A stretch of DNA of 64,000 bases from Pseudanabaena biceps (lineage in GTDB: Bacteria > Cyanobacteriota > Cyanobacteriia > Pseudanabaenales > Pseudanabaenaceae). Shown here piece by piece: positions 1 through 64,000 of the stretch. The position numbers and the translations under genes were made by a program. Location of the stretch: contig JAATWA010000003.1 of NCBI GenBank assembly GCA_013361095.1, positions 62,001-126,000 on the forward strand, read 5' to 3'. Within the stretch, counting starts at the first letter, position 1. Every line of letters starts with the position of its first letter. Under the pieces are notes generated by a model. It searched no databases, was not told the DNA's origin, and saw only the letters and a list, made by a program, of their open reading frames with translations.

Positions 1-426
1 TAAGCCAAAGTCTTGTTCTATTTTCCTGATTACCTTTTGGCTGCGTATCATATCCCAGCTATCGGATACTACTGACCCATCAAAGCGGATGCGACTAGTA
101 ACTAGATGTACGTGTTTGTGATTCTTATCATTGTGTTTTACGGCAACGAAAAAATTATTGGTAAAACCCATCTCTTGGAAATAGCGATCAATGATTTGCG
201 TCCACGATTCATCGCTCAGACTTTCGCTGGGACTAATGCTTAGGGTGATATGGCACACTGCACGAGTAAGTCTTGGACGCAGCTTTTGCATCATTTCAAA
301 TTCTGCTGCTATCTCGCTCGCAGTTTCTCCGATTACATTCATATTGATAATCTCGAATGCTGGTCTTCTTAGCACGTATGCCAAGCAACTTTTAAAACTC
401 TTGCCTTTGATAATTTTGCCAATCAT
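1..426 (-). CDS. Relaxase / mobilization nuclease, N-terminal part (MOBP-like), runs off the window
   Basis: Visible are the first 142 residues; the gene continues beyond base 1. The ATG at 426-424 lies 3 nt after the stop of the MobC-like gene, so the two form one operon. Residues 98-108 read HNDKNHKHVHL, the three-histidine metal motif of relaxases of the VirD2/MobA type, and Tyr17 in SCLAYVL is the likely nicking tyrosine. Relaxases cut one strand at oriT, stay covalently bound to the 5' end and lead the DNA into a recipient. The missing C-terminal part could carry a primase or helicase domain. The plus-strand reading frame over 191-433 is a shadow of this gene. Family call is secure; MOB class is inferred. 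Confidence 0.88.
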   Translation of the reverse strand, partial: MIGKIIKGKSFKSCLAYVLRRPAFEIINMNVIGETASEIAAEFEMMQKLRPRLTRAVCHITLSISPSESLSDESWTQIIDRYFQEMGFTNNFFVAVKHNDKNHKHVHLVTSRIRFDGSVVSDSWDMIRSQKVIRKIEQDFGL

Positions 427-429
427 TTT

Positions 430-810
430 TTAGTGCGTTCCCTCTATCGACTTTATATGGCTACATGCATCATTTATCAAACTTCTCGCTTCTTTGATTA
501 CAGCAGACATCTCATTTAGTTTTATTATTTCTGGCTGCATTGGACTTCCCATTTGCATGCTTAAATTTGCATTATGGGCTAGTTGGTTGATATTCGTTCC
601 AATCTTTCCCAGTTGGAAATTTATTTTACCGAGTTGCTCGTAATATTCCCAGTTTACGGAAACTATTTTATTGGTTTTAGCAACATCCACATTAATCAGT
701 TTCAATCTCGCCAATTTATTTAGCTTTAGACCTAAAGCATCTGCTTTCTGTTGAAGTATCTCCTTTTCTTCATTGCTTAATCTAATTGTGATTATTGCAT
801 CAAGTGACAT
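430..810 (-). CDS. MobC-like relaxosome protein
   Basis: A 126-residue protein directly upstream of the relaxase. The N-terminus (ITIRLSNEEKEILQQKA) looks like a ribbon-helix-helix type DNA-binding start, and residues 70-80 read GKIGTNINQLAH, the motif that marks bacterial MobC-family proteins (typically 'LxRIGNNLNQIAR'). MobC proteins bind oriT and help melt it for the relaxase. Gene order MobC then relaxase, and the hairpin-rich region upstream of the start, fit a mobilization module. Start ATG at 810-808. Confidence 0.8.
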   Translation of the reverse strand: MSLDAIITIRLSNEEKEILQQKADALGLKLNKLARLKLINVDVAKTNKIVSVNWEYYEQLGKINFQLGKIGTNINQLAHNANLSMQMGSPMQPEIIKLNEMSAVIKEARSLINDACSHIKSIEGTH

Positions 811-1311
811 TTTTATTATGGCAATTTAATTAGTTGTTAATTTTGCATTATCTCTAATTGTATTTTCCCGCTTGCAAAAAACAAAGTTTTTTCTGGGGTT
901 CCAAGGGGGTTTTCACCCCTTTGGCAAGCAGTCAATTGTATGGCAAAAAAGCGTTAGCGATTTTTGTCATACAATTGACATAGCTTGCTCCATGCGACAA
1001 TCACCACTGAAACGACGCAATCTCGTTTTTAGGCGAAGATGATATATGAGCGAGTAAATGTATTGACTGAATCGTATCACTAATGGCTTTATTCACATCT
1101 TCATTTGTAAACATTTAATAAGATTTAGATTGCAATTTATATGGATATTTGGATATATTTTATATAAATTTATTTCGATTTTACTGGCCTTAAGAAGATA
1201 TTAATTAGATACATTTTATCCAAAACTATTTTCATTTTACGGTCGATCTAGCGATTGCTTTTTTGGTGCAATATGCTAAATTCACTAAACAATTGCGATA
1301 CAAATGTTTTC
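811..1311. other. Gene-free region between the divergent mobilization operons (candidate oriT and promoters)
   Basis: About 500 bases without a convincing gene. The left part (895-990) holds the dyad symmetries listed separately. The remainder (1040-1270) is strongly AT-rich with runs such as TATATTTTATATAA. Promoters for both the leftward mobC-relaxase operon and the rightward three-gene operon must lie here, but I could not single out a convincing -35/-10 pair. Confidence 0.5.
901..988. other. Candidate oriT: nested inverted repeats upstream of mobC
   Basis: Two dyads sit next to each other. At 901-909 and 916-924 is a near-perfect CCAAGGGGG/CCCCTTTGG pair. At 931-949 and 961-979 are 19-nt arms (GTCAATTGTATGgCAAAAA and its complement, one mismatch) with an 11-nt loop, extended by GCAAGC (924-929) and GCTTGC (983-988). 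Plasmid oriT regions commonly carry such repeats beside the mobC/relaxase genes. No T-tract follows, so a terminator is unlikely. The nick site was not identified. Confidence 0.5.
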
Positions 1312-1914
1312 ATGTCCGACTTAAGGATCTCAAGAGAAAAACTATTGGATGCTTCAACTAAATGGAGCAATCTTCCAGATAAATTTAGTACTAAGGATGA
1401 GATTAATTCTCTGATGGAAGCTGTACGAGTGCTGGAGGATTGCATTAAATTTATGCGGCAAAAGCGATATTCGTATAAAGATATATCGAAAAAGTTTCTG
1501 GAGGAATTTCATATCGATATTAGTCCTCAAACTATTTCTTCATATCTAGCAACTATCAAGAAAGAACGGGAGAATTCTCTATGGCAATCTAAGCGCGAAG
1601 CTAGGCAATCATCTAAGGCTACGCTACCTAAAAAAACAAAAAAAGGAAGTGTCGCTAAAGTTGATTTATCGGCTGATGTGCTAGGGGAACCTGTGGTAGA
1701 ACCAGATGACACTGCCATGAATCTATCTATCGAACAAAAGTCTCTGGATAATGCTTCTACTAGTCTAAAACCTAGCAAAAACAAGCATTCTGCTGCTTCA
1801 AAAAGTATTGTACCTAAGATCAATATTGTAGATTCTGTTGACTCTAACGATGATGAAGATGCAACTGAGAGACGAAGACAAGCCGAGATGCTCAAACATT
1901 TTAATAAGTACTAA
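1312..1914 (+). CDS. Mobilization-accessory DNA-binding protein (wHTH-like)
   Basis: About 200 residues from the ATG at 1312; an earlier ATG at 1273 and TTG at 1255 are possible, but family-like sequence (LRISREKLLDASTKW) begins at 1312. The segment YSYKDISKKFLEEF followed by ISPQTISSYL is the 'GYSyeeIAelL...IsaxTLksYL' pattern seen in plasmid mobilization proteins encoded next to ParA-like ATPases. The C-terminal half is low-complexity, rich in Ser, Lys and Asp, probably disordered. It is first in a three-gene operon, with only 9 nt before the ParA-like gene. A role in relaxosome or plasmid maintenance is inferred. Confidence 0.55.
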   Translation: MSDLRISREKLLDASTKWSNLPDKFSTKDEINSLMEAVRVLEDCIKFMRQKRYSYKDISKKFLEEFHIDISPQTISSYLATIKKERENSLWQSKREARQSSKATLPKKTKKGSVAKVDLSADVLGEPVVEPDDTAMNLSIEQKSLDNASTSLKPSKNKHSAASKSIVPKINIVDSVDSNDDEDATERRRQAEMLKHFNKY

Positions 1915-1923
1915 ATTTCAGAT

Positions 1924-2640
1924 ATGGCGATAATTAATTTAATAGATGGCGAAAAGGGTGGTGTGGGTAAGAGTTGGGTAGCTCGCACGATGATTCAATA
2001 TTGCATTGATAATAATATTCTTCATGTCGGCATTGAGACCGATCGCAGTAATCCTACGATGTTGAATATCTATAAAGACTGTAAGGTAGCGTTTTTTTCT
2101 GAGAATGAAAAATTAGCTGATAATCCAGATCTTATTTTTGATTATGCATTCAAAAAAATGGTCGTTGTCAATCTACCTGCACAAGTTCATCGCGCTGTAT
2201 CTATGTGGATCGATGCAAAGGGTTTATTAGAACTTGGTAAGGAAAATAATATTTCGTTTGTTAAGTGGTTTGTAAGCGATGGTGAGAGCGATTCTATCGA
2301 ATTATTTATTAATTCCTTAGAGCATTATCAGGGCTATATTCCCCATGTATTCATCAAAAATATGGGGCGTTGTGATGAGTGGGAGTATTTCAACAGTCAT
2401 GAGGTCATCCAGAAAGCCATTGAAGAGTATGCGGTTTCCGTAATTGATTTTCCTAAGTTGGGTGATGCTAAGCGGATTGAGATAAATGCTAAACGAATGA
2501 TGTTCTCTGATGCAGTCAATTATGCAGAGTTTGGAATTATCGGTAGAAATCAAATTAAAACCTTTTTGCGGAATGCTTATAGTGCTTTTGACGATACCAA
2601 TATTTTTACAAGCGTTCGGGAAAAACAAGTGAAAGATTAG
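1924..2640 (+). CDS. ParA/MinD-like ATPase of the mobilization operon
   Basis: A 238-residue protein opening with a deviant Walker A motif, GEKGGVGKSW (residues 9-18), typical of ParA/MinD/Soj ATPases. Residues 75-85 (KMVVVNLPAQV) occupy the Walker B position, where ParA usually has D-x-P; here it is N-L-P. The rest of the protein lacks an N-terminal HTH, so it is a type Ib/mobilization-type ParA rather than a full partition protein. It lies between an accessory DNA-binding protein and a membrane protein with 1-9 nt spacing, as in mobilization cassettes where an ATPase is thought to position the transfer complex. Function in partition is the alternative. Confidence 0.72.
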   Translation: MAIINLIDGEKGGVGKSWVARTMIQYCIDNNILHVGIETDRSNPTMLNIYKDCKVAFFSENEKLADNPDLIFDYAFKKMVVVNLPAQVHRAVSMWIDAKGLLELGKENNISFVKWFVSDGESDSIELFINSLEHYQGYIPHVFIKNMGRCDEWEYFNSHEVIQKAIEEYAVSVIDFPKLGDAKRIEINAKRMMFSDAVNYAEFGIIGRNQIKTFLRNAYSAFDDTNIFTSVREKQVKD

Positions 2641-2641
2641 T

Positions 2642-3316
2642 ATGACAAACAGCGATCGCCCATCTACAAGTTATCTGGATATAGCAATTCATGACTATGA
2701 GCCTACGGTGAAGGCAAAGATTTACGAAATTGTGGCTAAATCAGGCATTCCTCATGACGATCCTTATATCGCAATATTTTTATCTAATGCTCAGGTTGCG
2801 GCAACCATAGCGACGGGACCGACGCTAATACGGGAGGCTTTAAACAAAGGTTTTGAGGTTGGTATCCAGAAGTTTGCTAGGTCTTTGTCGTCTTCAATGC
2901 GTGAATTAAAGGATAGCGAGCAAGAGGTAGTTAGCGATCTCCCTGCTACCAATAAAAAAAGTGAACCTCAAGGTCAAAAATATTTTGGTTTGATTTCCAT
3001 AGCTTTCATTGGCGCGGGGATGTTGGCGATTGGGTTGACCTGCGGTATTGCTTCGGGTTTAGCGATCGCTAAGTTATTATCGCCATCTAGTCTCAATCCT
3101 CAGTCTGCAAAGGATTTAGAGTGGTTAGCTAGTGATGATGGCAAACTCGCTCGGAATATTTTGGATTGGAATAAGGACAATCTCAAATCTTGTCAGCAAA
3201 ATCAACAAAATTTAAAAGAAGCGCTAATTGTAATGAATGGTAAGTACGTTACTAAAGGCTTATGTGCGTTCTGGGTATTGCCTGAAAACAAAAGAGTGTA
3301 TGAGGATCGTCGATAA
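2642..3316 (+). CDS. Single-pass membrane protein of the mobilization operon
   Basis: A 224-residue protein starting 1 nt after the ParA-like stop. Residues 1-110 are soluble and contain an alpha-helical stretch with two alanine-rich segments; residues about 116-147 (LISIAFIGAGMLAIGLTCGI then ASGLAIAKLL) form one long hydrophobic helix, with a roughly 75-residue soluble tail. I do not recognise a named family with certainty. In mobilization operons, a membrane protein in this position may link the relaxosome to a host coupling apparatus; that is inference from position only. A good terminator follows 10 nt after the stop. Confidence 0.6.
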   Translation: MTNSDRPSTSYLDIAIHDYEPTVKAKIYEIVAKSGIPHDDPYIAIFLSNAQVAATIATGPTLIREALNKGFEVGIQKFARSLSSSMRELKDSEQEVVSDLPATNKKSEPQGQKYFGLISIAFIGAGMLAIGLTCGIASGLAIAKLLSPSSLNPQSAKDLEWLASDDGKLARNILDWNKDNLKSCQQNQQNLKEALIVMNGKYVTKGLCAFWVLPENKRVYEDRR

Positions 3317-3326
3317 ATTAAAAACA

Positions 3327-3356
3327 ATGACTATCGCGTGATAGTCATGTTTTTTT
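3327..3356 (+). terminator. Rho-independent terminator of the mobilization operon
   Basis: Perfect 9-bp stem ATGACTATC/GATAGTCAT with a GCGT loop, followed by G and seven T. It begins 10 nt after the stop of the membrane protein gene and ends just before the convergent gene at 3361. Confidence 0.85.
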
Positions 3357-3360
3357 ATCT

Positions 3361-3636
3361 TCAAGCAATCATGTAGCGGATGAAGTGCCTATTTTCTATG
3401 ACTTCATCCTCAAGTCTAATTACCAATGCATAGTTAGGATTGTTCTTTGGAAGAGACCTTCCCGACAGTTTTTCAAACAGTTCTAGACATTTTTCTGGGC
3501 AAAACGAATATTTAAAATCGTCAAGTTGCTTCAATGTAACGGGTGTTTCATAAGTATCAACCCATTTTCCTGTTGACTTAAATTTATCGACTACTAGTTT
3601 CATTTCTCTTGATTGGTATCGGATCGCGGGATTCAA
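3361..3636 (-). CDS. Hypothetical 91-aa protein
   Basis: Short basic-acidic protein of unknown function with no transmembrane segment or signal peptide. ATG codons occur at residue 1 and residue 12 (3603), the latter giving MKLVVDKFKS. It contains a single Cys pair-like region (SFCPEKCLELF). It ends 5 nt from the operon terminator of the opposite strand, so the two transcription units converge. The family is not recognised, but coding potential looks reasonable because the frame is open and the neighbouring frames are not. Confidence 0.45.
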   Translation of the reverse strand: MNPAIRYQSREMKLVVDKFKSTGKWVDTYETPVTLKQLDDFKYSFCPEKCLELFEKLSGRSLPKNNPNYALVIRLEDEVIENRHFIRYMIA

Positions 3637-3785
3637 GCGAAAGCGACTTTCAATATCGGTCAGTACAAATTAGCCTTTGCTCAGCAAAAAAAACAAGGAT
3701 AAGCCTGAAAAATTTGACTGGTAAGAGCCTCAGTAGATTAAGGTGTATTTACTACAGGATTGCTATAAGAAATACTAGCAAACAT

Positions 3786-4358
3786 TTACTTGATAACAGG
3801 CAACAGTTGATTGACCTCGTTGATGTCAAACTCATTGGGGTCAAAGCGTCCACCAACCCAATCCAGCATTTGCTCGTGTTCGGGATGATCTGGGTCTTGG
3901 ATTGCCACGATAAATTCTGAATATCCCCATACGCCCCCACAGTCTTCTGGTGGACATGCTCTCTTTCCTGTCAAACAACTAGGATAATGATTGTCAGCTT
4001 CCCGTGGCAATATTTTTTCCACTAAGATTTCATGTTCCCAGTCATCTCCCATATCGTAAGTGTAGTGGAACTTAAATTTTTCCGATGTGATGAGTCGATC
4101 GAGCTTGATAGTCTTATCATTGCAAGGCTTAAAATCATATTCAGCGATTGGCTGACCATAATCAACCCCATTGATTGTGAACTGATACAAATGAGAATTT
4201 GTCCATCCCATTGTCAGTTGAATGACTTGATGAAGCTGATGTAAGGTCGTTGTATTAAGTACCTGCACCCTTCGCCAGATCGGAGGTTTTGAGTGTTTGA
4301 GCGTAATTTTGAGCTGATATACGGTTTGGGCTATTGCAGATTTGCGGGATGGCATCAT
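3786..4358 (-). CDS. pRiA4b ORF-3-like protein
   Basis: Starting from ATG 4358 gives about 190 residues (an upstream ATG at 4418 would add an unlikely leader). The pattern LKITLKHSKPPIWRRVQV, then LHQLHQVIQLTMGW, then YDMGDDWEHEILVEKIL and CPPEDCGGVWGY, is the signature of the plasmid pRiA4b ORF-3 family (PF07929). These proteins are frequent on plasmids and in mobile DNA; their biochemical role is unknown. The first half covers the 'IWRRV' domain and the C-terminal half the 'PPEDCGG' loop, both intact, and length is normal for the family. Monocistronic. Confidence 0.85.
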   Translation of the reverse strand: MMPSRKSAIAQTVYQLKITLKHSKPPIWRRVQVLNTTTLHQLHQVIQLTMGWTNSHLYQFTINGVDYGQPIAEYDFKPCNDKTIKLDRLITSEKFKFHYTYDMGDDWEHEILVEKILPREADNHYPSCLTGKRACPPEDCGGVWGYSEFIVAIQDPDHPEHEQMLDWVGGRFDPNEFDINEVNQLLPVIK

Positions 4359-4465
4359 CGTTCTGATTAAAGCGTTGCTATATATACATCTTAAGCTCAA
4401 CGCGATACAAAATTGCACGAATCGTTAGCATACCCAGTACTGCTTTGGGCTTCTATGGGTCTAAC

Positions 4466-6670
4466 TTAGAATTTGGGATCTGCCAATTTTGCTAATCGCT
4501 TTGACAGATAAGTATATCTATGTCGATCGCTGACCTGTTTGACCGCCAGCCCGATCGCCTTCGATTCCCCGACGATGATGGCAAGCTTTCGCGCGCGCGT
4601 CAGCCCAGTGTAAAAAAGATTACGAGAAAGCATGAGAAAATGCTGCATGAACAGAGGCATGATTACCACAGGATATTCGCTGCCCTGTGCCTTATGAATT
4701 GTTGTCGCTCTAGCAAGAGCAATCTCATTAAGATCGGCATAATCATAGGTCACTTGCCGATCACCAAATACAACTGTGACTTCCCGTTCCTCCAAATCGA
4801 CACTCGTAATCGTACCAATATCACCATTGAACACCTCACGGTTATAGTCATTCACCTGCTGCATAATGCGATCGCCTAAACGAAAGATCGTATTGCCATA
4901 CTTAATTTCGGGCTTAATCACATCAGGCGGATTGAGAAGTTGTTGAAGGACAACATTGAGATTGCGCGTACCGACATCCCCTCTAGTCATCGGACAGAGA
5001 ACCTGCATATCTTGCTGAGGGTCAAAGCCCAGACTCGGTAACAACTCTGTAATAATGTCACAAATGCCCTGCTGTCCAGCTTCAGCATTGGGCATTTCTA
5101 GCCATAGACAATCGGATTGGGGCTGATTAGAGACTTTTTCCATCTGCGGAAACTTACCCGTATTGATACGGTGAGCATTCTGGATAATTTGACTTGCCTG
5201 AGCCTGACGAAACACCTCAGTGAGAGTGATTACAGGTACTTGCTGAGAATCAATTAAATCTTTGAGAACATTGCCCGCACCGACACTGGGAAGTTGATCG
5301 GTATCGCCGACAAGCAGCAGTTGAGAGCCTAATGGAATCGCCTTCACCAGAGAAAAAGCTAGAAACAGATCCAGCATCGATGCTTCATCAATACCGATCG
5401 CTTGAGCGGTCAGAGGATATTCCTGATTGCGTTTAAAGCCCATTGATTTTGGGTCAAACTCTAGAAAACGGTGAATTGTCTTCGCCTCACAGCCCGTGAC
5501 TTCCTGTAATCGTTGAGCCGCTCGACCCGTCGGCGAAGCAAGAGCAATCTCCTTACCCATCGCTTTCCAGAGCGCGACAATCGTGCGGGTGGTGGTAGTT
5601 TTACCTGTCCCTGGTCCACCTGTGAGAATAAGCACCGACGAATTTGCTGCCATCTCCACGGCTTCGCGTTGTTTGGGCGAGAGTTGGATATTTCTTTGGG
5701 TAGTGTAGCGATCGATCCAAGCTTTGACACGTTCAGAATCTGGATTGTGTTTTCGTTGCAATAGTTGATAAACCCGTTCGGCAAGATTCTGTTCGGTGTG
5801 GAAGTAAGTCGGTTTATAGCAGATGAACTCTCCTTCTAAGCCTTGCATCACTAAGCGATCGTTAACGGAGAGATGGAGAACAATTTTAGAGATAGTTTCA
5901 GGATCTGGTTGATAATCTTCGAGAGCAAGCAGTTTGATGGCTTTCTCTTCTAGTTCAGGGCGCGGTAAATAGCAATGACCATCTTCAGCAGCTTCCCCTA
6001 AACAATGGAAGATACCCGCAATGCTACGAAACTCAGAACTAACTTCAATACCAATATTCCGAGCAATCTGATCGGCAGTAAAGAAACCAATGCCATAGAT
6101 ATCTGTCGCCAGTTGATAAGGATTTTCGGAAACGGTCTGAATGGAATCATTGCCATAGTGCTTGAAAATCTTGACTGCATAGGTGGTGGATACTCCATGT
6201 CCTTGCAGAAATACCATCACCTCCTTAATCGCTTTTTGCGTTTCCCAAGCAGTTTTGATCATCTTCACCCTTTTCTTGGCAATACCAGGAACTTCAATCA
6301 GACGATCAATCTCATTCTCAATGATGTCAAGGGTATCCAAGCCAAAATGAGTGACGATGCGTTTAGCGGTGACGGGTCCCACGCCTTTAATCAGACCACT
6401 GCCCAGATATTTCTCAATTCCTGTAATCGTGGCGGGTTTGGTTTCACGGTATTGAGTGACTTGGAACTGGTCGCCAAACTTAGGATGCGATCGCCATGTG
6501 CCTTCTAGGGCAAGAGTTTGTCCTGCTTGGATATTGGCAAAGTTACCGATTACGGTGATTAGGTCTTGAGCCTTGGGTACTTTTAGCCGCGCCACGGTAT
6601 AGCCTGTCTCTTCGGAGTGAAAAGTTAGTCGTTCGATAATGCCTTGCAGATAGTCGATGTTGTCAGGCAT
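4466..6670 (-). CDS. recD2: RecD2-type ATP-dependent DNA helicase
   Basis: About 734 residues from ATG 6670 (MPDNIDYLQG); the first ATG at 6685 adds five residues. The N-terminal OB-like region (TVARLKVPKA) is followed by tandem helix-hairpin-helix segments near residues 95-190 (ITGIEKYLGSG, LIEVPGIAKKR), then Walker A LTGGPGTGKTTTT (around residue 355), DEASMLD (motif II), GDTDQLPSVGAG (motif III) and the C-terminal UvrD-like motif ATTIHKAQGSEYP. This is the RecBC-independent RecD2/TraA family, a 5'-3' helicase involved in repair and recombination. Normal length (700-760). It is divergent from the toxin-antitoxin pair at 6831. Confidence 0.93.
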   Translation of the reverse strand: MPDNIDYLQGIIERLTFHSEETGYTVARLKVPKAQDLITVIGNFANIQAGQTLALEGTWRSHPKFGDQFQVTQYRETKPATITGIEKYLGSGLIKGVGPVTAKRIVTHFGLDTLDIIENEIDRLIEVPGIAKKRVKMIKTAWETQKAIKEVMVFLQGHGVSTTYAVKIFKHYGNDSIQTVSENPYQLATDIYGIGFFTADQIARNIGIEVSSEFRSIAGIFHCLGEAAEDGHCYLPRPELEEKAIKLLALEDYQPDPETISKIVLHLSVNDRLVMQGLEGEFICYKPTYFHTEQNLAERVYQLLQRKHNPDSERVKAWIDRYTTQRNIQLSPKQREAVEMAANSSVLILTGGPGTGKTTTTRTIVALWKAMGKEIALASPTGRAAQRLQEVTGCEAKTIHRFLEFDPKSMGFKRNQEYPLTAQAIGIDEASMLDLFLAFSLVKAIPLGSQLLLVGDTDQLPSVGAGNVLKDLIDSQQVPVITLTEVFRQAQASQIIQNAHRINTGKFPQMEKVSNQPQSDCLWLEMPNAEAGQQGICDIITELLPSLGFDPQQDMQVLCPMTRGDVGTRNLNVVLQQLLNPPDVIKPEIKYGNTIFRLGDRIMQQVNDYNREVFNGDIGTITSVDLEEREVTVVFGDRQVTYDYADLNEIALARATTIHKAQGSEYPVVIMPLFMQHFLMLSRNLFYTGLTRARKLAIIVGESKAIGLAVKQVSDRHRYTYLSKRLAKLADPKF

Positions 6671-6792
6671 AAGGTGCAAACACAAAAACTACTGAGATCC
6701 TACAGAACATATTTGATATCTTAGAAACAATGGTTGAAACATTTGATATATAAGCGATTTAAGTGACAAATAATGGGAGATCGCTATAGTCT

Positions 6793-6798
6793 TATAAT
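6793..6798 (+). promoter_or_regulatory. Probable -10 box of the Panacea toxin-antitoxin operon
   Basis: A consensus TATAAT lies 32 nt before the ATG at 6831, with an AGGAAG ribosome binding site 10 nt before the start. I could not assign a good -35. Short TATAG/CTATA repeats flank it (6785 and 6810), which might serve autoregulation. Confidence 0.4.
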
Positions 6799-6830
6799 AG
6801 TACTGAGAGCTATAAGCACAGGAAGCAGTT

Positions 6831-7391
6831 ATGTCAGTTACATTTCGGTTTCATCCACAAAAAGCTATTGAAGCCGCAGCAATGTTTCTAAAATTGCACG
6901 GTAAACCTATGAAACATCTAGGCTTACTTAAGATGCTTTATATTGCCGATCGCATTTCCCTAGAGCGCATGGATCAACCGATTACAGGTGATTGTGCTTA
7001 CTCCATGAAATTTGGTCCCGTGCTTAGTAGCGTTTACGATCTCATTAAAGGCAATGATGTTAACGATGCCTTACCCCTTTGGTCGGAGTATATTTTTAGC
7101 CCTAAAAAAAACTTTGTCCAATTACTTAAAGAACCTGAAAACAACTATCTCTGTGAATTAGCTCAAGAAATAATCGCAGAAGTTTATAAGCAATTTGGAC
7201 ATCTCGACCCCTTTGATGTTGCAGAATGGACGCACGGACTTCCAGAGTGGAAAAAGCCTCCTGAAAACTCACACATACCGATCATCGTTGACGATGTTCT
7301 AAGATACCTGAATAAAACTGATGAAGACATCGAAGAAATCAGACAAATAGAGATTAGAGAAGCTTATTTAGATAGTGCTTTAGCTGCATAA
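6831..7391 (+). CDS. Panacea (DUF4065/SocA-like) antitoxin
   Basis: A 186-residue protein whose first 150 residues show the DUF4065/Panacea pattern: an N-terminal helix with AAMFLKLHGKPM, then LKMLYIADRISLE, GDCAYSMKFGPVLSSVYDL, and the later FDVAEWTHGLPEW segment. Panacea is a promiscuous neutralizing domain found in antitoxins paired with many unrelated toxins (the PanAT systems). The next gene starts on its last base (TAATG arrangement), the usual antitoxin-toxin coupling. The ATG at 6831 has an AGGAAG site. Neutralization of the neighbour is inferred from family and gene order. Confidence 0.8.
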   Translation: MSVTFRFHPQKAIEAAAMFLKLHGKPMKHLGLLKMLYIADRISLERMDQPITGDCAYSMKFGPVLSSVYDLIKGNDVNDALPLWSEYIFSPKKNFVQLLKEPENNYLCELAQEIIAEVYKQFGHLDPFDVAEWTHGLPEWKKPPENSHIPIIVDDVLRYLNKTDEDIEEIRQIEIREAYLDSALAA

Positions 7392-7786
7392 TGGCGAGCA
7401 TCAATATTAATTTAGGTGATGCTTTTTTATTAGAAACACCTCCTAACGGTCAACATCTTTATATTGCGATTGCGCCGACCACTAACAGCAAATACTTATT
7501 TGTTAATTTGACCACATGCAAAACTGGGTCTGAGACTACTTGCATTTTGCAACCTAATACAACGGGTATGCCAAGTTATGTCAAAGCCGAGTCAGCGATC
7601 GCCTATCAGTACGCCCGTGAGATGGATGCCCGTCAGCTCGATCTAGAAATTTGCGTAGGTAGTCGCATTCCAAAATGTACTTTTCCTATCGATATTTTGA
7701 AAAAAATACAACAAGGCGGCGTAGCCTCAAAGCGAATTGCACCAATGTATAAGAGAGCGCTCAAACGCTTTTTAGGTATTTTATGA
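7391..7786 (+). CDS. Putative toxin paired with Panacea antitoxin
   Basis: A 131-residue protein overlapping the antitoxin stop by one base. The N-terminal run GDAFLLETPPNGQHLYIAIA, then KYLFVNLTTCK, resembles the small beta-barrel opening of PemK/MazF-like toxins ('GDIvlv...GHhlvvl...nvTT'), but I do not recognise the family firmly. The C-terminus is basic. No membrane segment. Its position directly behind a Panacea antitoxin is the main evidence for a toxin role; target unknown. Confidence 0.55.
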   Translation: MASININLGDAFLLETPPNGQHLYIAIAPTTNSKYLFVNLTTCKTGSETTCILQPNTTGMPSYVKAESAIAYQYAREMDARQLDLEICVGSRIPKCTFPIDILKKIQQGGVASKRIAPMYKRALKRFLGIL

Positions 7787-7971
7787 GTTGTTTTTTATAA
7801 AAACTTAGCTCGTATTGGTAGTGGAACTCTCTATTTAATCCCCAAATTCATCTATCTACTCGGCACTGGATTGTTAAAGAGGGATGATTCGATTAAAGTA
7901 ATTGTGCATAAGCTTTTTATAGCTTTTACTCCTTAATCACCACAAATTTCCAGTGCCAGAAACAGTAGCAA

Positions 7972-8481
7972 TTAGCGAGGTGCTCCCAAGAAATCCCGCT
8001 TGCCAATCTCAACACCACAATGTCTGAGAATGTCATAAGCCGTCGTTACATGGAAATAGACATTTGGCAAAATGAAGAACAGTAAATAATCTTGTCCTGC
8101 AAAAGTCATCGTCTCCTTACCCACAGGTAAAGTAATAACTTTCTCTTCAGAGCCATCAATTTGTGCTGGGGTGAAAGACTCAATGTATGTAACTACACTC
8201 CGAAGCCGATCGCCCAATTCGGCAAAAGTAGTTTCGTTATCTTCTATCACTGGAGCTTCTACACCTGCCAATCTCGCTATACCACGTCTAGCAATATCTG
8301 AGGCAATATGTACTTGACGATTGAATGGCAACATATCAGGATACAAACGACTGGCAATAAGTACCGCAGGATCAATTTTTTTGGTTTCAGCGTGTGCTGA
8401 AGCTTTTTCAAGGATTGCAATTAAATTATTCAGAGATCGGACTAGGGAAGGAACCGCAACTTGATACATGGAAATGGTCAT
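7972..8481 (-). CDS. DUF1993 family protein
   Basis: A 169-residue protein with the DUF1993 pattern: MYQVAVPSLVRSLNNL at the N-terminus, SRLYPDMLPFNRQVHIASD in the middle and FFILPNVYFHVTTAYDILRH near the C-terminus. These are DinB-like four-helix-bundle proteins with a conserved late His (residue 151-152 region) suggesting metal binding; enzymatic role unknown. Full length. Transcribed alone, with the AEP gene upstream on the same strand 70 nt away. Such proteins are usually chromosomal accessory genes. Confidence 0.85.
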   Translation of the reverse strand: MTISMYQVAVPSLVRSLNNLIAILEKASAHAETKKIDPAVLIASRLYPDMLPFNRQVHIASDIARRGIARLAGVEAPVIEDNETTFAELGDRLRSVVTYIESFTPAQIDGSEEKVITLPVGKETMTFAGQDYLLFFILPNVYFHVTTAYDILRHCGVEIGKRDFLGAPR

Positions 8482-8550
8482 TAATGTTTCTCCGATTTTT
8501 TAATTTCTGAATAAACTCATTTTTGTATCCTAAGTTACTATAACTGATCT

Positions 8551-10329
8551 TTACATCGGTTCAAGATCTGAATACTTTTGCCGATCGCGCTCGAGTTGCT
8601 CTAGTTCGACTTGCAAGCTAGCAATTTCCGATGCAGATTTATTCCTACGCAAAATTGGAGTTTCTAGCAAAGCTTTCAGATAGCCAATCCTGCTGCCAGT
8701 CGCCGAGATAGGCTCGGATTTTGGCAGCTCATAGGGTCGCAAGCAATCGGCATTGGCAGTTTTCGGGGATAGCTTCTGAGAGATCGCTCCTGTAGAAATT
8801 TCAGTTTTTGGCGGACTTAGCCTGCCGTGGGTCTCAATCCACATCGGATCGCTACTTTTTTGCGGAGACTTGGGCGAGTGAGTAGGGGCTTGAAAATCAA
8901 CGTCGGCAAATTTTGGCAATTCTTGCCCTCGCAGGGGCGTTTCAGCAAGCCCTAACGCTTTATATAGGGCTTTTTCTGTAACGTCGCTTTCTGTATGGAT
9001 TTCAGCTTGTTCTTTCGGAGGGGCGATCGACTGGGGAAATTGGACTAAATTCTCTGTGTTTGGGCTGTTACTCGTTTCGGTGAATTCTGGATGCCATAGC
9101 TCTTTATTGTCATATAAGGTTTCAACCGATACTTTGGCGCTTTTGGCGATCGCTTGCGCCATGCCTCGGATTGTCGCGGGCATTTCTCCTGTTTTATTCA
9201 GTTCGATGACTACTGCTTTTATGCGTTCGAGCCGTTCTGCTTGTTTTCGCGCTTTTTTGTTCTCCATATTTTCACTTTCTTCGTCTTCGTCTGTTTGTTC
9301 GTTGTTTTTGCTTCCCCAGGGGAAGTGATGCTTCAGGCACCATTTGGCGATGTCTTTGGCTTTTTGGTCGAGTCGCTTGATGTCTCCGCAAAATGTCAGG
9401 TATCCTGCGGCGGTTTTGGCGGTTTTGGTGATGTATTCGGCGATCGCTTCGATTTCTTCACATCCCATGAAGACACGGGCATATTTGCCCATTAGGTATA
9501 GCAGTTGATTGCTTTGTCCTCTGTCTGTCCATCCTTCTTCGATTTGTTTTTCTAGGTCTTCTCGCCATTGGATTGGACGGCGGTTGTCTTTGGGCGGTTG
9601 ATAGTTAGATTTGGCTTCGGTGATCGCCTGTTTTAGGAGGTCGATGTCTTGATGCTCTTGCACGGTCAGCCATGTTTCGACAAATTGGCTGAGATCCCTT
9701 CCGACGATCTGGAGGTCGTTGTCGAGGAGGTAGCTGCCTGTTTGTAGTGGCAGTCGATGTCCGCTATATTCTGAGTCGTATTTTTTCGTGTTGGGGAAGG
9801 TTTCAATAACTCCTGATGCGATTTCGCAGTTATGGTTTTGCAGGCAGGCTTTAATCGCACAGGCGATGCCGAAGCTGGGTACTTCTTGCCATAGGGGGTA
9901 ATAGATGTGTAGTCCTTGGCTGTAGGAACTTTGGACGATCATCGGTCTGACTAGTCCAATGTCTTCTAGGGCTTGGAGGATAGTTTTAAATTTCTCGTGG
10001 TTGTTGCTGGGGTGGTAGGGGCTGCCTTTGTCGATGTCGATGAGGGCGTATTCGGTTTGGTTGCCAAATCTTACGCCGATTAAGGTTTCTGGGTCAGTCC
10101 AATAGTCGTACAAACGCCTTCCCGTAATGGGATAGCGCGTTTCGGTTTTCCATTCGGGTTTGTTCGTCCGATCTCTATTTTTGGCATAGATAAAATTCCA
10201 CGAATATGGGAAAAAACTCGCAAAGGTTTGCGCGGTTAGCTCTGTCGTGGTTAATGAGTTTGGCTCTAAGCCTTTGGTCGTAAATTTAAGATCGGCAGCA
10301 TCACAAATAAGATCTTTTTGAGAGGTCAA
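8551..10329 (-). CDS. Archaeo-eukaryotic primase-like protein (candidate plasmid primase/replication protein)
   Basis: 592 residues starting with TTG at 10329, no better ATG nearby. Around residues 90-100 is YALIDIDKGS, matching the hhDhD metal motif of AEP-superfamily primases; about 60 residues later QSSYSQGLHIYYPL matches the sxH motif; then GHRLPLQTGSYLL fits the third conserved block. The middle part (GRRPIQWREDLEKQI region, then AEYITKTAKTAAGYLTFCG) is helical and could be a PriCT-like segment; residues 340-592 are charged and proline-rich, probably disordered. Plasmid replication proteins of cyanobacteria often carry such a primase. Role as primary initiator is inferred from domain and from palindromes upstream. 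The TTG start overlaps the stop of a 27-codon ORF. Confidence 0.65.
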   Translation of the reverse strand: MTSQKDLICDAADLKFTTKGLEPNSLTTTELTAQTFASFFPYSWNFIYAKNRDRTNKPEWKTETRYPITGRRLYDYWTDPETLIGVRFGNQTEYALIDIDKGSPYHPSNNHEKFKTILQALEDIGLVRPMIVQSSYSQGLHIYYPLWQEVPSFGIACAIKACLQNHNCEIASGVIETFPNTKKYDSEYSGHRLPLQTGSYLLDNDLQIVGRDLSQFVETWLTVQEHQDIDLLKQAITEAKSNYQPPKDNRRPIQWREDLEKQIEEGWTDRGQSNQLLYLMGKYARVFMGCEEIEAIAEYITKTAKTAAGYLTFCGDIKRLDQKAKDIAKWCLKHHFPWGSKNNEQTDEDEESENMENKKARKQAERLERIKAVVIELNKTGEMPATIRGMAQAIAKSAKVSVETLYDNKELWHPEFTETSNSPNTENLVQFPQSIAPPKEQAEIHTESDVTEKALYKALGLAETPLRGQELPKFADVDFQAPTHSPKSPQKSSDPMWIETHGRLSPPKTEISTGAISQKLSPKTANADCLRPYELPKSEPISATGSRIGYLKALLETPILRRNKSASEIASLQVELEQLERDRQKYSDLEPM

Positions 10330-10409
10330 GCTGCTCGACCTCCCATTTGCTTGCCATCAGCGATCGCTTTCCCGATCTGCCGAGGCAAGTCTCGCATTTT
10401 TAATAACAT
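10326..10409 (-). CDS. Possible 27-aa leader peptide translationally coupled to the AEP gene
   Basis: ATG at 10409 opens a 27-codon frame (MLLKMRDLPRQIGKAIADG, ending GGRAA) whose TGA stop overlaps the TTG start of the AEP gene in a 4-nt TTGA overlap. The peptide is basic. The unusual TTG start of the downstream gene would be explained by coupling to this short frame. It could also be a chance ORF; no homology is claimed. Confidence 0.35.
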   Translation of the reverse strand: MLLKMRDLPRQIGKAIADGKQMGGRAA

Positions 10410-10503
10410 CTAGATTGTCCTGAATGTAAGGGTTGTAGCGTCTTCACTCAGGAAACAGATCGAGTCTTTTTATTTGTCCAATACTTCTTTGCAACTTTGT
10501 TTA

Positions 10504-10564
10504 CAAATTTTTAAAAATTTGCAGCACAATCTGTTGCTAAACGCATATCTTGTTGTAAGATATG
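10504..10564. other. Perfect palindrome and hairpin upstream of the AEP gene (candidate origin or regulatory site)
   Basis: 10504-10521 is a perfect 18-bp palindrome made of CAAATTTTT and its complement. 10544-10551 and 10557-10564 form CATATCTT/AAGATATG around GTTGT. The surroundings are AT-rich, as in origins, but no iteron array was seen. The rest of 10565-10860 shows no convincing gene. Confidence 0.35.
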
Positions 10565-10872
10565 AGAAAGCTTTGAACAAATTTGGCGATCAACCAAGCT
10601 CTGTCCGTTTCCTTTATTTTTAATAACTGCCTTCGGGTAATCAGAAAGCTAGTAGTTCCAAGTACTGGCTTTTTTGATTTTGAAGGGAAAAAACTAGTTC
10701 AGCCTCCTACGTTTACAAAATATCTACACAAGCATACAGCGATCGCATTAGATTTGATCCTTGTATGCTTATTTTTTTGGGGAATGACAAAGCAATCTAC
10801 TTTTATAATTCAGTTTGTTTTCTTTGTTAATTAAGGTGCTCACCTTGCTAGGATCGCTAACATAGTCCGAGG

Positions 10873-10963
10873 TAAGCTAATCGACATTCAAGTTGCATAA
10901 AAATGACCGTGAAGCACTTATATCAAGGGATACAACTTGAAAGGATAAATGTCGATTAGCTTA
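10873..10963. repeat. Nested perfect inverted repeat, MITE-like
   Basis: Outer arms of 16 bp (10873-10888 and 10948-10963, TAAGCTAATCGACATT and its exact complement) enclose inner arms CAAGTTG/CAACTTG (10889-10895 and 10933-10939). The right arms are separated by 8 nt containing AAGGATAA. Total length 91 bp. Nothing suggests a terminator (no T-tract). It could be a small non-autonomous transposable element or a protein-binding structure. Confidence 0.45.
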
Positions 10964-10984
10964 ATCTTAATTTGTTGGGGTTCC

Positions 10985-11186
10985 TATCTGCCTTACCATT
11001 AAAAAACCTGAAAAGCTTACCAAGCTGGCTCAAGAATTTCCAGAACAGTTTCTTGCCAGTCTATAAGGATGAACCGTTTATGTGAACGAATCAGCAGTTT
11101 TCAATGAGTTGATAGACAATACGGAGAAAGAGGAGCTAGCTGACATCATTCTTATGGTTATGAATATAGTTTCAAAAATAGATTAA
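10985..11186 (+). pseudogene. Possible degraded coding remnant
   Basis: Between the inverted repeat and the PRTRC cassette, plus-strand frames show protein-like stretches broken by stops: TIKKPEKLTKLAQEFPEQFL followed by a stop, then VNESAVFNELIDNTEKEELA continuing to a TAA at 11184-11186. Charged, helical composition suggests former coding sequence, but no family is recognised and the evidence is weak. The remainder up to 11286 is AT-rich without visible features. Confidence 0.2.
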
Positions 11187-11286
11187 AAGCAGGTTAAAAT
11201 TCAACGGATTTTTAACATACTATAACTTTGCAAAAAAATAAATGCTTTTTGCTTGAATTTAAGATTAGATTATACTAAGTTTTTCT

Positions 11287-12123
11287 CTATGGTTTGCATT
11301 GACTTAAATATTGATTTGACTTGCCAATAGTTTTGGCCAGTTCTTCAATTGTGTTGAATTTTGACCATGCCGTTCCGTGTTTGCAATTTACATAGGTCGC
11401 AAAGCGGGTCAGGGTTCCGCTCAGCAAACGCAACAACATATCAAAGGCTTCATCGGCGATGCGGTGATTGATTGACATGGACTGCATGTTGGCGATCGCG
11501 GCTTCTTCGCAGGATAGGATTTGGTGGTTTGCTTTCTGATCGATCAGCAGATCTGGATGTTGGATTGCTGGTGATGGTAGCGCCGTACAGAAGGTAGGAA
11601 CCCTAAATGCTCCTTCCATTCTTTCGGCGCTATCTACTGAACCCAATAGAACTTGCCCTGATTCGTAATGATTGCCGCAGTCTAGCCAGAATACAGTTCT
11701 ATCGTTTTGTAAAACTTTGGCTATTTCTGCTCTGGCTTCTGGATTGTCCACGGCTCCAATACAAATTGTTAGATGTTTCCATCGCGATATTGCCATGTCT
11801 GCTCGAAATTCGGCGGAGATTGCGTTGATTTCAAGTCCCCATTGCCATCCATACCTTGCTGCTAATACCGATGCTTTGGGAAGCTCAAGGTCGTTGGGAG
11901 TAAAGTTTTGGCGAGGAATATTCGTTGCTTCTACCCGATCTGGATCGATGAAAGTAACTGAGACTTTTTTCCCCGCTTGTTTTTGGACATAGGCAATCCG
12001 TGGCAAGTTCACAGCTAACCATCCGCCTGTACCACCACAGCCGATGAGAATTAGGTCTAGTTCATCATAGGCTGGTAGCAGGATAGGGACGGCTGCGGCA
12101 AATGGTAATGATAGATTTGACAT
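11287..12123 (-). CDS. PRTRC system ThiF family protein (E1-like adenylyltransferase)
   Basis: About 278 residues using the ATG at 12123, which overlaps the PRTRC-A stop as TAATG (a start two codons earlier is possible). The N-terminus has LDLILIGCGGTGGWLAVNL, the ATP-binding GxGGxG of the ThiF/MoeB/E1 superfamily, then FIDPDRVEATNIPRQNF (ATP/Mg contacts) and ELPKASVLA (conserved Lys). WLDCGNHYESGQVLLG around residues 170-185 contains the Cys typical of the PRTRC ThiF group. E1-like enzymes adenylate the C-terminus of a ubiquitin-like partner. It is last in the cassette and lacks a fused E2 or Ub domain. Assignment rests on motifs plus the characteristic neighbours. Confidence 0.87.
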   Translation of the reverse strand: MSNLSLPFAAAVPILLPAYDELDLILIGCGGTGGWLAVNLPRIAYVQKQAGKKVSVTFIDPDRVEATNIPRQNFTPNDLELPKASVLAARYGWQWGLEINAISAEFRADMAISRWKHLTICIGAVDNPEARAEIAKVLQNDRTVFWLDCGNHYESGQVLLGSVDSAERMEGAFRVPTFCTALPSPAIQHPDLLIDQKANHQILSCEEAAIANMQSMSINHRIADEAFDMLLRLLSGTLTRFATYVNCKHGTAWSKFNTIEELAKTIGKSNQYLSQCKP

Positions 12124-12812
12124 TACCAATCCTCCGCTAAGCAGTCTGTTAGTTGTGCTGGCAACTCCAAGATCCCTGTGATTGCGGTTTCGTAGAAATG
12201 ACCGTAAATTCCCACTCGCATCCTGATCTGTGGGTTGGAGAAGATTTCACCTATTACTCCGTATAACCGAAAGCCCGTCTCATCGCGATTATCTGTTTCG
12301 GAGAAGTAAGCTCTCATGCCATGATGGGAATGGATTTCGATGATCGCTTTGCCGTAGGTGCTGTTCGCACTGTTATCCAATGGCTTACAGGATGTAGCTG
12401 TTTGCTCTTGTTCGGGTATTGCGAGCTGCCAATTGCCATTTTCAAAATATAGGTGAAATACAATTTCGACTGGGCGATTATTAGTGTCGCAAGCAATGCG
12501 GGAAGCTTCGAGCATTTGCTCTACTAGCGTTACGGGGACTGCGGGGTATGTGAGCTGCACGGATGCTGATATCGCCTTTAGACCTTTGGCTTTGTAATAC
12601 GACACTGGCGAGATCGCTGTCAAACCTTGCCTCTTGGCTCTAACAAATGTGCCGTTGCTGCCATAGACATACTCATACATTGAGGTTGGGGCAATTTCAG
12701 GCAGGTTTTGATTGGTAGCAATGATGTGCTGAATTAACGGGGGGTTTTGGACAGTTGGCAATACGGGATTTGCTGTTGCTACGTGCTTTTGGATATGTTC
12801 TAATAATTTCAT
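12123..12812 (-). CDS. PRTRC system protein A (JAMM/MPN+ isopeptidase-like)
   Basis: About 229 residues from ATG 12812 (MKLLEHIQKH), which overlaps the stop of PRTRC-B by 4 nt; an upstream in-frame ATG at 12857 would overlap B more deeply. Near the C-terminus, EIHSHHGMRAYFSETDNRDE fits the JAMM zinc-protease signature H-x-H-x7-S-x2-D, with the acidic residue before the first His. JAMM enzymes cleave isopeptide bonds of ubiquitin-like modifiers, or process their C-termini. In PRTRC cassettes, protein A always accompanies the ThiF and E2-like proteins. A role in removing or maturing the Ub-like protein C is inferred from family knowledge. Confidence 0.83.
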   Translation of the reverse strand: MKLLEHIQKHVATANPVLPTVQNPPLIQHIIATNQNLPEIAPTSMYEYVYGSNGTFVRAKRQGLTAISPVSYYKAKGLKAISASVQLTYPAVPVTLVEQMLEASRIACDTNNRPVEIVFHLYFENGNWQLAIPEQEQTATSCKPLDNSANSTYGKAIIEIHSHHGMRAYFSETDNRDETGFRLYGVIGEIFSNPQIRMRVGIYGHFYETAITGILELPAQLTDCLAEDW

Positions 12813-13537
12813 TGGTTGATTACCATGTTGATTGCTACCTTTACGGAACTGCCACATTGGACGAGATCGTTGATGGGGTAGCGGTTGGATTTCTGTAGTT
12901 GGATCAGTTTTTCGCGGATGTCTTCTGGATGAGTATTTGATTTGCTATCCACAAGATGATTGTTAAATGGTGCTGTCATAAACATCTGCCATGCTTTAGA
13001 TAGGCGCTCTATCCCTTCTGCATAGTTGCTGAGATTATTCTCAACTCCCATGCAAATCCTGCCATCTCCATAGATGTTTGGTAATGGCACATGGTAAATA
13101 GGTGCTTCGGGTTCAAAGGTTTTTTGCTTGGTTGCCCAGATGTAGCAAGTGTCACCGCATAGCATAAATACTGTTCCCATCATGGGAATGGTCAGGGAGA
13201 TTCGCTCTCCATCACCCTGTAGGTCGGCGAAGGTAAATGTCCGTTTTGCGGGTGGCATAAACTGCACATACCAATGTCCTTGACGACAAATACCCAATCG
13301 TTTTACTCCGTCGGGTATCCAGCCTGAGTCGATACGTTCATGTTGAAAGGCAGCTCTCACTGTTTCAGGGGATAAAAACTTGTAAGTTTCTCGTTCCCTC
13401 TGCCGATATTGAAAGCAGTAATGTCCTCCTTTCAAAAATAGGAGTTTTGCCTCTGCTTCGATTAATGGATAGCCATCGGGTTTGAGGGCATCTTGGAGTG
13501 GATCTAGGATTAGCATTGCTGCTTCCTCATGCTGCAA
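12809..13537 (-). CDS. PRTRC system protein B (E2-like, Prok-E2 family D type)
   Basis: 242 residues; ATG at 13537 overlaps the end of protein F by 11 nt, a second ATG follows at residue 8. The block HVPLPNIYGDGRICMG (residues 149-164) is the conserved PRTRC-B segment in which the Cys (residue 162) corresponds to the active-site Cys of the E2-like fold. After it, MFMTAPFNNHLV is the second conserved block. In the published view of bacterial ubiquitin-like systems, this family is a divergent E2 conjugating enzyme. It would take the activated modifier from the ThiF protein. No biochemistry is shown by sequence alone. Confidence 0.82.
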   Translation of the reverse strand: MQHEEAAMLILDPLQDALKPDGYPLIEAEAKLLFLKGGHYCFQYRQRERETYKFLSPETVRAAFQHERIDSGWIPDGVKRLGICRQGHWYVQFMPPAKRTFTFADLQGDGERISLTIPMMGTVFMLCGDTCYIWATKQKTFEPEAPIYHVPLPNIYGDGRICMGVENNLSNYAEGIERLSKAWQMFMTAPFNNHLVDSKSNTHPEDIREKLIQLQKSNRYPINDLVQCGSSVKVAINMVINQ

Positions 13538-14279
13538 GATAGTGGTTGTGTATTTCTGGATTCGTCTCTTTGCATCTGTTCCAAAGCCTGACCACCTTGA
13601 TACAATTTGCCGAGTCTCTATCTAACCATTCGATAAATTCTCGATACTTTTGCATAATTGTTTGGGCTTCTGTATATGCTTCTCTCAGCGTATCTATTAC
13701 TTCTACTGTCCAATGAGCATCTACAATGTCATTTTCATAGGAGATATCCAGCCATAGATTGCCTGTGGACTGGGTGAGCATGTCTAGCGCTATGGGTAAG
13801 TGGGTGATTGCCCCTCTTAACTTTTTGCATTCTTGACTTAGTTTTTGATAATTGACGTAACTCGCGATAGGGGGCAAGTCCTGTTCCAGTTCTCCCTCAA
13901 TGTCATGCCATGTATCACCATCTAATCCATGAATTAGGCTCATCAAGAATTTCTCGGTCGCTCCTAGTTCTTCAAAGTTATCGTAATACCATGAAGTACC
14001 AAGGGGTTCCACGGGAATATAGGAGATACGTTCTGGTTCTGCCAGTAATAATGGCAATGGGAAAAATTGCTCATCCATTAAGGTCAGAAATTCAAACTCT
14101 TTTTCACTATAGGTTTCAAGGCTAGTAGCTTGAATACTAGCTTTTGATTGTTGATATTCGTCTGGATAGTAATACTGGTACAGTTGCAGCATCGTTGCTC
14201 GTTGCTGTATCGCTTCGATGTAATCCACGGCATTGTCTGCGGTGCGTGAGACTAACCACTCGAATTTGGTTTTGTTCAT
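13527..14279 (-). CDS. PRTRC system protein F-like
   Basis: 250 residues, mostly acidic and helical (pI clearly low; many Glu/Asp and aromatic residues such as YQYYYPDEY, FFPLPLLLAEPERI). I do not recognise motifs directly; the call is by position. In PRTRC operons the usual order is E, C, F, B, A, ThiF, and this gene occupies the F slot, overlapping B. ATG at 14279 follows one base after the stop of the preceding 74-aa gene. It could instead be a lineage-specific unknown protein. No membrane segment or signal peptide. Confidence 0.5.
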   Translation of the reverse strand: MNKTKFEWLVSRTADNAVDYIEAIQQRATMLQLYQYYYPDEYQQSKASIQATSLETYSEKEFEFLTLMDEQFFPLPLLLAEPERISYIPVEPLGTSWYYDNFEELGATEKFLMSLIHGLDGDTWHDIEGELEQDLPPIASYVNYQKLSQECKKLRGAITHLPIALDMLTQSTGNLWLDISYENDIVDAHWTVEVIDTLREAYTEAQTIMQKYREFIEWLDRDSANCIKVVRLWNRCKETNPEIHNHYLAA

Positions 14280-14280
14280 C

Positions 14281-14505
14281 TTAGAATCCTCGAATCGTCA
14301 TCGGTGCGGCGATTGGGCTGGCTTTTTTTAAGCTGTCGATTGTCCTTTGGATCGACTGGCTCTGTTTTTGCGATTTTTTGGTTGCTTCGGTATAGTCCTC
14401 TAGCCCGATTTCGCTTAGCTCGATTAACTGAGACCCTTGCTGTTGGTACTGCTCGATTTCCCAGAGTATTTCTAGCAAGGGATTGATTTCTTCAGGTGCT
14501 TTCAT
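14281..14505 (-). CDS. Hypothetical 74-aa protein in the PRTRC cassette
   Basis: Small Glu/Gln-rich protein (EILWEIEQYQQQGSQLIEL) predicted to be helical, coiled-coil-like; ends GAAPMTIRGF-like with a short hydrophobic tail. Its ATG at 14505 lies five bases from the end of the IS630 element, and before insertion it would have started 23 nt after the stop of protein C. The IS therefore cut away its upstream region and probably its ribosome binding site. Unrecognised family; it may be an N-terminal extension or partner of protein F. Confidence 0.5.
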   Translation of the reverse strand: MKAPEEINPLLEILWEIEQYQQQGSQLIELSEIGLEDYTEATKKSQKQSQSIQRTIDSLKKASPIAAPMTIRGF

Positions 14506-14510
14506 CAGAC

Positions 14511-15807
14511 TAGTACAAGGCGGCTAAAGTGAAGAAACATACTTTAGACGGTTAAAGCCTTACCTTTATAAGTCCATTTAAAAGGCTTAGCCATAGTACG
14601 GTTGAAGTAGTCAATAAATAAGATAATGCGAGACTTCAAATCGGCTTGAGAGATAAAGTTACCGCGTCTGAGTAACTTACGCATCAAGATCCCAAACCAA
14701 ATCTCAATCTGATTAAGCCAAGAACAATGCTTGGGAGTAAAATAAAAAACAATACGATGATTTTTATCGGTTAAGAAATCAGTCCTTGTCTGCATGGATT
14801 TGAGGATGCCGCACTTACCTTTGACACCTAAATCAATCTCCAATCTTTCGACTTGTGCAACATAGCGAACGAGGGATTCCGATTGATGAGTGTTGAGACA
14901 ATCCATAACTAAATGCCATTTGTTAGCATCAGGATTAGTGGCTATAGTTTGTTGGACATGAGTAAGATAGTCAACTTCAGTACGTGTATCGCCCACAGAA
15001 GCCTTGATGACTAAACCCGTGGCGACATCAAAACTGGCGATTAAGGTTTGAGTACCATGTCGAATATATTCAAACTCGCGACGGTGAATCTTACTAGGTT
15101 CTAAGGGCTTATCAGGATATTTGCGCTCAAGGGCTTGGATACCCGTCATTTCATCAAGACTAATAGTTTGTTCACCTAAGGCAGCTCGCTCTATTGCATT
15201 TAAGTAATTGTCAGTAATGGCTGTTACTTTTTGTTCAAACAATGGGTCAGGCGCTGGATTCAGTCAGTAACCTGATTGATGCGGTTTGATATCTGCTTCG
15301 GCGAGTAAGCGTCCAACGTGCCTCGGTGATATCGTGGTCACAATCCCGCGTTGAATCATTTCATCGGCGAGTTCGCGACTTGTCCATTGGCTGATTGGCC
15401 GACCACTCTCCTCTGGACTTTCACAGGCGATTGCAAATAAGTGCATGATTTGCTCAAGCTCGAATGTCGGTGGTGTACCCGAACGCTCAGCATCTTTCAA
15501 ACAATCCAACACACCTATGTCTTTTTCCCGTCCCCACACCCATCGGTCTCGCCACAATCGGGCACTTTTGCGGCTGATATCTAATTCCCGCGCTATCATT
15601 GCTTGACTGTATCCTTGCGAGGCTAAAACAACAATCTTTGCTCGTTGGGCTATTTGCTGCGGTGTACTGTGTCGATTGATTATCTGTTCCAATTCTTCTT
15701 GTTCCAACTCTTCTAAATGCAATGCTTTTGTAGATACCGTAAACACTAATTTTTGACCGTTATTTCATTTCTTCTTATAGTATCTTCACTTTAGCCGCCT
15801 TGTACTA
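14511..15807 (-). mobile_element. IS630-family insertion sequence with perfect 25-bp terminal inverted repeats
   Basis: The terminal repeats 14511-14535 and 15783-15807 are exact complements (they open TAGTACAAGGCGGCTAAAGT). Both ends finish in TA, the target dinucleotide duplicated by IS630/Tc1-mariner elements. Total 1297 bp with both TA copies. It sits between PRTRC protein C and the 74-aa gene, next to a HIP1-like GCGATCGC. Length and repeats are normal for a complete element, but the transposase carries an in-frame stop. Confidence 0.9.
14544..15746 (-). pseudogene. IS630 transposase interrupted by an in-frame TGA
   Basis: Two ORFs, 15264-15746 (helix-turn-helix part, ends KPHQSGY) and 14544-15242 (DDE part, EMTGIQALERKYPDKP then HLVMDCLNTHQSESL and WLNQIEIWFGILMRKLL), are in the same frame, separated by one TGA at 15266-15264 and continuing LNPAPDPLFEQK. 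Homologues normally have Trp here (HRxRYWLNPPP), so one TGG-to-TGA change explains the split. Because the frame is unchanged, programmed frameshifting is not needed. Either the element is recently inactivated, or TGA is read through. The DDE part keeps D, D and E in the expected order. Confidence 0.8.
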
Positions 15808-15823
15808 GCGATCGCTGTCTCAT

Positions 15824-16036
15824 TCATCGCACACCTTTTGTCCCTGCGAGTTTGCAGACATCCACGAGGATATCGCCGTTGGCTTGCACGGTTCTTTCGA
15901 TTTTCGAGTTCTTGATTCCTTCAAAATATAGGCTGAGAGTTGCCCTAATTTGTTCGTCACTGCTGCCGATTTCAGGTGGTACGGGAATCGTCTGTCCTTC
16001 AATCTTGATGTTATAGTTCACTGCTGTTCCACTCAT
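15824..16036 (-). CDS. PRTRC system protein C (ubiquitin-like)
   Basis: A 70-residue protein starting ATG at 16036, overlapping the stop of the preceding gene by 4 nt (ATGA). The sequence begins with a beta strand, VNYNIKIEGQTIPVPPE, continues EQIRATLSLYFEGIKN and ends in DVCKLAGTKGVR. This is the PRTRC-C pattern: a compact beta-grasp, ubiquitin-like fold (family Prok_Ub). There is no di-glycine tail; the end is GTKGVR, so if it is a conjugated modifier, it would need a different attachment or processing by protein A. Immediately downstream the cassette is broken by the IS630 insertion. Confidence 0.82.
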   Translation of the reverse strand: MSGTAVNYNIKIEGQTIPVPPEIGSSDEQIRATLSLYFEGIKNSKIERTVQANGDILVDVCKLAGTKGVR

Positions 16037-16350
16037 AATAGTGCCATCTGTTCTGATTTTGTCGATACTAGGGATCGTTTGGTGGTTGTGATTAGTTCTG
16101 GTCTTTGTTCTTCAACCATTACGATTGGTTCTTGATTTGCCAACTGACTGGTGGCATAAGCTTGAACGATCTGGGCTAGGGGCAAAGGAATTGGCTTTAG
16201 TTCGTTCAAGCTAACTGTCTGAATCAATGGCATGCCCTGTTCGCGACAAATGGAAATTATCACCATTCGCTCGGTTGAGTCGGCTTCTGGTAATATTTCA
16301 ATGCACAGCTTTAGTCTGTCTTTGTCTAGGTCGGTTACTGGATTGGTCAT
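16033..16350 (-). CDS. PRTRC system protein E-like
   Basis: About 105 residues from the ATG at 16350; a GTG start at 16404 would add 18 residues, but the N-terminal leader looks non-coding. The pattern LCIEILPEADSTERMVIISICR followed by PLIQTVSLNELKPIPLPLAQ resembles the opening of PRTRC protein E (a beta-rich start, then 'PLxLxGTPxELD'). The call is partly positional: it precedes protein C by a 4-nt overlap, where E sits in known cassettes. The C-terminal third is Ser/Thr-rich. A ParB-like component, often the first gene of PRTRC operons, is not adjacent. Confidence 0.45.
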   Translation of the reverse strand: MTNPVTDLDKDRLKLCIEILPEADSTERMVIISICREQGMPLIQTVSLNELKPIPLPLAQIVQAYATSQLANQEPIVMVEEQRPELITTTKRSLVSTKSEQMALL

Positions 16351-16446
16351 GGCTTTTTCGCTTATATTCTTATGGCTTTCTACACGAGTACTGGCGCTAG
16401 CCACTTTTAAGCAATAATAGAGTTTGAGAATTAGAAGTAAAAAAAA

Positions 16447-16474
16447 GTAAAATCCTCACAGTTGAGGATTTTAC
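16447..16474 (-). terminator. Rho-independent terminator after the 145-aa gene
   Basis: Perfect 12-bp stem GTAAAATCCTCA/TGAGGATTTTAC with a CAGT loop. On the minus strand it is followed by a run of eight T (the complement of 16439-16446). The gene 16507-16944 ends 32 nt upstream. The opposite side also has TTTT, so it may work both ways. Confidence 0.75.
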
Positions 16475-16506
16475 TTTTAAGTTGCTTTCAAGATTAGTTT
16501 GCTCAA

Positions 16507-16944
16507 TTAAGCAGCAAGTTGCCTGTATCTTGGTTTCACGTTAGGTTTAATGCCAACAGGAATCGGGATACGGGCTGGGAATACGCGCAGATGTTCTTGG
16601 GCAAATACTCGAAACTTGGCGGTATGGTGTCTACCGCTATTGTTGACTGTGAGGTAGACTCGCTCATCTAGAATTGCTTCGATGGTTGCATCTGGTAATT
16701 CTGGGCGGGGATAGAGTGGGAAGATATTCGCATGTTCTTCCAAGAATAGTTCCACAATCTTAGCAAAGTGTTGTTTCGTCCGTTCAATGTGAAGACTAGC
16801 AATCAATTCGGTTCCCAGCCATTGCGCGAATGCTTTCTGCTCGATGCTGACTGCATATTTCTTGGCTTTGGCTACCCATTCAGTTCCGTGATTGGTGGAT
16901 CTGGGCGATAGCAAACATTGGTAGCCTTTGTGAGTGTAAATCAT
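16507..16944 (-). CDS. Hypothetical 145-aa protein
   Basis: Unrecognised soluble protein, slightly basic, with His-rich segments (SGRHHTAKFRVFAQEHLRVF) and proline-rich tail PARIPIPVGIKPNVK. ATG at 16944; it is followed by its own terminator and preceded by the ssb terminator, so it forms a single-gene unit between ssb and the PRTRC cassette. The mid region (LGTELIASLHIERTKQHFAK) is helical. Function unknown. Confidence 0.55.
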   Translation of the reverse strand: MIYTHKGYQCLLSPRSTNHGTEWVAKAKKYAVSIEQKAFAQWLGTELIASLHIERTKQHFAKIVELFLEEHANIFPLYPRPELPDATIEAILDERVYLTVNNSGRHHTAKFRVFAQEHLRVFPARIPIPVGIKPNVKPRYRQLAA

Positions 16945-17002
16945 CGTTACTTTCTCTTTCTTTAGTTGGGCATGAGCCTTAAGCGACAGCGCCTAAAAAA
17001 CA

Positions 17003-17054
17003 AACAGCTATAGAGAGCTTGGATAGATATCTATCACTACTCTCTATAGCTGTT
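17003..17054 (-). terminator. Terminator downstream of ssb
   Basis: 15-bp perfect arms AACAGCTATAGAGAG (17003-17017) and complement (17040-17054), with an inner palindrome GATAGATATCTATC. On the minus strand the stem is followed by TGTTTTTTAGG, four nt after the ssb stop begins the stem. Confidence 0.75.
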
Positions 17055-17057
17055 CAA

Positions 17058-17465
17058 CTAGAAGTCGTCGTCGTAAACGGTTGATTCTTCATACTCTTCG
17101 TCTTCAGCAGACTTTCTCACAACATCAATGAAGTTCAGAGATTGGGCATGAATCACAGTCCGCGCATGATGCTTCTTGTCTTTCTTGGACTTGTATTCTT
17201 CGGGTTGAGCGAGAACTCCCGTAACTTCGACAAAGCGTCCAGATTGCGCTCTCTCTTCGGCATATTCCGCAGTTCCATTCCAGCAAACTACTTTTACCCA
17301 GAGTGGTTCTTGGTCGATCCAATTACCTTCTTTGTCTCGGCGAGGTTTGGGCTGTATGGCGAGGCTGAAGTCTAGTACGTCTTTGCCACTGGTTTTGGTT
17401 TTACGAACTTCAGATACGTTACCGACATAGCCAGAGAGAACAACGAGATTAGTTGAATTACACAT
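17058..17465 (-). CDS. ssb: Single-stranded DNA-binding protein
   Basis: 135 residues with one OB fold: NLVVLSGYVGNVSEVRKTKTSG, then DFSLAIQPKPR, WVKVVCWNGTAEYAEE and RFVEVTGVLAQPEEY. The acidic tail ends YDDDF, resembling the SSB C-terminal DDxPF tip that binds partner proteins, but without the Pro. Shorter than the usual chromosomal cyanobacterial SSB, so probably a plasmid copy. Gene order ssb downstream of a Sak4-like ATPase suggests joint work in recombination or replication. Its own terminator follows. Confidence 0.88.
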   Translation of the reverse strand: MCNSTNLVVLSGYVGNVSEVRKTKTSGKDVLDFSLAIQPKPRRDKEGNWIDQEPLWVKVVCWNGTAEYAEERAQSGRFVEVTGVLAQPEEYKSKKDKKHHARTVIHAQSLNFIDVVRKSAEDEEYEESTVYDDDF

Positions 17466-17531
17466 GAGTTTTTTCCTTCTATTTAGGAATCAGGTCATGG
17501 ACTTCCACGCGATAGCGTTCTTCAAAGAAAT

Positions 17532-17569
17532 GAATAACTCTCTAATTTAATTTAGATAGAGGGTTATTC
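17532..17569 (-). terminator. Terminator downstream of the Sak4-like ATPase
   Basis: 13-nt arms GAATAACtCTCTA (17532-17544) and TAGAGgGTTATTC (17557-17569), one wobble, AT-rich loop; the minus strand continues ATTTCTTTG. Located 12 nt after the gene's stop. Confidence 0.6.
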
Positions 17570-17581
17570 ATTTTGCGATTT

Positions 17582-18784
17582 CTAGAATTCGAGTTGATTG
17601 GTGATGTCTTTGGCAATTTCGGCATATTGTCCTGGATGCCGTGATGTCGATATGTCGATCAGGTTTTGGGCTAGTTCGGCGGTGTATCCTTTGAAGCCTA
17701 GCCATTCTCGCATCAGTGCTTCGCAGACGGCTTTGATTTGTTCGGCGGTCATATTTTCACTGTTGAATTTGGGTTTCAATCCGCTTTCATCGGCTCCATA
17801 TAGGTCAATGCTGGTTTCAATCACTTTGCTGATGTGTTGCTGGGTGATTGCCAATAATGCTTTGAAGGCGGCTTTGGCTGGGTTGTCGGGTTTGCTGTGA
17901 TGGGTTTGGGTATTGGTAGTTGGCTTGGATTCAATGACTGTGGCGATATGACCGTTGGTACTAGCAATCTGAGCGATATGACCATTGGTACTAGCAATCT
18001 GGGGGATATGACCGTTGCTGCTGGCGACTGCTGCTAGTTCGGACTGTTTTTGTGGCTCCTGTAAGACTGGATTGACGGGTACATTGATGATCGGGATAAA
18101 CGCATTTCTGTTGACTGGGGTTTCATCACTCAGCCATGTTTGAATCATTTCGGCAAATTTCTTGCCTGGTTTTGGGAAGATGCCATTGCTGATTTCAGGA
18201 CATCTGCTCTTGGATATGGTCAGGGTGTTCTGGTCATCGAGTAAGCCACAAATGTCTAGTTCATATTCACTGCCTTCCTTTTGGATCGGGGCTGTGCCAA
18301 TCTTTCGGACACTGGTGATTTTCTGCTTACCACCAATTTCAGTCGCGCTGTAGTCGTACTCAATCTTTGACCGCATCGTGACGATGATGTGGCAACTAGA
18401 GCTGATGATTTTGTCCCATAGTTGGCGTTCGATGGGGCGGATTCTTGCCCAGTTCCTCACGTCACTACCTACTGCGTCTAGTTCGGCGTACCATGCATGG
18501 GATAGGGAGTCGATGATTAGGTAATCAAATCCTGATTCTTCGGCGCTTTCAATGGCGTTGTAATATTGGCTGGGTCCAAATTTGGTTAGTTCTAGTGATT
18601 TGAAGTCAAACAGGTTGGCGTATTTACGGCTAGAGCCATATTCGGTGTCGATCAGTCCAATCTTTTTCCCCAATATTGTTGCTAGTTGGAGAGCGGTGTA
18701 GGTTTTGCCACAGCCTGGTGGGCCATACAAAGCCATGCGTAGTTTGATGTTTTCTTTCGTTGCTTTCTGAAATGAGTAGGTCAT
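17582..18784 (-). CDS. Sak4-like RecA-fold ATPase (AAA_24 type)
   Basis: 400 residues. Walker A YGPPGCGKTYTAL (around 20-32), Walker B FDYLIIDSLSHAWYAEL (around 85-100) and a later HIIVTMRSK (motif like RecA/RadA sensor strand). Residues 135-165 contain KQKITSVRKIGTAPIQKEGS, typical of phage/plasmid AAA_24 ATPases related to Sak4 single-strand annealing proteins. Residues about 240-290 are a Ser/Asn/Gly-rich linker with three imperfect copies of ASTNGHI. The C-terminal 100 residues are helical. Sak4-like proteins work with SSB, and ssb lies directly downstream. A replication or recombination-loader role is inferred. Confidence 0.75.
   Translation of the reverse strand: MTYSFQKATKENIKLRMALYGPPGCGKTYTALQLATILGKKIGLIDTEYGSSRKYANLFDFKSLELTKFGPSQYYNAIESAEESGFDYLIIDSLSHAWYAELDAVGSDVRNWARIRPIERQLWDKIISSSCHIIVTMRSKIEYDYSATEIGGKQKITSVRKIGTAPIQKEGSEYELDICGLLDDQNTLTISKSRCPEISNGIFPKPGKKFAEMIQTWLSDETPVNRNAFIPIINVPVNPVLQEPQKQSELAAVASSNGHIPQIASTNGHIAQIASTNGHIATVIESKPTTNTQTHHSKPDNPAKAAFKALLAITQQHISKVIETSIDLYGADESGLKPKFNSENMTAEQIKAVCEALMREWLGFKGYTAELAQNLIDISTSRHPGQYAEIAKDITNQLEF
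17945..18027 (-). repeat. 30-bp tandem repeat inside the Sak4-like gene
   Basis: Two full units (17945-17974, 17975-18004) and most of a third begin GATATGACC and encode TNGHI-type repeats in the linker. Units differ at few positions, consistent with recent slippage; length variation between relatives is expected. Confidence 0.7.
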
Positions 18785-18864
18785 AGATATTTCTCCTTAT
18801 TAGTTAATAGGTAAGTGGGTTTGGTAAATACTTGGAATTTTTCCTTGCGAACCTCGCTAGAGGA

Positions 18865-18907
18865 AAAGCGAGAATAGGCGGCGCAATGCGCCGCCTATTC
18901 TCGCTTT
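18865..18907 (-). terminator. Strong GC-rich hairpin after the ViaA-like gene
   Basis: Perfect 20-bp stem (18865-18884 and 18888-18907) with a 3-nt AAT loop; core GGCGGCGC. On the minus strand it is followed by TTCC rather than a long T-run, so it is a strong stem but an imperfect intrinsic terminator. Confidence 0.6.
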
Positions 18908-18916
18908 AAGTGCTTT

Positions 18917-20374
18917 TTAGATGCTGTATAGACAGTCGGATACTTCGCTGTCGTCTGTGAGATCTGTTATTTCTACATAGCGATCGCATAAGTTGCCGAT
19001 CGTGCTTTCGTAGTTGCTGAGGTTGCCACCAGCAATCAAGATGCCGTAGCAACTAAATTCATACTTTTTCCTGTCTGCTTGCCATTGCTCCATGAAACTA
19101 GATGATGGGGTGTCTAGTCCGTCGGTGATTAATACCACGTCGGCTTTCTTGGTATGTTCGTGCTGTTGGATCGATGCTAAGGCTCCCGTCAGAGCGGCGG
19201 TAAAACTGGTGCTGTCACCGTTGTAGAACTTTTCGATGCAGTCAATTACGCGATTAGTGTCGGGGATTTCCCCTGCAAAGTCGTCGATTCGCTCTACCTT
19301 GCCTGTGAAGTGCAAGATGCGGCAATGGCGCTTTTGGCTTACAGCAATACTCAATAGCGCTAGGGCGATCGCTTTGCTCCAGATTTCTTCTTTCCCTGTC
19401 ATTGACCCACTTGAATCTAGACAGATAACGATTGGTCCTCTGGCAAGGGGTTCGCGGCTGATTAGTTCTCGTTGTAATAGCGATCGCTCAATATAGCCTT
19501 TGGCGAATATGGGGAATAGTGCGGGTTCGGTAAGCTTGACTAGCTCGCAGGGCAGTAGTCGGATTAGGTCGTTGCCTGTGGTTACGCCGATGATTTCGGT
19601 TCGTCCTTCTTTGACTTTGCTGCGTTGTATCTTGGCTGCGATCGCGATTTTCTTGCCTGCAAGTTCAGCGATCGCTTGAAGTTTTGGCGATGCTTGAAGG
19701 CGTTGGGCGAGCTGGATTTTATCGGCGATTTTAAGTTGGGTTTCGTTGCTGTAATTGCTGCTGCCGCTATAGGCGGCTAAGCTTTCGCCGATCGCTTGCA
19801 TTTCTGCTTCGGCTTTGGCTATGCCAATTAGCAGTGCGGTTTCGATTTCGGCATTGCTAATGGAGTCAGCATAAGCTTCACTTGCTAGTCGCGCTTCTAG
19901 TCCTTTTTGCTTTAACTGTTGAATCTTTTGCATCAGCCCAGCATTGGGTGTTTGTCCTTGCAATGCTTCAAAAATACCCCGAAGCTGATTTCTGATTACT
20001 TCTGGGTCTTCTAGTGGTTCGGTTGGTTCGGGCAGCATTTCGGCGATCGCGATACACAGTGCAGTTGTGCCGATGCCTGAGAGAAATTCATCTCCATTCA
20101 GGCGGTTGCTAAATTTCTGGAATGCTTCTAATTCGCTCATCTGTTGATGGATGGCGATCCAGATTTTGTTTTCGGGTTTGATGGCGCTATCTTCTAGTCG
20201 GTTGGGTTGGCGATCGTACAGGCGATGATAGGTTTCGCTGACAAAGGTTTCAAAGTTGTAGACTTTGCTTTCCCCTTCTTCAATCACTTCGCTCAGTCTG
20301 GATGATTTTTCTTTGAAGTCATTCACACATAACTTTGTCCATTTGGGGATTACATACACTAATGGTTCTTGCAT
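18917..20374 (-). CDS. ViaA-like VWA-domain protein
   Basis: 485 residues, close to the 480-490 of ViaA. The first 290 residues are helical; the C-terminal VWA domain begins with VICLDSSGSMTGKEE (MIDAS D-x-S-x-S around residue 315) followed by Thr in DSTSFTAALTGAL and Asp in VVLITDGLDTPSS, so the metal site is complete. It is downstream of a RavA-like MoxR ATPase by 63 nt. In enterobacteria RavA-ViaA is a MoxR-VWA chaperone pair acting on membrane and respiratory complexes; here the plasmid-like setting suggests a different client. No membrane segment is seen. Confidence 0.78.
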   Translation of the reverse strand: MQEPLVYVIPKWTKLCVNDFKEKSSRLSEVIEEGESKVYNFETFVSETYHRLYDRQPNRLEDSAIKPENKIWIAIHQQMSELEAFQKFSNRLNGDEFLSGIGTTALCIAIAEMLPEPTEPLEDPEVIRNQLRGIFEALQGQTPNAGLMQKIQQLKQKGLEARLASEAYADSISNAEIETALLIGIAKAEAEMQAIGESLAAYSGSSNYSNETQLKIADKIQLAQRLQASPKLQAIAELAGKKIAIAAKIQRSKVKEGRTEIIGVTTGNDLIRLLPCELVKLTEPALFPIFAKGYIERSLLQRELISREPLARGPIVICLDSSGSMTGKEEIWSKAIALALLSIAVSQKRHCRILHFTGKVERIDDFAGEIPDTNRVIDCIEKFYNGDSTSFTAALTGALASIQQHEHTKKADVVLITDGLDTPSSSFMEQWQADRKKYEFSCYGILIAGGNLSNYESTIGNLCDRYVEITDLTDDSEVSDCLYSI

Positions 20375-20437
20375 TTTGAGTCTCTATTAGGTTGAGAAAG
20401 ATGAGAGAGCAGGTAATCTGCTCTCTGTTGATTGTTT

Positions 20438-21655
20438 CTATGCGCCGTACATGATTTCACTGACTTTCGCTAGTAATGGTTTCTTCTTGGTTTCGATTTC
20501 AGCGATCGCTTGTTGGGCTTTCTTTGCCCTGTTCGGGTGTTGAACAATCAGGCTTTGTAGTCTGTCGATCATGTTTCGCATATCGGACAGTAATCCCGAA
20601 CCTTCGGTTGCCCAATCGTCTTGCTGCTTCTTTGTGCCATAAACTGGACAGTTGCCCAAGTCTGAAAGCTTTTCGGTGATGGCAGCGAGGATTTCTTGGG
20701 CTTGGATATTCACGGGATTGCCCACTTTGGCGACGATTTTTCTGATCAGTGCTTGCTCTCTGGGATGGTTCCAGATTACATGGTTGAGAATTTCAAAGCT
20801 GTCTTCGCTGACTTCGGGTTCTTCTTGCAAATAGGCATAGGCTTTGAGAATGTTGACAATCTGCACGTATTTTCTGGTGCTGACGATGAAGTTTTCTTTC
20901 TTCAGTTCCCGTTGTAGGTCGATTAGGGAGTCGATGACTGGGGTGGGGAAGGGGACGTTTTTCACGGCGGTTTGCATTTGCTCTAGTTCGGCTAGGCTCA
21001 GCATAGTGGTGATCTGGGGGGCGGCGATGTTGCTGGTTTTGCGTAGTAGCAATGTTCGCAGGTCTTCGTCGCCTAGATAATCGACCATGTACCGCAAGCT
21101 CAGTCGATCCCAAAATGCTCCATCTTCTTCGCCGTCTAGGAGTTCGTTGGAACAGCCAATCATGGTGATTAATGGTGATTGCAGTTTGGTTTTGCCGTTT
21201 AGAAATTCCCGTTCGTTCATCAGTCCTAATGCGGAGTTACGGACAATGCTATTTGCCTTTCCAATTTCATCCATGAGGGCAAGGTGCGCTTCAGGTAACA
21301 TGGCTTCGGTGTCGCGCACGAATTTGCCTTTTTGCAGTTCGGCGAGGTCGGGTGCGCCTAGTACTTCTTCGGCGACGGTGGTTTTGGTCATCAGGTAATG
21401 AAAGAATGTGGTTCCTGTGATTGCGTCTGAGACGGCTTTTGCAAGCTCGGTTTTGCCTGTTCCTGGTTTGCCTCCTAAGAAAACATGCATTTTCGATAGC
21501 AGTCCGACGATGATTAGGTCGATCGCTTCGCTGCGGTCTAGATACGCGGCTTTCAATTGTTCTCGCAGTTGTTGTAGTTTCTCGGATGGGGATTTATGGG
21601 TTACGGTCAAGGCGGTTACATGTCCGTTTGTTTTCGCGATTTCGGTGGCGATCAT
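20438..21655 (-). CDS. RavA-like MoxR-family AAA+ ATPase
   Basis: 405 residues. VFLGGKPGTGKTELAKAV is Walker A (residues 56-72), LALMDEIGKANSIVRNS is Walker B with the RavA-type continuation, MIGCSNELLDGEEDGAFWDR is the sensor 1 and arginine-finger region, and the lid is followed by a helical C-terminus of the RavA type. ATG at 21655 with an AAGGAAC site. Upstream of the ViaA-like gene in the same direction. MoxR ATPases remodel targets chosen by a VWA partner. A magnesium chelatase role (BchI) is unlikely because there are no chlorophyll neighbours and the sequence is RavA-like. Confidence 0.82.
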   Translation of the reverse strand: MIATEIAKTNGHVTALTVTHKSPSEKLQQLREQLKAAYLDRSEAIDLIIVGLLSKMHVFLGGKPGTGKTELAKAVSDAITGTTFFHYLMTKTTVAEEVLGAPDLAELQKGKFVRDTEAMLPEAHLALMDEIGKANSIVRNSALGLMNEREFLNGKTKLQSPLITMIGCSNELLDGEEDGAFWDRLSLRYMVDYLGDEDLRTLLLRKTSNIAAPQITTMLSLAELEQMQTAVKNVPFPTPVIDSLIDLQRELKKENFIVSTRKYVQIVNILKAYAYLQEEPEVSEDSFEILNHVIWNHPREQALIRKIVAKVGNPVNIQAQEILAAITEKLSDLGNCPVYGTKKQQDDWATEGSGLLSDMRNMIDRLQSLIVQHPNRAKKAQQAIAEIETKKKPLLAKVSEIMYGA

Positions 21656-21730
21656 TTTTAAGTTCCTTTTATTTTTTATCTTTGATGTTTTGATGGGGAG
21701 TAGCGCGTTGGCTACTCCCGAGATCCTTCG

Positions 21731-22774
21731 CTAGAAGCCGAGGTCAAATAGGTTGTCTAGGCTCTCGTCTGTTGTTTCTGGGATTAGGTTGGTTTCTTCT
21801 GGTTCAGAGATGATTTCTTCTGTTTGATGTGGTTGGTTTTCTGGATTTTCGACTGCTGTGGAAGTTGAAATTTCTTCCAATACGTTTAGGCAACGTTGTC
21901 GCAGTTTGGCGAGTTTGTCGGTGAGTGCGTCGGAGCGAAATTGCAATAGCTCGGAGAGCATTTTAGTTTTGTGTTCTACTTCCCGATATACCTTGAGTTG
22001 GTTTTTCAGGGTGCTACCTTTTGTTTCGGATACTTTCTCTGGGTCTAGCAGTTCGTCTAGGTAGCTGGACATCGACTGCACTTCTTTTTCCAGAGATTGC
22101 CTTGCAATGATGTCCATGTCGCCAATGCCTGCGATCGGCATCCAACGGATGTTGTTTTCTCTGTGAATCAGCGGTAGTAGTTCTCGAAAGGCGGTTAGCT
22201 CTGAGCGATAGCTTCTTGCCACAAAGTATGTGCCGCCTCGTTCCCGAAATGGCACTCCAGCTTTCTTCACAAATTCGGTCAGCATGGCGCGGATTTCTTT
22301 GCTGGTGATTTCTTGGCTCCATCTGTACCATTTGTCGAAGGTGGTTCTCGCGATGTCAATCAGGGGTTCATTGTCACTGCTCCAGTCTTCTCGATTCCAA
22401 TTGGTGATTTCGTTGCTTTTATCGAAGGTATAAGATGCGAGTTGGTAATAGCGCAGCTTTTTGTCTTTCTCGCTCTTGTTTTCTAGGACAAATCCATAGA
22501 CTAGTACTCCGTTGTTGGAGATTTGACGGATGAGGAGATTGTAGTTGCTCAGTTGGGTCTGGGCTTTTGTTCTCGCATTTTTAAATGCACTTAGTTTGTT
22601 AGGGCTTTCGGGGAGGTATCTGAAGTCAAGATTCACTTGCTCGGCGGCTCGTTTTAGGGTAGCTTCACTTAGTCTGGTCTCGGCATTGATTGACCATGCG
22701 ATTAGGTCGCCTAGGTATTCGGCTCCTTTATCGATTAATGCTTGCTGGGTGGCGATCATCGCTGCTGTGTTCAT
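21731..22774 (-). CDS. Conserved plasmid/phage-type protein (possibly DUF6744)
   Basis: 347 residues. The middle (residues 150-220) has TKEIRAMLTEFVKKAG and RERGGTYFVARSYRSELTA; the C-terminal third is Glu-rich and ends in a NLFDLGF tip, suggesting a partner-binding tail. I recall this type as DUF6744, found beside RavA/ViaA-like genes on plasmids and phages, but this is not certain. It is followed at 76 nt by RavA in the same direction, so it is probably the third member of this operon. No catalytic motif is seen. Confidence 0.55.
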   Translation of the reverse strand: MNTAAMIATQQALIDKGAEYLGDLIAWSINAETRLSEATLKRAAEQVNLDFRYLPESPNKLSAFKNARTKAQTQLSNYNLLIRQISNNGVLVYGFVLENKSEKDKKLRYYQLASYTFDKSNEITNWNREDWSSDNEPLIDIARTTFDKWYRWSQEITSKEIRAMLTEFVKKAGVPFRERGGTYFVARSYRSELTAFRELLPLIHRENNIRWMPIAGIGDMDIIARQSLEKEVQSMSSYLDELLDPEKVSETKGSTLKNQLKVYREVEHKTKMLSELLQFRSDALTDKLAKLRQRCLNVLEEISTSTAVENPENQPHQTEEIISEPEETNLIPETTDESLDNLFDLGF

Positions 22775-22894
22775 GGCTTGTATCCTCTAATTTAGATATA
22801 GATGAGCGATCGCCTTTTGCAGTCTGCTAGGCGATTGTTTGGTAGTAGTTAATTCGGTAGCGGTTGTCTTGGGATGGCTCTGCTTGACTTCTGT

Positions 22895-23227
22895 TTACTT
22901 GATTCCCGCCCCTAGTTTTCTGGTGGGTTCCGTACTTACATGGGCTGCTTCTAGCAGTTGCTTTATCTCTTTTGTATAAGGGTCGTTTTGAAACAGGTTT
23001 TCATTGAGATCTACCGTTCCGTCACTGCGAATTGTCAATGATGGGTCAAATTTGGCACGAGTTGGTCGATCGTGATGGCATTTGAATTCTGCTCGAATAT
23101 CTCCTACAAATAGATAAGAGCCTTCTTTGCTCCGAGAGCTAATCACTTTTTTCAATTCCCAATGATATTTGCTGCAAATCTTCAGCATGGTTTTGATTTG
23201 ATGGACGTTGCCTTTGATGTTTTTCAT
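22895..23227 (-). CDS. Hypothetical 110-aa protein
   Basis: Basic protein (MKNIKGNVHQIKTMLKICSK), ending RKLGAGIK. Its start at 23227 overlaps the end of the upstream frame by 89 nt, which is unusual; a later ATG at residue 14 (23188) would halve the overlap. Central DIRAEFKCHHDRPTRAKFDP segment suggests a small beta-alpha fold. Reminiscent in layout of DUF1257-type (Ycf35) proteins but not convincingly so. Confidence 0.45.
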   Translation of the reverse strand: MKNIKGNVHQIKTMLKICSKYHWELKKVISSRSKEGSYLFVGDIRAEFKCHHDRPTRAKFDPSLTIRSDGTVDLNENLFQNDPYTKEIKQLLEAAHVSTEPTRKLGAGIK

Positions 23228-23459
23228 TCAAGCTTTGCTCCTTGATAATTGGCTTCACGTTTGCTGCTATTTCACAATCGCGTGACAGTATCTGCAAATG
23301 GTTTTTAGCTATTTGCAGATCGATAGCGGTCTTCTTTTTTCTGTTATTCTTGTCGAGTTTGGATTGTAGAAAAGCGATTAGCTTTTTTGTTTTTTGGATT
23401 TCTGCTTCAATCTTGGCAAGATGAGAAGATTTACCGAACTGGAAACTATTTGTTGTCAT
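23139..23459 (-). CDS. Hypothetical coiled-coil protein
   Basis: From ATG 23459 about 106 residues. Residues 10-70 (LAKIEAEIQKTKKLIAFLQS then KNHLQILSRDCEIAANV) form a coiled coil; the tail is Gln/Asn-rich. The last 89 nt overlap the next gene in another frame, so either this frame is truncated in reality or the two genes overlap. Unknown function. Confidence 0.4.
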   Translation of the reverse strand: MTTNSFQFGKSSHLAKIEAEIQKTKKLIAFLQSKLDKNNRKKKTAIDLQIAKNHLQILSRDCEIAANVKPIIKEQSLNEKHQRQRPSNQNHAEDLQQISLGIEKSD

Positions 23460-23518
23460 ATTTTTGGAACTCACAAATAGCAGTTAGCTTTTGGCTAATC
23501 GCTAACTGCTAATTTCTT

Positions 23519-23686
23519 CTACGCACTAATCCTCTTGTGCTTCTTTCGCCAATATTTGCGCTGGCGACGGGTTTGGATATGGACGATTTTGGGATGCTTT
23601 TCTACTACGTGATGCTGTTCTGGATGGATGGCGATCGCTAATAGCAATAGTCCACACAATACGCTTTTGTATCTTTGGATTGTCAT
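23519..23686 (-). CDS. Small membrane/secreted basic protein, 55 aa
   Basis: ATG 23686 to TAG 23519. The N-terminus (YKSVLCGLLLLAIAIHPEQH) is a signal peptide or membrane anchor with Cys11; the tail is strikingly basic (TRRQRKYWRKKHKRISA). The contrast between hydrophobic start and cationic end suggests a secreted cationic peptide or a small membrane protein. No family recognised. It lies between two small unknown genes, with a hairpin just upstream. Confidence 0.5.
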   Translation of the reverse strand: MTIQRYKSVLCGLLLLAIAIHPEQHHVVEKHPKIVHIQTRRQRKYWRKKHKRISA

Positions 23687-23706
23687 ATTTGACTCCATAA
23701 CAAATT

Positions 23707-23732
23707 AGCCTCCTGATGCAAATCGGGAGGCT
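23707..23732 (-). terminator. Hairpin terminator after the 156-aa gene
   Basis: AGCCTCCtGAT/ATCgGGAGGCT, 11-nt arms with one mismatch, loop GCAA, located 27 nt after the stop of the gene at 23760. T-tracts are short on both strands (TTTT on the plus side), so its direction is uncertain. Confidence 0.5.
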
Positions 23733-23759
23733 TTTGGATTTTGAATATTGGGATTGAAT

Positions 23760-24230
23760 TTAGTCGGGTTTATCTACTGCGAACTCAGCTTGCAGCCTAG
23801 TTCTATTAGCTTCATAGGCTTGTTTCGCAGTCAGGAAGGGATGGGCAATCATATAGGAACTAAAACCACCATCGGTGCGGATAAAGCAGATTACAAATTG
23901 ATTCTCGGGCTTGTATTCCCTGATTTGTCTCTTCTCTTCCTTTTGAAATGGGTTTGGGTATCCCGATTCATTAGCAATGTGCTCTGCTGTAGTTTGGCTT
24001 AGGTAGCAGCCATAGCTTTCAGAGTTCAGCCATTTTTGATAGGGGCTGATGCCGATTTGCGATTCTTTGGATTTATTGACATCAATGATGATTGCACCTC
24101 TGCCTTCGCTTTTGTAGCCGTGCCATGCTATTGCTAGCAGTAGCTCAAGATTCACGCGAATGAATTCCGCATGGCTTTGTCGCGATTCGCTGCCACTGGG
24201 TAAGTCAGACGCATTATATTTCCACGCCAT
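23760..24230 (-). CDS. Hypothetical 156-aa protein
   Basis: Soluble protein with a block ELLLAIAWHGYKSEGRGAII then IDVNKSKESQIGISPYQKWL and FVICFIRTDGGFSSYMIAHP, which resembles cyanobacterial conserved hypothetical proteins of plasmids, without known function. No TM or signal sequence; Asp/Lys rich end (AVDKPD). ATG at 24230 next to a putative Shine-Dalgarno AGGAGC (24240 region). Confidence 0.5.
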   Translation of the reverse strand: MAWKYNASDLPSGSESRQSHAEFIRVNLELLLAIAWHGYKSEGRGAIIIDVNKSKESQIGISPYQKWLNSESYGCYLSQTTAEHIANESGYPNPFQKEEKRQIREYKPENQFVICFIRTDGGFSSYMIAHPFLTAKQAYEANRTRLQAEFAVDKPD

Positions 24231-24290
24231 TATTTTATCTGCTCCTTATATTCGTCACAAAATTCCTGCTAAGGACTTCTTACAAACCTG

Positions 24291-24354
24291 TGTGATAAAA
24301 AATTAGCCTACCCATTCTACTACATGAGTATGGGTAGGCTAATTTTCTATCACA
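24291..24354 (-). terminator. Long hairpin terminator
   Basis: Outer arms TGTGATA/TATCACA (24291-24297, 24348-24354) and inner 17-bp arms AAAATTAGCCTACCCAT (24299-24315) and complement (24330-24346), nearly 24 bp of stem. It starts 5 nt after the stop of the 24360 gene. Confidence 0.75.
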
Positions 24355-24359
24355 CTGAT

Positions 24360-24575
24360 TTATATCTTTAGATTTTCTCCAGTGCAGTCTTGGATTTTTC
24401 CACTTGCTAGCATTTGCTGAATTGTTCCAGCTTTTGAAGGCAAGAATGATACTGCATCTCGATTGCATTCGAGAATTTCGCAACCATAATGGTCTTTGAG
24501 CCTAGATGCTATCTTTTTGATTGAGCGCTTGAAACTCACTATTACATAACATTTGCTATTTTTAAACAGTGACAT
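24360..24575 (-). CDS. Hypothetical 71-aa protein
   Basis: From the ATG at 24575 (MSLFKNSKCYVIV; an ATG seven codons earlier is possible). Residues 10-20 CYVIVSFKRSIKK, then EILECNRDAVSFLPSKAG, then MLASGKIQDCTGENLKI. Contains three Cys. Unknown family. A strong terminator follows, supporting it as a real transcribed gene. Confidence 0.45.
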   Translation of the reverse strand: MSLFKNSKCYVIVSFKRSIKKIASRLKDHYGCEILECNRDAVSFLPSKAGTIQQMLASGKIQDCTGENLKI

Positions 24576-24755
24576 TTGGCAATTTTCTTTGTCCATTTTT
24601 GCATCTCAAACCTTCATAGACTTTTAGCGACAGCGCTTTCCCTATGTAATTCTATTCATTTAGAATAGAATTCTTAAAACAATGTTAGCTGTTCTCTTTG
24701 TTCATCCACATTGGTAGAGTCGAGGTAGGGTATTATCCCTAGCCCCTCTCTGTTA

Positions 24756-24789
24756 GATCTGGACGTACCCATTTCTGTGTATCCAGCTC
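24756..24789 (-). ncRNA. Group II intron domain V
   Basis: 34-nt catalytic hairpin of the intron on the minus strand (24789 down to 24756). It begins GAGCTGG and ends CCAGATC, with a GAAA tetraloop and the AC bulge position conserved. Domain VI follows directly, with paired TAGGG/CCCTA and GGGG/CCTC segments and an unpaired A on the 3' side. Confidence 0.8.
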
Positions 24790-24798
24790 CCGATATTC

Positions 24799-26343
24799 TT
24801 AGCTTGCGCTTTTGCTCATGTGATGATAATCGTGGCAACTTTCATGTATTGCTACAAGGTTTTTATGCTTCCAATTATTATGATTTCCATCTACATGATG
24901 TAAATGTACTTTTTCATCATCTGCGAATTTTAATCCACAGTTTTTACATGAATGGTTTTGCCTTTTAAGGGCTTTAGAGGTCATGTTGTCATAGAGCTTG
25001 CTATTACGTTCGCTCCAATAGACAATATCGCCATCGTAGGGGGATTTATTTCCTTTGACATTGATATGTTTGCTTTCAGAGTAAGGAACGGCAGGGAAGG
25101 CTTTATCTAGTAATTTCTTGCTAGAGTAGCGATTTTGCTTGGTTTCCCTGTTAAACACCTTGTATGCTCTGGTTTCGATATGGTACAGCGAGTTCCTTGA
25201 ACCGTCCATCTTGCAGAAGCGATGGTAGTTTCTCCAGCCTCTAACAATGGGTGCTAGCTTTTTAGCTTTTTCCATTGCACCAAAATTCGAGCTATTGACA
25301 ATGGCTTTTACCTTCTTACGGAAAGATTTATAGTTCGCCTCTGAGGGTATACTTCTAAATTTTCCGTTTTTCTGACATTTGAAATGCCAGCCTAGGAAGT
25401 CAAAACCGTCTTTCGTGGCGGTTGTCTTGGTTTTTCTTTCACTAACTTTCATACCTCTTGAGGCTAGAAATTCGCTGATTTTGGCAAGTATTTCAACATC
25501 GTTATCTTCAGGGCGTAGGATTATAACCATGTCATCTGCGTAACGGATTGATGGCTCTATCCAAACTCTATTGGAACCTTTGTATCTGTGAATACTTTCG
25601 ATGCCATTTAGTGCGATGTTGGCTAATAATGGACTTATTACTCCGCCTTGTGGCGTTCCTTGGTCTGGAAAACCTACATTGACTCCAGCTTTGAGGCATC
25701 TAAAGATGCCAAGCTTTAGCCCTGAAGGGGCGATTAGGTTTTCCATGATTGCAGAGTGGTTAATCCTGTCAAAGCATTTTTCAATATCAAGCTCGATAAC
25801 TCGTTTATTGATTCCGTGGCTTATGCTTCTAAGGTTGTTGAATAGGAATTTCTGAGCGTCATGCGCTGAGCGTCCTGTTCTGAACCCATAGCTTCGTGCG
25901 TGGAAGGTTGCTTCGTGTGCTGGCTCAAGTACATATTTTGCTAAGCATTGCCAAGCTCTATCCGCAATTGTGGGTACTTTGAGCATACGGATTGTCCCAT
26001 CTTTTTTAGGGATAGGGATTTCTCGCAGACCTGAGTGTTTCCAGTTGATATGATGTTTGGCTAAAGTTTTCTCTAGCTCAAATCGTTCCTCGAATGAGAG
26101 GGACTTTTTGCCATCTATACCAGCCGTCTTTTTGCCAGCATTTAGCTGCGTTACTTGCCGAATTGCTAGTAGTCTAGCTGATTTGGATTTGAGAATTAGT
26201 TTTTGTAAAGACCTTGCTTTCCGCATATCTTTAACTTGAACCGCTTTGAACACTCGCTTTTGCAACCTAAAAAGATTAACTCGAAATTTCTTCCAAGGTA
26301 ATTCTTTCCAAAGTTCACTAATATTTCTATCGTGGCTAACCAT
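24799..26343 (-). CDS. ltrA: Group II intron reverse transcriptase/maturase with HNH endonuclease
   Basis: About 514 residues from ATG 26343 (MVSHDRNISELW); an upstream start at 26394 adds an unlikely leader. RT blocks: PTIADRAWQCLAKYVLEPAH, ELDIEKCFDRINHSA, FPDQGTPQGGVISPLLANI and SIRYADDMVII (catalytic YADD), then domain X (PIVRGWRNYHRF, maturase) and C-terminal HNH: CKNCGL then HLHHVDGNHNNW and CHDYHH. It makes cDNA for retrohoming and helps splicing. All catalytic parts look intact, so the intron may be active. It lies in the intron on the same strand as the host gene. Confidence 0.93.
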   Translation of the reverse strand: MVSHDRNISELWKELPWKKFRVNLFRLQKRVFKAVQVKDMRKARSLQKLILKSKSARLLAIRQVTQLNAGKKTAGIDGKKSLSFEERFELEKTLAKHHINWKHSGLREIPIPKKDGTIRMLKVPTIADRAWQCLAKYVLEPAHEATFHARSYGFRTGRSAHDAQKFLFNNLRSISHGINKRVIELDIEKCFDRINHSAIMENLIAPSGLKLGIFRCLKAGVNVGFPDQGTPQGGVISPLLANIALNGIESIHRYKGSNRVWIEPSIRYADDMVIILRPEDNDVEILAKISEFLASRGMKVSERKTKTTATKDGFDFLGWHFKCQKNGKFRSIPSEANYKSFRKKVKAIVNSSNFGAMEKAKKLAPIVRGWRNYHRFCKMDGSRNSLYHIETRAYKVFNRETKQNRYSSKKLLDKAFPAVPYSESKHINVKGNKSPYDGDIVYWSERNSKLYDNMTSKALKRQNHSCKNCGLKFADDEKVHLHHVDGNHNNWKHKNLVAIHESCHDYHHMSKSAS

Positions 26344-26874
26344 GATTTGCTCTAGTTTATGTTTTCTGAATACCTTGAGGCAATTACGCCCCATCCTACC
26401 CGTGTCTAAGGGGTTAATCCTCTCGTCTGGTCTACCGTAATTTCGACAAATTACAGACCTTAGACTCGTTTTTATTCGTTCCGTCCAAAAGATTGATATG
26501 TCCCTTTAGATGTAGCCAATTCAATCGCCAGAACCCCTTACTCATGCTGCTAATCAAAAGAAGTTGCGGCGGGGTGTTAATCTCTGGCGAGGTCAGATTT
26601 TAAGGATTGCGTCTGCCTACTCCTAGATTGCTTTTCTAGGCTCTATTTCATCTTGGGGACTCCCTTTAGCGCCAGTGTTACTTGCAATTAGTATCTGATT
26701 GCGCCCTGTTCCCAGCTTCAGCCTCCAAGTAACGAGCTTGGTCACTGTGGGCAGATAAGGAGTCAGTCTTGAGTTTAGACGGTAAGGCTTACACTTACAT
26801 CGTCTGGACAGTTAAGCTAGACTTGGGAGTCTTGACTCTAGCGGTTATGTACGGACTGGTTACCGTGATTCACG

Positions 26875-29800
26875 CTAAACGAATCGCACCTTTTGTGGAA
26901 TTGTAAGTTGTTCGCCTCCTCGAACTAATCTAAAGTCAGCCAATGTCTTGGATTCTGGGATTGCCCCAAGCCGATCGCCATTCACAAGAATTTCAATCTC
27001 AACATTGCTAACAATCTGCGCGATTTGTTCAAGCCAGTTATCAGCATCACCTGATACCCAATCCTCAAATGTCCTTTGCCTCAATGCTTCTACGATCGCT
27101 GTTGACGGTGGCTCTAGTGAAGCCGCACTTGAGTCTCTTGACCAGAAGATTTCTCGCGATTCTTCCATGTCTTCTCCCTCTAATGCATAGTCGGTTCCAC
27201 TATCGTCTACAGGGGATTCATGGGCGATCGCATCAAACATCTCCTTCAGGAATCCTAGCCGATTTGATTTCTGCTCGTATTCCTGTGCTTGCTCAAAGGG
27301 TTGACTGACTCGATTTTGGAGAATCGGCAGTTCTTGTCTGTCTCGTTCGAGATTTTCTTGGGCTGTAGTCAATTTGGCAGCGATCGCATTTCTCACCACA
27401 TGCAACAGCGAACTATAGGGTTGCTGGCACTCTGCATTAAATTCATAGCCTGAATTGATGCTCACGCCAATATACCCATTCACCTCTGAGCCAAATCTGC
27501 TCAGAAATACATTCAGTCCTGCAAATTGCCCGATTTGAACATGGGTCAATCGATAGCTTTCCTTCAACCTTTGCACTTGTTCGGTAATGTGATGATCGAT
27601 TAGCACGGCTTTATCCAACATCACTCCGCGATCGCTGATGAATTGCTTTAGGTTGGCTTGGGCGACTATGGCTAGGTCTGCTTGAATGCGCTGGATGCTG
27701 GCGGGATAGGTGGTATTTACCATGTCAGCTAGATACTGAATCTTGGATTTGTCTCTGAATTGCCTGTCGTTATAGGCTTGCAATTGCATTCCTAGTCCTT
27801 GCAATTCGGCTTCGAGGGTAGCGCGTTCCATAATGAGCGGATCGCCCGATGCTATCGCTTTCATTTGGGCTGCATTAAGAACTGTCTCGTCAATGTCTTC
27901 GATAGTGCGATGGGTCCGATCACCCGACATCACCTGCGAAATCATCCGTTGTTTGTTCTCAATCGCTTGCCATAGGAATGAGTCAAATCCTGCTTGGTTA
28001 TTTCTACCTTCAGTGACATAGCGGAAGATAAAGACATCACTCCATTCGTTACCCTGTCTGACTCCTCTGCCTTCGCGCTGTTCCAAATCCGATGGTCGCC
28101 ACGGACAATCGATGTGGTGCAAGGCGATCAGTTTGCTCTGCATATTTACTCCCGTTCCTAGTTTTGAAGTGGAACCAAAGACAATCCTAATTTTGCCTTC
28201 GTTGATGGCTTCAAACAGTCTTGCCTTCTTGGTATCCGTGTCGTAATCATGGATAAAGGTAATCTGGTCGGCGGGTATGCCCAGCATCACTAAGGTGTCG
28301 CGGATATAGCAATAACTATTCCACCTGTCTTTCTTTGGTGCATTGCGATCGCAGAATATTGCTTGAGTACCTTTGGCGATCGCGGTAATCGTCCAGATTT
28401 GCCAAACGTTCCACGCACACGCGAGCAGTTTGTTGTTAATCCATTCGCTTGCACTGGGAGATACTAATTTGGTGTGCATACAAGCTTTGGCTCCATCACC
28501 CGTAATTTTTAACATGTTGTCAATTTCGGGTTTGACTTTACGTTTGGCGACTGCCTCGGCGCGATCGCAGAGTTTGTCCATATAGGTGATTTGCTCTAGC
28601 GATGGTTTGCAGGACATCACATGGTAATGGGGTTTAGGGGTCTTGACTTCGGCTAGGGGTGCGGTCTGGATATCGGTGACTTGACACCACATCGCCATCA
28701 GTTCGGGCATATTTACAAATTCACGTAGGCGTGTTTTCGATTTGAGTTTGCCTGTGGGACTGATTTCTAAGGCGGTGCTGGTTTCACAGAATCTTGAGCA
28801 GAAGCTGTCGAAGTGGGTTAGTCCTTGCTGTTGCAGCAGGTCTAGTTGCAGATAGCGCATCCACACATCCATCTCAGCCATCGTGTTGCTCAGAGGTGTC
28901 CCTGTGGCAAAGATCACTCTTTTCCCGTTGGTTAGCAGGTATCGCACTTTCATGAAGGTGTCATGGGCGCGTTGGCTGTAGCCTGTGGGAATGCCAGCCA
29001 CATTGTGCTGGGTGGTGAGGATTTGCAGTCGTTTGATTTGCTGTACTTCATCTAGGAAGAGCGCATCAATTCCTAGTTGCTCGAAGTAAATCACGCGGTC
29101 TTTGCGATCGCTGGTTTCAATTTCTTGAATGCGTAAAGAAATCTTCTTCCGCATGGCTTCAAGACTGCGAAATACTTGCCTTGATTCTTCTTTGTTGGTT
29201 GATTCGTAGATGGAGCTAATCGCTGACATTTGCTCTTCCAAGAACATCAATTCGGTTGATTCGCTTATTTGCAGGTTGAAGAATTGTTCGTAGGTGAGGA
29301 TGATCGCATCGTAGTTATGGGTGGCAATTTGACTCAGTAGGACACGACGACGATCTTTGGCAAAGTCTTGAGCATTCGGTACGAGAATTTTGGCTTCTGG
29401 GTACAGTCGTCGAAATTCTTTGCTGTATCCTGGCAGGATTGATTTCATGGTTACATGCATGACTTTGTGTGCCATGCCTTTGCGCTTTAACTCCATACCT
29501 GCGGCGATCATTGTAGCGGTTTTGCCATAGCCAACCCGATGGGCGGCGAAAGATGCTCTTTGTCGTTCGACGCGCCGTACAAAGTTGCGCTGGTGGCTTC
29601 GCATCTGAAAGTCGGGTGTCATGTTGGGGAAGGTGAGGTGTGCGCCGTCATACACTGTGTCGCGGTAGAGATTGTGGTATTGGTTGTAGTGCAGGCATAG
29701 TTGTTCGGCGCGATCGCCATCGCTCCAAATCCATGCCTTGAATGCAGCTTGAATTTTGTCTTGCATTGTCCGCGATGCTGTTGTGGCTTCTACATTCAAG

Positions 29801-31101
29801 ATGGCAGTGATGTTGCCATGCTTGTCTTTGATGTATTCATAGATTTTGGGATCTTTTTGGTTGAGCGCGTGTTCTATCAGTTCAAGAGCGGTGTGGCTAG
29901 GGCTTCCCCATTCAGTTTTGTTTTGAGGTGAACTCACAAGTTTGCTGTCGCCTTTGATTACCCAAATGTTGGCGGGGTCGGGATGGAATTTGACGGTGCT
30001 GGTTCCTGCATGGCTAAGGAGTTGTTCGCTAAATTCTTTGATAACATCTTCGGGGAGCCAACTTGTTCCTAGTCTGACGCGGATTGTGTTGTGTAATAGC
30101 AGTTTTAGCTCGTCTGGGGACATAGCATTGACGTTGATACCCAGTTTGACGGCACAGCGTACTTTGATGTCTACGTCTGGGGTTTCAGGTAAACAAGGCA
30201 CTGGTTGATTGCTGCTGATGGTTTGATGGTATTTGTCGATGTTCAGCCATTGGGGTACTCCGCTTTCTTGCCATGCGATGATTTTGTTGAGTCGGTTGAC
30301 GACGTTGCCACTGATGAATTCTTCTCTGGTTGTCCATTCGCAGTTGGTGGTTTCATTAACTGTTGCGGGTGGGATTGTACCGTTGTAGAAAATGTCGCCT
30401 TCAAGCTCAGTGATGACATGGCTGATGCTTTTATCGATCAGGTTGGCGATCCAGTCTAGGTCGATATAGCTTTTAGCATCTAGACATTGGGTTAGGGCAT
30501 CTTTGGCATTGTCTGCTCGATATCTGGGGGTGGCTCTGACGGTTCTTTGATGGAAGATGGGGGCTTTGGCTGGGCTTTTGCCTTTGCCTCGGTCAATCTC
30601 TAATGCTCTCAATCGATAGTAGTTGGGGTCATCGTGGAAAATGCCGAGGTTTTCTTTGCTGGTGAAATGTCCGAACCTAATTACGAATTCATCATATTTT
30701 TGATTGAGAATTTGGCGTAGTTTGGCTAGTTCTTTTTCATCTTCGTACTGCTGCATTCTCAGCACTAGGTCTAGAATTTTAGTCACAGACATGGCGGCGC
30801 GAATGCGTTGTTGTTGGTTTGCAACTAGTTCTAGCTGATAGTCGGTGCGACGATAGATTTGTCCTTCATGTTCGCAGAAGGCGTTGGGTAGTACTTTTTG
30901 TAACTGTGGTGGAATCTGAATTACTTTGGTTTGTGTTACGGAGGGTTCATAGAATTTGTTCAAAGTTTTACCGATTTTTGTAATCTCGGCTCTCAGGTCA
31001 AGGTTGACTGGGGCAGTTACTCCTAAATGCTCTCCACCGTATAGTTTTGAGACGGTCAGTTCGCCGAGGATATTGCGGAATTTTAATGGGCTGCTAGTCA
31101 T
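26875..31101 (-). CDS. Large DarB-like SNF2/DEAD helicase, 3' end interrupted by a group II intron
   Basis: 1408 codons as read through. Residues 1-450 have the YIDLDWIANL, FISGNVVNRL and DDPNYYRLRALE segments of the DarB/N12-methylase-like family, but without an N-terminal methylase motif. The helicase part has AAHRVGYGKTATMIAAG (motif I), DALFLDEVQQIKR (II), ATGTPLSNTMAEMD (III) and GTGVNMQSKL plus QREGRGVRQGN (V, VI). Such proteins are found in plasmids and phages and may act as antirestriction or DNA-processing factors. The intron begins after codon 1404 (after base 26890); spliced mRNA would continue QCG and stop at 24704-24702, while the unspliced frame ends VRFV. Full length otherwise. 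Confidence 0.8.
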   Translation of the reverse strand: MTSSPLKFRNILGELTVSKLYGGEHLGVTAPVNLDLRAEITKIGKTLNKFYEPSVTQTKVIQIPPQLQKVLPNAFCEHEGQIYRRTDYQLELVANQQQRIRAAMSVTKILDLVLRMQQYEDEKELAKLRQILNQKYDEFVIRFGHFTSKENLGIFHDDPNYYRLRALEIDRGKGKSPAKAPIFHQRTVRATPRYRADNAKDALTQCLDAKSYIDLDWIANLIDKSISHVITELEGDIFYNGTIPPATVNETTNCEWTTREEFISGNVVNRLNKIIAWQESGVPQWLNIDKYHQTISSNQPVPCLPETPDVDIKVRCAVKLGINVNAMSPDELKLLLHNTIRVRLGTSWLPEDVIKEFSEQLLSHAGTSTVKFHPDPANIWVIKGDSKLVSSPQNKTEWGSPSHTALELIEHALNQKDPKIYEYIKDKHGNITAILNVEATTASRTMQDKIQAAFKAWIWSDGDRAEQLCLHYNQYHNLYRDTVYDGAHLTFPNMTPDFQMRSHQRNFVRRVERQRASFAAHRVGYGKTATMIAAGMELKRKGMAHKVMHVTMKSILPGYSKEFRRLYPEAKILVPNAQDFAKDRRRVLLSQIATHNYDAIILTYEQFFNLQISESTELMFLEEQMSAISSIYESTNKEESRQVFRSLEAMRKKISLRIQEIETSDRKDRVIYFEQLGIDALFLDEVQQIKRLQILTTQHNVAGIPTGYSQRAHDTFMKVRYLLTNGKRVIFATGTPLSNTMAEMDVWMRYLQLDLLQQQGLTHFDSFCSRFCETSTALEISPTGKLKSKTRLREFVNMPELMAMWCQVTDIQTAPLAEVKTPKPHYHVMSCKPSLEQITYMDKLCDRAEAVAKRKVKPEIDNMLKITGDGAKACMHTKLVSPSASEWINNKLLACAWNVWQIWTITAIAKGTQAIFCDRNAPKKDRWNSYCYIRDTLVMLGIPADQITFIHDYDTDTKKARLFEAINEGKIRIVFGSTSKLGTGVNMQSKLIALHHIDCPWRPSDLEQREGRGVRQGNEWSDVFIFRYVTEGRNNQAGFDSFLWQAIENKQRMISQVMSGDRTHRTIEDIDETVLNAAQMKAIASGDPLIMERATLEAELQGLGMQLQAYNDRQFRDKSKIQYLADMVNTTYPASIQRIQADLAIVAQANLKQFISDRGVMLDKAVLIDHHITEQVQRLKESYRLTHVQIGQFAGLNVFLSRFGSEVNGYIGVSINSGYEFNAECQQPYSSLLHVVRNAIAAKLTTAQENLERDRQELPILQNRVSQPFEQAQEYEQKSNRLGFLKEMFDAIAHESPVDDSGTDYALEGEDMEESREIFWSRDSSAASLEPPSTAIVEALRQRTFEDWVSGDADNWLEQIAQIVSNVEIEILVNGDRLGAIPESKTLADFRLVRGGEQLTIPQKVRFV

Positions 31102-31120
31102 GGGCTTTTTCTCAATTAAA

Positions 31121-31156
31121 AAAGCGACTCAATCCTATGAATGATTCAGTCGCTTT
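31121..31156. terminator. Hairpin between the helicase gene and the next plus-strand gene
   Basis: Arms AAAGCGACTcAATC (31121-31134) and GATTcAGTCGCTTT (31143-31156), one mismatch. It lies 20 nt upstream of the helicase start and is flanked by A-runs on the left and TGGCTTTTGG on the right. It may be an attenuator/leader structure for the helicase or a terminator of an unseen short transcript. Confidence 0.4.
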
Positions 31157-31294
31157 GGCTTTTGGGGTTTGCTAAATACTCTCTAGCTCAGCCGCTAGGC
31201 TATTTCTATATATTTCTCTGATAGCTATGTAAGTTCTTATTAAATCTATGTATTTGGTATTATTGAAGTTGATAATTTAATTCTCAAATGCATT

Positions 31295-31600
31295 ATGGCT
31301 GTCCAAGGAAAACTTGAAGTAACGATCAAAATCAATGAATTGCCTGCGGTTTCTTCTAAAGATACAAATGGGTGGATAACTTTTGAGATTGATTGTGAGG
31401 GACGTATATTTACGGCTACTGTCAAGCCCAAGGTTTACAAAAAGCTGGAGGATGCTCAGGCTAATTTTCCGATGTGGGTGGCAGCGATCGCGGGTAAGTT
31501 AGGGCAGCCTACTCATAATGGCTTTGTGCTTGATGAGGTTAATGTTCAAGTGTTTGAAAAGAAACCCAAGGAGCCAAAACAGGTTGAGGTTGCTGCTTAG
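31295..31600 (+). CDS. Conserved cyanobacterial plasmid protein (sometimes labelled FinO-like)
   Basis: 101 residues. MAVQGKLEVTIKINELP, then GWITFEIDCEGRIFTATVKP, KKLEDAQANFPMWVAAIAGK and EVNVQVFEKKPKEPK match a family that I recall as carrying the misleading label 'fertility inhibition FinO' in Nostoc-type genomes. The N-terminal half is beta-rich and the C-terminus basic, as in small RNA- or DNA-binding proteins. Good ATG with weak SD. Monocistronic. Function unknown; recall-based family call. Confidence 0.5.
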   Translation: MAVQGKLEVTIKINELPAVSSKDTNGWITFEIDCEGRIFTATVKPKVYKKLEDAQANFPMWVAAIAGKLGQPTHNGFVLDEVNVQVFEKKPKEPKQVEVAA

Positions 31601-31751
31601 ATCGATGGGAGATCACCTCATCTAGCAGACTTACTTACAGGTATATTACAAAGAGCCAATATGCTCCTAATTTCTAGCTGTGGTAACCTGTGGCAACGTG
31701 TAATAGTCACAGAAGAAATCATTCCATAAAAAAGCGAAAAGAATTGAATCT

Positions 31752-34700
31752 ATGCTCCGATCTATTTTTGAAACCTGTATGCCACGAGATGAGGTGCTTG
31801 GCGGTAACTTGTCAGAGGATGTATTTGCTGCGAAATTAAAGCAAGTTGTGGATGGCAATGCCCCCTTGGTTTATCAAGACCCAAATACATTTTTTGCCAA
31901 TACATTTCCGACGAATGGACTCAAGACTCTTATATCCGAGGTATTTGGGCGTTTAACAGGTGCAGATACTGGTTCACCTGTGATTCGTTTAGAAACTAGT
32001 TTTGGTGGCGGTAAGACCCACGATGAAATCGCGATTTGGCATATTGCCAGAAATGGAAGACTAATAAGTGGGTTAGATAGATTTGTAGATGACATTACAA
32101 TTATTCCTGATCGCCCGATCCAAGTGGCGGCGATCGCCTGTCAAGACCTTGACCCTGTAAATGGTGTATTGCATGAAGAGTCAGGGATAAAAGTACATAC
32201 ACTTTGGGGAGAAATTGCCTATCAAATTGGTGGGGTAGATGGTTACAGCTTATTAAAAGGTTCGGACGAAAAGCAAGTTAGCCCAGGAACAGTTGTACTA
32301 GAAAAACTTACTAAAGGTGAACCGACAGTCATTATCCTTGATGAAATTGCTCAGTATTTACAACGGGCTAAGGCGATCGCAGTGGGGAATAGCGATTTAT
32401 CCAAACAAGTCGTTGCCTTTCTATTTGCATTGATGGACTTAACTGCCTCTTGCAATAACATCGTATTTGTTTACACTCTAGCTTCAATATCAGATACCTT
32501 TGGTGCTGAAACCGCCGACCTAAAGGAAGCATTGCAAACATCGGCTCGACAAGAACGGGTACTTAGTCCGAGTACAGATATCGAAATTTACAACATTGTT
32601 AAGCAGAGAATTTTTAAAAGTATTGACGATAAAGCTGCTGATGTTGCTGCCAAAGAGTATCTAAGCGTTTATAAATCCAGTCGGCTAAATCTACCTGATG
32701 GGTGCAAAGATGCGAACCATGCTCAAGTATTGAAGTCTAGCTATCCATTTTCGCCAGAACTATTTGACTTACTAACCAAAAAAATTGCATCTATTCCCAA
32801 TTTTCAGCGTACAAGAGGGGCGTTGCGACTACTTGCGATGGTGGTAAGACATCTCTGGCAAGATATGTCGGTGTGGATACCAATGATTCATCCACATCAC
32901 ATTCCCATTGGTTTAGATGAAGGTGTGACCAGTGAATTTACGTCACGATTAGAGCGTCCATTGATGAGAAGCCCTATTCAGGCAGATATTTTTAATACTG
33001 ATGGGAAGCTTGCCCATGCCCAAATACACGATCAAGAGTGGCAAGCCGCAGGTAAGTCAACCTTTGCAACATGGGTAGCTAGAACAATCTTCTTGCATTC
33101 CATTAACCAAGGTACATCCGCAGGTATCCGCCGCGCAGAGCTAAATTTAGCTTTGCTGATGCCCACAGTTGAGATTAGTTATATTGAACCTGTGTTAGAT
33201 CGATTAACGAGCGTGGCATGGTATTTGGATATTGATCCGATTACGACGATCGCACGTTTTAAAGAAGAACCATCGATCAATAAAATTATTGCGGAAGAGA
33301 AAGAACAGATTGGCAATCTCACAGCGAAAGACCATCTGCGATCGCGTCGCGATAGTATCTTTGCCAACAAAGTATTTACCTTAGTTGCTAGTCCCGATAG
33401 TTCGGGCGATGTTGATGATAAACCTGATGATATTGCGCTTTGTGTAATTGATTTTGACCAAGGAACCGTGAATGCTTCAACCGATGTTGCACCAAATCTA
33501 GTTGAGCAAATTTTTAATAATACTGGTGAGTCTGGTAAGTTCCGCACATTTCGGAATCGATTGCTTTTTTTGGTGGCAAATAAGCAGGAACTAGATCGGG
33601 CGATCGATATTACAAAGGAGCATCTTGCCATTCAAAACATTGTGAAGTCCCCAAACCGCCAAGAAGACTTATCAGAAAATCAGCGCAAGCAATTGCGTGA
33701 AAGAGGTGGAATCAAAGACCTAGATGTAAGAGTTGCCTTAACCAATACCTATCGTCATCTTTTTTATCCAACTAACGATCCAGTCAAAGCACCGAAAGGA
33801 TTGCTCCATTTCACTTTACCTGCGGAATCATCAAGTGATGTCAAAGGCAATAAAAATCAACAGGATGTGATTCTCAAGTCTTTAAAGGATTGTCAAAAAA
33901 TTCGTTTAGAAGATGCGGGGGCATTTGCTCCTGCTTACATTCTGCAAAAGGTTTGGTTAGCAGGAATAGACCATTGGACAACAAGAGCTTTAAAAGAAGA
34001 ATTTGCCAAAAATCTAGGGTTACAGATGTTGCTTGATGCGGATATTCCCAAACTAAGAGAAACCGTCCGTAAAGGCATACAGGAAGGTCAATGGGATTTA
34101 AAGGTTGGGACTAAGGTTTATATTCGTGGTGATGATGGCAAGTTGCCAAGTTTGCCAGACACAATTGAATTTTCTGATCGCATGGAATTATATCGGCGCG
34201 GTATCCTCAAGCTACCTGAGCCGCGTCTGATTGAGTTGTCTGTTCAGGTGATGCCCAGTAGTGAATTAGCAAAAACTGTGAATTTACGCTGGCGATCTCA
34301 AGGTGCTTTATCAGTAAGGATTTATCAGGATGGGATACCGATCACTGGTGAATTTTTACCATCGGACAATCATCAGGTACAAATTAATCAGACCACGATT
34401 TTTAAAATTGTGGCTGACTATGGCAATGGAGAAACCGCAGAGCAGGAAACTAGAGCCGCGATCGTTTCCTATGAAACTCCATCTGGTAAGGGGTCAGCGA
34501 CAAATGGACATGATGCACCTTCAATTTTTGAAGTAAAGCCTGAAACGATTGATCTATCTGGAACTGTCAATGCTGCATTTACAGGATTTAGAGATCGCTG
34601 TACAGATTACAAGGTTAAAAACATTCAGAGTATCGAAATTACGGTTGATCAAGTGATGGACTATCGCAAGATTACGACATCTTTCCCGTTGCTCGGTAAA

Positions 34701-34976
34701 CTTACCTTTGAGATTGACCAAAAGGCAAGAATTCAGATGGACAAGCAGTTTGTGCGTTTAGATTATCAAGGTGGATTGCGTGGTTTTCAAGGTTTCTTGA
34801 ATCCTGTTAATTCTCTTTTAAATACTGAGGGAGTCAGTGCTAATGTGAGTCTCAAGCTAACATTTACCTTTAATCCTGCGATCGCCACTGATGGTAATGA
34901 GTTGGTAATCTTACAACAAGCTTTACTGCGTAATCCTGTCGAGCGTCTATCTCTAACTGCGAGGGTAAGTTACTAA
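31752..34976 (+). CDS. DUF499-type AAA+ ATPase of an Hma-like defence system
   Basis: 1074 residues. RLETSFGGGKTHDEIAIWH at residues 82-100 is the DUF499 Walker A, TVIILDEIAQYLQRAK (around 195) is Walker B, and RRGALRLLAMVV-like helices follow. The C-terminal third is beta-rich (QVMPSSELAKTVNLRWRSQG), as in such ATPases. In the helicase-methylase-ATPase (Hma) arrangement a DUF499 ATPase accompanies a DUF1156 methylase and a PLD-SNF2 helicase, as here. It overlaps the next gene by one base (TAATG). Direct mechanism is unknown; DNA translocation or signalling is inferred. Start ATG 31752. Intact and full length (usual 950-1100). Confidence 0.85.
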   Translation: MLRSIFETCMPRDEVLGGNLSEDVFAAKLKQVVDGNAPLVYQDPNTFFANTFPTNGLKTLISEVFGRLTGADTGSPVIRLETSFGGGKTHDEIAIWHIARNGRLISGLDRFVDDITIIPDRPIQVAAIACQDLDPVNGVLHEESGIKVHTLWGEIAYQIGGVDGYSLLKGSDEKQVSPGTVVLEKLTKGEPTVIILDEIAQYLQRAKAIAVGNSDLSKQVVAFLFALMDLTASCNNIVFVYTLASISDTFGAETADLKEALQTSARQERVLSPSTDIEIYNIVKQRIFKSIDDKAADVAAKEYLSVYKSSRLNLPDGCKDANHAQVLKSSYPFSPELFDLLTKKIASIPNFQRTRGALRLLAMVVRHLWQDMSVWIPMIHPHHIPIGLDEGVTSEFTSRLERPLMRSPIQADIFNTDGKLAHAQIHDQEWQAAGKSTFATWVARTIFLHSINQGTSAGIRRAELNLALLMPTVEISYIEPVLDRLTSVAWYLDIDPITTIARFKEEPSINKIIAEEKEQIGNLTAKDHLRSRRDSIFANKVFTLVASPDSSGDVDDKPDDIALCVIDFDQGTVNASTDVAPNLVEQIFNNTGESGKFRTFRNRLLFLVANKQELDRAIDITKEHLAIQNIVKSPNRQEDLSENQRKQLRERGGIKDLDVRVALTNTYRHLFYPTNDPVKAPKGLLHFTLPAESSSDVKGNKNQQDVILKSLKDCQKIRLEDAGAFAPAYILQKVWLAGIDHWTTRALKEEFAKNLGLQMLLDADIPKLRETVRKGIQEGQWDLKVGTKVYIRGDDGKLPSLPDTIEFSDRMELYRRGILKLPEPRLIELSVQVMPSSELAKTVNLRWRSQGALSVRIYQDGIPITGEFLPSDNHQVQINQTTIFKIVADYGNGETAEQETRAAIVSYETPSGKGSATNGHDAPSIFEVKPETIDLSGTVNAAFTGFRDRCTDYKVKNIQSIEITVDQVMDYRKITTSFPLLGKLTFEIDQKARIQMDKQFVRLDYQGGLRGFQGFLNPVNSLLNTEGVSANVSLKLTFTFNPAIATDGNELVILQQALLRNPVERLSLTARVSY

Positions 34977-35404
34977 TGCAAGAGTTTCAACTAAGGGTTG
35001 TACCCACTGACAACAATAATTTTGCCTTAGAGCTATACCAATGTGCTTACAAGCAAGCGGGTGAGAAAAAGCGCCCTGCGGCAAAGCGAATCGGTAAGCT
35101 CAAGGGTAATGCGTTAGTACTGACCAGACAGACGATCTATGCTGCATTGAAAGCAAATAAGTACGATCCAAAAACTTTGAAATGCGATCGCCAAGCGCCC
35201 TATGTCCTTGATGAACAGTCAGGGGTAAGTTTGGCTTTGCTATTTCAGACGGTACAGCCCCTCTCGAAGGAGGAGAGAATCGCCAATATTGCCAATGGGG
35301 TAACGGCAATGAGTAATGAAGAAGCGCATTATTGGTTTGCGAAGGTGTCCAATGGGTCTAAAAGAAATGCTTTAAAGGCAATTCGGGTATTATTGGGAGA
35401 CTGA
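34976..35404 (+). CDS. Small partner of the DUF499 ATPase
   Basis: 142 residues, ATG overlapping the ATPase stop by one base. Basic N-terminus (KKRPAAKRIGKLKG) and a C-terminal helical segment (AHYWFAKVSNGSKRNALKAI) ending in LLGD. It accompanies DUF499 genes in similar loci (I recall DUF7680, not certain). Its tight coupling says it acts in the ATPase complex, perhaps as an adaptor that binds nucleic acid. No catalytic motif is seen. Next gene is convergent, 6 nt away. Confidence 0.6.
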   Translation: MQEFQLRVVPTDNNNFALELYQCAYKQAGEKKRPAAKRIGKLKGNALVLTRQTIYAALKANKYDPKTLKCDRQAPYVLDEQSGVSLALLFQTVQPLSKEERIANIANGVTAMSNEEAHYWFAKVSNGSKRNALKAIRVLLGD

Positions 35405-35410
35405 ATCTAT

Positions 35411-36406
35411 CTATCTTTGCTTAACTGACTTTCTGAGCTTGTCTTCCCATCCAGATTTGTGAATAATCCTCTCAAATCCCTGTTCTTTCCCAGCAAGCAA
35501 TTCAATACGACTCATTTTACTGAGTATTTCCCACTGCTCGAACATGACATAAATTGCATTGCCATAGGCAAGATTCTCAAAAACAACAAGGTTATCATCA
35601 AACTTAGCTCCAAAATACCTTCTAAAACCATTTGTGCCACTGATGAAGGCGGTAGGTTTGAGTTGCATCAACAAATTGTATCTTTGTATAAGTTTAGACT
35701 GAATTTCTTTGTTTGGAGACTTGAAGCGAGACAGTATGCTTCTTACTACCTCGTCCCTATTGCCTATGGGTAAAATCTCCCAGTCAATACTAATAGTTTT
35801 GAGATACTCTCCCAGATTGGCATTGTAACGAAATACATCAGCAGCACCGACATTCTCTTGCAAAAGATTTAAGCCATAGAGAAGGTCAGCGTCAAAGTTA
35901 GCATCCCCTTGATTAAGAACCCAATTAACGCCGAACTTGAGAATAAAGGTGTTAGCACTTCCTCTGACTTCCTCACGTAAAGCCTCGATTTTAATTTCAA
36001 CCTCTTTGGGCTTTATATAGTCTCGCTCGTAGACTTCGCGTGGAACATTAACCGTATGGAAGCCTTTGGCGGGATCTCCATAATTTGGAGATTCATGCGA
36101 AATTAGCTTTATGGTTTTCGGTAAATCTTTGCGAGGAATCTCTTTACCTTCCACATTAATTTTGGAGTAACGACCAACATTCGGCTTAGGAATAATACTA
36201 TCAGGGAAATCAATTTTCCCATCGTTAATAGTGATACCAAGGTGCAAGTACTTACCTCTCAGAATGTCGGATTCTGAAATTCTTTTGACACAAGCTACAA
36301 CAATAGGAAGATTCTTCACACCTCTAATTTTTGCCAAGATAGGAGAAGGAATCTTGCGATAGTTGCTTTGCTTCCAACCCAGATTTATCTTTTTCGATTT
36401 CAGCAT
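35411..36406 (-). CDS. Unknown 331-aa protein of the defence island
   Basis: Not recognised. ATG 36406; middle part has NTFILKFGVNWVLNQGDANF and DADLLYGLNLLQENVGAADVF; the C-terminal 70 residues (YGNAIYVMFEQWEILSKMSR, ELLAGKEQGFERIIHKSGW) look like a conserved functional domain, with an 'ENLAYGNAxY' segment that I have seen in defence-associated proteins. The start is 98 nt from the first in-frame ATG and 146 nt from the likely start of the divergent XRE-ImmA gene, so they share a control region. It could be a nuclease-like effector; this is inference from position only. Base composition resembles its neighbours. Confidence 0.5.
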   Translation of the reverse strand: MLKSKKINLGWKQSNYRKIPSPILAKIRGVKNLPIVVACVKRISESDILRGKYLHLGITINDGKIDFPDSIIPKPNVGRYSKINVEGKEIPRKDLPKTIKLISHESPNYGDPAKGFHTVNVPREVYERDYIKPKEVEIKIEALREEVRGSANTFILKFGVNWVLNQGDANFDADLLYGLNLLQENVGAADVFRYNANLGEYLKTISIDWEILPIGNRDEVVRSILSRFKSPNKEIQSKLIQRYNLLMQLKPTAFISGTNGFRRYFGAKFDDNLVVFENLAYGNAIYVMFEQWEILSKMSRIELLAGKEQGFERIIHKSGWEDKLRKSVKQR

Positions 36407-36514
36407 AGCTCCTCTTTGTTATGTTAGATAATCAAACAAAAATATAACATTGACTATAAGAATATCGAACAAATTTATGTTAAGATTTATTACGACAAAC
36501 TGTTATGGCTATGA

Positions 36515-36537
36515 TTTTGTCCGAATATCGGACAAAA
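36515..36537. promoter_or_regulatory. Palindromic operator of the XRE-ImmA gene
   Basis: Perfect 10-bp arms TTTTGTCCGA and TCGGACAAAA around ATA. A degenerate second copy, AATATCGAACAAA, lies at 36461-36473. The palindrome is just upstream of the likely ATG at 36553 and downstream of the divergent gene's promoter region, a good place for autoregulation by the HTH protein. Confidence 0.6.
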
Positions 36538-36552
36538 CTTTTATATAAAATT

Positions 36553-37767
36553 ATGAATTATGCAGAGCTTGGGCAACGCATTCGCCAAGCAAGAGAAAGT
36601 GTCTCTATGTCTCAAGATGACGTTGCTAGTCGTCTTGAGATACCTCGCTCTGCCATATCTTTGATCGAGAGTGGTAAGCGTAAGATTGACAGTTTAGAGT
36701 TACAGACATTTTCGCGCTTGGTTGGCAAGAGCATCCTGTTTTTTCTTGATGAGCCGAAAGCTTGTGTGGAATCTAGAGAGATTGAAGAGGACGATCCTAC
36801 TCAGATCTTGTTTAGTGGCAATCAAGCTGTAGATATTTCTCAGGATAGGAAACAAATTGATCGTTTTCAGCAATTTCATCGTAATTTTGGTGAATTGGCA
36901 AGAATGCTTGATCGATTGCCTAGCCAATTCACCGATGAGCCAATGTACAAAGTCTTTAAGCCAACACCAGCAGCAGCAAGGTGGATGGCAGGAAAGGAGC
37001 GTGCCAGACTGGGGTTGACCGCTTCGAGTCCGATTCGGGATATGTGGGACATCCTTGAAAGCGAAGGCATAAAAGTTATGGCTTGGGATTTGAAAACCCC
37101 AAAATTGGGTGGTTGCTTTATTTATTCGCGATCGCTTGGCTCATTTGTATTGGTCAAGAGCAATGTAGGGGCTTCTTCGAGCAATATGCTCAACTTTGTC
37201 TTAGCACATGAATACTGCCATCACTTGATCCACAAACAAAGAAAAGGTTTTGCCTGCGATCCTGCGGGCAACTATCGACAACCTGAAGAATATTTTGCCC
37301 AATGGTTTGCGGCAGCTTTTTTGATGCCAGAGGAAGGAGTAGTACCAAAATTAATAAAATACGCTGAACAAGCTGATGGTTCGATTACACCCGAAGTAGT
37401 TATGCACTTAGCTTTAGATTTTGGTGTCAGCTATACAGCAATGCTAAATAGGCTTGCAGCTAGGGGTGTGGAGATAATTGATAAAGAAATGTACAAACAA
37501 TTTGCAAAAGAGAAGGTTAGCCAACTTCTACTGCAAATTGGTAGGCAGCATCCTGATCGCTCAGAAAAATTGAAGCATTTCCCAGAGGAGTACACTAATA
37601 TGGCATTTGAAGCGTATGGTCGAGGCTTGTTCCGTGTAGGCAAGTTGACAGAACTGCTAGAACTACCTTTTGAAGAAGCAAAGGCACAGTTGCAAGCGCG
37701 AAATATTCCCGTCGATTTAGGGGTCAATAGTGAGGCAGATTTATTAGATGACATCGCAAACGCCTGA
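36553..37767 (+). CDS. XRE-family regulator with ImmA/IrrE metalloprotease domain
   Basis: 404 residues from ATG 36553 (MNYAELGQRIRQAR); an upstream ATG at 36505 would read through the palindromic operator. Residues 5-60 are an XRE HTH (SQDDVASRLEIPRSAISLIE). The C-terminal domain is ImmA/IrrE-like (PF06114): FVLAHEYCHHLIHKQ carries HExxH (around residue 215), with YFAQWFAAAFLMPEEG downstream providing the third ligand region. Such XRE-M78 proteins are damage- or phage-responsive repressors that cleave a partner. The gene overlaps the following PIN-like gene by 20 nt, so both are co-translated. It likely controls the methylase and the divergent 331-aa gene. Confidence 0.82.
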   Translation: MNYAELGQRIRQARESVSMSQDDVASRLEIPRSAISLIESGKRKIDSLELQTFSRLVGKSILFFLDEPKACVESREIEEDDPTQILFSGNQAVDISQDRKQIDRFQQFHRNFGELARMLDRLPSQFTDEPMYKVFKPTPAAARWMAGKERARLGLTASSPIRDMWDILESEGIKVMAWDLKTPKLGGCFIYSRSLGSFVLVKSNVGASSSNMLNFVLAHEYCHHLIHKQRKGFACDPAGNYRQPEEYFAQWFAAAFLMPEEGVVPKLIKYAEQADGSITPEVVMHLALDFGVSYTAMLNRLAARGVEIIDKEMYKQFAKEKVSQLLLQIGRQHPDRSEKLKHFPEEYTNMAFEAYGRGLFRVGKLTELLELPFEEAKAQLQARNIPVDLGVNSEADLLDDIANA

Positions 37768-38332
37768 CGTATTAATCCCGCTTATTTTTGACAACACAGT
37801 GCTGAGTAACTTTGCTTTAGTACAGGCTTTCGACCTTCTTCAGAGGCGCTATGCACGTAGAGCCTTTGTTTGTAGTGCTGTATTTGCTGAGGTTAGAGCA
37901 GGAGTTGAAAGCGGCTGGAAATACCCTTGGCTGCATAGCCGCACGCGTCTGCAAGCAGTAGATCGCGCCCTAGAAAGTAGGTGGCTCAAGCTAGCCGACT
38001 CTGAAACCGAGCCAAGCGATGAAGTAGTTGAACCTCGACTGACCTATGAGTACAGCAAACGCTTTGGTGCATGTGAGTCAGAGTCAATGGCGATCGCCTA
38101 TTGTCGGGGATGGATCTTTGCATCAGATTGTTGTAGGGCGCGAGATTTTGCTAAGGAGCGTAGTATTAAGGTAACAGGAAGTATTGGTATTCTCGTAAAA
38201 GCAGTGACTGCAAAAGCGATCGCTTTAGATATAGCTGATGCCCTACACGCACGCATGATCGACGAGGAATATAGATCGCCCTTACCTTATGAACAAGGAA
38301 TTTCAACTTACCTAAAACGAAATAAATTATGA
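37748..38332 (+). CDS. PIN-like domain protein (toxin-like)
   Basis: 194 residues. The N-terminus LIFDNTVLSNFALV has the Asp of PIN domains, CSAVFAEVRAG supplies Glu, ACESESMAIAYC and FASDCCRARDFAKE supply the next acidic residues, VTGSIGILVKAV the last strand. All four PIN carboxylates appear present, so RNase activity is plausible. The start overlaps XRE-ImmA by 20 nt and the end overlaps the methylase start by 4 nt (ATGA). XRE-M78 plus PIN is a recurrent toxin-antitoxin-like pair. Here, coupling to the methylase suggests a defence accessory. Function inferred. Confidence 0.7.
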   Translation: MTSQTPDVLIPLIFDNTVLSNFALVQAFDLLQRRYARRAFVCSAVFAEVRAGVESGWKYPWLHSRTRLQAVDRALESRWLKLADSETEPSDEVVEPRLTYEYSKRFGACESESMAIAYCRGWIFASDCCRARDFAKERSIKVTGSIGILVKAVTAKAIALDIADALHARMIDEEYRSPLPYEQGISTYLKRNKL

Positions 38333-41169
38333 CCGATCGCAAACCAGTTTTTATCGAAAAGATTATGCCTGTGAAGCTTCTGAATGAGCAGGTTTACTAT
38401 GAAAACGGGGGCAATCCGTTTAAGGGTTTGCATCGGTGGTATTCGCGGAAGCCATTGTCGTTTAGTCGGGCGAGTGTGTTGGGTTCGCTGTTGCCTGCGG
38501 ATATCAGCATGGAGGAGTTTGAGTATTTGTTGGGGTTGGATCAAGCGAGAACAGATCGGCGCGAGACTGAGAAAGAAAAAGACGATCGCCACCAACGCAC
38601 AAGGCTATATAAAACGCCGCCAACTCCTGAGCGGGTGAAGCGGGTGCAGGAGCTTTGTGAGAAGATGTGGGGAGATAAGACTCCTGCGGTGTTGGATGCG
38701 TTTGCGGGTGGTGGGTCGATACCTTTTGAGGCGGCGCGGTATGGGTTGCGGGTGTTTGCGTCTGACTTGAATCCTGTGGCGGTGGTGACGATGAAGGCGG
38801 CGATCGAGTTTCCGTTAAAGTTTGGGGCGGCGTTGCAGGAGGATATTGATAAGTGGGTGAAGTGGGTTGGTGATGAGGCGGAGGAGCGGCTAAGTGAGTT
38901 TTTCCCGTCTCAGGATGGTGAGAAGGTGCAAAATTATCTCTGGGCGCATACTGTGGTTTGTCCGAGTTGTCAGTCAGTTGTGCCGCTTAGTCCGAATTGG
39001 TGGCTTTATAAGCGTCCTGAAAAGCAGAACTTATCTAAATGGTGTGCGGTTAAACCGATTCCGAATCTTGCAGGAAAACGGGTTGATTTTGAATTAATTA
39101 AGGGTAAGATGGGTAAGGGTAATTCTATCCAAACTCCTGATGGTGATTATGATCCTGATAACTTTCCTACGATTGCTAGAGGTGTCGGGAAATGTACAAA
39201 TTGCGACTCAGTTATTGACGATCAAATAATTAAAGCTCACCTACAATCAGATAAACCGATACATCAGCTCTATGCTGTGGCTTTTAAACGAGGGAAAGGA
39301 GGCTTAGAATTTAGAATTCCGAGCAAAACTGATTTAGATAGATGGAATTTAGCAGAAATAGCCATTAAATATAAAATTGAAACTGTTCAGAATCAACTAA
39401 TTCCATTTGAAAATATTGTTAATGATCATGGACAAATTTTAAATTACTGTACAGAATGGAAAGATATTTTCAATCCTCGTCAGCTTTTAACATTGGTGAC
39501 TTATGTTGAGATTATCAGTGAGGCTAAAGAAAAGATTAGAGAGGAATTAGGTGAGGAAAAGTTACAGGCGATCACCACTTATTTAGCTTTAGTCTTAGAC
39601 CGATGTGTTGATAAGAACTGTCGATTATCTCACTGGCAAGCATCAAGAGCATTTTCTCAAGCAGCATCAGGTCAACACTCTCTAAATCTTTTTTGGAATT
39701 ATCCAGAACTGGCAGGTGATGGTGAGTTATGGCATTCTTGTGCGGATGCAGTTTCTAGTGAATATCAAGGACTTTGTGATTTATTAGGAACCAAAATAAA
39801 TTCGTCAAGTTTTCAAGCGCTAGAAAACCATACTGAAAAAGCATTTCAAATTGATTCAGCTTCAGCAGATAGCCTCTTTCATTTAGCTGATCGAAGCATG
39901 GATGCAATTGTCACCGATCCGCCCTATTACGGAACGATTCCCTATGCGGATTTATCCGACTTCTTCTATGTTTGGCAAAAGAGAATCTTAGGCGATATAT
40001 TTCCAGAACTCTATTACACCGAACTTACCGACAAAGACCGCGAAGCTGTCGCCAATCCCTCTCGCTTTCGAGATATGGGAGTCAGCCCCAAAGAACTTGC
40101 CGATCGCGACTATGAAGCCAAAATGCAAAGTGCCTTCGGGGAATATTATCGAGTTCTCAAAGACAACGGCGTAATGACTGTGCAGTTTAATCACAAAGAC
40201 TCAGGCGCATGGGATGTCCTCGCCCAATCTCTGATCGTCGCAGGATTTGAAATCACCGCAAGCTGGGCAGTCAGCACCGAAAACCCGCAAAACCTGCACC
40301 AAGCACAGAAAAATAGCGTCTCTAGTACCGTCCTGCTCATTTGCCGCAAACGCGACCCCAACGCAGGACAAGCATGGTGGGATGACCTCCGCCCCGAAGT
40401 CGCCAACCTTGTCGAACAACGCGCCCCCGAATTTGAAGCCAATGAGATTCAAGGCATAGACCTTTATCTCAGCGCTTTTGGTCCCGCCCTCAATGTCTTC
40501 TCCCGCAATTATCCCATCCTCGACAGCACAGGTGAAGAAGTTCGCCCCGAAGTTGCCTTTGCCGAAGCCCGAAAAGCCGTAGCCAATTACCGCTTCCGCA
40601 AACTCGCCCAAACCGACACCGCAGGATTTGACCCACTGACACAATGGTATTTCCTCGCTTGGGATGCCTTTCAAGCCCGTGAATTTCCCTTTGATGATGC
40701 CCGACAGCTTGCCCTCGCCGTTGGCGGTTTCAACGTCGCCGACCTCGGTAAAACCTACAAACTCCTCGACATCAAAAGCGGTACTTGCAAACTCCTCAGC
40801 CCCGATCAACGTTACAAGAAACACGCCTTCTCCCTCGTTGACAATGAGTTTTCCGCCCGTTACCTCATCGATGGACTACACGCTATTATCGCCATCTACC
40901 TCGAAGAACAAACCATCGAACCTGTCCGCCGATTCATGAAAGCCACAGGCTTACTCAGCAATGAGATGTTTATGCGATCGTGGGAAGTAGCCCTGCGCGT
41001 CATCCCCCACATCAGCGATCCGCGCAAACGCATTCCTGAAGAAAAAGCCCTTGCTGACCTCTGGCTTGCTATGGATGAGATTAAAGAGAAAGTCCGTTAT
41101 GAGCAGCCCGAACTTGACTTTACAGGTGGTCAGATTGGTTTAGATTTTGATAATGCTGAAGAGGAGTAG
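38329..41169 (+). CDS. DUF1156 DNA methyltransferase of an Hma-like defence system
   Basis: 946 residues, ATG overlapping the PIN gene by 4 nt. Residues 117-145 hold AVLDAFAGGGSIPFEAARYG (SAM-binding motif I) and ASDLNPVAV; residues 527-545 hold IVTDPPYYGTIPYADLSDFF, the DPPY catalytic motif of amino-methyltransferases. N-terminal KIMPVKLLNEQVYYENGGN and KGLHRWYSRKPL are DUF1156 hallmarks. A Cys pair (CPSCQ, CTNCDS) in the middle may bind zinc. It likely marks host DNA or is part of the interference complex. Codon third-position bias changes strongly along the gene: G-rich at 38.4-38.9 kb, A/T-rich at 39.0-39.9 kb, C-rich at 40.0-41.1 kb, a sign of mosaic origin. Confidence 0.85.
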   Translation: MTDRKPVFIEKIMPVKLLNEQVYYENGGNPFKGLHRWYSRKPLSFSRASVLGSLLPADISMEEFEYLLGLDQARTDRRETEKEKDDRHQRTRLYKTPPTPERVKRVQELCEKMWGDKTPAVLDAFAGGGSIPFEAARYGLRVFASDLNPVAVVTMKAAIEFPLKFGAALQEDIDKWVKWVGDEAEERLSEFFPSQDGEKVQNYLWAHTVVCPSCQSVVPLSPNWWLYKRPEKQNLSKWCAVKPIPNLAGKRVDFELIKGKMGKGNSIQTPDGDYDPDNFPTIARGVGKCTNCDSVIDDQIIKAHLQSDKPIHQLYAVAFKRGKGGLEFRIPSKTDLDRWNLAEIAIKYKIETVQNQLIPFENIVNDHGQILNYCTEWKDIFNPRQLLTLVTYVEIISEAKEKIREELGEEKLQAITTYLALVLDRCVDKNCRLSHWQASRAFSQAASGQHSLNLFWNYPELAGDGELWHSCADAVSSEYQGLCDLLGTKINSSSFQALENHTEKAFQIDSASADSLFHLADRSMDAIVTDPPYYGTIPYADLSDFFYVWQKRILGDIFPELYYTELTDKDREAVANPSRFRDMGVSPKELADRDYEAKMQSAFGEYYRVLKDNGVMTVQFNHKDSGAWDVLAQSLIVAGFEITASWAVSTENPQNLHQAQKNSVSSTVLLICRKRDPNAGQAWWDDLRPEVANLVEQRAPEFEANEIQGIDLYLSAFGPALNVFSRNYPILDSTGEEVRPEVAFAEARKAVANYRFRKLAQTDTAGFDPLTQWYFLAWDAFQAREFPFDDARQLALAVGGFNVADLGKTYKLLDIKSGTCKLLSPDQRYKKHAFSLVDNEFSARYLIDGLHAIIAIYLEEQTIEPVRRFMKATGLLSNEMFMRSWEVALRVIPHISDPRKRIPEEKALADLWLAMDEIKEKVRYEQPELDFTGGQIGLDFDNAEEE

Positions 41170-41193
41170 TCAAAGACACATCAATATCAATAG

Positions 41194-41221
41194 TCCCATT
41201 TTGGGAACATTGTGCTAAAAT
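41194..41221 (+). promoter_or_regulatory. Candidate HigBA operator and -10 box
   Basis: Palindrome TCCCATTTTGGGA at 41194-41206 and TAAAAT at 41216-41221, about 64 nt before the higB start. A HigA-bound dyad overlapping the promoter would fit autoregulation. No -35 was assigned. Confidence 0.35.
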
Positions 41222-41284
41222 AAGTTTGTAATCTTAGCCTAATGTCTGCTCTATGCATATCTCCATGAGTATGTCTGTAAGAAT

Positions 41285-41587
41285 ATGCGAGTTATTTCCA
41301 AACGAACCCTAGTCCAGTTTTGGGAAAATAACTCAAACTATGAAGATGCACGCGCACCTTTAGAAGCTTGGTATCAGGAGGCAAAGCAAGCGAAATGGTC
41401 AAGCCCTACAGAAATCAAAGCGAAATATCGCAGTGCCAGTATCCTCAAAGGCGGACGTGTCATTTTTAATATTGCTGGCAATAAATATCGGCTTGTTGTG
41501 GCAATTAACTTTGACACGCAAATTATCTATATCCGTTTTATCGGAACACACAAGCAATACGACACCATAGCCCCAGAGACAATATGA
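41285..41587 (+). CDS. higB: HigB-type mRNA interferase toxin
   Basis: 100 residues with the HigB family pattern (PF09907): ISKRTLVQFWENNSNYEDAR at the N-terminus, PTEIKAKYRSASILKGGRVI in the middle and LVVAINFDTQIIYIRFIGTH then YDTI near the end, the usual layout of RelE-fold HigB proteins. It would cut mRNA on ribosomes when unopposed. Its stop overlaps the antitoxin ATG by 4 nt (ATGA). Toxin-first order is characteristic of higBA. Start ATG 41285. It is intact. Confidence 0.88.
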   Translation: MRVISKRTLVQFWENNSNYEDARAPLEAWYQEAKQAKWSSPTEIKAKYRSASILKGGRVIFNIAGNKYRLVVAINFDTQIIYIRFIGTHKQYDTIAPETI

Positions 41588-42804
41588 ACAGCCCTATGAG
41601 CAACATTGTCATCAAACCAATCAAAACTGAAGCTGACTATGATGCAGCTTTAGAACAAATTTCATTGCTAATGGATGCCAAAGCTGGCACACCTGAAGCA
41701 GATGAGTTAGAAGTGCTTGCAACTTTAGTCGAGTGCTATGAAGCCGAACATTACCCCATTAATTTGCCCGAACCGATCGCGGCAATTCGATTCCGCATGG
41801 AACAAGAAGATCTTAGCCAACGCGATCTAATTCCTTATATTGGTAGTCGCTCTAAAGTCTCAGAAGTGCTTTCAGGCAAGCGTCCTTTGACATTACAAAT
41901 GATGCGATCGCTACATCAACACTTAGGCATTCCCGCAGATGTGCTACTGCAAGAGCAAGGGGCAACTTTGCCTGATAATCCCGAATCACTTGACTGGATG
42001 CAATACCCCATCAAAGCGATGGCAAAGTTAGGCTGGGTTAGTCAAGATGCTGGCGATCGCGCTGAAGAGATAATGCGATCGTTAATCGAACGGGCTGGTG
42101 GTAAGCAAACTCTTGTCACGATGTTTTGTCGCCAAAATGAGCATATTCGACGTAATGGACAAATGGATATGTATGCTCTCCAAGCTTGGGGACTACAATT
42201 GATAGCGATCGCCCGTGAAACCAATTTACCTACCAAATATAAATCTGGCACGCTCACCACAGAGTTAGCTCAAAAAATGGTGCGTCTCAGTTGGTCAGAA
42301 TCTGCACCAAGTCTAGCTAAAGAATTTCTTGCTCAGTATGGAATTCACTTAATCTATCTACCTCATTTACCTCGAACCCACCTAGACGGAGCAGCCCTGA
42401 GACTAGATGATGGAACTCCTGTAATTGGTTTAACCTTACGCCATGACCGTTTAGATAACTTCTGGTTCTCTCTATGCCACGAGTTAGCCCATCAATCACT
42501 ACATCTAGAAAATAATATCAGCGATGCTTTTTTTGAGGATTTGAGTGTAGAAGCACCTACAAGCGATATTAAAGAAAGGGAAGCCGATGCTTGGGCAAGT
42601 AATGTCCTCATTCCTGATGCTTTATGGCAATCAAGTCAAGCTGCCACAAATCCAACCCCTGCAAATGCTTTGAAGTTTGCCCGTGATTTAGGTATACATC
42701 CTGCAATCATCGCTGGTCGAATCCGCAAGGAAACGGGTAACTATCGATTACTTACAAACTATGTTGGTCATGGTGAAGTAAGAAAGTTATTTATGCATTC
42801 CTAG
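41584..42804 (+). CDS. HigA-type antitoxin fused to ImmA/IrrE metalloprotease domain
   Basis: 406 residues. Residues 1-130 are HigA-like: IKTEADYDAALEQISLLMDA, then FRMEQEDLSQRDLIPYIGSR (HTH) and KVSEVLSGKRPLTLQMMRSL. The C-terminal 270 residues carry an ImmA-like domain with FWFSLCHELAHQSLHLE (HExxH) and EADAWASNVLIP. HigA antitoxins are usually 90-140 residues, so this is a fusion that adds a protease able to be triggered by damage. ATG at 41584 overlaps higB. The HTH part likely binds the higBA promoter. A metallo-protease fused to the antitoxin could release the toxin on infection; inference. Confidence 0.85.
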   Translation: MNSPMSNIVIKPIKTEADYDAALEQISLLMDAKAGTPEADELEVLATLVECYEAEHYPINLPEPIAAIRFRMEQEDLSQRDLIPYIGSRSKVSEVLSGKRPLTLQMMRSLHQHLGIPADVLLQEQGATLPDNPESLDWMQYPIKAMAKLGWVSQDAGDRAEEIMRSLIERAGGKQTLVTMFCRQNEHIRRNGQMDMYALQAWGLQLIAIARETNLPTKYKSGTLTTELAQKMVRLSWSESAPSLAKEFLAQYGIHLIYLPHLPRTHLDGAALRLDDGTPVIGLTLRHDRLDNFWFSLCHELAHQSLHLENNISDAFFEDLSVEAPTSDIKEREADAWASNVLIPDALWQSSQAATNPTPANALKFARDLGIHPAIIAGRIRKETGNYRLLTNYVGHGEVRKLFMHS

Positions 42805-42833
42805 CCAAAAGATTCTTATTTTCGGTCAATGCA

Positions 42834-45800
42834 ATGAGTAAAAAACTAAGCGATCGCCAGTGGAAAATCGGATATGGCAGTGATGAAGATAACTTAATCA
42901 CTGACTTCTATATTCCTGCCCTTGAATGCGCCCTGCAATACGATCGCAAAGCAGGATTTTTCAATAGCAGCATTCTCAGTCGCGTAGCTAGAGGCATTGG
43001 TGCATTACTGGAAAATCAAGGCAGAATGCGCCTAATCATGGGCTGTCAGTTCTCACCCGAAGACTTGCAAGCAGTTCAACAGAGTTACGCCTTGCGTGAT
43101 GCTTTGACTAGTCGCCTAGATACTGAACTCACCCCACCGAGCAACTTTGCCCAACTCAAGCATTTTGAAATCCTCAGTTGGTTAATTCAAAATGAATATC
43201 TTGACATTCGCATTGCTATACCACTCAAACCAAGCGGTCAACCTGACTCATCCGAAAAAGTTCTCGATCCTCAACATCTCTTTCACGAAAAGGTAGGTAT
43301 TATCTCTGACGCGAATGGGGATTGTCTTGCTTTTAATGGCTCTAACAATGAGTCAATCGGGGGCTGGCAAGCCAATCGTGAATCGTTTCACGTCTTCTTT
43401 TCATGGGATGGCGGTAGAGATTTACAAAGGGTACAACATGAAAGCGATCGCTTTGAACGTCTATGGAAAGATGAACTTCCCAATGTGCGAGTGTTTGAAA
43501 TTCCCACAGCCGTAAAACAAAAACTATTGCGCTATGCTCCAACCCAAAAGCCAGACTGGAATCGACAAGCTGAATTTGATGACCGTCCGATCGCACCAAA
43601 GCCAGAAATATTAAACCTGCCTACTGAAGAACCTACACCACCACCTCAAGTAGAAATCTATATCTCTCAAGAAGAACTACAAGCGGAACGCGCACAATTT
43701 ATTCAACTTGCCAATATTCATGACCATGAAGGTTGTTTAGACTTTTCCGTAAAATCAATTCCCGTCAAGCCTTGGGCGCACCAAATGAAAATCTTGCGCC
43801 GTATGGCAGCCGAGTTTCCGCGCAATGCCCTAATTGCCGATGAAGTTGGCTTAGGTAAAACCATTGAGACGGGTTTAGTATTGCGTTACTTGCTGCTGTC
43901 AAAAAAAGTAAAACGAGTATTAATCTTGGCTCCTGCCAGCGTTCAACCGCAATGGCAAGAAGAAATGCGGGAAAAATTTAATTTGCATTTCTGGTCGTAT
44001 GGCAAAAATGAACTTATCGATCCTTACAAACAATCAGTCACAGTTACGGGTAATCCTTGGAATCAGCAAAACCTAGTCCTTGCCTCTAGTCATTTGGTGC
44101 GCCGCAAAGAGCGAATGCAAGAGTTACTAAAGTCTGAACCTTGGGACTTAGTAGTATTGGACGAAGCACACCATGCAAGGCGGAAAAGCCCTCAAAATCG
44201 TAAGGATACTCCCAACTGTCTACTCGAATTAATGGCTCAACTTAGAGCGCATACCCTAGCTCTATTGCTTCTTTCAGCTACACCAATGCAGATCGACGCG
44301 GTGGAAATGTTTGACCTCATTAAATTGATTGGTTTAAAAGGTCATTGGGAATTTGCCGATGCTTTTTGTGATTATTTTGCGACCCTATCCGAACCCGCCG
44401 ACAAGCATAATCTCAACTTTTGGCAAACTATGTCTGTCGATTACTTTGCCAATGGCGGAAAACCTTGCAGTAAGATTCAGCAAGCTTTAGAGACTAGCGA
44501 TCGCCTGTTGTCATACCAAATCGAAGATATTTGGCAGACTGGTCAAAAGATAACTAATCCTCAAAAATATCTAGCTGACGATAATTTCATCAGTGAATCG
44601 AAAAAGTTCCTTGCAGCCAATACCCCGATTAAAGACCTGATGTTTCGCCATACCCGCGACACCTTACGCGAATATTACAAACGTGGCTTCTTAGATAAAT
44701 CTGTACCAACGCGAGAGGTATTTGATAATGCAATTACCCTAGAACCAGAACGGGAAGCCCATTTATATCGTGAAGTCAGCGATTATGTACGTCATTTTTA
44801 CCGTCTCGCTCAAAAGGAAAACCGTAAGGCACTAGGGTTTCTGATGACGCTGTATCGCAAGCGCTTGACCAGTTCTTTTTATGCGATCGAGAAATCTTTA
44901 CAACGGAGACTAGAGTATCTATTGACTCAACAAGGTAGCTTATTTGGAGAAGATGACCTTAGAGATCTTGACGATGCCGATGATGCGATTATCGAAGGCT
45001 TAGAGTCCTATATGGAGCCTATCGATCCTAAAGAAATTGAATATCTGCAAGACTTATTACAGCAATTTGACAACACTGGTGAAGATACCAAACGTTCTGA
45101 ATTTATTAAAAAACTACGTCAAGAATCCTTAGAGCGTGATAGTGCGATCATCTTTACGCAATACACCGACACGATGGACTATTTACGCGATACCTTGATA
45201 CAGCTATACGGCTCACAGGTTGCTTGTTATTCGGGGCGTGGTGGTGAACTTAATCGCGATGGCACATGGCAGATTGTCAAAAAAGAAGAAATCAAAAGGC
45301 GATTTCGTGATGGAGAAATCAAACTCTTACTTTGTACTGAGTCAGCCAGTGAAGGACTAAACTTACAAACCTGCGGCGTTCTATTTAACTACGATATGCC
45401 TTGGAATCCCATGCGAGTAGAGCAACGTATTGGCAGAATCGATCGCATCGGTCAAAAATTTGCAACGGTGAGAATCCACAACTTTTATTACGATGGCACG
45501 GTAGAAGCAAAGGTCTATCTCAAATTACGCGATCGCATCAAAGCATTTAAAAACGTTGTCGGAAATTTACAGCCCATACTTGCCCGCGTACCTACTTTTA
45601 TCGAAAAAGCGGTAATGAGTGCAGACCCACTCGAAGAAGATGTTTTACTATCTGAATTTTTTGAAGCTCCTGATGCTCCATCCATACAACTAGCACTTGA
45701 TGAAGCTGTGGCAATGGATGTCGAAGCCGATCTTGTCGAACTGCGTAAACCGATACCGAGATCGCCCTTTGATGCTGAAGCGATCGAGCAAATGTTTACG

Positions 45801-45998
45801 CGATCGTTGCTACTGCAAAAATCTGGAATCACCTTTGAAGATGCAGGAGACAAGGTTTGGACAATGCAATTACAGCAAAAGTCTTATCAGGTTACTTTCC
45901 ATCCTGATACCTTTGACGAGCATCCATCTTTGCGATTGATGACCTTTGGCGATCCATTATTTGAATCAATTCTATTCAAAACTTTGGAGGATAAATAA
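42834..45998 (+). CDS. PLD-SNF2 helicase of an Hma-like defence system
   Basis: 1054 residues. Residues 1-230: PLD-like domain (LECALQYDRKAGFFNSS, FHEKVGIISDANGDCLAFNG, HxK around 151), the DrmC/HepA-like phospholipase-D nuclease type. Residues 330-620: SNF2 helicase N-lobe with LIADEVGLGKTIETGLV (motif I), LVVLDEAHHARRKS (II) and LLLSATPMQ (III). Residues 760-900: C-lobe with IFTQYTDTMDYLRD, SEGLNLQ and QRIGRIDRIGQ (VI). Such enzymes may translocate and cut invading DNA. The gene starts 29 nt after higA-ImmA. Intact, length as in family. A 46-aa gene follows 3 nt later. Confidence 0.88.
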   Translation: MSKKLSDRQWKIGYGSDEDNLITDFYIPALECALQYDRKAGFFNSSILSRVARGIGALLENQGRMRLIMGCQFSPEDLQAVQQSYALRDALTSRLDTELTPPSNFAQLKHFEILSWLIQNEYLDIRIAIPLKPSGQPDSSEKVLDPQHLFHEKVGIISDANGDCLAFNGSNNESIGGWQANRESFHVFFSWDGGRDLQRVQHESDRFERLWKDELPNVRVFEIPTAVKQKLLRYAPTQKPDWNRQAEFDDRPIAPKPEILNLPTEEPTPPPQVEIYISQEELQAERAQFIQLANIHDHEGCLDFSVKSIPVKPWAHQMKILRRMAAEFPRNALIADEVGLGKTIETGLVLRYLLLSKKVKRVLILAPASVQPQWQEEMREKFNLHFWSYGKNELIDPYKQSVTVTGNPWNQQNLVLASSHLVRRKERMQELLKSEPWDLVVLDEAHHARRKSPQNRKDTPNCLLELMAQLRAHTLALLLLSATPMQIDAVEMFDLIKLIGLKGHWEFADAFCDYFATLSEPADKHNLNFWQTMSVDYFANGGKPCSKIQQALETSDRLLSYQIEDIWQTGQKITNPQKYLADDNFISESKKFLAANTPIKDLMFRHTRDTLREYYKRGFLDKSVPTREVFDNAITLEPEREAHLYREVSDYVRHFYRLAQKENRKALGFLMTLYRKRLTSSFYAIEKSLQRRLEYLLTQQGSLFGEDDLRDLDDADDAIIEGLESYMEPIDPKEIEYLQDLLQQFDNTGEDTKRSEFIKKLRQESLERDSAIIFTQYTDTMDYLRDTLIQLYGSQVACYSGRGGELNRDGTWQIVKKEEIKRRFRDGEIKLLLCTESASEGLNLQTCGVLFNYDMPWNPMRVEQRIGRIDRIGQKFATVRIHNFYYDGTVEAKVYLKLRDRIKAFKNVVGNLQPILARVPTFIEKAVMSADPLEEDVLLSEFFEAPDAPSIQLALDEAVAMDVEADLVELRKPIPRSPFDAEAIEQMFTRSLLLQKSGITFEDAGDKVWTMQLQQKSYQVTFHPDTFDEHPSLRLMTFGDPLFESILFKTLEDK

Positions 45999-46000
45999 CC

Positions 46001-46141
46001 ATGACTCAACTATCCAAACCACAACGAGATCGCGTTCTAGCCCAACACTACGGATTCACAGATGAAGAGCTAGATTTCATCATCAACTATGACATCAAGT
46101 ACCGTATGGGTAAAGATGATGGAGGAGATAATGACTCTTAA
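46001..46141 (+). CDS. 46-aa protein matching the C-terminal tail of Eco57I-type methylases
   Basis: ATG 46001, TAA 46139-46141, with a GGAGG site 11 nt upstream. The sequence TDEELDFIINYDIKYRMG is nearly identical to the end of many large Eco57I-like restriction-modification methylases of cyanobacteria (from memory), but here it stands alone. It has a proper start codon, SD and stop, and begins 3 nt after the helicase stop. It could be a remnant of a lost methylase or a functional small module that docks to a methylase partner. Very acidic/asparagine-rich tail (DDGGDNDS). Confidence 0.6.
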   Translation: MTQLSKPQRDRVLAQHYGFTDEELDFIINYDIKYRMGKDDGGDNDS

Positions 46142-46224
46142 AATATTTTAGACATTGTCATGTTTAACTGGTTTGTTATGAGTGGTTTAAGCCAAATATT
46201 TATTAAAAAACAGGAGTCTTTACT

Positions 46225-48042
46225 ATGTCTACATTTGATTCGACAAAAACAAGCTTAAGAGATTTACTAAAAGATATCTCTTTAGGCAAAATTCAATTAC
46301 CAGATTTTCAGCGAGGATGGGTTTGGGATGACGATCATATCAAATCTTTGTTGGTAAGTATTGCACGTTCATTTCCAGTTGGAGCAATTATGCTGTTAGA
46401 AGCAGGAGGTGATGCAAAGTTTAAAGAGCGTCCCATTGAAGGTGTTCAACTGGCAATTCCTAGTAGAGCGGAAAAGCTAATTCTTGATGGGCAACAACGA
46501 CTTACTTCACTAACACAAGTTCTTATGTGTAAAGAACCTGTTCAAACCTACGACCACAAGAAAAAGATCCTGAAGCAGTATTACTACATCGATATTGAAA
46601 GGGCATTATTGGGAGAGGAGAATTATGAAGATGCAATTATCAGTATTAGTAGCGATCGCATTCTTTATAAAAATTTTGGACGGGACATTGAACTTGATTT
46701 GAGTACAGAGGAAAAGGAATTTGAAAATTTTTATTTCCCTTGCAATCAAATTCTCGATTTTAGTAGATGGGAATTAGGTTTAATTAATTATGACGCTAGT
46801 AAATTCCTACGCTACATGACATTTCGAGATCAGGTGATCATGAAATTTCATGGATACTATCTCCCAATCATTGAACTCAAAAATTCAAACAAGAAAGAAG
46901 CCGTTTGCCTTGTTTTTGAGAAAGTCAATACAGGTGGAGAACCTTTAACTGTTTTTGAGCTTATGACTGCTACTTATGCAGCCGAGAATGTCAATTTGCG
47001 AGATGAATGGTTTGGTAATGCCCAAGAAGGAATTAAGGGTATTCAAAAGTGTTTAAAAGAGCAAAGTTCGTTACTTGAGATTCAACCTACTGAATTTCTT
47101 CAAGGGCTAACATTACTAAATACTTGGGAAAACCGACAAGAAGATATAAACGCTGGTAGAACTGGCAGACAAATTAGAGGTGTTACAGCCAAGCGGGAAG
47201 CAGTTTTAAACCTACCACTTAGTGCTTACCTCAAATGGAAAGATAAACTTCAAGATGGCTATTTGAAAGCAGCTAAGTTTTTAAACCAAGAATCATTCTT
47301 CTCTTCAAGAGATCTACCCTATCGAACACAAATCGTTCCGTTAGCCGCAATAATGTCAATTTTAGGCAATCGCTTTCTAGAACCCAAGACTTACGATAAG
47401 ATTGCTCGCTGGTTATGGTGCGGTATCCTTGGCGAATTATACGGTGGATCGGTCGAAACAAGAATGGCTCTGGATATTCAGGAGCTTATCGACTGGATTA
47501 ATGGTATTGACGAGGAACCATCAACTATTCGTGATGCCAACTTTCAGCCTGTACGATTGGGTACGCTACGATCTCGCAATAGTGCAGCATATAAAGGAAT
47601 TAATGTTTTGATTCAGCGAGAGGGTGCTAAAGACTTTTTCTGGAAAATAGCTATCAAAGATATTGATAAAAATGAAATCGATATCCATCACATTTTTCCG
47701 AAGCGTTGGTGTGAAGATCAAGGCATTACAACATCTCGGTATAACTCTATTCTCAACAAAACGCCTATATCGTATAAAGCTAACCGTATGATTGGCGGTA
47801 TTGCACCGAGTAGATATTTATCAAGACTACAAAATCATGATGGAGTTGGACTTGACGATGCTGGCATGAATGAAATTCTTGAAAAGCATTGCATTGACTC
47901 AAGTGCGCTTAGAGCAGATGACTTTGAGAGTTTTATAAAATTGAGGGAAGGTTTGATACTTAAAAAGATTGCATCGGTAATGGGAAAACCAGTACTGAAG
48001 GCAGATGATTCAATGTTTAGCGATGAAGACTCTGATATCTAG
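46225..48042 (+). CDS. DUF262/HNH protein, GmrSD-like restriction nuclease
   Basis: 605 residues. The N-terminal DUF262 part has LPDFQRGWVWDDDHIKSLL and KLILDGQQRLTSLTQV (the DGQQR nucleotide-binding motif, around residues 89-94). Residues 230-245 read FEKVNTGGEPLTVFELM. The C-terminal third has EIDIHHIFPKRWCED, an HNH-like DUF1524 motif (around residue 485). This resembles the fused GmrSD type IV restriction enzymes that cut modified DNA using NTPs. It has an ATG at 46225 with AGGAGT. It lies at the right end of the defence island, complementary to the Hma genes. Confidence 0.8.
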   Translation: MSTFDSTKTSLRDLLKDISLGKIQLPDFQRGWVWDDDHIKSLLVSIARSFPVGAIMLLEAGGDAKFKERPIEGVQLAIPSRAEKLILDGQQRLTSLTQVLMCKEPVQTYDHKKKILKQYYYIDIERALLGEENYEDAIISISSDRILYKNFGRDIELDLSTEEKEFENFYFPCNQILDFSRWELGLINYDASKFLRYMTFRDQVIMKFHGYYLPIIELKNSNKKEAVCLVFEKVNTGGEPLTVFELMTATYAAENVNLRDEWFGNAQEGIKGIQKCLKEQSSLLEIQPTEFLQGLTLLNTWENRQEDINAGRTGRQIRGVTAKREAVLNLPLSAYLKWKDKLQDGYLKAAKFLNQESFFSSRDLPYRTQIVPLAAIMSILGNRFLEPKTYDKIARWLWCGILGELYGGSVETRMALDIQELIDWINGIDEEPSTIRDANFQPVRLGTLRSRNSAAYKGINVLIQREGAKDFFWKIAIKDIDKNEIDIHHIFPKRWCEDQGITTSRYNSILNKTPISYKANRMIGGIAPSRYLSRLQNHDGVGLDDAGMNEILEKHCIDSSALRADDFESFIKLREGLILKKIASVMGKPVLKADDSMFSDEDSDI

Positions 48043-48054
48043 TAGAAAAAACCC

Positions 48055-48378
48055 ATGACACAACCACCCCTGCCCCAACCCCAAAGCGATCGCACCCCAA
48101 TCACCTTTGAGCAATACGAAGCTTACACACCCGAAAAACTAGAGCTATGGGACGGATTCTATGACTACGGCGACCCAGATGATTTCAAAGGCTTTTACCT
48201 TGCCATACTCACGAATATGGGACTACGCGCCGCCGTTAGCCATGTCCCTATCGCCCAGTGGTTAGCCACCATCCAAGAGGTAGCTTTGCAAAATCCCAAG
48301 CTTGACGATGCTTTGCGCGATCGCTTAGTTCGAGGTATAGCTGAGTTGAATGTAGTGGCTGAGTGTTTGGAGAAGTAG
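48055..48378 (+). CDS. Conserved cyanobacterial small protein
   Basis: 107 residues, 12 nt after the DUF262 gene. Pattern TFEQYEAYTPEKLELWDGFY, then DYGDPDDFKGFYLAILTNMG and VSHVPIAQWLATI. I recall such proteins as common hypothetical ORFs in cyanobacteria near restriction or toxin loci, without a known function. N-terminal ten residues are proline/serine-rich. It may be co-transcribed with its neighbours; codon use is normal. Confidence 0.55.
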   Translation: MTQPPLPQPQSDRTPITFEQYEAYTPEKLELWDGFYDYGDPDDFKGFYLAILTNMGLRAAVSHVPIAQWLATIQEVALQNPKLDDALRDRLVRGIAELNVVAECLEK

Positions 48379-48381
48379 ATA

Positions 48382-48654
48382 ATGAGAACAGTATATTTTG
48401 CAGACGGATTGCTGTACCAAGGGCAGGGTGGACGCGGAGATATTGAGTGTGAAGTTCGTGCAGGAGATATCTGCATAGTAGAGCCTTATAACCCAAAAAA
48501 CAAAGCTAATGGTCATCGTGGGCGAGTATGTAAGTTCACAGGGAAGAGTAAAAGGGTTAGAGATTTCCCGAAAGCCCATGTTGAATTTCAAGATGAGAAA
48601 GGTGGACATGGATATATCGATCCTTCTTACTTAAAGCCATATGTAGAAACGTAA
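48382..48654 (+). CDS. Small SH3/KOW-like hypothetical protein
   Basis: 90 residues with a start three nt after the previous stop. Beta-strand-rich: VRAGDICIVEPYNPKNKANG, HRGRVCKFTGK, HVEFQDEKGGHGYIDPSYLK. The pattern of short strands, Gly turns and basic residues is like a KOW/SH3 or Tudor-type barrel that binds nucleic acid or peptides; this is only fold guessing. No known family recalled. Confidence 0.5.
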   Translation: MRTVYFADGLLYQGQGGRGDIECEVRAGDICIVEPYNPKNKANGHRGRVCKFTGKSKRVRDFPKAHVEFQDEKGGHGYIDPSYLKPYVET

Positions 48655-48719
48655 TCCTAATTACTCGCCGCGATCTCGCTAAACGAAACATCGTCACCAC
48701 CGCACCCCAAAGAAAAACT

Positions 48720-49364
48720 ATGAATATTCAATATCTAAAGACATTAATTGAGAAAACGGTAAAGCAACCTTGGCTACATATAGAGGTAAATCCAACTGCA
48801 CAAAACTTATCAATTCTGATCAACCATCCCGATGATGGCGTAGAAGTTGACTATAAAAGTCTGATGAAGCAAATTATTGATGCCATTGTTGCTAAGGAGT
48901 TAGATGACATTCTAGGCATTGATGTGATCAAGTTCTATGGTCGTGTTATTGGCAAAACAAAGGTTGAATGGGGAGAGACTTATAGCTTGACACAAAGCAA
49001 ATTGCTGATAAATTCACAGCAGGGTCAAGATATTCCTCTAACCCAGAGTCAATCTCCTACTTCAGTGCAAAGTCAAGAATTGTTGATAGAGGCAATTTCC
49101 CAAGTTCCATTATCTGTATGGCTGACTATATTTGCTGAATCAGCACGGTTAAGCCTTAATCTAGATGACCTTCATCCATCTATTAAGACTTTAAGCGATC
49201 GCTTGGAGAGAGAATTGCTTGAATTGGAGTCAATAGTAAATGAGTTAGAAGATGGTTATGATTACGGCGACGAAGGAACTATCTCAGATAGAGATTACAT
49301 TGACATGATAGGAATCGGAGATTGCAATCTTGGTGGATGGGTTCCTGGTGATGATGACGACTAA
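48720..49364 (+). CDS. Hypothetical 214-aa protein
   Basis: First 75 residues (IQYLKTLIEKTVKQPWLHIE, NPTAQNLSILINHPDDGVEV, DDILGIDVIKFYGRVIGK) form an alpha/beta domain found in many cyanobacterial small proteins (recalled); the middle is Gln/Ser-rich and linker-like; the end is very acidic (GDCNLGGWVPGDDDD). No catalytic motif. ATG 48720. Confidence 0.5.
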   Translation: MNIQYLKTLIEKTVKQPWLHIEVNPTAQNLSILINHPDDGVEVDYKSLMKQIIDAIVAKELDDILGIDVIKFYGRVIGKTKVEWGETYSLTQSKLLINSQQGQDIPLTQSQSPTSVQSQELLIEAISQVPLSVWLTIFAESARLSLNLDDLHPSIKTLSDRLERELLELESIVNELEDGYDYGDEGTISDRDYIDMIGIGDCNLGGWVPGDDDD

Positions 49365-49385
49365 GTAAACAAAAGAAAATAACCC

Positions 49386-50114
49386 ATGCCCTCACTCATC
49401 CCCTCACTAAATAGTTGCGTCGCCAGAATGACATCAGGCGAAAAGCGCTTTGCGGTGAGATTGGAGCAGAAACTAGATGATGGTTATCTGGTCTGGTATG
49501 ACGTCCCGATCGGGAAAAAGCAACTGCACCCCGATTTCATTGTCTTGCACCCGTTGCGCGGCTTATTAGTCCTTGAGGTCAAAGACTGGAAAATTGACAC
49601 GATCAAAAATGTCACTAGAGCCAACTGGACGATCGCCGATCGTAATACGAACGAACCTAAGCAAGTAAAAAATCCCCTAGAACAAGCCCGAAACTATGTC
49701 CTTCATGCTGCAAAGCTCTTAGAACGTGATTCCGATCTAGTCCATGCGATCGCTAGAGACTACGCTGGCAAATGTATAGTCCCCTATGGCTATAGTGTGG
49801 TATTTACCAATATCACAAGGGCAGTCTTTGATAAACAAGGCTTAGGTGAAGTCATAGAGTCAAATTTGGTAATCTGCAAAGATGAAATGCTTGAGGGTAT
49901 TGATAAAGAGGAGTTTAGACAACGATTGCGGGACATGTTTCCGTACCAATTCGATACCCCCCTTTCACAACAACAAATTAACTGCATCTGTTGGAATATT
50001 TTTCCAAATTTAGATAATCACTTAAATGCAGGGCTATTTCATTCTAATATGCGACATTTTATGTATTCAGGAGAATACGTCATTTCAGATTTTAGAAATC
50101 ATAAAATTCAATGA
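49386..50114 (+). pseudogene. NERD-domain protein, C-terminally truncated
   Basis: 242 residues. Residues 18-75 show the NERD nuclease core (EKRFAVRLEQKLDDGYLVWY, DFIVLHPLRGLLVLEVKDWK with D-x(n)-E-x-K of the PD-(D/E)XK fold). The rest (YGYSVVFTNITRAVF, then PLSQQQINCICWNIFP) corresponds to the region before the helicase of NERD-UvrD fusion proteins. In such proteins a helicase Walker motif follows; here after about residue 210 the sequence is unrelated and stops at 50114. The helicase half has been lost. The NERD part may still fold. Confidence 0.6.
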
Positions 50115-50173
50115 CTGAAACAACCTAAATTCATTACCCAAATGCAGAATGACATAGCCCTGACTTAAATGAC

Positions 50174-50701
50174 ATGATCGACAGTTTATCTAGCGATAGT
50201 TCTATTTCAGAGAAGATTTTTCTTAATAGCAGTATAGATAAGATCCTCAGAAAATACGCTTATATCGATCTTGAAGTAGATCTGAAAGAAGAAATTCATC
50301 GAATAGGTTCAGCATCTTTAATTTTGGAGCAAGACTTTAAAGTAATTGAATCTACTCAAACAAGCTTAGAGTCTTTACGCGACCAAGGCTTACATATTTG
50401 TGGGCATAATTTTCGTCGCTTTGATTATAAATATCTAATTACTCGGTTTCCAACGCTCGATCCTTGGGTAATTATCGACACGTTAGAGCTATCGATCATC
50501 GCATTTCCCTTAGAGCGATCGCTCCATTTCTACACCACTGTTTTATCATGCCAAAAAATCTCTGACATTGAGATCGCAGGGCTTGAATTTGATCAATTGT
50601 ATAGATTACCCAATGTTCGGCTGCGGGTAGTGAAACTGAAGTTGGGCGATGAGATGATCGAGCTAATCGAATTGGGAGCATCTCAGTTTGGCACTGAGTA
50701 A
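50174..50701 (+). pseudogene. Chimeric ORF: DEDD exonuclease fragment joined to a glyoxalase (VOC) fragment
   Basis: 175 codons. Residues 28-112 are a DEDD exonuclease: YAYIDLEVD (DxE), CGHNFRRFDYKYLI and VIIDTLELSIIAFP. Residues 113-168 match the start of a VOC/glyoxalase protein: ERSLHFYTTVLSCQKISDIE, then VRLRVVKLKLGDEMIELIEL. The two families are not normally joined. The join lies near base 50505, at a likely short shared FPLE-type segment. The exonuclease lacks its last catalytic Asp, and the VOC half lacks its C-terminus, running into an ISKra4 remnant. Product is presumably inactive. Confidence 0.65.
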
Positions 50702-51168
50702 TTATACTTAGAAGAATCAAGGAGACCATTGAGATAAGCACAGCGATGTTTCAAAACTTGAGGGACATTTTTTTGATTCCATTGAGCACCAGAAATCTTA
50801 ATACGCCGCCCAATTTGCTTAATCGAAGATTCGACTGAGCCAGAGCCAATCGTCAGACCTAGTAGATGGAAGTAACTATATTCAGGAATTCGCAGACAAT
50901 GTTTGCGTAAATAGCCTACAAAATTCACGGCTCGTTTAAATTTGCAACCCTCAAATAGTGCTATAGCCGATTCAACATCACCATCCCAGAGAAATTGTTC
51001 GGCATTTTCTAGTCGGCGTATGGAACCACCAACGTCATGCAAATGCTCGACCAGATGATACCAATCAAGGATTTCAAAGCGTTGCTCTGCGGGGGCAATT
51101 TGTGAGAACAAATTCCAAATACCGTCATGTCCATCCCCCAGACAAGAGACAATCTTTCTTAATTCTAT
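50683..51168 (-). pseudogene. ISKra4-family transposase remnant
   Basis: In-frame coding from about 51168 (SCLGDGHDGIWNLFSQIAPA) to the stop at 50683. The C-terminal part has the ISKra4 signature GLTIGSGSVESSIKQIGRRI and KISGAQWNQKNVPQVLKHR. The N-terminal half of the transposase and any terminal repeats are missing; upstream of 51168 the frame is lost. It overlaps the tail of the chimeric ORF, so insertion or decay here followed truncation of the glyoxalase gene. Confidence 0.75.
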
Positions 51169-51256
51169 CTATTGTATCCCTTAATGCTTCAATAGGTTGT
51201 AAGCTCAATCATAATGTTTAATAATCAAATAATCTCAAACTGTATGAAACAAGAAC

Positions 51257-51721
51257 GTGCCTTCTTACCATCATAAAAAAACACCTGCGTCAAACGCTTT
51301 AACCGATCTAGTTCGTACCGTAATTCGGATGAACGCAACGGTACAAAAATCTGGAACACATCTAACGCAAGGCATGGGATTAACTAATGCTCGGTGGCAA
51401 ACATTAACTGAATTGTTCGCACTTGAAAAGCGGGTCACAGTAAGCGAGTTGGCACGGCATATGGGCTTGACACGGCAAGCCGTACAACGACTCGCTGATG
51501 ACATGGTAAGGGACAATTTAGTTGAATTTGCTGAAAATATCGGTGATGCTCGAGCAATGCACTTGCTGCTCACAGAAGCTGGTAAAGCAATATATTACGA
51601 AGCGTTGGAACGCGAATGGCAGTGGACAAATGCGATCGCCGAAGAGTTTAGCGCGGAACAAATTACTAGTGCTGTTGCACTTTTGGAAGCCATCACACAG
51701 AAGATGCAAACAAATAATTGA
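51257..51721 (+). CDS. MarR-family transcriptional regulator
   Basis: 154 residues with GTG start at 51257 (an ATG at residue 29 is possible but would remove helix 1). Winged helix: RWQTLTELFALEKRVTVSEL, RHMGLTRQAVQRLADDMVRD, then wing NIGDARAMHLLLTEAGKAIY. Such repressors respond to small aromatic ligands and control oxidation enzymes. The P450 gene starts 64 nt downstream in the same direction, with a dyad between them. It likely regulates the P450 and itself. Intact and of normal length. Confidence 0.85.
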   Translation: MPSYHHKKTPASNALTDLVRTVIRMNATVQKSGTHLTQGMGLTNARWQTLTELFALEKRVTVSELARHMGLTRQAVQRLADDMVRDNLVEFAENIGDARAMHLLLTEAGKAIYYEALEREWQWTNAIAEEFSAEQITSAVALLEAITQKMQTNN

Positions 51722-51735
51722 CAACATACTGTCAA
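51718..51735. promoter_or_regulatory. Candidate MarR operator before the P450 gene
   Basis: TTGACA (51718-51723) and its exact complement TGTCAA (51730-51735) with a 6-nt spacer, just upstream of the P450 gene and overlapping the end of the MarR gene. TTGACA may double as a -35 element. A palindrome here fits repression by the neighbouring MarR protein. Confidence 0.4.
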
Positions 51736-51785
51736 TATAGTAGCGTTGATGTTGTCATTGCATTTCGTAATAAACGATCGACCTT

Positions 51786-53021
51786 ATGTCTCAACTAACC
51801 GCCGCCGAACAGTTCGATCCGCATAACCCGCAATTCACTAGCGATCGATTCGCGCTAATGGCTCAGATGCGTGCTGAGTCTCCAGTGACATTCCTGCCCG
51901 CACTCCATGTATACGCCGTGACACGGTGGCAGGAAGTACACGACGTTTTAGGAGATGCCGTGACATTCGCCTCATCCGAAGCATTTAGTGCGGGGCTTCA
52001 TCTCGCTCCCGAAGCCAGTGCGATCTATTCGCTCACTTCACCGCTTTTTGCCTACAACCCAATTAACGTAGATAAGCCGCTCCACAACCGCTTACGTGAT
52101 CCACTGATGGCGGCGTTCACTCCCAAGCGCACTCAGTCGCTTGCGCCAACGGTAATCGCGGATATCGAAGCCCTGCTTGATGCGATCGCCGAGTCAGGCA
52201 GTCAAACTGACCTGCTTTTGAGCTTATGTAGACCTTTGCCATTACAAACGATCTGCCGCCTATTGGGCGTACCGCTGTCCGATGCTGAGAAGTTAAGTGG
52301 CTGGTCGGATGCCCTGATCGCGTTCCAGACACCAGGCTTACCAGTCGAGGTACAAGTCAGTGCAGCTCATGGTTTGCGGGAATTGGAAAACTATATGCGC
52401 GACAAGATTGCCCAGAAAGCCGCAGCACCCGATGAAGGTTTGATTTCTGCGTTGGTTTCTGGGCGCGCCGCAGGAGAAAATGATTTATCAGATGATGAAT
52501 TAGTTGCAGACATAGCCGTCGTTTTCTTTGCAGGACATGAAACCACCATCAATACGATCGCCAATGCGTTACATTCGCTATTGGAGCGGCGCGAATATTG
52601 GGAAGCGATCGAATCGGGCGCTATGGATATCGATAATCTCGTTGATGAACTCTTGCGTCATGACACGTCGGTGATGGGCTTATATCGACGTGCCACAGTG
52701 GATACTGAGATCGGCGGCGTTGGCATACCCAAAGGCGCAACGGTTTGGGTATCCTATGGTGCGGCGAACCGCGATCCTGCCCTGTTCGATGAGCCAGAAA
52801 AGCTCCAGTGTCCGCGTGGAAACGCCCGTCAGAATTTGACATTCGGCTATGGTGCTCACTATTGCGTTGGTCCATTGCTCGCCCGTCTGCAATTGTGCGA
52901 AGCGGTTACTCGCGTTGCCAAGCGTTTTCCTGCGATGCGTCTTGTGCCAAATGCAATCATCCCAGAAATCCCGCATCATGGACTTCGCGCCCCAATTTCG
53001 CTGCCTGTGTTGCTGAAGTAA
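51786..53021 (+). CDS. Cytochrome P450
   Basis: 411 residues, class I bacterial type. VVFFAGHETTINTIANAL is the I-helix oxygen-activation motif (around residue 248), VDELLRHDTSVMG contains the K-helix ExxR, and FGYGAHYCVGPLLARL is the heme loop with Cys near residue 360. N-terminus lacks a membrane anchor, so it is soluble and needs a ferredoxin partner, not present here. Substrate unknown. Regulated probably by the MarR protein upstream. GC content and codon use look richer in C/G than neighbours, consistent with transfer. Confidence 0.93.
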   Translation: MSQLTAAEQFDPHNPQFTSDRFALMAQMRAESPVTFLPALHVYAVTRWQEVHDVLGDAVTFASSEAFSAGLHLAPEASAIYSLTSPLFAYNPINVDKPLHNRLRDPLMAAFTPKRTQSLAPTVIADIEALLDAIAESGSQTDLLLSLCRPLPLQTICRLLGVPLSDAEKLSGWSDALIAFQTPGLPVEVQVSAAHGLRELENYMRDKIAQKAAAPDEGLISALVSGRAAGENDLSDDELVADIAVVFFAGHETTINTIANALHSLLERREYWEAIESGAMDIDNLVDELLRHDTSVMGLYRRATVDTEIGGVGIPKGATVWVSYGAANRDPALFDEPEKLQCPRGNARQNLTFGYGAHYCVGPLLARLQLCEAVTRVAKRFPAMRLVPNAIIPEIPHHGLRAPISLPVLLK

Positions 53022-53130
53022 AGAGATGATCGGCTTTGTAAACCTCGGCGCAAATGTTCGCGGTGAGCCAATAGGGCAAGCCGCCGCCGATTCTAACTAT
53101 AAGCAAAACTAAAGATAAAGGAGGGCTAAC

Positions 53131-53994
53131 GTGATTTTAGTAACAGGAGCTACAGGACATTTAGGGACAGCAGTAGTCAATAATCTACTAAAAAAAATAT
53201 CCGCTAACCAAATTGCTGCATTTGTACGTCACGAAAGCAAAGCATCTGCCTTCAGGGAACAAGGTGTAGACATTCGAGTAGGAAATTATGACGATCCTGC
53301 TTCACTTGATCGAGCCATGCAGGGAATTGAAAAGGTGTTACTGATTGCTGGAACGGATGAAACCAACCGCCTGCGGCAACACCAAAATGTCGCAGATGCC
53401 GCTAAAAAGGCTGGAGTTGAATGTATCGCCTATACTAGTCGAGCATTGAAAGACCGAAACACTTTGGCAAACAAGTTGATGGAGGGTCATTTTCAGACTG
53501 AAGATTACATTAAGGAATGTGGATTAAACCACATTCTCTTTCGCAATATTTTATATATGGACACCATTCCCCAGTTCGTAGGAGACGCAAAAGTTTTTGA
53601 TACAGGGATTAACTTACCGACTGGTGACGGACAAGTTCCCTTTGCCCTGAGAAGCGAAATGGGCGAAGCGATCGCCAATGCACTATTAGAAAGCGATCGC
53701 GGTAATCGCATCTACACACTCACTGGCAGTGAGTCATATTCCTTTGGTGATGTTGCAGCGACCCTTGCCGATTTATCAGGTAAGGAGGTAAATTACACAT
53801 CTGCTGATAAATCAGTATTTGAGATGCAAATGAAAGAACGTGGCACACCAGAAACTGTGACTCAGAAGATCGTGGGTTTTCTAACCGACATCAAGAACGG
53901 GCAGGAAGAAGAGGTCAGCCTCGATATGGAAAATCTGCTTGGGCGATCGCCTGCATCGCTTCAAGATGGGTTAAAAGTTCTTTTCAATTTCTGA
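53131..53994 (+). CDS. NmrA/QorB-like NAD(P)H-dependent oxidoreductase
   Basis: 287 residues, GTG start with AAGGAGG perfectly spaced. VTGATGHLGTAVVNNLL is the Rossmann GxxGxxG, ADAAKKAGVECIAYTS and YIKECGLNHILFRNILYMDT match NmrA/QorB-type atypical SDRs that reduce quinones or sense redox. No catalytic YxxxK of classical SDRs is expected. It lies 110 nt after the P450 gene, in the same direction, and may form a small redox/detoxification cluster with it. Full length. Confidence 0.85.
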   Translation: MILVTGATGHLGTAVVNNLLKKISANQIAAFVRHESKASAFREQGVDIRVGNYDDPASLDRAMQGIEKVLLIAGTDETNRLRQHQNVADAAKKAGVECIAYTSRALKDRNTLANKLMEGHFQTEDYIKECGLNHILFRNILYMDTIPQFVGDAKVFDTGINLPTGDGQVPFALRSEMGEAIANALLESDRGNRIYTLTGSESYSFGDVAATLADLSGKEVNYTSADKSVFEMQMKERGTPETVTQKIVGFLTDIKNGQEEEVSLDMENLLGRSPASLQDGLKVLFNF

Positions 53995-54000
53995 ATTCAT

Positions 54001-54372
54001 CTAAAAATATAGCGAGAACAATAAATCCCAAAACCGCTCGTCTAGTTGGCGAACGTATCAATTGGACGTTTAGACCCCATGTAGAGGCAATTAGTAAGAT
54101 TGAAGTCTGATTATCTTTGGGATAAAAGGCATATATATTAGGTCACAGAAAACGTTATAGCAGATTTCAATCTAGTGAAGTAAATTATAGAGGAGAGAGT
54201 AAGTTTTTCAATGAGAATTGAGAATGAGAACATATTTAATAGACTTAAGAGAAAAAATAGTTAAGCTATTACAAACGTAAAGGATTGTCCAGAATTGCCA
54301 AGAGGGATATTGCGATCGTATCTATGAAAAGCGTACAATAACCCAAAATATTGAAACTCAGGAAAAATTACT
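54001..54372. other. Gene-free stretch with a possible coding remnant
   Basis: The plus strand 54010-54110 can be read as TARLVGERINWTFRPHVEAI then a TGA at 54108-54110, a protein-like string without a start, perhaps a degraded gene. The rest (54110-54372) is AT-rich; no hairpin or promoter stood out except the region before the UmuD-like start. Confidence 0.3.
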
Positions 54373-54942
54373 ATGCCACGCGGAGGAAAACGAGAAGGGG
54401 CGGGTCGTCCAGTTGGTACAGGTAAATATGGCGAACAAACCAAAGCCGTGAGATTACCTGTGCGTATTGCTGATGAAATATTAGAAACCTTAAACCAAGC
54501 CCCAAAAGAACCACAAACCAATGTGGAATCAATATTTAGACCAGATGGACAGACAAAACAACGAGTGCCTTTATACCTTAGCCCGATCGCCGCAGGATTT
54601 CCCGCGCCAACAGATGACTATGTAGAGGGAAAAATTGACCTAAATCGACATCTGGTTAAGCATCCTGAATCAACATTTTTAGTGCGAGTCATCGGTGAAT
54701 CCATGCAAAATGCAGGCATACATCCCCATGATTTACTGGTGGTTGATCGGGCGATCGAGCCTGTCAATGGCAAGGTCGTTATTGCGGTTGTAAACGGGGA
54801 ACTAACAGTTAAGCGACTAAGGAAACATCGAGGTAAATTATGGTTAATGCCTGAAAATACTGATTTTCATCCCATCGAAATTGATGAAAACACGGACTTA
54901 CATATATGGGGAGTAGTCACCAACGTGATTCATGCTTTATAG
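54373..54942 (+). CDS. UmuD-like S24 peptidase
   Basis: 189 residues. N-terminal GGKREGAGRPVGTGKYGEQT motif (the GGxREGxGRP AT-hook-like leader found in UmuD-like proteins), then PIAAGFPAPTDDYV with the Ala-Gly self-cleavage site, VRVIGESMQNAGIHPHDLL with the catalytic Ser (near residue 112) and NGELTVKRL with the catalytic Lys. It is a RecA-stimulated self-cleaving accessory of a translesion polymerase, or a LexA-like regulator. No umuC follows, so it is orphan here. Its DNA-binding leader raises the possibility of a regulator role. Confidence 0.85.
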   Translation: MPRGGKREGAGRPVGTGKYGEQTKAVRLPVRIADEILETLNQAPKEPQTNVESIFRPDGQTKQRVPLYLSPIAAGFPAPTDDYVEGKIDLNRHLVKHPESTFLVRVIGESMQNAGIHPHDLLVVDRAIEPVNGKVVIAVVNGELTVKRLRKHRGKLWLMPENTDFHPIEIDENTDLHIWGVVTNVIHAL

Positions 54943-55027
54943 CAAAACTAAGTAAAACAAAGCAAAAGCCAGTAAAAACAACTTTTCACCAGCTTATGCC
55001 ATATTAAGCCAATAAATGAAACATGAC

Positions 55028-55067
55028 AAAAGCTATTTGATTAATGTACATTAATCAAATAGCTTTT
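55028..55067. repeat. Perfect 40-bp palindrome upstream of the Rad52-like gene
   Basis: The arms AAAAGCTATTTGATTAATGT and their exact complement meet without a loop. It ends 11 nt before the ATG at 55079; the following TAGGA may be the SD. It is too perfect for chance. It could be a terminator for umuD (RNA hairpin, TTTT at its 3' side), a regulator's operator, or a cruciform signal. Confidence 0.75.
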
Positions 55068-55078
55068 AGGAATTATCC

Positions 55079-55588
55079 ATGACGCGCTCTTCTAAACCAT
55101 CTGACCAAATCCTGTCCTTATCCGCATCTAAGGCTCGTTCCTTTGGTATTGCCGAAAATAACGAAGATGCTTCTAAGTTTTTTGCTGTTTGGCAAGCTCT
55201 TTGCGCTCGCCTTGATGCGATTAATCCTAATTGGCAAGTCCATTTTTCTTCACCATTAGCTGTCTCCGACTACATCACTATGCGCTGTACATTAGAATTA
55301 GGCGATATCACCCGTGAGGCAACAGGCAGTGATAAAGGTTGTTTGATTCGAGTTGGTGCTTCAACTATTGGTATTCATGCCCCCGAACGTGCCATGCTTA
55401 ACGCTTTTTGTAATGCTGCGACCCAGTTTGGTATTATCCTCAACTACACCAAAAAGTCTCCAGATACCAATCATGACTTAGAGTCTGTGGTCAGTATTCT
55501 CCGCAAGATGCAGCGCAAGCAAAAAATCAAACGTGGTTTCAAATCTTTAGCTGCTGTTGTCGATTTGATGACTCGTAATGTTGCCTAG
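55079..55588 (+). CDS. Rad52-like single-strand annealing protein (candidate)
   Basis: 169 residues. The arrangement FAVWQALCARLDAINPNWQV, then SDYITMRCTLELGDITREAT followed by GSDKG, then APERAMLNAFCNAATQFGI, follows the Rad52-fold order (first helix plus 'Wxv', a beta hairpin 'vrlxxxgvxReGxG', then 'A.k.AxTxAfxraaxxFG'). The C-terminus is basic. This suggests an SSAP that pairs complementary ssDNA, useful for phage- or plasmid-type recombination or repair. It follows an orphan UmuD-like gene, so the pair may be a damage-response module. Fold assignment is by eye. Confidence 0.55.
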   Translation: MTRSSKPSDQILSLSASKARSFGIAENNEDASKFFAVWQALCARLDAINPNWQVHFSSPLAVSDYITMRCTLELGDITREATGSDKGCLIRVGASTIGIHAPERAMLNAFCNAATQFGIILNYTKKSPDTNHDLESVVSILRKMQRKQKIKRGFKSLAAVVDLMTRNVA

Positions 55589-55608
55589 ACATAGCTAATT
55601 TCAATACC

Positions 55609-55646
55609 AAAAGCCTGTTGCAAAAATAGTTTTGCAATAGGTTTTT
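55609..55646 (+). terminator. Terminator of the Rad52-like gene
   Basis: Stem AAAGCCTgTTGCAAAA with TTTTGCAAtAGGtTTT, mismatches at two positions, loop ATAG, ending in five T. It lies 21 nt after the stop at 55588. Confidence 0.65.
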
Positions 55647-55697
55647 GATTTGGGTCGCTATAATAATTGGACAAAACATTGATTAAGTCGCCCCCTT

Positions 55698-56558
55698 ATG
55701 GCCGAACAGTCTTGGCATCACGAAACGATTGACACTAACGGCATAAAATTGCACTACGTCACACAGGGCGAAGGTGCGCTGATATTGTTCCTACATGGAT
55801 TTCCAGAATTTTGGTACTCATGGCGACATCAAATTCCCGAATTTGCGAAAGATCATAAAGTTGTTGCAGTCGATCTGCGAGGTTATAACGATAGCGATAA
55901 ACCACAAGCTCAATCGGCCTATGTCATGTCAGAGTTTGTGGAAGATATTAAAGGAGTGATCGAAGGATTAGGATACGATTGCTGCATCCTCGTTGGACAT
56001 GATTGGGGAGGATCGATCGCATGGTCATTTGCCTATGCTTATCCCGAGCTAGTGAGTCGTTTGATTGTGATGAATTTGCCGCATCCTGCTAAATTTTCGG
56101 CAGGGCTACAGACACCGCAACAGATGCTTAAAAGCTGGTATATTGCTTTCTTTCAACTTCCATTATTGCCTGAATTCTTGATTCAGTTAGATGACTATAA
56201 GTTAGTTGAGCAAGCATTTCGAGGTATGGCGATCGATAAGAGTGCTTTTACAGATGCTGATATTGAGCAATACAAAAATGCATTTGCTAAGCGTGGTGCT
56301 TTGACAGCTGCGATTAACTACTATCGCAATCTACCTACCTATCTGTCCCAAAAGAAAGTGTGGGGAATACTCAAGATTCCGACTCTGATGATTTGGGGTG
56401 ACGAGGATACGGCTTTGGGTAAGGAGCTTACCTATGGTACTGAAGAATATGTGCAGGACTTGCAGATTCGCTATATCCCAAATTGCAGTCATTGGGTGCA
56501 GCAAGAGCAGCCGCAGTTAGTCAATCAAATCATGCGGAGCTTTTTGAATGAGGTGTGA
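55698..56558 (+). CDS. Alpha/beta hydrolase, epoxide-hydrolase-like
   Basis: 286 residues. HGFPEFWYSWRHQIP gives the HGxP oxyanion motif; LVGHDWGGSIAWSFA contains the nucleophile Asp (not Ser), the hallmark of epoxide hydrolases and haloalkane dehalogenases; the charge relay Asp is in MIWGDEDTALGK and the His in NCSHWVQQEQP. Cap domain (residues 130-215) includes a Tyr (YYRNLPTY) expected for epoxide activation. Soluble enzyme. It follows the Rad52-like gene terminator and has its own start at ATG 55698. The substrate is unknown. Confidence 0.88.
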   Translation: MAEQSWHHETIDTNGIKLHYVTQGEGALILFLHGFPEFWYSWRHQIPEFAKDHKVVAVDLRGYNDSDKPQAQSAYVMSEFVEDIKGVIEGLGYDCCILVGHDWGGSIAWSFAYAYPELVSRLIVMNLPHPAKFSAGLQTPQQMLKSWYIAFFQLPLLPEFLIQLDDYKLVEQAFRGMAIDKSAFTDADIEQYKNAFAKRGALTAAINYYRNLPTYLSQKKVWGILKIPTLMIWGDEDTALGKELTYGTEEYVQDLQIRYIPNCSHWVQQEQPQLVNQIMRSFLNEV

Positions 56559-56620
56559 TATTTGTAATATTCTCAGGCATTTTCTACTTAATCTTGGACT
56601 CATTTGAAAATCGCTATGAA

Positions 56621-56664
56621 AATCATAAAACTTCTCTCCCACTGGAGAGAAGTTTTATGATTTT
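56621..56664 (+). terminator. Terminator of the hydrolase gene
   Basis: Perfect 19-bp stem AATCATAAAACTTCTCTCC and complement (56621-56639, 56644-56662), loop CACT, TT after; 62 nt from the gene stop. Symmetrical, so it may also act on the opposite strand. Confidence 0.7.
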
Positions 56665-56816
56665 CTGATTAATAATCAAGCTCTTTTAAGTTGTGGTGTT
56701 CTTCGGCAGCAAGAGCGAAGAAACTCCCTGTTGTAACATCAACATTGACGCTAAAGGAATAATGACGATCGCTTGTATCTTCAAGGACGGAATAGGGAAT
56801 ATCTCGCACAGGTTAT

Positions 56817-57212
56817 TTGGGAATACTAGCCGAAGTTCTATATCCTAGGCAAATTCCCGAACAAGAAGAATGGCTTAAAAATAGTTGTCATCAACTCAAA
56901 CATGAATTTGAAAGTGCTAAAAAATTCTACAACCAGATGGTGCTGGCGATGACTGAAAATAAGCTAACTGAAACCTTGAGGGAAAAGCTCCAAGCTTCGA
57001 CTACCTATTTTAACAATCATCTGTGGCAAATGGACTATGCCCAATTTCAACAGAAAACCTATCCGATTGGCTCTGGTGTGACAGAAGCTGATTGCAAGAC
57101 TTTAATAAAGCAAAGATTATGTTTCTCTGGTATGCGTTGGGAGGAAAAGGGGGCGGGCATAATTCTCAGTTTAAGAGCTTTAGTTTTAACTTCTACTCGT
57201 TGGGAGCAATAA
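56817..57212 (+). pseudogene. ISKra4-type transposase C-terminal remnant
   Basis: 131 codons: residues 1-80 are a helical region (EWLKNSCHQLKHEFESAKKF), then TYPIGSGVTEADCKTLIKQR and FSGMRWEEKGAGIILSLRAL, the conserved C-terminus of the ISKra4 family transposase. The N-terminal DDE half is missing, and no inverted repeats were recognised. It belongs to a different subgroup from the remnant at 50683-51168, so the two are not copies of one element. Confidence 0.75.
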
Positions 57213-57396
57213 AACACTAACAATTATGCTTGTGATCGCTTGATCAAACCGCATGAATAATGCTCTTTAGGTAAGCCAAATTTACAGAGATTTGATTGAT
57301 AATTATTTTGAGAAATGGAATAGAAGATCGGGTAGACTAACGCTTATTGTGGTTTCAAGACCATTTTTATTGCCCAGCAATTGTGAAGTGAGTAAT

Positions 57397-58176
57397 ATGA
57401 CCCAATCAACAAATATGAATTCTCCGAACGTCGATTTATCAAATGTCAAAGTGGAATTTCGAGATGTGAACTTTCGCATAGGTCGCCGCGATCTGGTGAC
57501 ACAGATAAATTTAACCATCAATCAAGGAGAAGCATTATTGTTGTTGGGACGCAGTGGTAGTGGTAAGACGACAACTTTAAAATTAATTAATCGTTTGCTA
57601 ATGCCAACTTCAGGGCAGGTTTTGGTCGCCGATCGCTCTACCCATGAATGGGATGCGATCGCACTCAGGCGCAAGATTGGCTATGCGATCCAAGAAACAG
57701 GTTTGTTTCCTCACTTTACGGTTAGAGAAAATATTGGCTTGGTTCCATCTTTGCTGAAATGGTCTCGCCCCAAACTTGAAGCTAGAGTTTATGAAATGCT
57801 TGATTTAGTGGGGCTAGAGCCAGAAATATTTGCTCATCGCTATCCCCAACAATTATCTGGTGGTCAACGTCAGCGCGTTGGCATTGCGAGAGCCTTAGCC
57901 GCCGATCCACCGATTCTATTAATGGATGAACCCTTTGGCGCACTTGATCCGATTACCAGATTGGAATTACAACAACAGTTTCGCAATTTACAAAAACAAT
58001 TGGGAAAGACCGTGGTATTTGTCACCCATGATATTCAAGAAGCTTTTTTTCTGGGTACACGCATCGGTTTGATGCATGAAGGTCAACTAGTGGTATTGGG
58101 AACTAAAGAAGAATTCATGCGATCGCCCCATCCCGAAGCCCAAGCATTTATGGCTTGTTTACCGACTAATTTGTGA
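57397..58176 (+). CDS. Osmoprotectant/betaine ABC transporter, ATP-binding protein
   Basis: About 259 residues from ATG 57397; the frame is open from 57292, but its N-terminus is not family-like. LLLGRSGSGKTTTLKLINRLL (Walker A), QLSGGQRQRVGIARAL (signature), ILLMDEPFGALDPITRLELQ (Walker B), VVFVTHDIQEAFFLG (H loop). The subfamily is OpuCA/ProV, but the C-terminal CBS pair is lacking. It precedes a permease-binding-protein fusion 65 nt downstream, with a hairpin between. It powers uptake of betaine- or choline-like osmolytes across the inner membrane. Confidence 0.87.
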   Translation: MTQSTNMNSPNVDLSNVKVEFRDVNFRIGRRDLVTQINLTINQGEALLLLGRSGSGKTTTLKLINRLLMPTSGQVLVADRSTHEWDAIALRRKIGYAIQETGLFPHFTVRENIGLVPSLLKWSRPKLEARVYEMLDLVGLEPEIFAHRYPQQLSGGQRQRVGIARALAADPPILLMDEPFGALDPITRLELQQQFRNLQKQLGKTVVFVTHDIQEAFFLGTRIGLMHEGQLVVLGTKEEFMRSPHPEAQAFMACLPTNL

Positions 58177-58190
58177 AGCAGATATCAATT

Positions 58191-58215
58191 ATTTCCCCGC
58201 CTTCGGCGGGGAAAT
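58191..58215 (+). terminator. Intercistronic hairpin in the ABC transporter operon
   Basis: Perfect 11-bp GC-rich stem ATTTCCCCGCC/GGCGGGGAAAT with a TTC loop, followed by AATAATAAAAAA. It may stabilize the upstream mRNA or reduce transcription into the permease gene. T-tract is absent on the plus strand, so it is not a classical terminator. Confidence 0.5.
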
Positions 58216-58241
58216 AATAAAAAACCTTGGAGATTACTTAG

Positions 58242-59807
58242 TTGTTTAACTTTCTGAATCAATATGCCTCTGAGATTTTGCGGCTTAGTGGCGAGCATTT
58301 AATTTTAGTAATAATCGCGATGACCGTAGCCATTGCGATCGGTATCCCTTTGGGAATTCTGATTACTCGCCGCCCGAACTTTGCGCCCTTAATTCTGGGA
58401 CTTGCCAACGCTCTCCAGACTATTCCCAGCTTAGCCATTTTTGGCTTTCTCATATCGGTTCCATTTCTCGGTGGGATCGGTAAAACTCCTGCGATCGTGG
58501 CGCTCACTCTTTACGCTCTACTGCCCATCATCCGCAACACTTATATTGGTATTCAAAATATCGATCCCGCCGTGCGTGAGGCTGGCAGGGGAATGGGAAT
58601 GACCGATTGGCAATTATTAACTCGCGTGGAACTACCTCTTGCCGCAGGTGTTATCTTAGCGGGTGTGCGCGTAGCAACGGTGATTTCCGTAGGAATTGCC
58701 ACCATTGCTGCCGCGATCGGTGGTGGTGGATTAGGTGTATTTATTTTTCGTGGTATTTCCACAGTTAACAATCAATTAATTCTTGCAGGCGCGATTCCCG
58801 CCGCGATCATGGCGCTAACTGCTGATTTTGGCTTAGGTTGGCTAGAGAAAAAGATTACTCAACAGAAGACAAAACCTTCAAGATTTAATCGTCGGTTCGC
58901 AATTGTGGGTTCAATCGTAGGTATTATGGCGATCTCGATTATTACCACGATAACGATAATTTTCCTCCAACAAGCACCCGCAAAAATTATCATTGGCTCT
59001 AAAAATTTTACCGAGCAGTTAATCTTAGGTGAGTTATTAGCGCAACAAATTGAAAACCGCACCAACTTACAGGTCGATCGCCGTTTTAATTTGGGCGGAA
59101 CCTTTGTCTGTCATGAAGCCGTAAAAGCGGGACAAATTTCGGCTTATGTGGAATATACTGGCACGGCGCTAACGGCGGTATTAAAGCGATCGCCAATTTC
59201 CGATCCTGCGACGGTATATCAACAAGTCAAGCAAAACTATGCTGAAAATTTTCAATTAGAAGTAATGCCATCCTTGGGTTTTAATAATACATTTGCGATT
59301 ACCATTCGCGGTGAAGACGCTAAGCGTCTCAATCTAAAAACAATATCTGAAGCGGCTCAATATACTCCCCAATGGCAAGCAGGATTTGGTTATGAGTTTT
59401 TAGAAAGAGCAGATGGCTATGCGGGGTTAGCCAAAACCTACGGCTTAAAATTCGACAAGCCACCGCAACAGATGGAAATCGGTTTAATGTATCAGGCCCT
59501 AGCTCAGAAGAAGATCGATCTAATCGCAGGAAATTCCACTGATGGCTTGATTCCAGTTTTAAATTTATTTATTTTGGAAGATGATAAAAAATATTTTCCG
59601 CCCTACGAAGCAGTGCCAATTTTCAATCAAGCTGTTTTACAAAAATATCCCGAAGTACGCGGAGCGATCGCTCAAATAACAGGTTTAATTTCTAATGAAG
59701 ATATGCAAAAAATGAATTATCAAGTCGATAGTCAGGCTATTCCAGTGGAAACAGTCGTGAAGGATTGGCTGAGGGCTAAGTTGCCTATTGATAATTCCAA
59801 GTCATAG
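58242..59807 (+). CDS. Osmoprotectant ABC transporter, permease fused to substrate-binding domain
   Basis: 521 residues, TTG start preceded by a weak SD (no ATG nearby). Residues 1-230: permease with five to six TM segments (VIIAMTVAIAIGIPLGILIT and AVREAGRGMGMTDWQLLTRV, the EAA-type loop). A TM at about 222-242 leads to a binding domain: IIIGSKNFTEQLILGELLAQ, VEYTGTALTAVL, LIAGNSTDGLI, which are OpuCC/ProX motifs. Fusion of permease and binding protein is known in OpuA-like systems. It likely works with the ATPase upstream in osmolyte uptake. The conserved Asp-Thr-like binding residues appear kept. Confidence 0.87.
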   Translation: MFNFLNQYASEILRLSGEHLILVIIAMTVAIAIGIPLGILITRRPNFAPLILGLANALQTIPSLAIFGFLISVPFLGGIGKTPAIVALTLYALLPIIRNTYIGIQNIDPAVREAGRGMGMTDWQLLTRVELPLAAGVILAGVRVATVISVGIATIAAAIGGGGLGVFIFRGISTVNNQLILAGAIPAAIMALTADFGLGWLEKKITQQKTKPSRFNRRFAIVGSIVGIMAISIITTITIIFLQQAPAKIIIGSKNFTEQLILGELLAQQIENRTNLQVDRRFNLGGTFVCHEAVKAGQISAYVEYTGTALTAVLKRSPISDPATVYQQVKQNYAENFQLEVMPSLGFNNTFAITIRGEDAKRLNLKTISEAAQYTPQWQAGFGYEFLERADGYAGLAKTYGLKFDKPPQQMEIGLMYQALAQKKIDLIAGNSTDGLIPVLNLFILEDDKKYFPPYEAVPIFNQAVLQKYPEVRGAIAQITGLISNEDMQKMNYQVDSQAIPVETVVKDWLRAKLPIDNSKS

Positions 59808-59848
59808 GGTTGTTCAAGAAATTATTAAACCCAAATATTAATGAATGT

Positions 59849-60175
59849 TTAACTAACGGGCAGCTACCCTTTCAATATATAACAACACGCTAAGCAAGAT
59901 CCTTAAGACGCAAGTATAAATACTTATCAATACACATTTAGTGGCAGATAATTTTTCTTCCTAAGTCATGTTTAGTTTACGAAAATTCAATCATTTTCAA
60001 GATCGAAACCCCAAATTGTCTTAGATTCGTCTTAGAGCAAATAAGTGTCAATTATTTGTCATTAAATTTATATGAATAAGTATTTATACTTAGTGCTGCT
60101 AACGTGTTTTCAAGGTTTGAAGGCTTTGCTTGGCGCGGTGATATATATTGAAGGGGTATCTGCTTTGTTAGTTAG
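59849..60175. repeat. 326-bp imperfect inverted repeat region before the AAA gene
   Basis: Outer TTAACTAAC (59849-59857) pairs with GTTAGTTAG (60167-60175); then CAG-TACCC-TTCAATATATA-CGC-AAGCAA blocks pair in order, and 59912-59927 (AAGTATAAATACTTAT) pairs exactly with 60076-60091. The arms are about 80-100 nt, interrupted by mismatches. The centre (59930-60070) is AT-rich without an ORF. It occupies nearly all of the gap before the gene at 60184, so it may hold promoter elements. It could be a MITE or two opposed copies of a transposon end. Confidence 0.5.
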
Positions 60176-60183
60176 TTGTCGTT

Positions 60184-61734
60184 ATGCAAAAATGGTTTAA
60201 TACTGCTGGTCCTTGTCAGGCTGATATTCATTACATGTTGCCAGCCACAGAGCGTTTGCCTGAAATAAAGAAGCTGATTGACCAACGTAACTACTTTGTA
60301 ATCCATGCGCCACGTCAGACTGGTAAAACTACAGCAATGTTGACCCTAGCGCAGGAACTCACCGCTAGTGACGCATATACATCGGTAATGGTATCAGCAG
60401 AGGTAGGGTCAACCTTTCCTGATGAACCTGAAAAAGCAGAACAAGTAATTTTAGCAGCATGGCGAGATGCCGCAGATTTTTGGCTGCCAGACGAACTGAA
60501 ACCACCCACCTATGACCTAAATCAGCCCTCACAAAGTATTGGTAATTTTTTAAAGGTATGGTCGGAGGCTTCATCAAGACCATTAGTATTATTCATTGAT
60601 GAAATAGACTCTCTACAAAATCAAACTTTGATGACTGTGTTACGGCAATTGAGGGATGGATTCCCACGCCGTCCGCAGGGATTCCCACAGTCAGTGGCAC
60701 TGGTTGGTATGCGCGATGTGCGGGATTATAAATACGCATCAGGAGGAAGCGATCGCCTAAATACCTCCAGCCCTTTCAATATCAAAGTGCGCTCCTTTAC
60801 GTTGAGTAATTTCACCCTTGAGGATGTGAGGAATCTCTATCAACAACATACGGAAGCCACAGGACAAATATTTACACCTGAAGCTGTTGATTTAGCTTTC
60901 CATTTGACACAGGGTCAGCCTTGGTTAGTCAATGCGATCGCTAAGGAAATTGTGGAATATATTACGAAAGATCCTGCAATTCCGATTACGGCTGATTTAG
61001 TGAATGAGGCTAAGGAGATTTTGATTAAGAGACAAGATACGCATTTGGATAGTCTTGCCGAAAGACTGAGAGAAGATAGAGTGAGGGTAATTATCCAACC
61101 AATTCTGTCTGGACAAGAACTAGTCAATATGCCCGAAGATGACTTACGCTTCGTACTTGATTTAGGTTTGTGCAGCCGAGATAGTCGCGGAGGTATTCAA
61201 ATTGCTAATCCAATTTATCGAGAAATCATTCCTAAGGTATTAGCTTCGATAACGATCGCGTCTTTAACTTCAATTGCTCCAACATGGTTAGATAATGATG
61301 GGAACCTCAATCCTCAAGAACTGTTAGATTCTTTTATATTATTCTGGCGTCAGCATGGAGAGCCTTTATTTGACAGTACACCCTATCCAGAGATTGCGCC
61401 TCATATTGTATTGATGGCATTTTTGCACCGTGTTGTCAATGGTGGTGGCACGTTGGAGAGGGAATATGCGATTGGTTCGGGAAGAATGGATATCTGTTTG
61501 CGCTATGGTAAGGTAACTTTGGCGATGGAATTGAAGGTATGGGCAGATAAAAGACCAGATCCTCTTAAGGAAGGTTTGCCACAGTTGGATAAATATTTGT
61601 CGGGCTTGAGTTTGGATACGGGTTGGTTGGTGATATTTGATCGCCGTTCTGGGTTGCTGCCGCTAAGTGATCGCACTACGACCGAGATAGCAATCAGCCC
61701 CGCAGGTCGTAATATTACTGTGATTCGTGGCTAA
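60184..61734 (+). CDS. AAA ATPase with C-terminal PD-(D/E)XK nuclease-like domain
   Basis: 516 residues. Residues 1-70: a leader and FVIHAPRQTGKTTAMLTLAQ (Walker A, P-loop GxxxxGKT type). VLFIDEIDSLQNQ is Walker B; SVALVGMRDVRDYKY is sensor 1. The C-terminal part (from residue 390) has LEREYAIGSGRMDICLRYGK then TLAMELKVWADKR, the PD-(D/E)XK motif layout. Such single-gene ATPase-nuclease proteins (DUF1703/AAA_14-like) are common in cyanobacteria and some occur in defence loci. Cellular target unknown; ATP-gated DNA cleavage is inferred. It is followed at 24 nt by an integrase. Confidence 0.8.
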   Translation: MQKWFNTAGPCQADIHYMLPATERLPEIKKLIDQRNYFVIHAPRQTGKTTAMLTLAQELTASDAYTSVMVSAEVGSTFPDEPEKAEQVILAAWRDAADFWLPDELKPPTYDLNQPSQSIGNFLKVWSEASSRPLVLFIDEIDSLQNQTLMTVLRQLRDGFPRRPQGFPQSVALVGMRDVRDYKYASGGSDRLNTSSPFNIKVRSFTLSNFTLEDVRNLYQQHTEATGQIFTPEAVDLAFHLTQGQPWLVNAIAKEIVEYITKDPAIPITADLVNEAKEILIKRQDTHLDSLAERLREDRVRVIIQPILSGQELVNMPEDDLRFVLDLGLCSRDSRGGIQIANPIYREIIPKVLASITIASLTSIAPTWLDNDGNLNPQELLDSFILFWRQHGEPLFDSTPYPEIAPHIVLMAFLHRVVNGGGTLEREYAIGSGRMDICLRYGKVTLAMELKVWADKRPDPLKEGLPQLDKYLSGLSLDTGWLVIFDRRSGLLPLSDRTTTEIAISPAGRNITVIRG

Positions 61735-61758
61735 ATAACTAATCCAATACAAGCCGAT

Positions 61759-62700
61759 ATGTCCATTCCAGAGCCAACTTTAGTTATTTATAGCGAACTG
61801 CCCAAAGCGATCGCTACTAAAGACTTACGCCAAGCAAGGGTTGATGAGTTCTTAGCATCAAGGTCTTTGCAGCCTAAGAGTCGTAAAGCTTATCAAGCTG
61901 ACTTGCGGATTTTTATGGATTGGTGCAATCTGTCTTGGGTGGATGTGAGTCGGCGTAAAGTGACGCAGTTTAAAACTTTTTTACTGAAAGAGCGTGAATT
62001 AGCACTTAGTTCAGTAAATCGGGTATTGCGGACTTTGAAGTCGTTTTATCGATGGATGTTGCTTTCGGAATATGTGAATGCCGATCCGACAATTGGAATT
62101 CAGCAGGAGAGATTGCCCGATCCTGTGGCAAAGGATTTAGAAGATGAGGAGGTGTTGCAGATTTATGAGGCGATCTCGCTAGGTAAAATGATGTTGCGCG
62201 ATCGGGCTTTGTTTTCGATTTTGTTGCATGGGTTGAGAGCAGAAGAAGTTTGTCGTCTGAATGTTGAGGATTATGTGAATGGGGAATTGGTGATTAAGGA
62301 GGCGAAGTGGGATAGCAAGGGAGAAGTGCCTTTGACAAAGTTGGGTATTCAGGATTTGGATGCTTATTTGGCTTGGAGGAGGGAACAAGAAGGGGAGTTA
62401 TCGCCTGAAAGTCCTTTGTTTGTATCTTGTTCTAATCGTAGTCAGGGTAAGCGATTGACCTATTGGGGGATTCGTCATGTGATGGATGATTTGGCGGAGA
62501 AGACGGGGATTGATTTACATTCACATCGAGGCAGACATACGTTTGCGACGAATCTGATTGTGAAGTATGAGTTAGATCCTTCGTTGGCAATGGAGTTGAC
62601 TCGACATCGGGATGTGAGAAGTTTTAGGCGTTATACCAATCGTAAGAATAAGATTGCGGCGAAACGTGCCTTCCTAAAAGCATCCGAAAAATTTGATTAA
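61759..62700 (+). CDS. Tyrosine recombinase/integrase (XerC/D-like)
   Basis: 313 residues. N-terminal SAM-like core-binding domain (SRKAYQADLRIFMDWC, LSSVNRVLRTLKSFYRWMLL), catalytic domain with LLHGLRAEEVCRLN (Arg I), HSHRGRHTFATNLIV (HxxR), and LTRHRDVRSFRRYTN with the nucleophile Tyr near the end. All four catalytic residues appear present. It could integrate a mobile element or resolve dimers; a matching attachment site was not found in the window. It starts 24 nt after the ATPase gene, in one operon. Confidence 0.9.
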   Translation: MSIPEPTLVIYSELPKAIATKDLRQARVDEFLASRSLQPKSRKAYQADLRIFMDWCNLSWVDVSRRKVTQFKTFLLKERELALSSVNRVLRTLKSFYRWMLLSEYVNADPTIGIQQERLPDPVAKDLEDEEVLQIYEAISLGKMMLRDRALFSILLHGLRAEEVCRLNVEDYVNGELVIKEAKWDSKGEVPLTKLGIQDLDAYLAWRREQEGELSPESPLFVSCSNRSQGKRLTYWGIRHVMDDLAEKTGIDLHSHRGRHTFATNLIVKYELDPSLAMELTRHRDVRSFRRYTNRKNKIAAKRAFLKASEKFD

Positions 62701-62791
62701 AAAGGAAGAGATTTATTGAAGTTTGTGCAATACAACAGTAGATATGTCACGATTTTATTTAATTAGTTTAATTTTGATGAATTGATTTGCT

Positions 62792-63475
62792 ATGAAAATT
62801 TTACTAGTAGAAGATGACGATCGCATTGCTCGTCCTTTAATTGAAGATCTACGCGCGCAAAAGCACAGCATCGATTACGCTAGAGATGGTTTAGAAGGTT
62901 GGGAGTGGGCGCAGTTGATTGTCTATGACCTAATTCTACTGGACGTGATGTTGCCGAAGCTAGACGGAATTAGCCTTTGTCGGCAGTTACGTTCTCATGG
63001 TTGCAAAGCGCAGATATTGATGCTTACTGCTCGTGACAGCATTTCTGATAAGGTTGTAGGTTTAGATGCTGGGGCTGATGACTATTTAGTTAAGCCCTTT
63101 GATCTAGAAGAACTATCAGCGCGTATGAGAGCATTGGCACGCCGTAGCCACGAACTAAAGCCTGAAATCTTTCACTATGGAGCATTAAGTCTTGATTCAG
63201 GTAGTCAAATTGTTAGTTACAGTGGACAGTCTCTCTCGCTTACATCAAAAGAGTTCATGATTTTAGACTACATGTTACGAAATCCGACTCAAGTATTTAC
63301 GCGAACTGCTCTAATGGATAGGATATGGGAATTTGACAAACAGTCAGGTGAAGATACGATTAGAACGCATATTACTAATTTGCGACGCAAATTGAGAGCG
63401 GCTGGGAGTTCAGACTCATTTATTGAAACAGTTTATGGGGTTGGATATCGACTTGCATCTGTAGATCGAGACTAG
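62792..63475 (+). CDS. OmpR/PhoB-family response regulator
   Basis: 227 residues. Receiver: ILLVEDDDRI acidic pair, LILLDVMLPKLDG with the phospho-acceptor Asp (residue 51), LTARD and LVKPFDLEELSA (Thr and Lys). Effector: winged helix SLTSKEFMILDYMLRNPTQV, GEDTIRTHITNLRRKL and ETVYGVGYRL. It resembles cyanobacterial RppA/ManR-type regulators (recall). It is followed by a histidine kinase whose ATG begins 3 nt after the stop, so they form a pair. Confidence 0.93.
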   Translation: MKILLVEDDDRIARPLIEDLRAQKHSIDYARDGLEGWEWAQLIVYDLILLDVMLPKLDGISLCRQLRSHGCKAQILMLTARDSISDKVVGLDAGADDYLVKPFDLEELSARMRALARRSHELKPEIFHYGALSLDSGSQIVSYSGQSLSLTSKEFMILDYMLRNPTQVFTRTALMDRIWEFDKQSGEDTIRTHITNLRRKLRAAGSSDSFIETVYGVGYRLASVDRD

Positions 63476-63477
63476 TT

Positions 63478-64000
63478 ATGTTTACAAAGATTCGCTACCG
63501 TTTACTGTTGTCTTTTCTGCTTGTATTGATGGCGATATTAACTTCGCTTGGTGTAGTTGTGCGATTTTTGTTTGTGCATAGCTTAAGTCAGCAGGCAACT
63601 GAAAAACTCACTACGTTGGGACATGGAGCTTCTAGTAGTCTGGAGTCAGAGAATGGTCAAATTAAATTTAAAAGTGACTTTCCTCAGCAAGCCCTTTTAG
63701 CTAAAGATCAAGCATTAGAATGGTTTGATATTAAAGGAAAGCCGATTTCTCATCAGGGACAATTAATTATAAGTCTTCCATTTGTTGGTGAAAATACAGT
63801 ACAAATCCAATCAGGGAGTCCTCGCGTTCAATCGGTAACTTTGCCTGTGACTAGCAATGATGATGGGATGCTAATCGGATATGTGCGTGCTAGTCAGTCG
63901 TTAGTGGAATTTGATGAGTCTGTGCGACATCTAGACTGGGGGATGTCAGGTGGTGCGGTTGTGGCTCTTTTATTAAGTGGTATTGGAGGACTCTGGCTGA
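63478..64000 (+). CDS. Sensor histidine kinase, N-terminal part, runs off the window
   Basis: ATG 63478 opens at least 174 codons with no stop. Residues 8-32 (LLLSFLLVLMAILTSLGVVV) are the first membrane helix; the periplasmic part contains LPFVGENTVQIQSGSPRVQS and ends near 155, where SGGAVVALLLSGIGGLWL starts the second helix. Extracytoplasmic sensor with 2 TM segments, cognate to the regulator upstream. The catalytic H-box and ATPase lie beyond the window. Confidence 0.85.
   Translation, partial: MFTKIRYRLLLSFLLVLMAILTSLGVVVRFLFVHSLSQQATEKLTTLGHGASSSLESENGQIKFKSDFPQQALLAKDQALEWFDIKGKPISHQGQLIISLPFVGENTVQIQSGSPRVQSVTLPVTSNDDGMLIGYVRASQSLVEFDESVRHLDWGMSGGAVVALLLSGIGGLWL

Follow-up and report, generated by a model that had tools for sequence, protein, structure and literature searches.

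PRTRC cassettes (TIGR03734-TIGR03742) are carried by many plasmids. The annotated cassette of Cupriavidus metallidurans pMOL28 has the gene order E-C-F-B-A-ThiF, and the first gene of annotated PRTRC loci is ParB-like. The literature searched gives no function or substrate for PRTRC. BilABCD is a bacterial ISG15-like conjugation system composed of a separate ubiquitin-like protein (Ubl), E1, E2, and JAMM protein. The JAB protease BilC cleaves BilA, opening the C-terminal glycine of BilA (PMC11354881). Type II CBASS has the Cap2/Cap3 pair, in which E1-like and E2-like activities are matched by a JAMM protein.

The window analysed here is a 64,000-nucleotide stretch of DNA from the filamentous cyanobacterium Pseudanabaena biceps on a 297-kb contig, C2, which is plasmid-like, as an earlier sequence-only reading had proposed. 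ORFs and profile searches place the cassette at 11287-16350, with all genes on the minus strand in the order E-C-X-F-B-A-ThiF (Table 1). The genes lie where that reading had put them, and ThiF, A, and B are recognized by direct profile matches. Its gene order is that of pMOL28 and holds apart from an extra gene, X, between C and F. The genome contains three cassettes, the window copy and two more; the third (contig C1) is truncated in A. Relatives are found on 41 plasmid records, and one is located on a 5.7-Mb contig. Purifying selection is observed across all cassette genes (dN/dS 0.03-0.38; F, 0.11-0.15) and the values of C are the lowest (0.03-0.09).

Table 1. Features of the cassette and its surroundings in the window: feature, positions, strand, and basis of the assignment
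Plasmid-backbone genes upstream: SSB, RecA-like AAA_24, VWA, MoxR, DUF6744, conserved	17058..22774	-	comparison with sister plasmids
Palindrome with 16-bp arms directly upstream of E; possible operon-start terminator or operator	16443..16478	.	consensus match only
Protein E (named by position); small core domain, variable linker, tail QMALL	16033..16350	-	ORF, ATG start at 16350
Protein C, predicted ubiquitin-like modifier, end GTKG-VR	15824..16036	-	relatives' alignment, AF2 model, dN/dS
Gene X 5' end (MNETAI..), overlaps the C stop, severed by the insertion element	15808..15827	-	intact copies in relatives
IS630-family element, 1293 bp	14513..15805	-	ends GTACAAGGCGGCTAAAGTGAAGA, profile matches, genomic copies
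Gene X remainder from Met10; small, probably helical	14281..14505	-	comparison across loci
Protein F (named by position)	13527..14279	-	ORF, alignment of relatives
Protein B, E2-like, PNIYGDGRIC with invariant Cys162	12809..13537	-	Prok-E2_D 3e-28, alignment
Protein A, JAMM isopeptidase, EIHSHHGMRAYFSETD	12123..12857	-	Prok-JAB, alignment
ThiF, E1-like adenylyltransferase: GCGGTGG, D..N.PRQ, K, invariant SC	11287..12129	-	profiles, alignment
592-aa protein downstream, no family match; near the site of the CyRepA1 replication gene in sister plasmids	8551..10329	-	

ThiF matches PRTRC_ThiF (2.4e-39) and Pfam ThiF (7e-14). Its G.GG.G, D, N..R, K, and SC residues are invariant in an alignment of 18 sequences, and the conserved Cys is putatively catalytic, as assigned by its position. 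Protein A matches PRTRC_A (2e-17) and Prok-JAB (1e-6), and its JAMM motif, E...HxH...S..D, is present as EIHSHHGMRAYFSETD in alignment with relatives. Protein B matches PRTRC_B (2.5e-14) as well as Prok-E2_D. Within a PN...C context, Cys162 is invariant in 19 of 19 sequences, and the Asn is also invariant. The sequence-only reading had named an E1-like ThiF, a JAMM protein A, and an E2-like B with a conserved Cys, and had set departure from the family alignments as what would count against them; all three active sites are intact and agree with those of relatives. In the PDB, sequence searches returned nothing for B; for A, the only matches were at chance level (E of at least 0.02) and lay away from the JAMM part. 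No E3-like protein was identified.

By the NCBI curated cut-offs, the cassette is a relative of PRTRC and not a PRTRC equivalog. The scores are 135.1 vs 144.75 for ThiF, 63.4 vs 101.8 for A, and 53.2 vs 131.45 for B. Profile comparison aligns A and B with the proteobacterial sets across most of their length. Proteins E and F were also considered as homologues of PRTRC E and F. Neither matches an NCBIfam model, hhalign of the cyanobacterial against the proteobacterial sets is insignificant, and position alone corresponds. Originally read as a PRTRC cassette, the locus is a PRTRC-type ubiquitin-like cassette carried by a plasmid-like replicon, but it differs from the named family in its scores, its E and F proteins, and the lack of a PRTRC ParB. 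Homology by profile to PRTRC extends to B, A, ThiF, and C, and C ends in GxKG in both. The cyanobacterial branch differs from PRTRC in having an X gene or a C-X fusion and a clear clamp motif on E.

Protein C is a 70-aa protein with one predicted domain. Like E and F, C matches no Pfam or NCBIfam model individually. Through the alignment of its relatives, C resembles PRTRC_C and Prok_Ub (hhalign E about 1e-6), and the aligned region takes in the GxKG end. These two models each match 7 of 20 C-family members, only 6 of which are non-cyanobacterial. Structure prediction of B and C, a check that the sequence-only reading had proposed, gave a beta-beta-alpha-beta-beta model of modest confidence for C (pLDDT 65.7). 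Foldseek comparison of this model with the PDB found nothing with E below 0.1, and a proven ubiquitin fold is therefore not claimed. The AF2 model of B, made from seven close sequences, reached a pLDDT of 35.6 and was not used for a fold search.

The C terminus reads GTKGVR, as described earlier. From the lack of a di-glycine, the sequence-only reading had left conjugation open. That conclusion misses the conservation of GxKG as the end of this protein family, behind which the extension varies from none to a fused domain. The final Gly is present in 20 of 20 members, and the Lys and first Gly in at least 90%. Zero residues follow GxKG in Planktothrix, P. galeata pPg_01, D. proteolyticus, Methylomonas, and Aromatoleum. 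Other members carry tails of 2-5 residues or, in Manganitrophus, a basic tail of 37 residues, and in ten cyanobacterial genera a whole X domain follows GxKG. Because GxKG is conserved and the residues behind it are variable, the VR of the window protein is most likely a propeptide cut off by the JAMM protease, a maturation for which BilA and BilC are the precedent. Gene X is separate in the window and is fused to C in most other cyanobacterial plasmids; uninterrupted copies of X are found in loci L004-L011, L023, and L032. Unfused C and X occur in two places on a FastTree tree of B and ThiF, and the Oscillatoria/Planktothrix one is nested among fused forms.

A ThiF-like adenylating enzyme and a single-Gly C-terminus are also features of ThiS/MoaD systems (PMC1779556). 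The cassette could accordingly be a sulfur-carrier or cofactor pathway, in which ThiF would make a C-thiocarboxylate and A would regenerate or trim C. This is very improbable, as an E2-like protein with an invariant PN...C is present and no rhodanese or cofactor-biosynthesis genes are seen nearby.

Protein E carries the feature that points to a site of action. Of 30 distinct tails of cyanobacterial E proteins, 27 end in a beta-clamp-binding motif (QLxLF, QIxLF, or QMxLL). The three non-canonical ends are RSLFDLPS (L052) and QQxLQL (L038 and L044). The DNA collected for cassette loci contains 1180 distinct frames that end in a stop codon and are 100 aa or longer. Q[LIM]xL[FL] lies within the last 8 residues of 29 of them, and 26 of the 29 are E; Brasilonema adds one further distinct E tail beyond the 26. 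By gene, the motif is present in 12/13 E, 0/14 F, 0/14 B, 0/12 A, and 0/13 ThiF. The window tail, QMALL, is weaker than the QLxLF form. It resembles the clamp motif of E. coli MutS, QMSLL, a likeness kept out of the evidence. Proteins that bind the beta clamp carry C-terminal QLxLF (PMC4549789) or QL(S/D)LF (PMC9690074). The tail motif suggests that one cassette protein, E, docks on the DNA replication clamp. Burkholderiales PRTRC E proteins end in (D/N)LxxLL, a degenerate motif at best. Docking on the clamp may therefore be confined to the cyanobacterial branch.

The tail of E could instead be a generic interaction motif or degron, with the cassette a PRTRC-type conjugation system serving partition, copy control, or incompatibility of co-resident plasmids. 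Four plasmids reside together in P. galeata, each with one cassette, and this, like the three cassettes of the window genome, is expected of a replicon-specific function. The ParB-like first gene of PRTRC loci fits partition as well. We consider this account unlikely. The Q at position 1 of the QLxLF tail is conserved, which is not expected of a degron, and no ParB or ParA gene is adjacent in the window or in Pseudanabaena relatives. The sequence-only reading had correctly noted that no ParB gene adjoins the cassette and had suggested that the missing gene might lie elsewhere on the replicon. What lies there is a general ParB-domain protein at C2:253355, ~180 kb off and not of PRTRC type. Genome-wide, PRTRC_parB finds only general ParB domains, the best at 103.5 bits vs a cut-off of 278.6.

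Genes adjoining the cassettes across loci encode SSB, primase/polymerase, Gp157, dnaN, gamma/tau, DNA polymerase, holA, and CyRepA1. The backbone DUF6744-MoxR-VWA-AAA-SSB-H145-E and onward is common to sister plasmids. These steady neighbors are replication and ssDNA genes and not defence genes, and a backbone kept whole between plasmids is unlike movable cargo. Both points weigh against anti-phage defence of the BilABCD or Cap2/Cap3 kind carried as a plasmid cargo set, which is quite unlikely even though the enzyme kinds (E1, E2, JAMM, and Ubl) are the same. ThiF weakly matches PADLOC E1-E2 models, while no PADLOC model recognizes A or B. CBASS genes adjoin the cassette in Oscillatoria pOSC7112.01, and a Hma-like defence set lies 15-30 kb from the cassette on the window plasmid. 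Viral-contig scans with B returned no relatives, a result counted as neutral for defence.

The IS630 element, absent from the sequence-only reading, interrupts X after codon 6, just behind C. It is flanked by the target duplication TA (14511-14512 and 15806-15807), and its two transposase ORFs (15264-15746 and 14544-15242) are oriented as the operon. The genome holds 13 near-identical full-length copies of the element, including the window copy. Because of this insertion, expression of the window cassette is uncertain. The window copy could be a decaying remnant, switched off by the element and its polar effects, with the second cassette of the genome doing the work. The truncated third cassette and the broken cassettes of relatives (pPg_01 and a degenerate match in G428) fit such decay. 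It is nonetheless decidedly unlikely. The F, B, A, and ThiF frames downstream are all intact, X has an in-frame ATG past the element, and terminator prediction on the operon strand places no intrinsic terminator within the element. The pairwise dN/dS values, though low, average over a period that lies mostly before the insertion.

The explanation we favor, held tentatively at a little below even confidence, is a plasmid-borne ubiquitin-like conjugation system of a cyanobacterial PRTRC-kind branch that acts at the replication fork, with E as the tether to the beta clamp. Computation supports the gene set, the active-site residues, GxKG with its variable extension, the E tail motif, purifying selection, and the replication genes nearby; trimming, conjugation, clamp binding, and target identity are the parts that we infer. 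Protein C would be made as a precursor. JAMM protease A would trim it after GxKG, removing VR in the window and the whole X domain in fused species, to expose a C-terminal glycine. ThiF would adenylate this glycine and then take C onto its conserved cysteine. Protein B would accept C on Cys162 and pass it to a target lysine, and A could undo the conjugation. The tail motif of E would bring the machinery or substrate to the beta sliding clamp. With E at the clamp, targets are expected among those replication or repair proteins of the plasmid that associate with the clamp. A fuller version is possible but doubtful: a bacterial plasmid pathway in which E sits on the beta clamp and guides C to the replication proteins of the fork, and in which JAMM cleavage after GxKG matures C from C-X fusions. 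Such a pathway would be convergent with PCNA-linked ubiquitylation. The E tail points to the replication clamp as a concrete place to look for PRTRC-type function, and the C-X fusions offer a concrete maturation reaction to assay.

In BilABCD, the precursor Ubl is trimmed by the JAMM protein to a C-terminal Gly (PMC11354881); in the window cassette, such trimming is a proposal. The Bil E1, BilD, has two adenylation domains and a Cys domain, BilA has two Ubl domains, and BilB has a CEHH motif. The tandem Ubl and two-domain E1 are absent from the window C and ThiF, which are minimal (70 and 280 aa), and E, X, and F are added. In type II CBASS, the E1 part is fused to the E2 part and the conjugated protein is the CD-NTase itself, whereas the window cassette has a separate Ubl and no CD-NTase. 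Eukaryotic PCNA ubiquitylation (Rad6/Rad18) is comparable by analogy only, as E has no homology to an E3. If E docks on the clamp, the two share modifier conjugation at the replication clamp. The cassette may then tag proteins at replication forks roughly as eukaryotes tag PCNA, which, if true, would be replication-coupled ubiquitin-like tagging in bacteria, independent of eukaryotes.

The cassette lies on a 297-kb plasmid-like contig (C2; the window is its positions 62001-126000) of a Pseudanabaena-type genome totaling 5.57 Mb. Three of its proteins are matched by PRTRC and Pfam models: ThiF (PRTRC profile, 2.4e-39), B (PRTRC, 2.5e-14; Prok-E2_D, 3e-28), and A (PRTRC, 2e-17, plus Prok-JAB). 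C, E, F, and X have no direct match in this profile search. The sequence-only reading described a PRTRC cassette ordered E-C-F-B-A-ThiF. That order is the one annotated for PRTRC on Cupriavidus pMOL28, except that X intervenes between C and F. The cassette is best classed as related to PRTRC, not as a formal PRTRC system, because the window proteins stay below the curated PRTRC cut-offs in the profile search, a genome-wide search found no PRTRC ParB, and profile comparison gave no demonstrable identity of E and F with the PRTRC E and F families.

Enzyme identities and motifs are established at the sequence level. In alignments of 17-19 ThiF and B sequences from cyanobacteria, Chloroflexota, Nitrospirota, Deinococcus, and proteobacteria, the nucleotide-binding residues and SC cysteine of ThiF are invariant, as are the E2 cysteine of B and the Asn preceding it. 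The JAMM residues are kept in all true A proteins aligned (row L049 is a wrong gene). The window proteins possess every one of these residues, and thus the active-site mismatch named beforehand as refuting the idea is absent. In the best-supported reading, C, a predicted modifier of putative ubiquitin-like fold, would be conjugated by ThiF and B, and A would both mature and remove it. A role in sulfur transfer is a rival explanation.

C of the window ends AGTKGVR, as first read. GxKG keeps its final Gly in all 20 relatives compared, and its Lys and first Gly are conserved at 90% or above. Nothing follows GxKG in Planktothrix, P. galeata pPg_01, D. proteolyticus, Methylomonas, and Aromatoleum. 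Pseudanabaena, Oscillatoria, and Burkholderiales have a tail of two to five residues there, and Manganitrophus one of 37 basic residues. A whole X domain follows in frame in Nostoc, Anabaena, Tolypothrix, Leptolyngbya, Chroococcidiopsis, Gloeothece, Trichormus, Gloeocapsa, Scytonema, and Brasilonema. Unfused forms occupy two places on the B+ThiF tree. A fixed GxKG with any tail or none is the pattern expected of a modifier precursor cleaved after that glycine. C is probably trimmed there, since GxKG is fixed before a variable tail, A is a JAMM protein, and BilC makes such a cut in BilA (PMC11354881). The Manganitrophus tail, which follows GRKG, ends SGF and X ends GF, either by chance or as the remnant of an X-like domain.

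E is strongly divergent between clades, yet a short C-terminal motif is present. Most cyanobacterial tails are QLTLF, QISLF, QLSLF, QLKLF, QLNLF, or QITLF, and most Pseudanabaena tails, including the window's, are QMALL or QMTLL. The published consensus for beta sliding clamp binding is a C-terminal QLxLF (PMC4549789; PMC9690074). The comparison DNA contains 1180 distinct stop-terminated frames of 100 aa or more; 29 of them have Q[LIM]xL[FL] in the last eight residues, and E accounts for 26 of the 29. Brasilonema E adds one more distinct motif tail; that of Scytonema is the same as in Trichormus. The clamp-type motif is found in 27 of 30 distinct cyanobacterial E tails and in none of 53 other cassette proteins. 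The three tails without the canonical form are those of L052 (RSLFDLPS) and of two divergent copies from Pseudanabaena, L038 and L044 (QQxLQL). At the plasmid fork, E would tether the system to the sliding clamp.

Coordinates of the cassette and of other features
Feature	Location	Remarks
E, C, X, F, B, A, ThiF	window 16350 down to 11287	minus strand
IS630 element	window 14513-15805	ends near-identical; TA duplication
Palindrome, 16-bp arms	window 16443-16478	between H145 (gene just upstream of E) and E; T-rich stretch after; possible terminator of upstream genes or cassette operator
RecD2-type helicase	window 4466-6685	plasmid gene near cassette
Group II intron reverse transcriptase/maturase	window 24799-26394	
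Hma-resembling defense set	window 31752-45998	HmaC-like DUF499 ATPase (2e-103), HmaB-like DNA methylase, PLD/SNF2 helicase
GmrSD-like protein	window 46225-48042	
IS630 fragments, mirror-image positions	G000:C2:262494-265139 and 288031-290676	suggest large inverted repeat or assembly fold-back
C1 cassette (L032)	G000:C1:56000-63700	mosaic look against window 12569-21566 and L033
Second beta-clamp match (DNA_pol3_beta_3)	G000:C20:473-832	small contig; other match on chromosomal contig C17
Manganitrophus C, very basic tail	L050 5244-5561	
CBASS genes (DncV-like, SAVED)	L055 (Oscillatoria pOSC7112.01) 6828-9642	adjoin cassette, opposite strand
Degenerate cassette	L073 (G428:C2), 109570-bp contig	stop codons in B; truncated E

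X of the window copy is broken after codon 6 by the IS630 element, which is oriented along the operon; the cassette interval therefore includes a 1.3-kb insertion missed in the sequence-only reading. The rest of the frame can restart at its Met10. Counting this one, 13 near-identical full-length copies of the element are spread over the plasmid-like contigs and chromosome of the genome. X is uninterrupted in sister cassettes. Pairwise dN/dS among Pseudanabaena cassettes is 0.03-0.38 over all genes and is lowest for C (0.03-0.09). A second copy, at C2:241k, is complete. In the third, on C1, A stops at residue 96, ThiF is absent, and a PIN-domain-like toxin gene is next. The C1 MoxR-VWA-AAA-SSB proteins are identical to the window's, and the proteins from H145 through B match those of the C2:241k cassette; either recombination between plasmids or misassembly could produce this mosaic look.

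B homologues are found in 41 plasmid records, cyanobacterial nearly throughout, of which 24 are typed conjugative. P. galeata CCNP1313 has four plasmids with one own B apiece, and one relative is on a 5.7-Mb contig. In Pseudanabaena, genes for SSB, a RecA-like AAA_24 protein, VWA, MoxR, and DUF6744 lie upstream of E and are common to sister plasmids; CyRepA1 replication genes lie downstream of the cassette. The cassette is preceded by a primase/polymerase gene in Anabaena, Chroococcidiopsis, and Trichormus, and by a Gp157 gene at other loci. It is followed by dnaN, gamma/tau, and DNA polymerase in Anabaena cylindrica and by holA in Leptolyngbya. A role in plasmid partition or incompatibility and a role in defense are rivals to clamp-docked conjugation of C, the best-supported reading.

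The Burkholderiales PRTRC E proteins end in (D/N)LxxLL(G), a degenerate form of the motif at best. In its predicted chemistry, the cassette would work like a conjugation system of the PRTRC or Bil (BilABCD) type.
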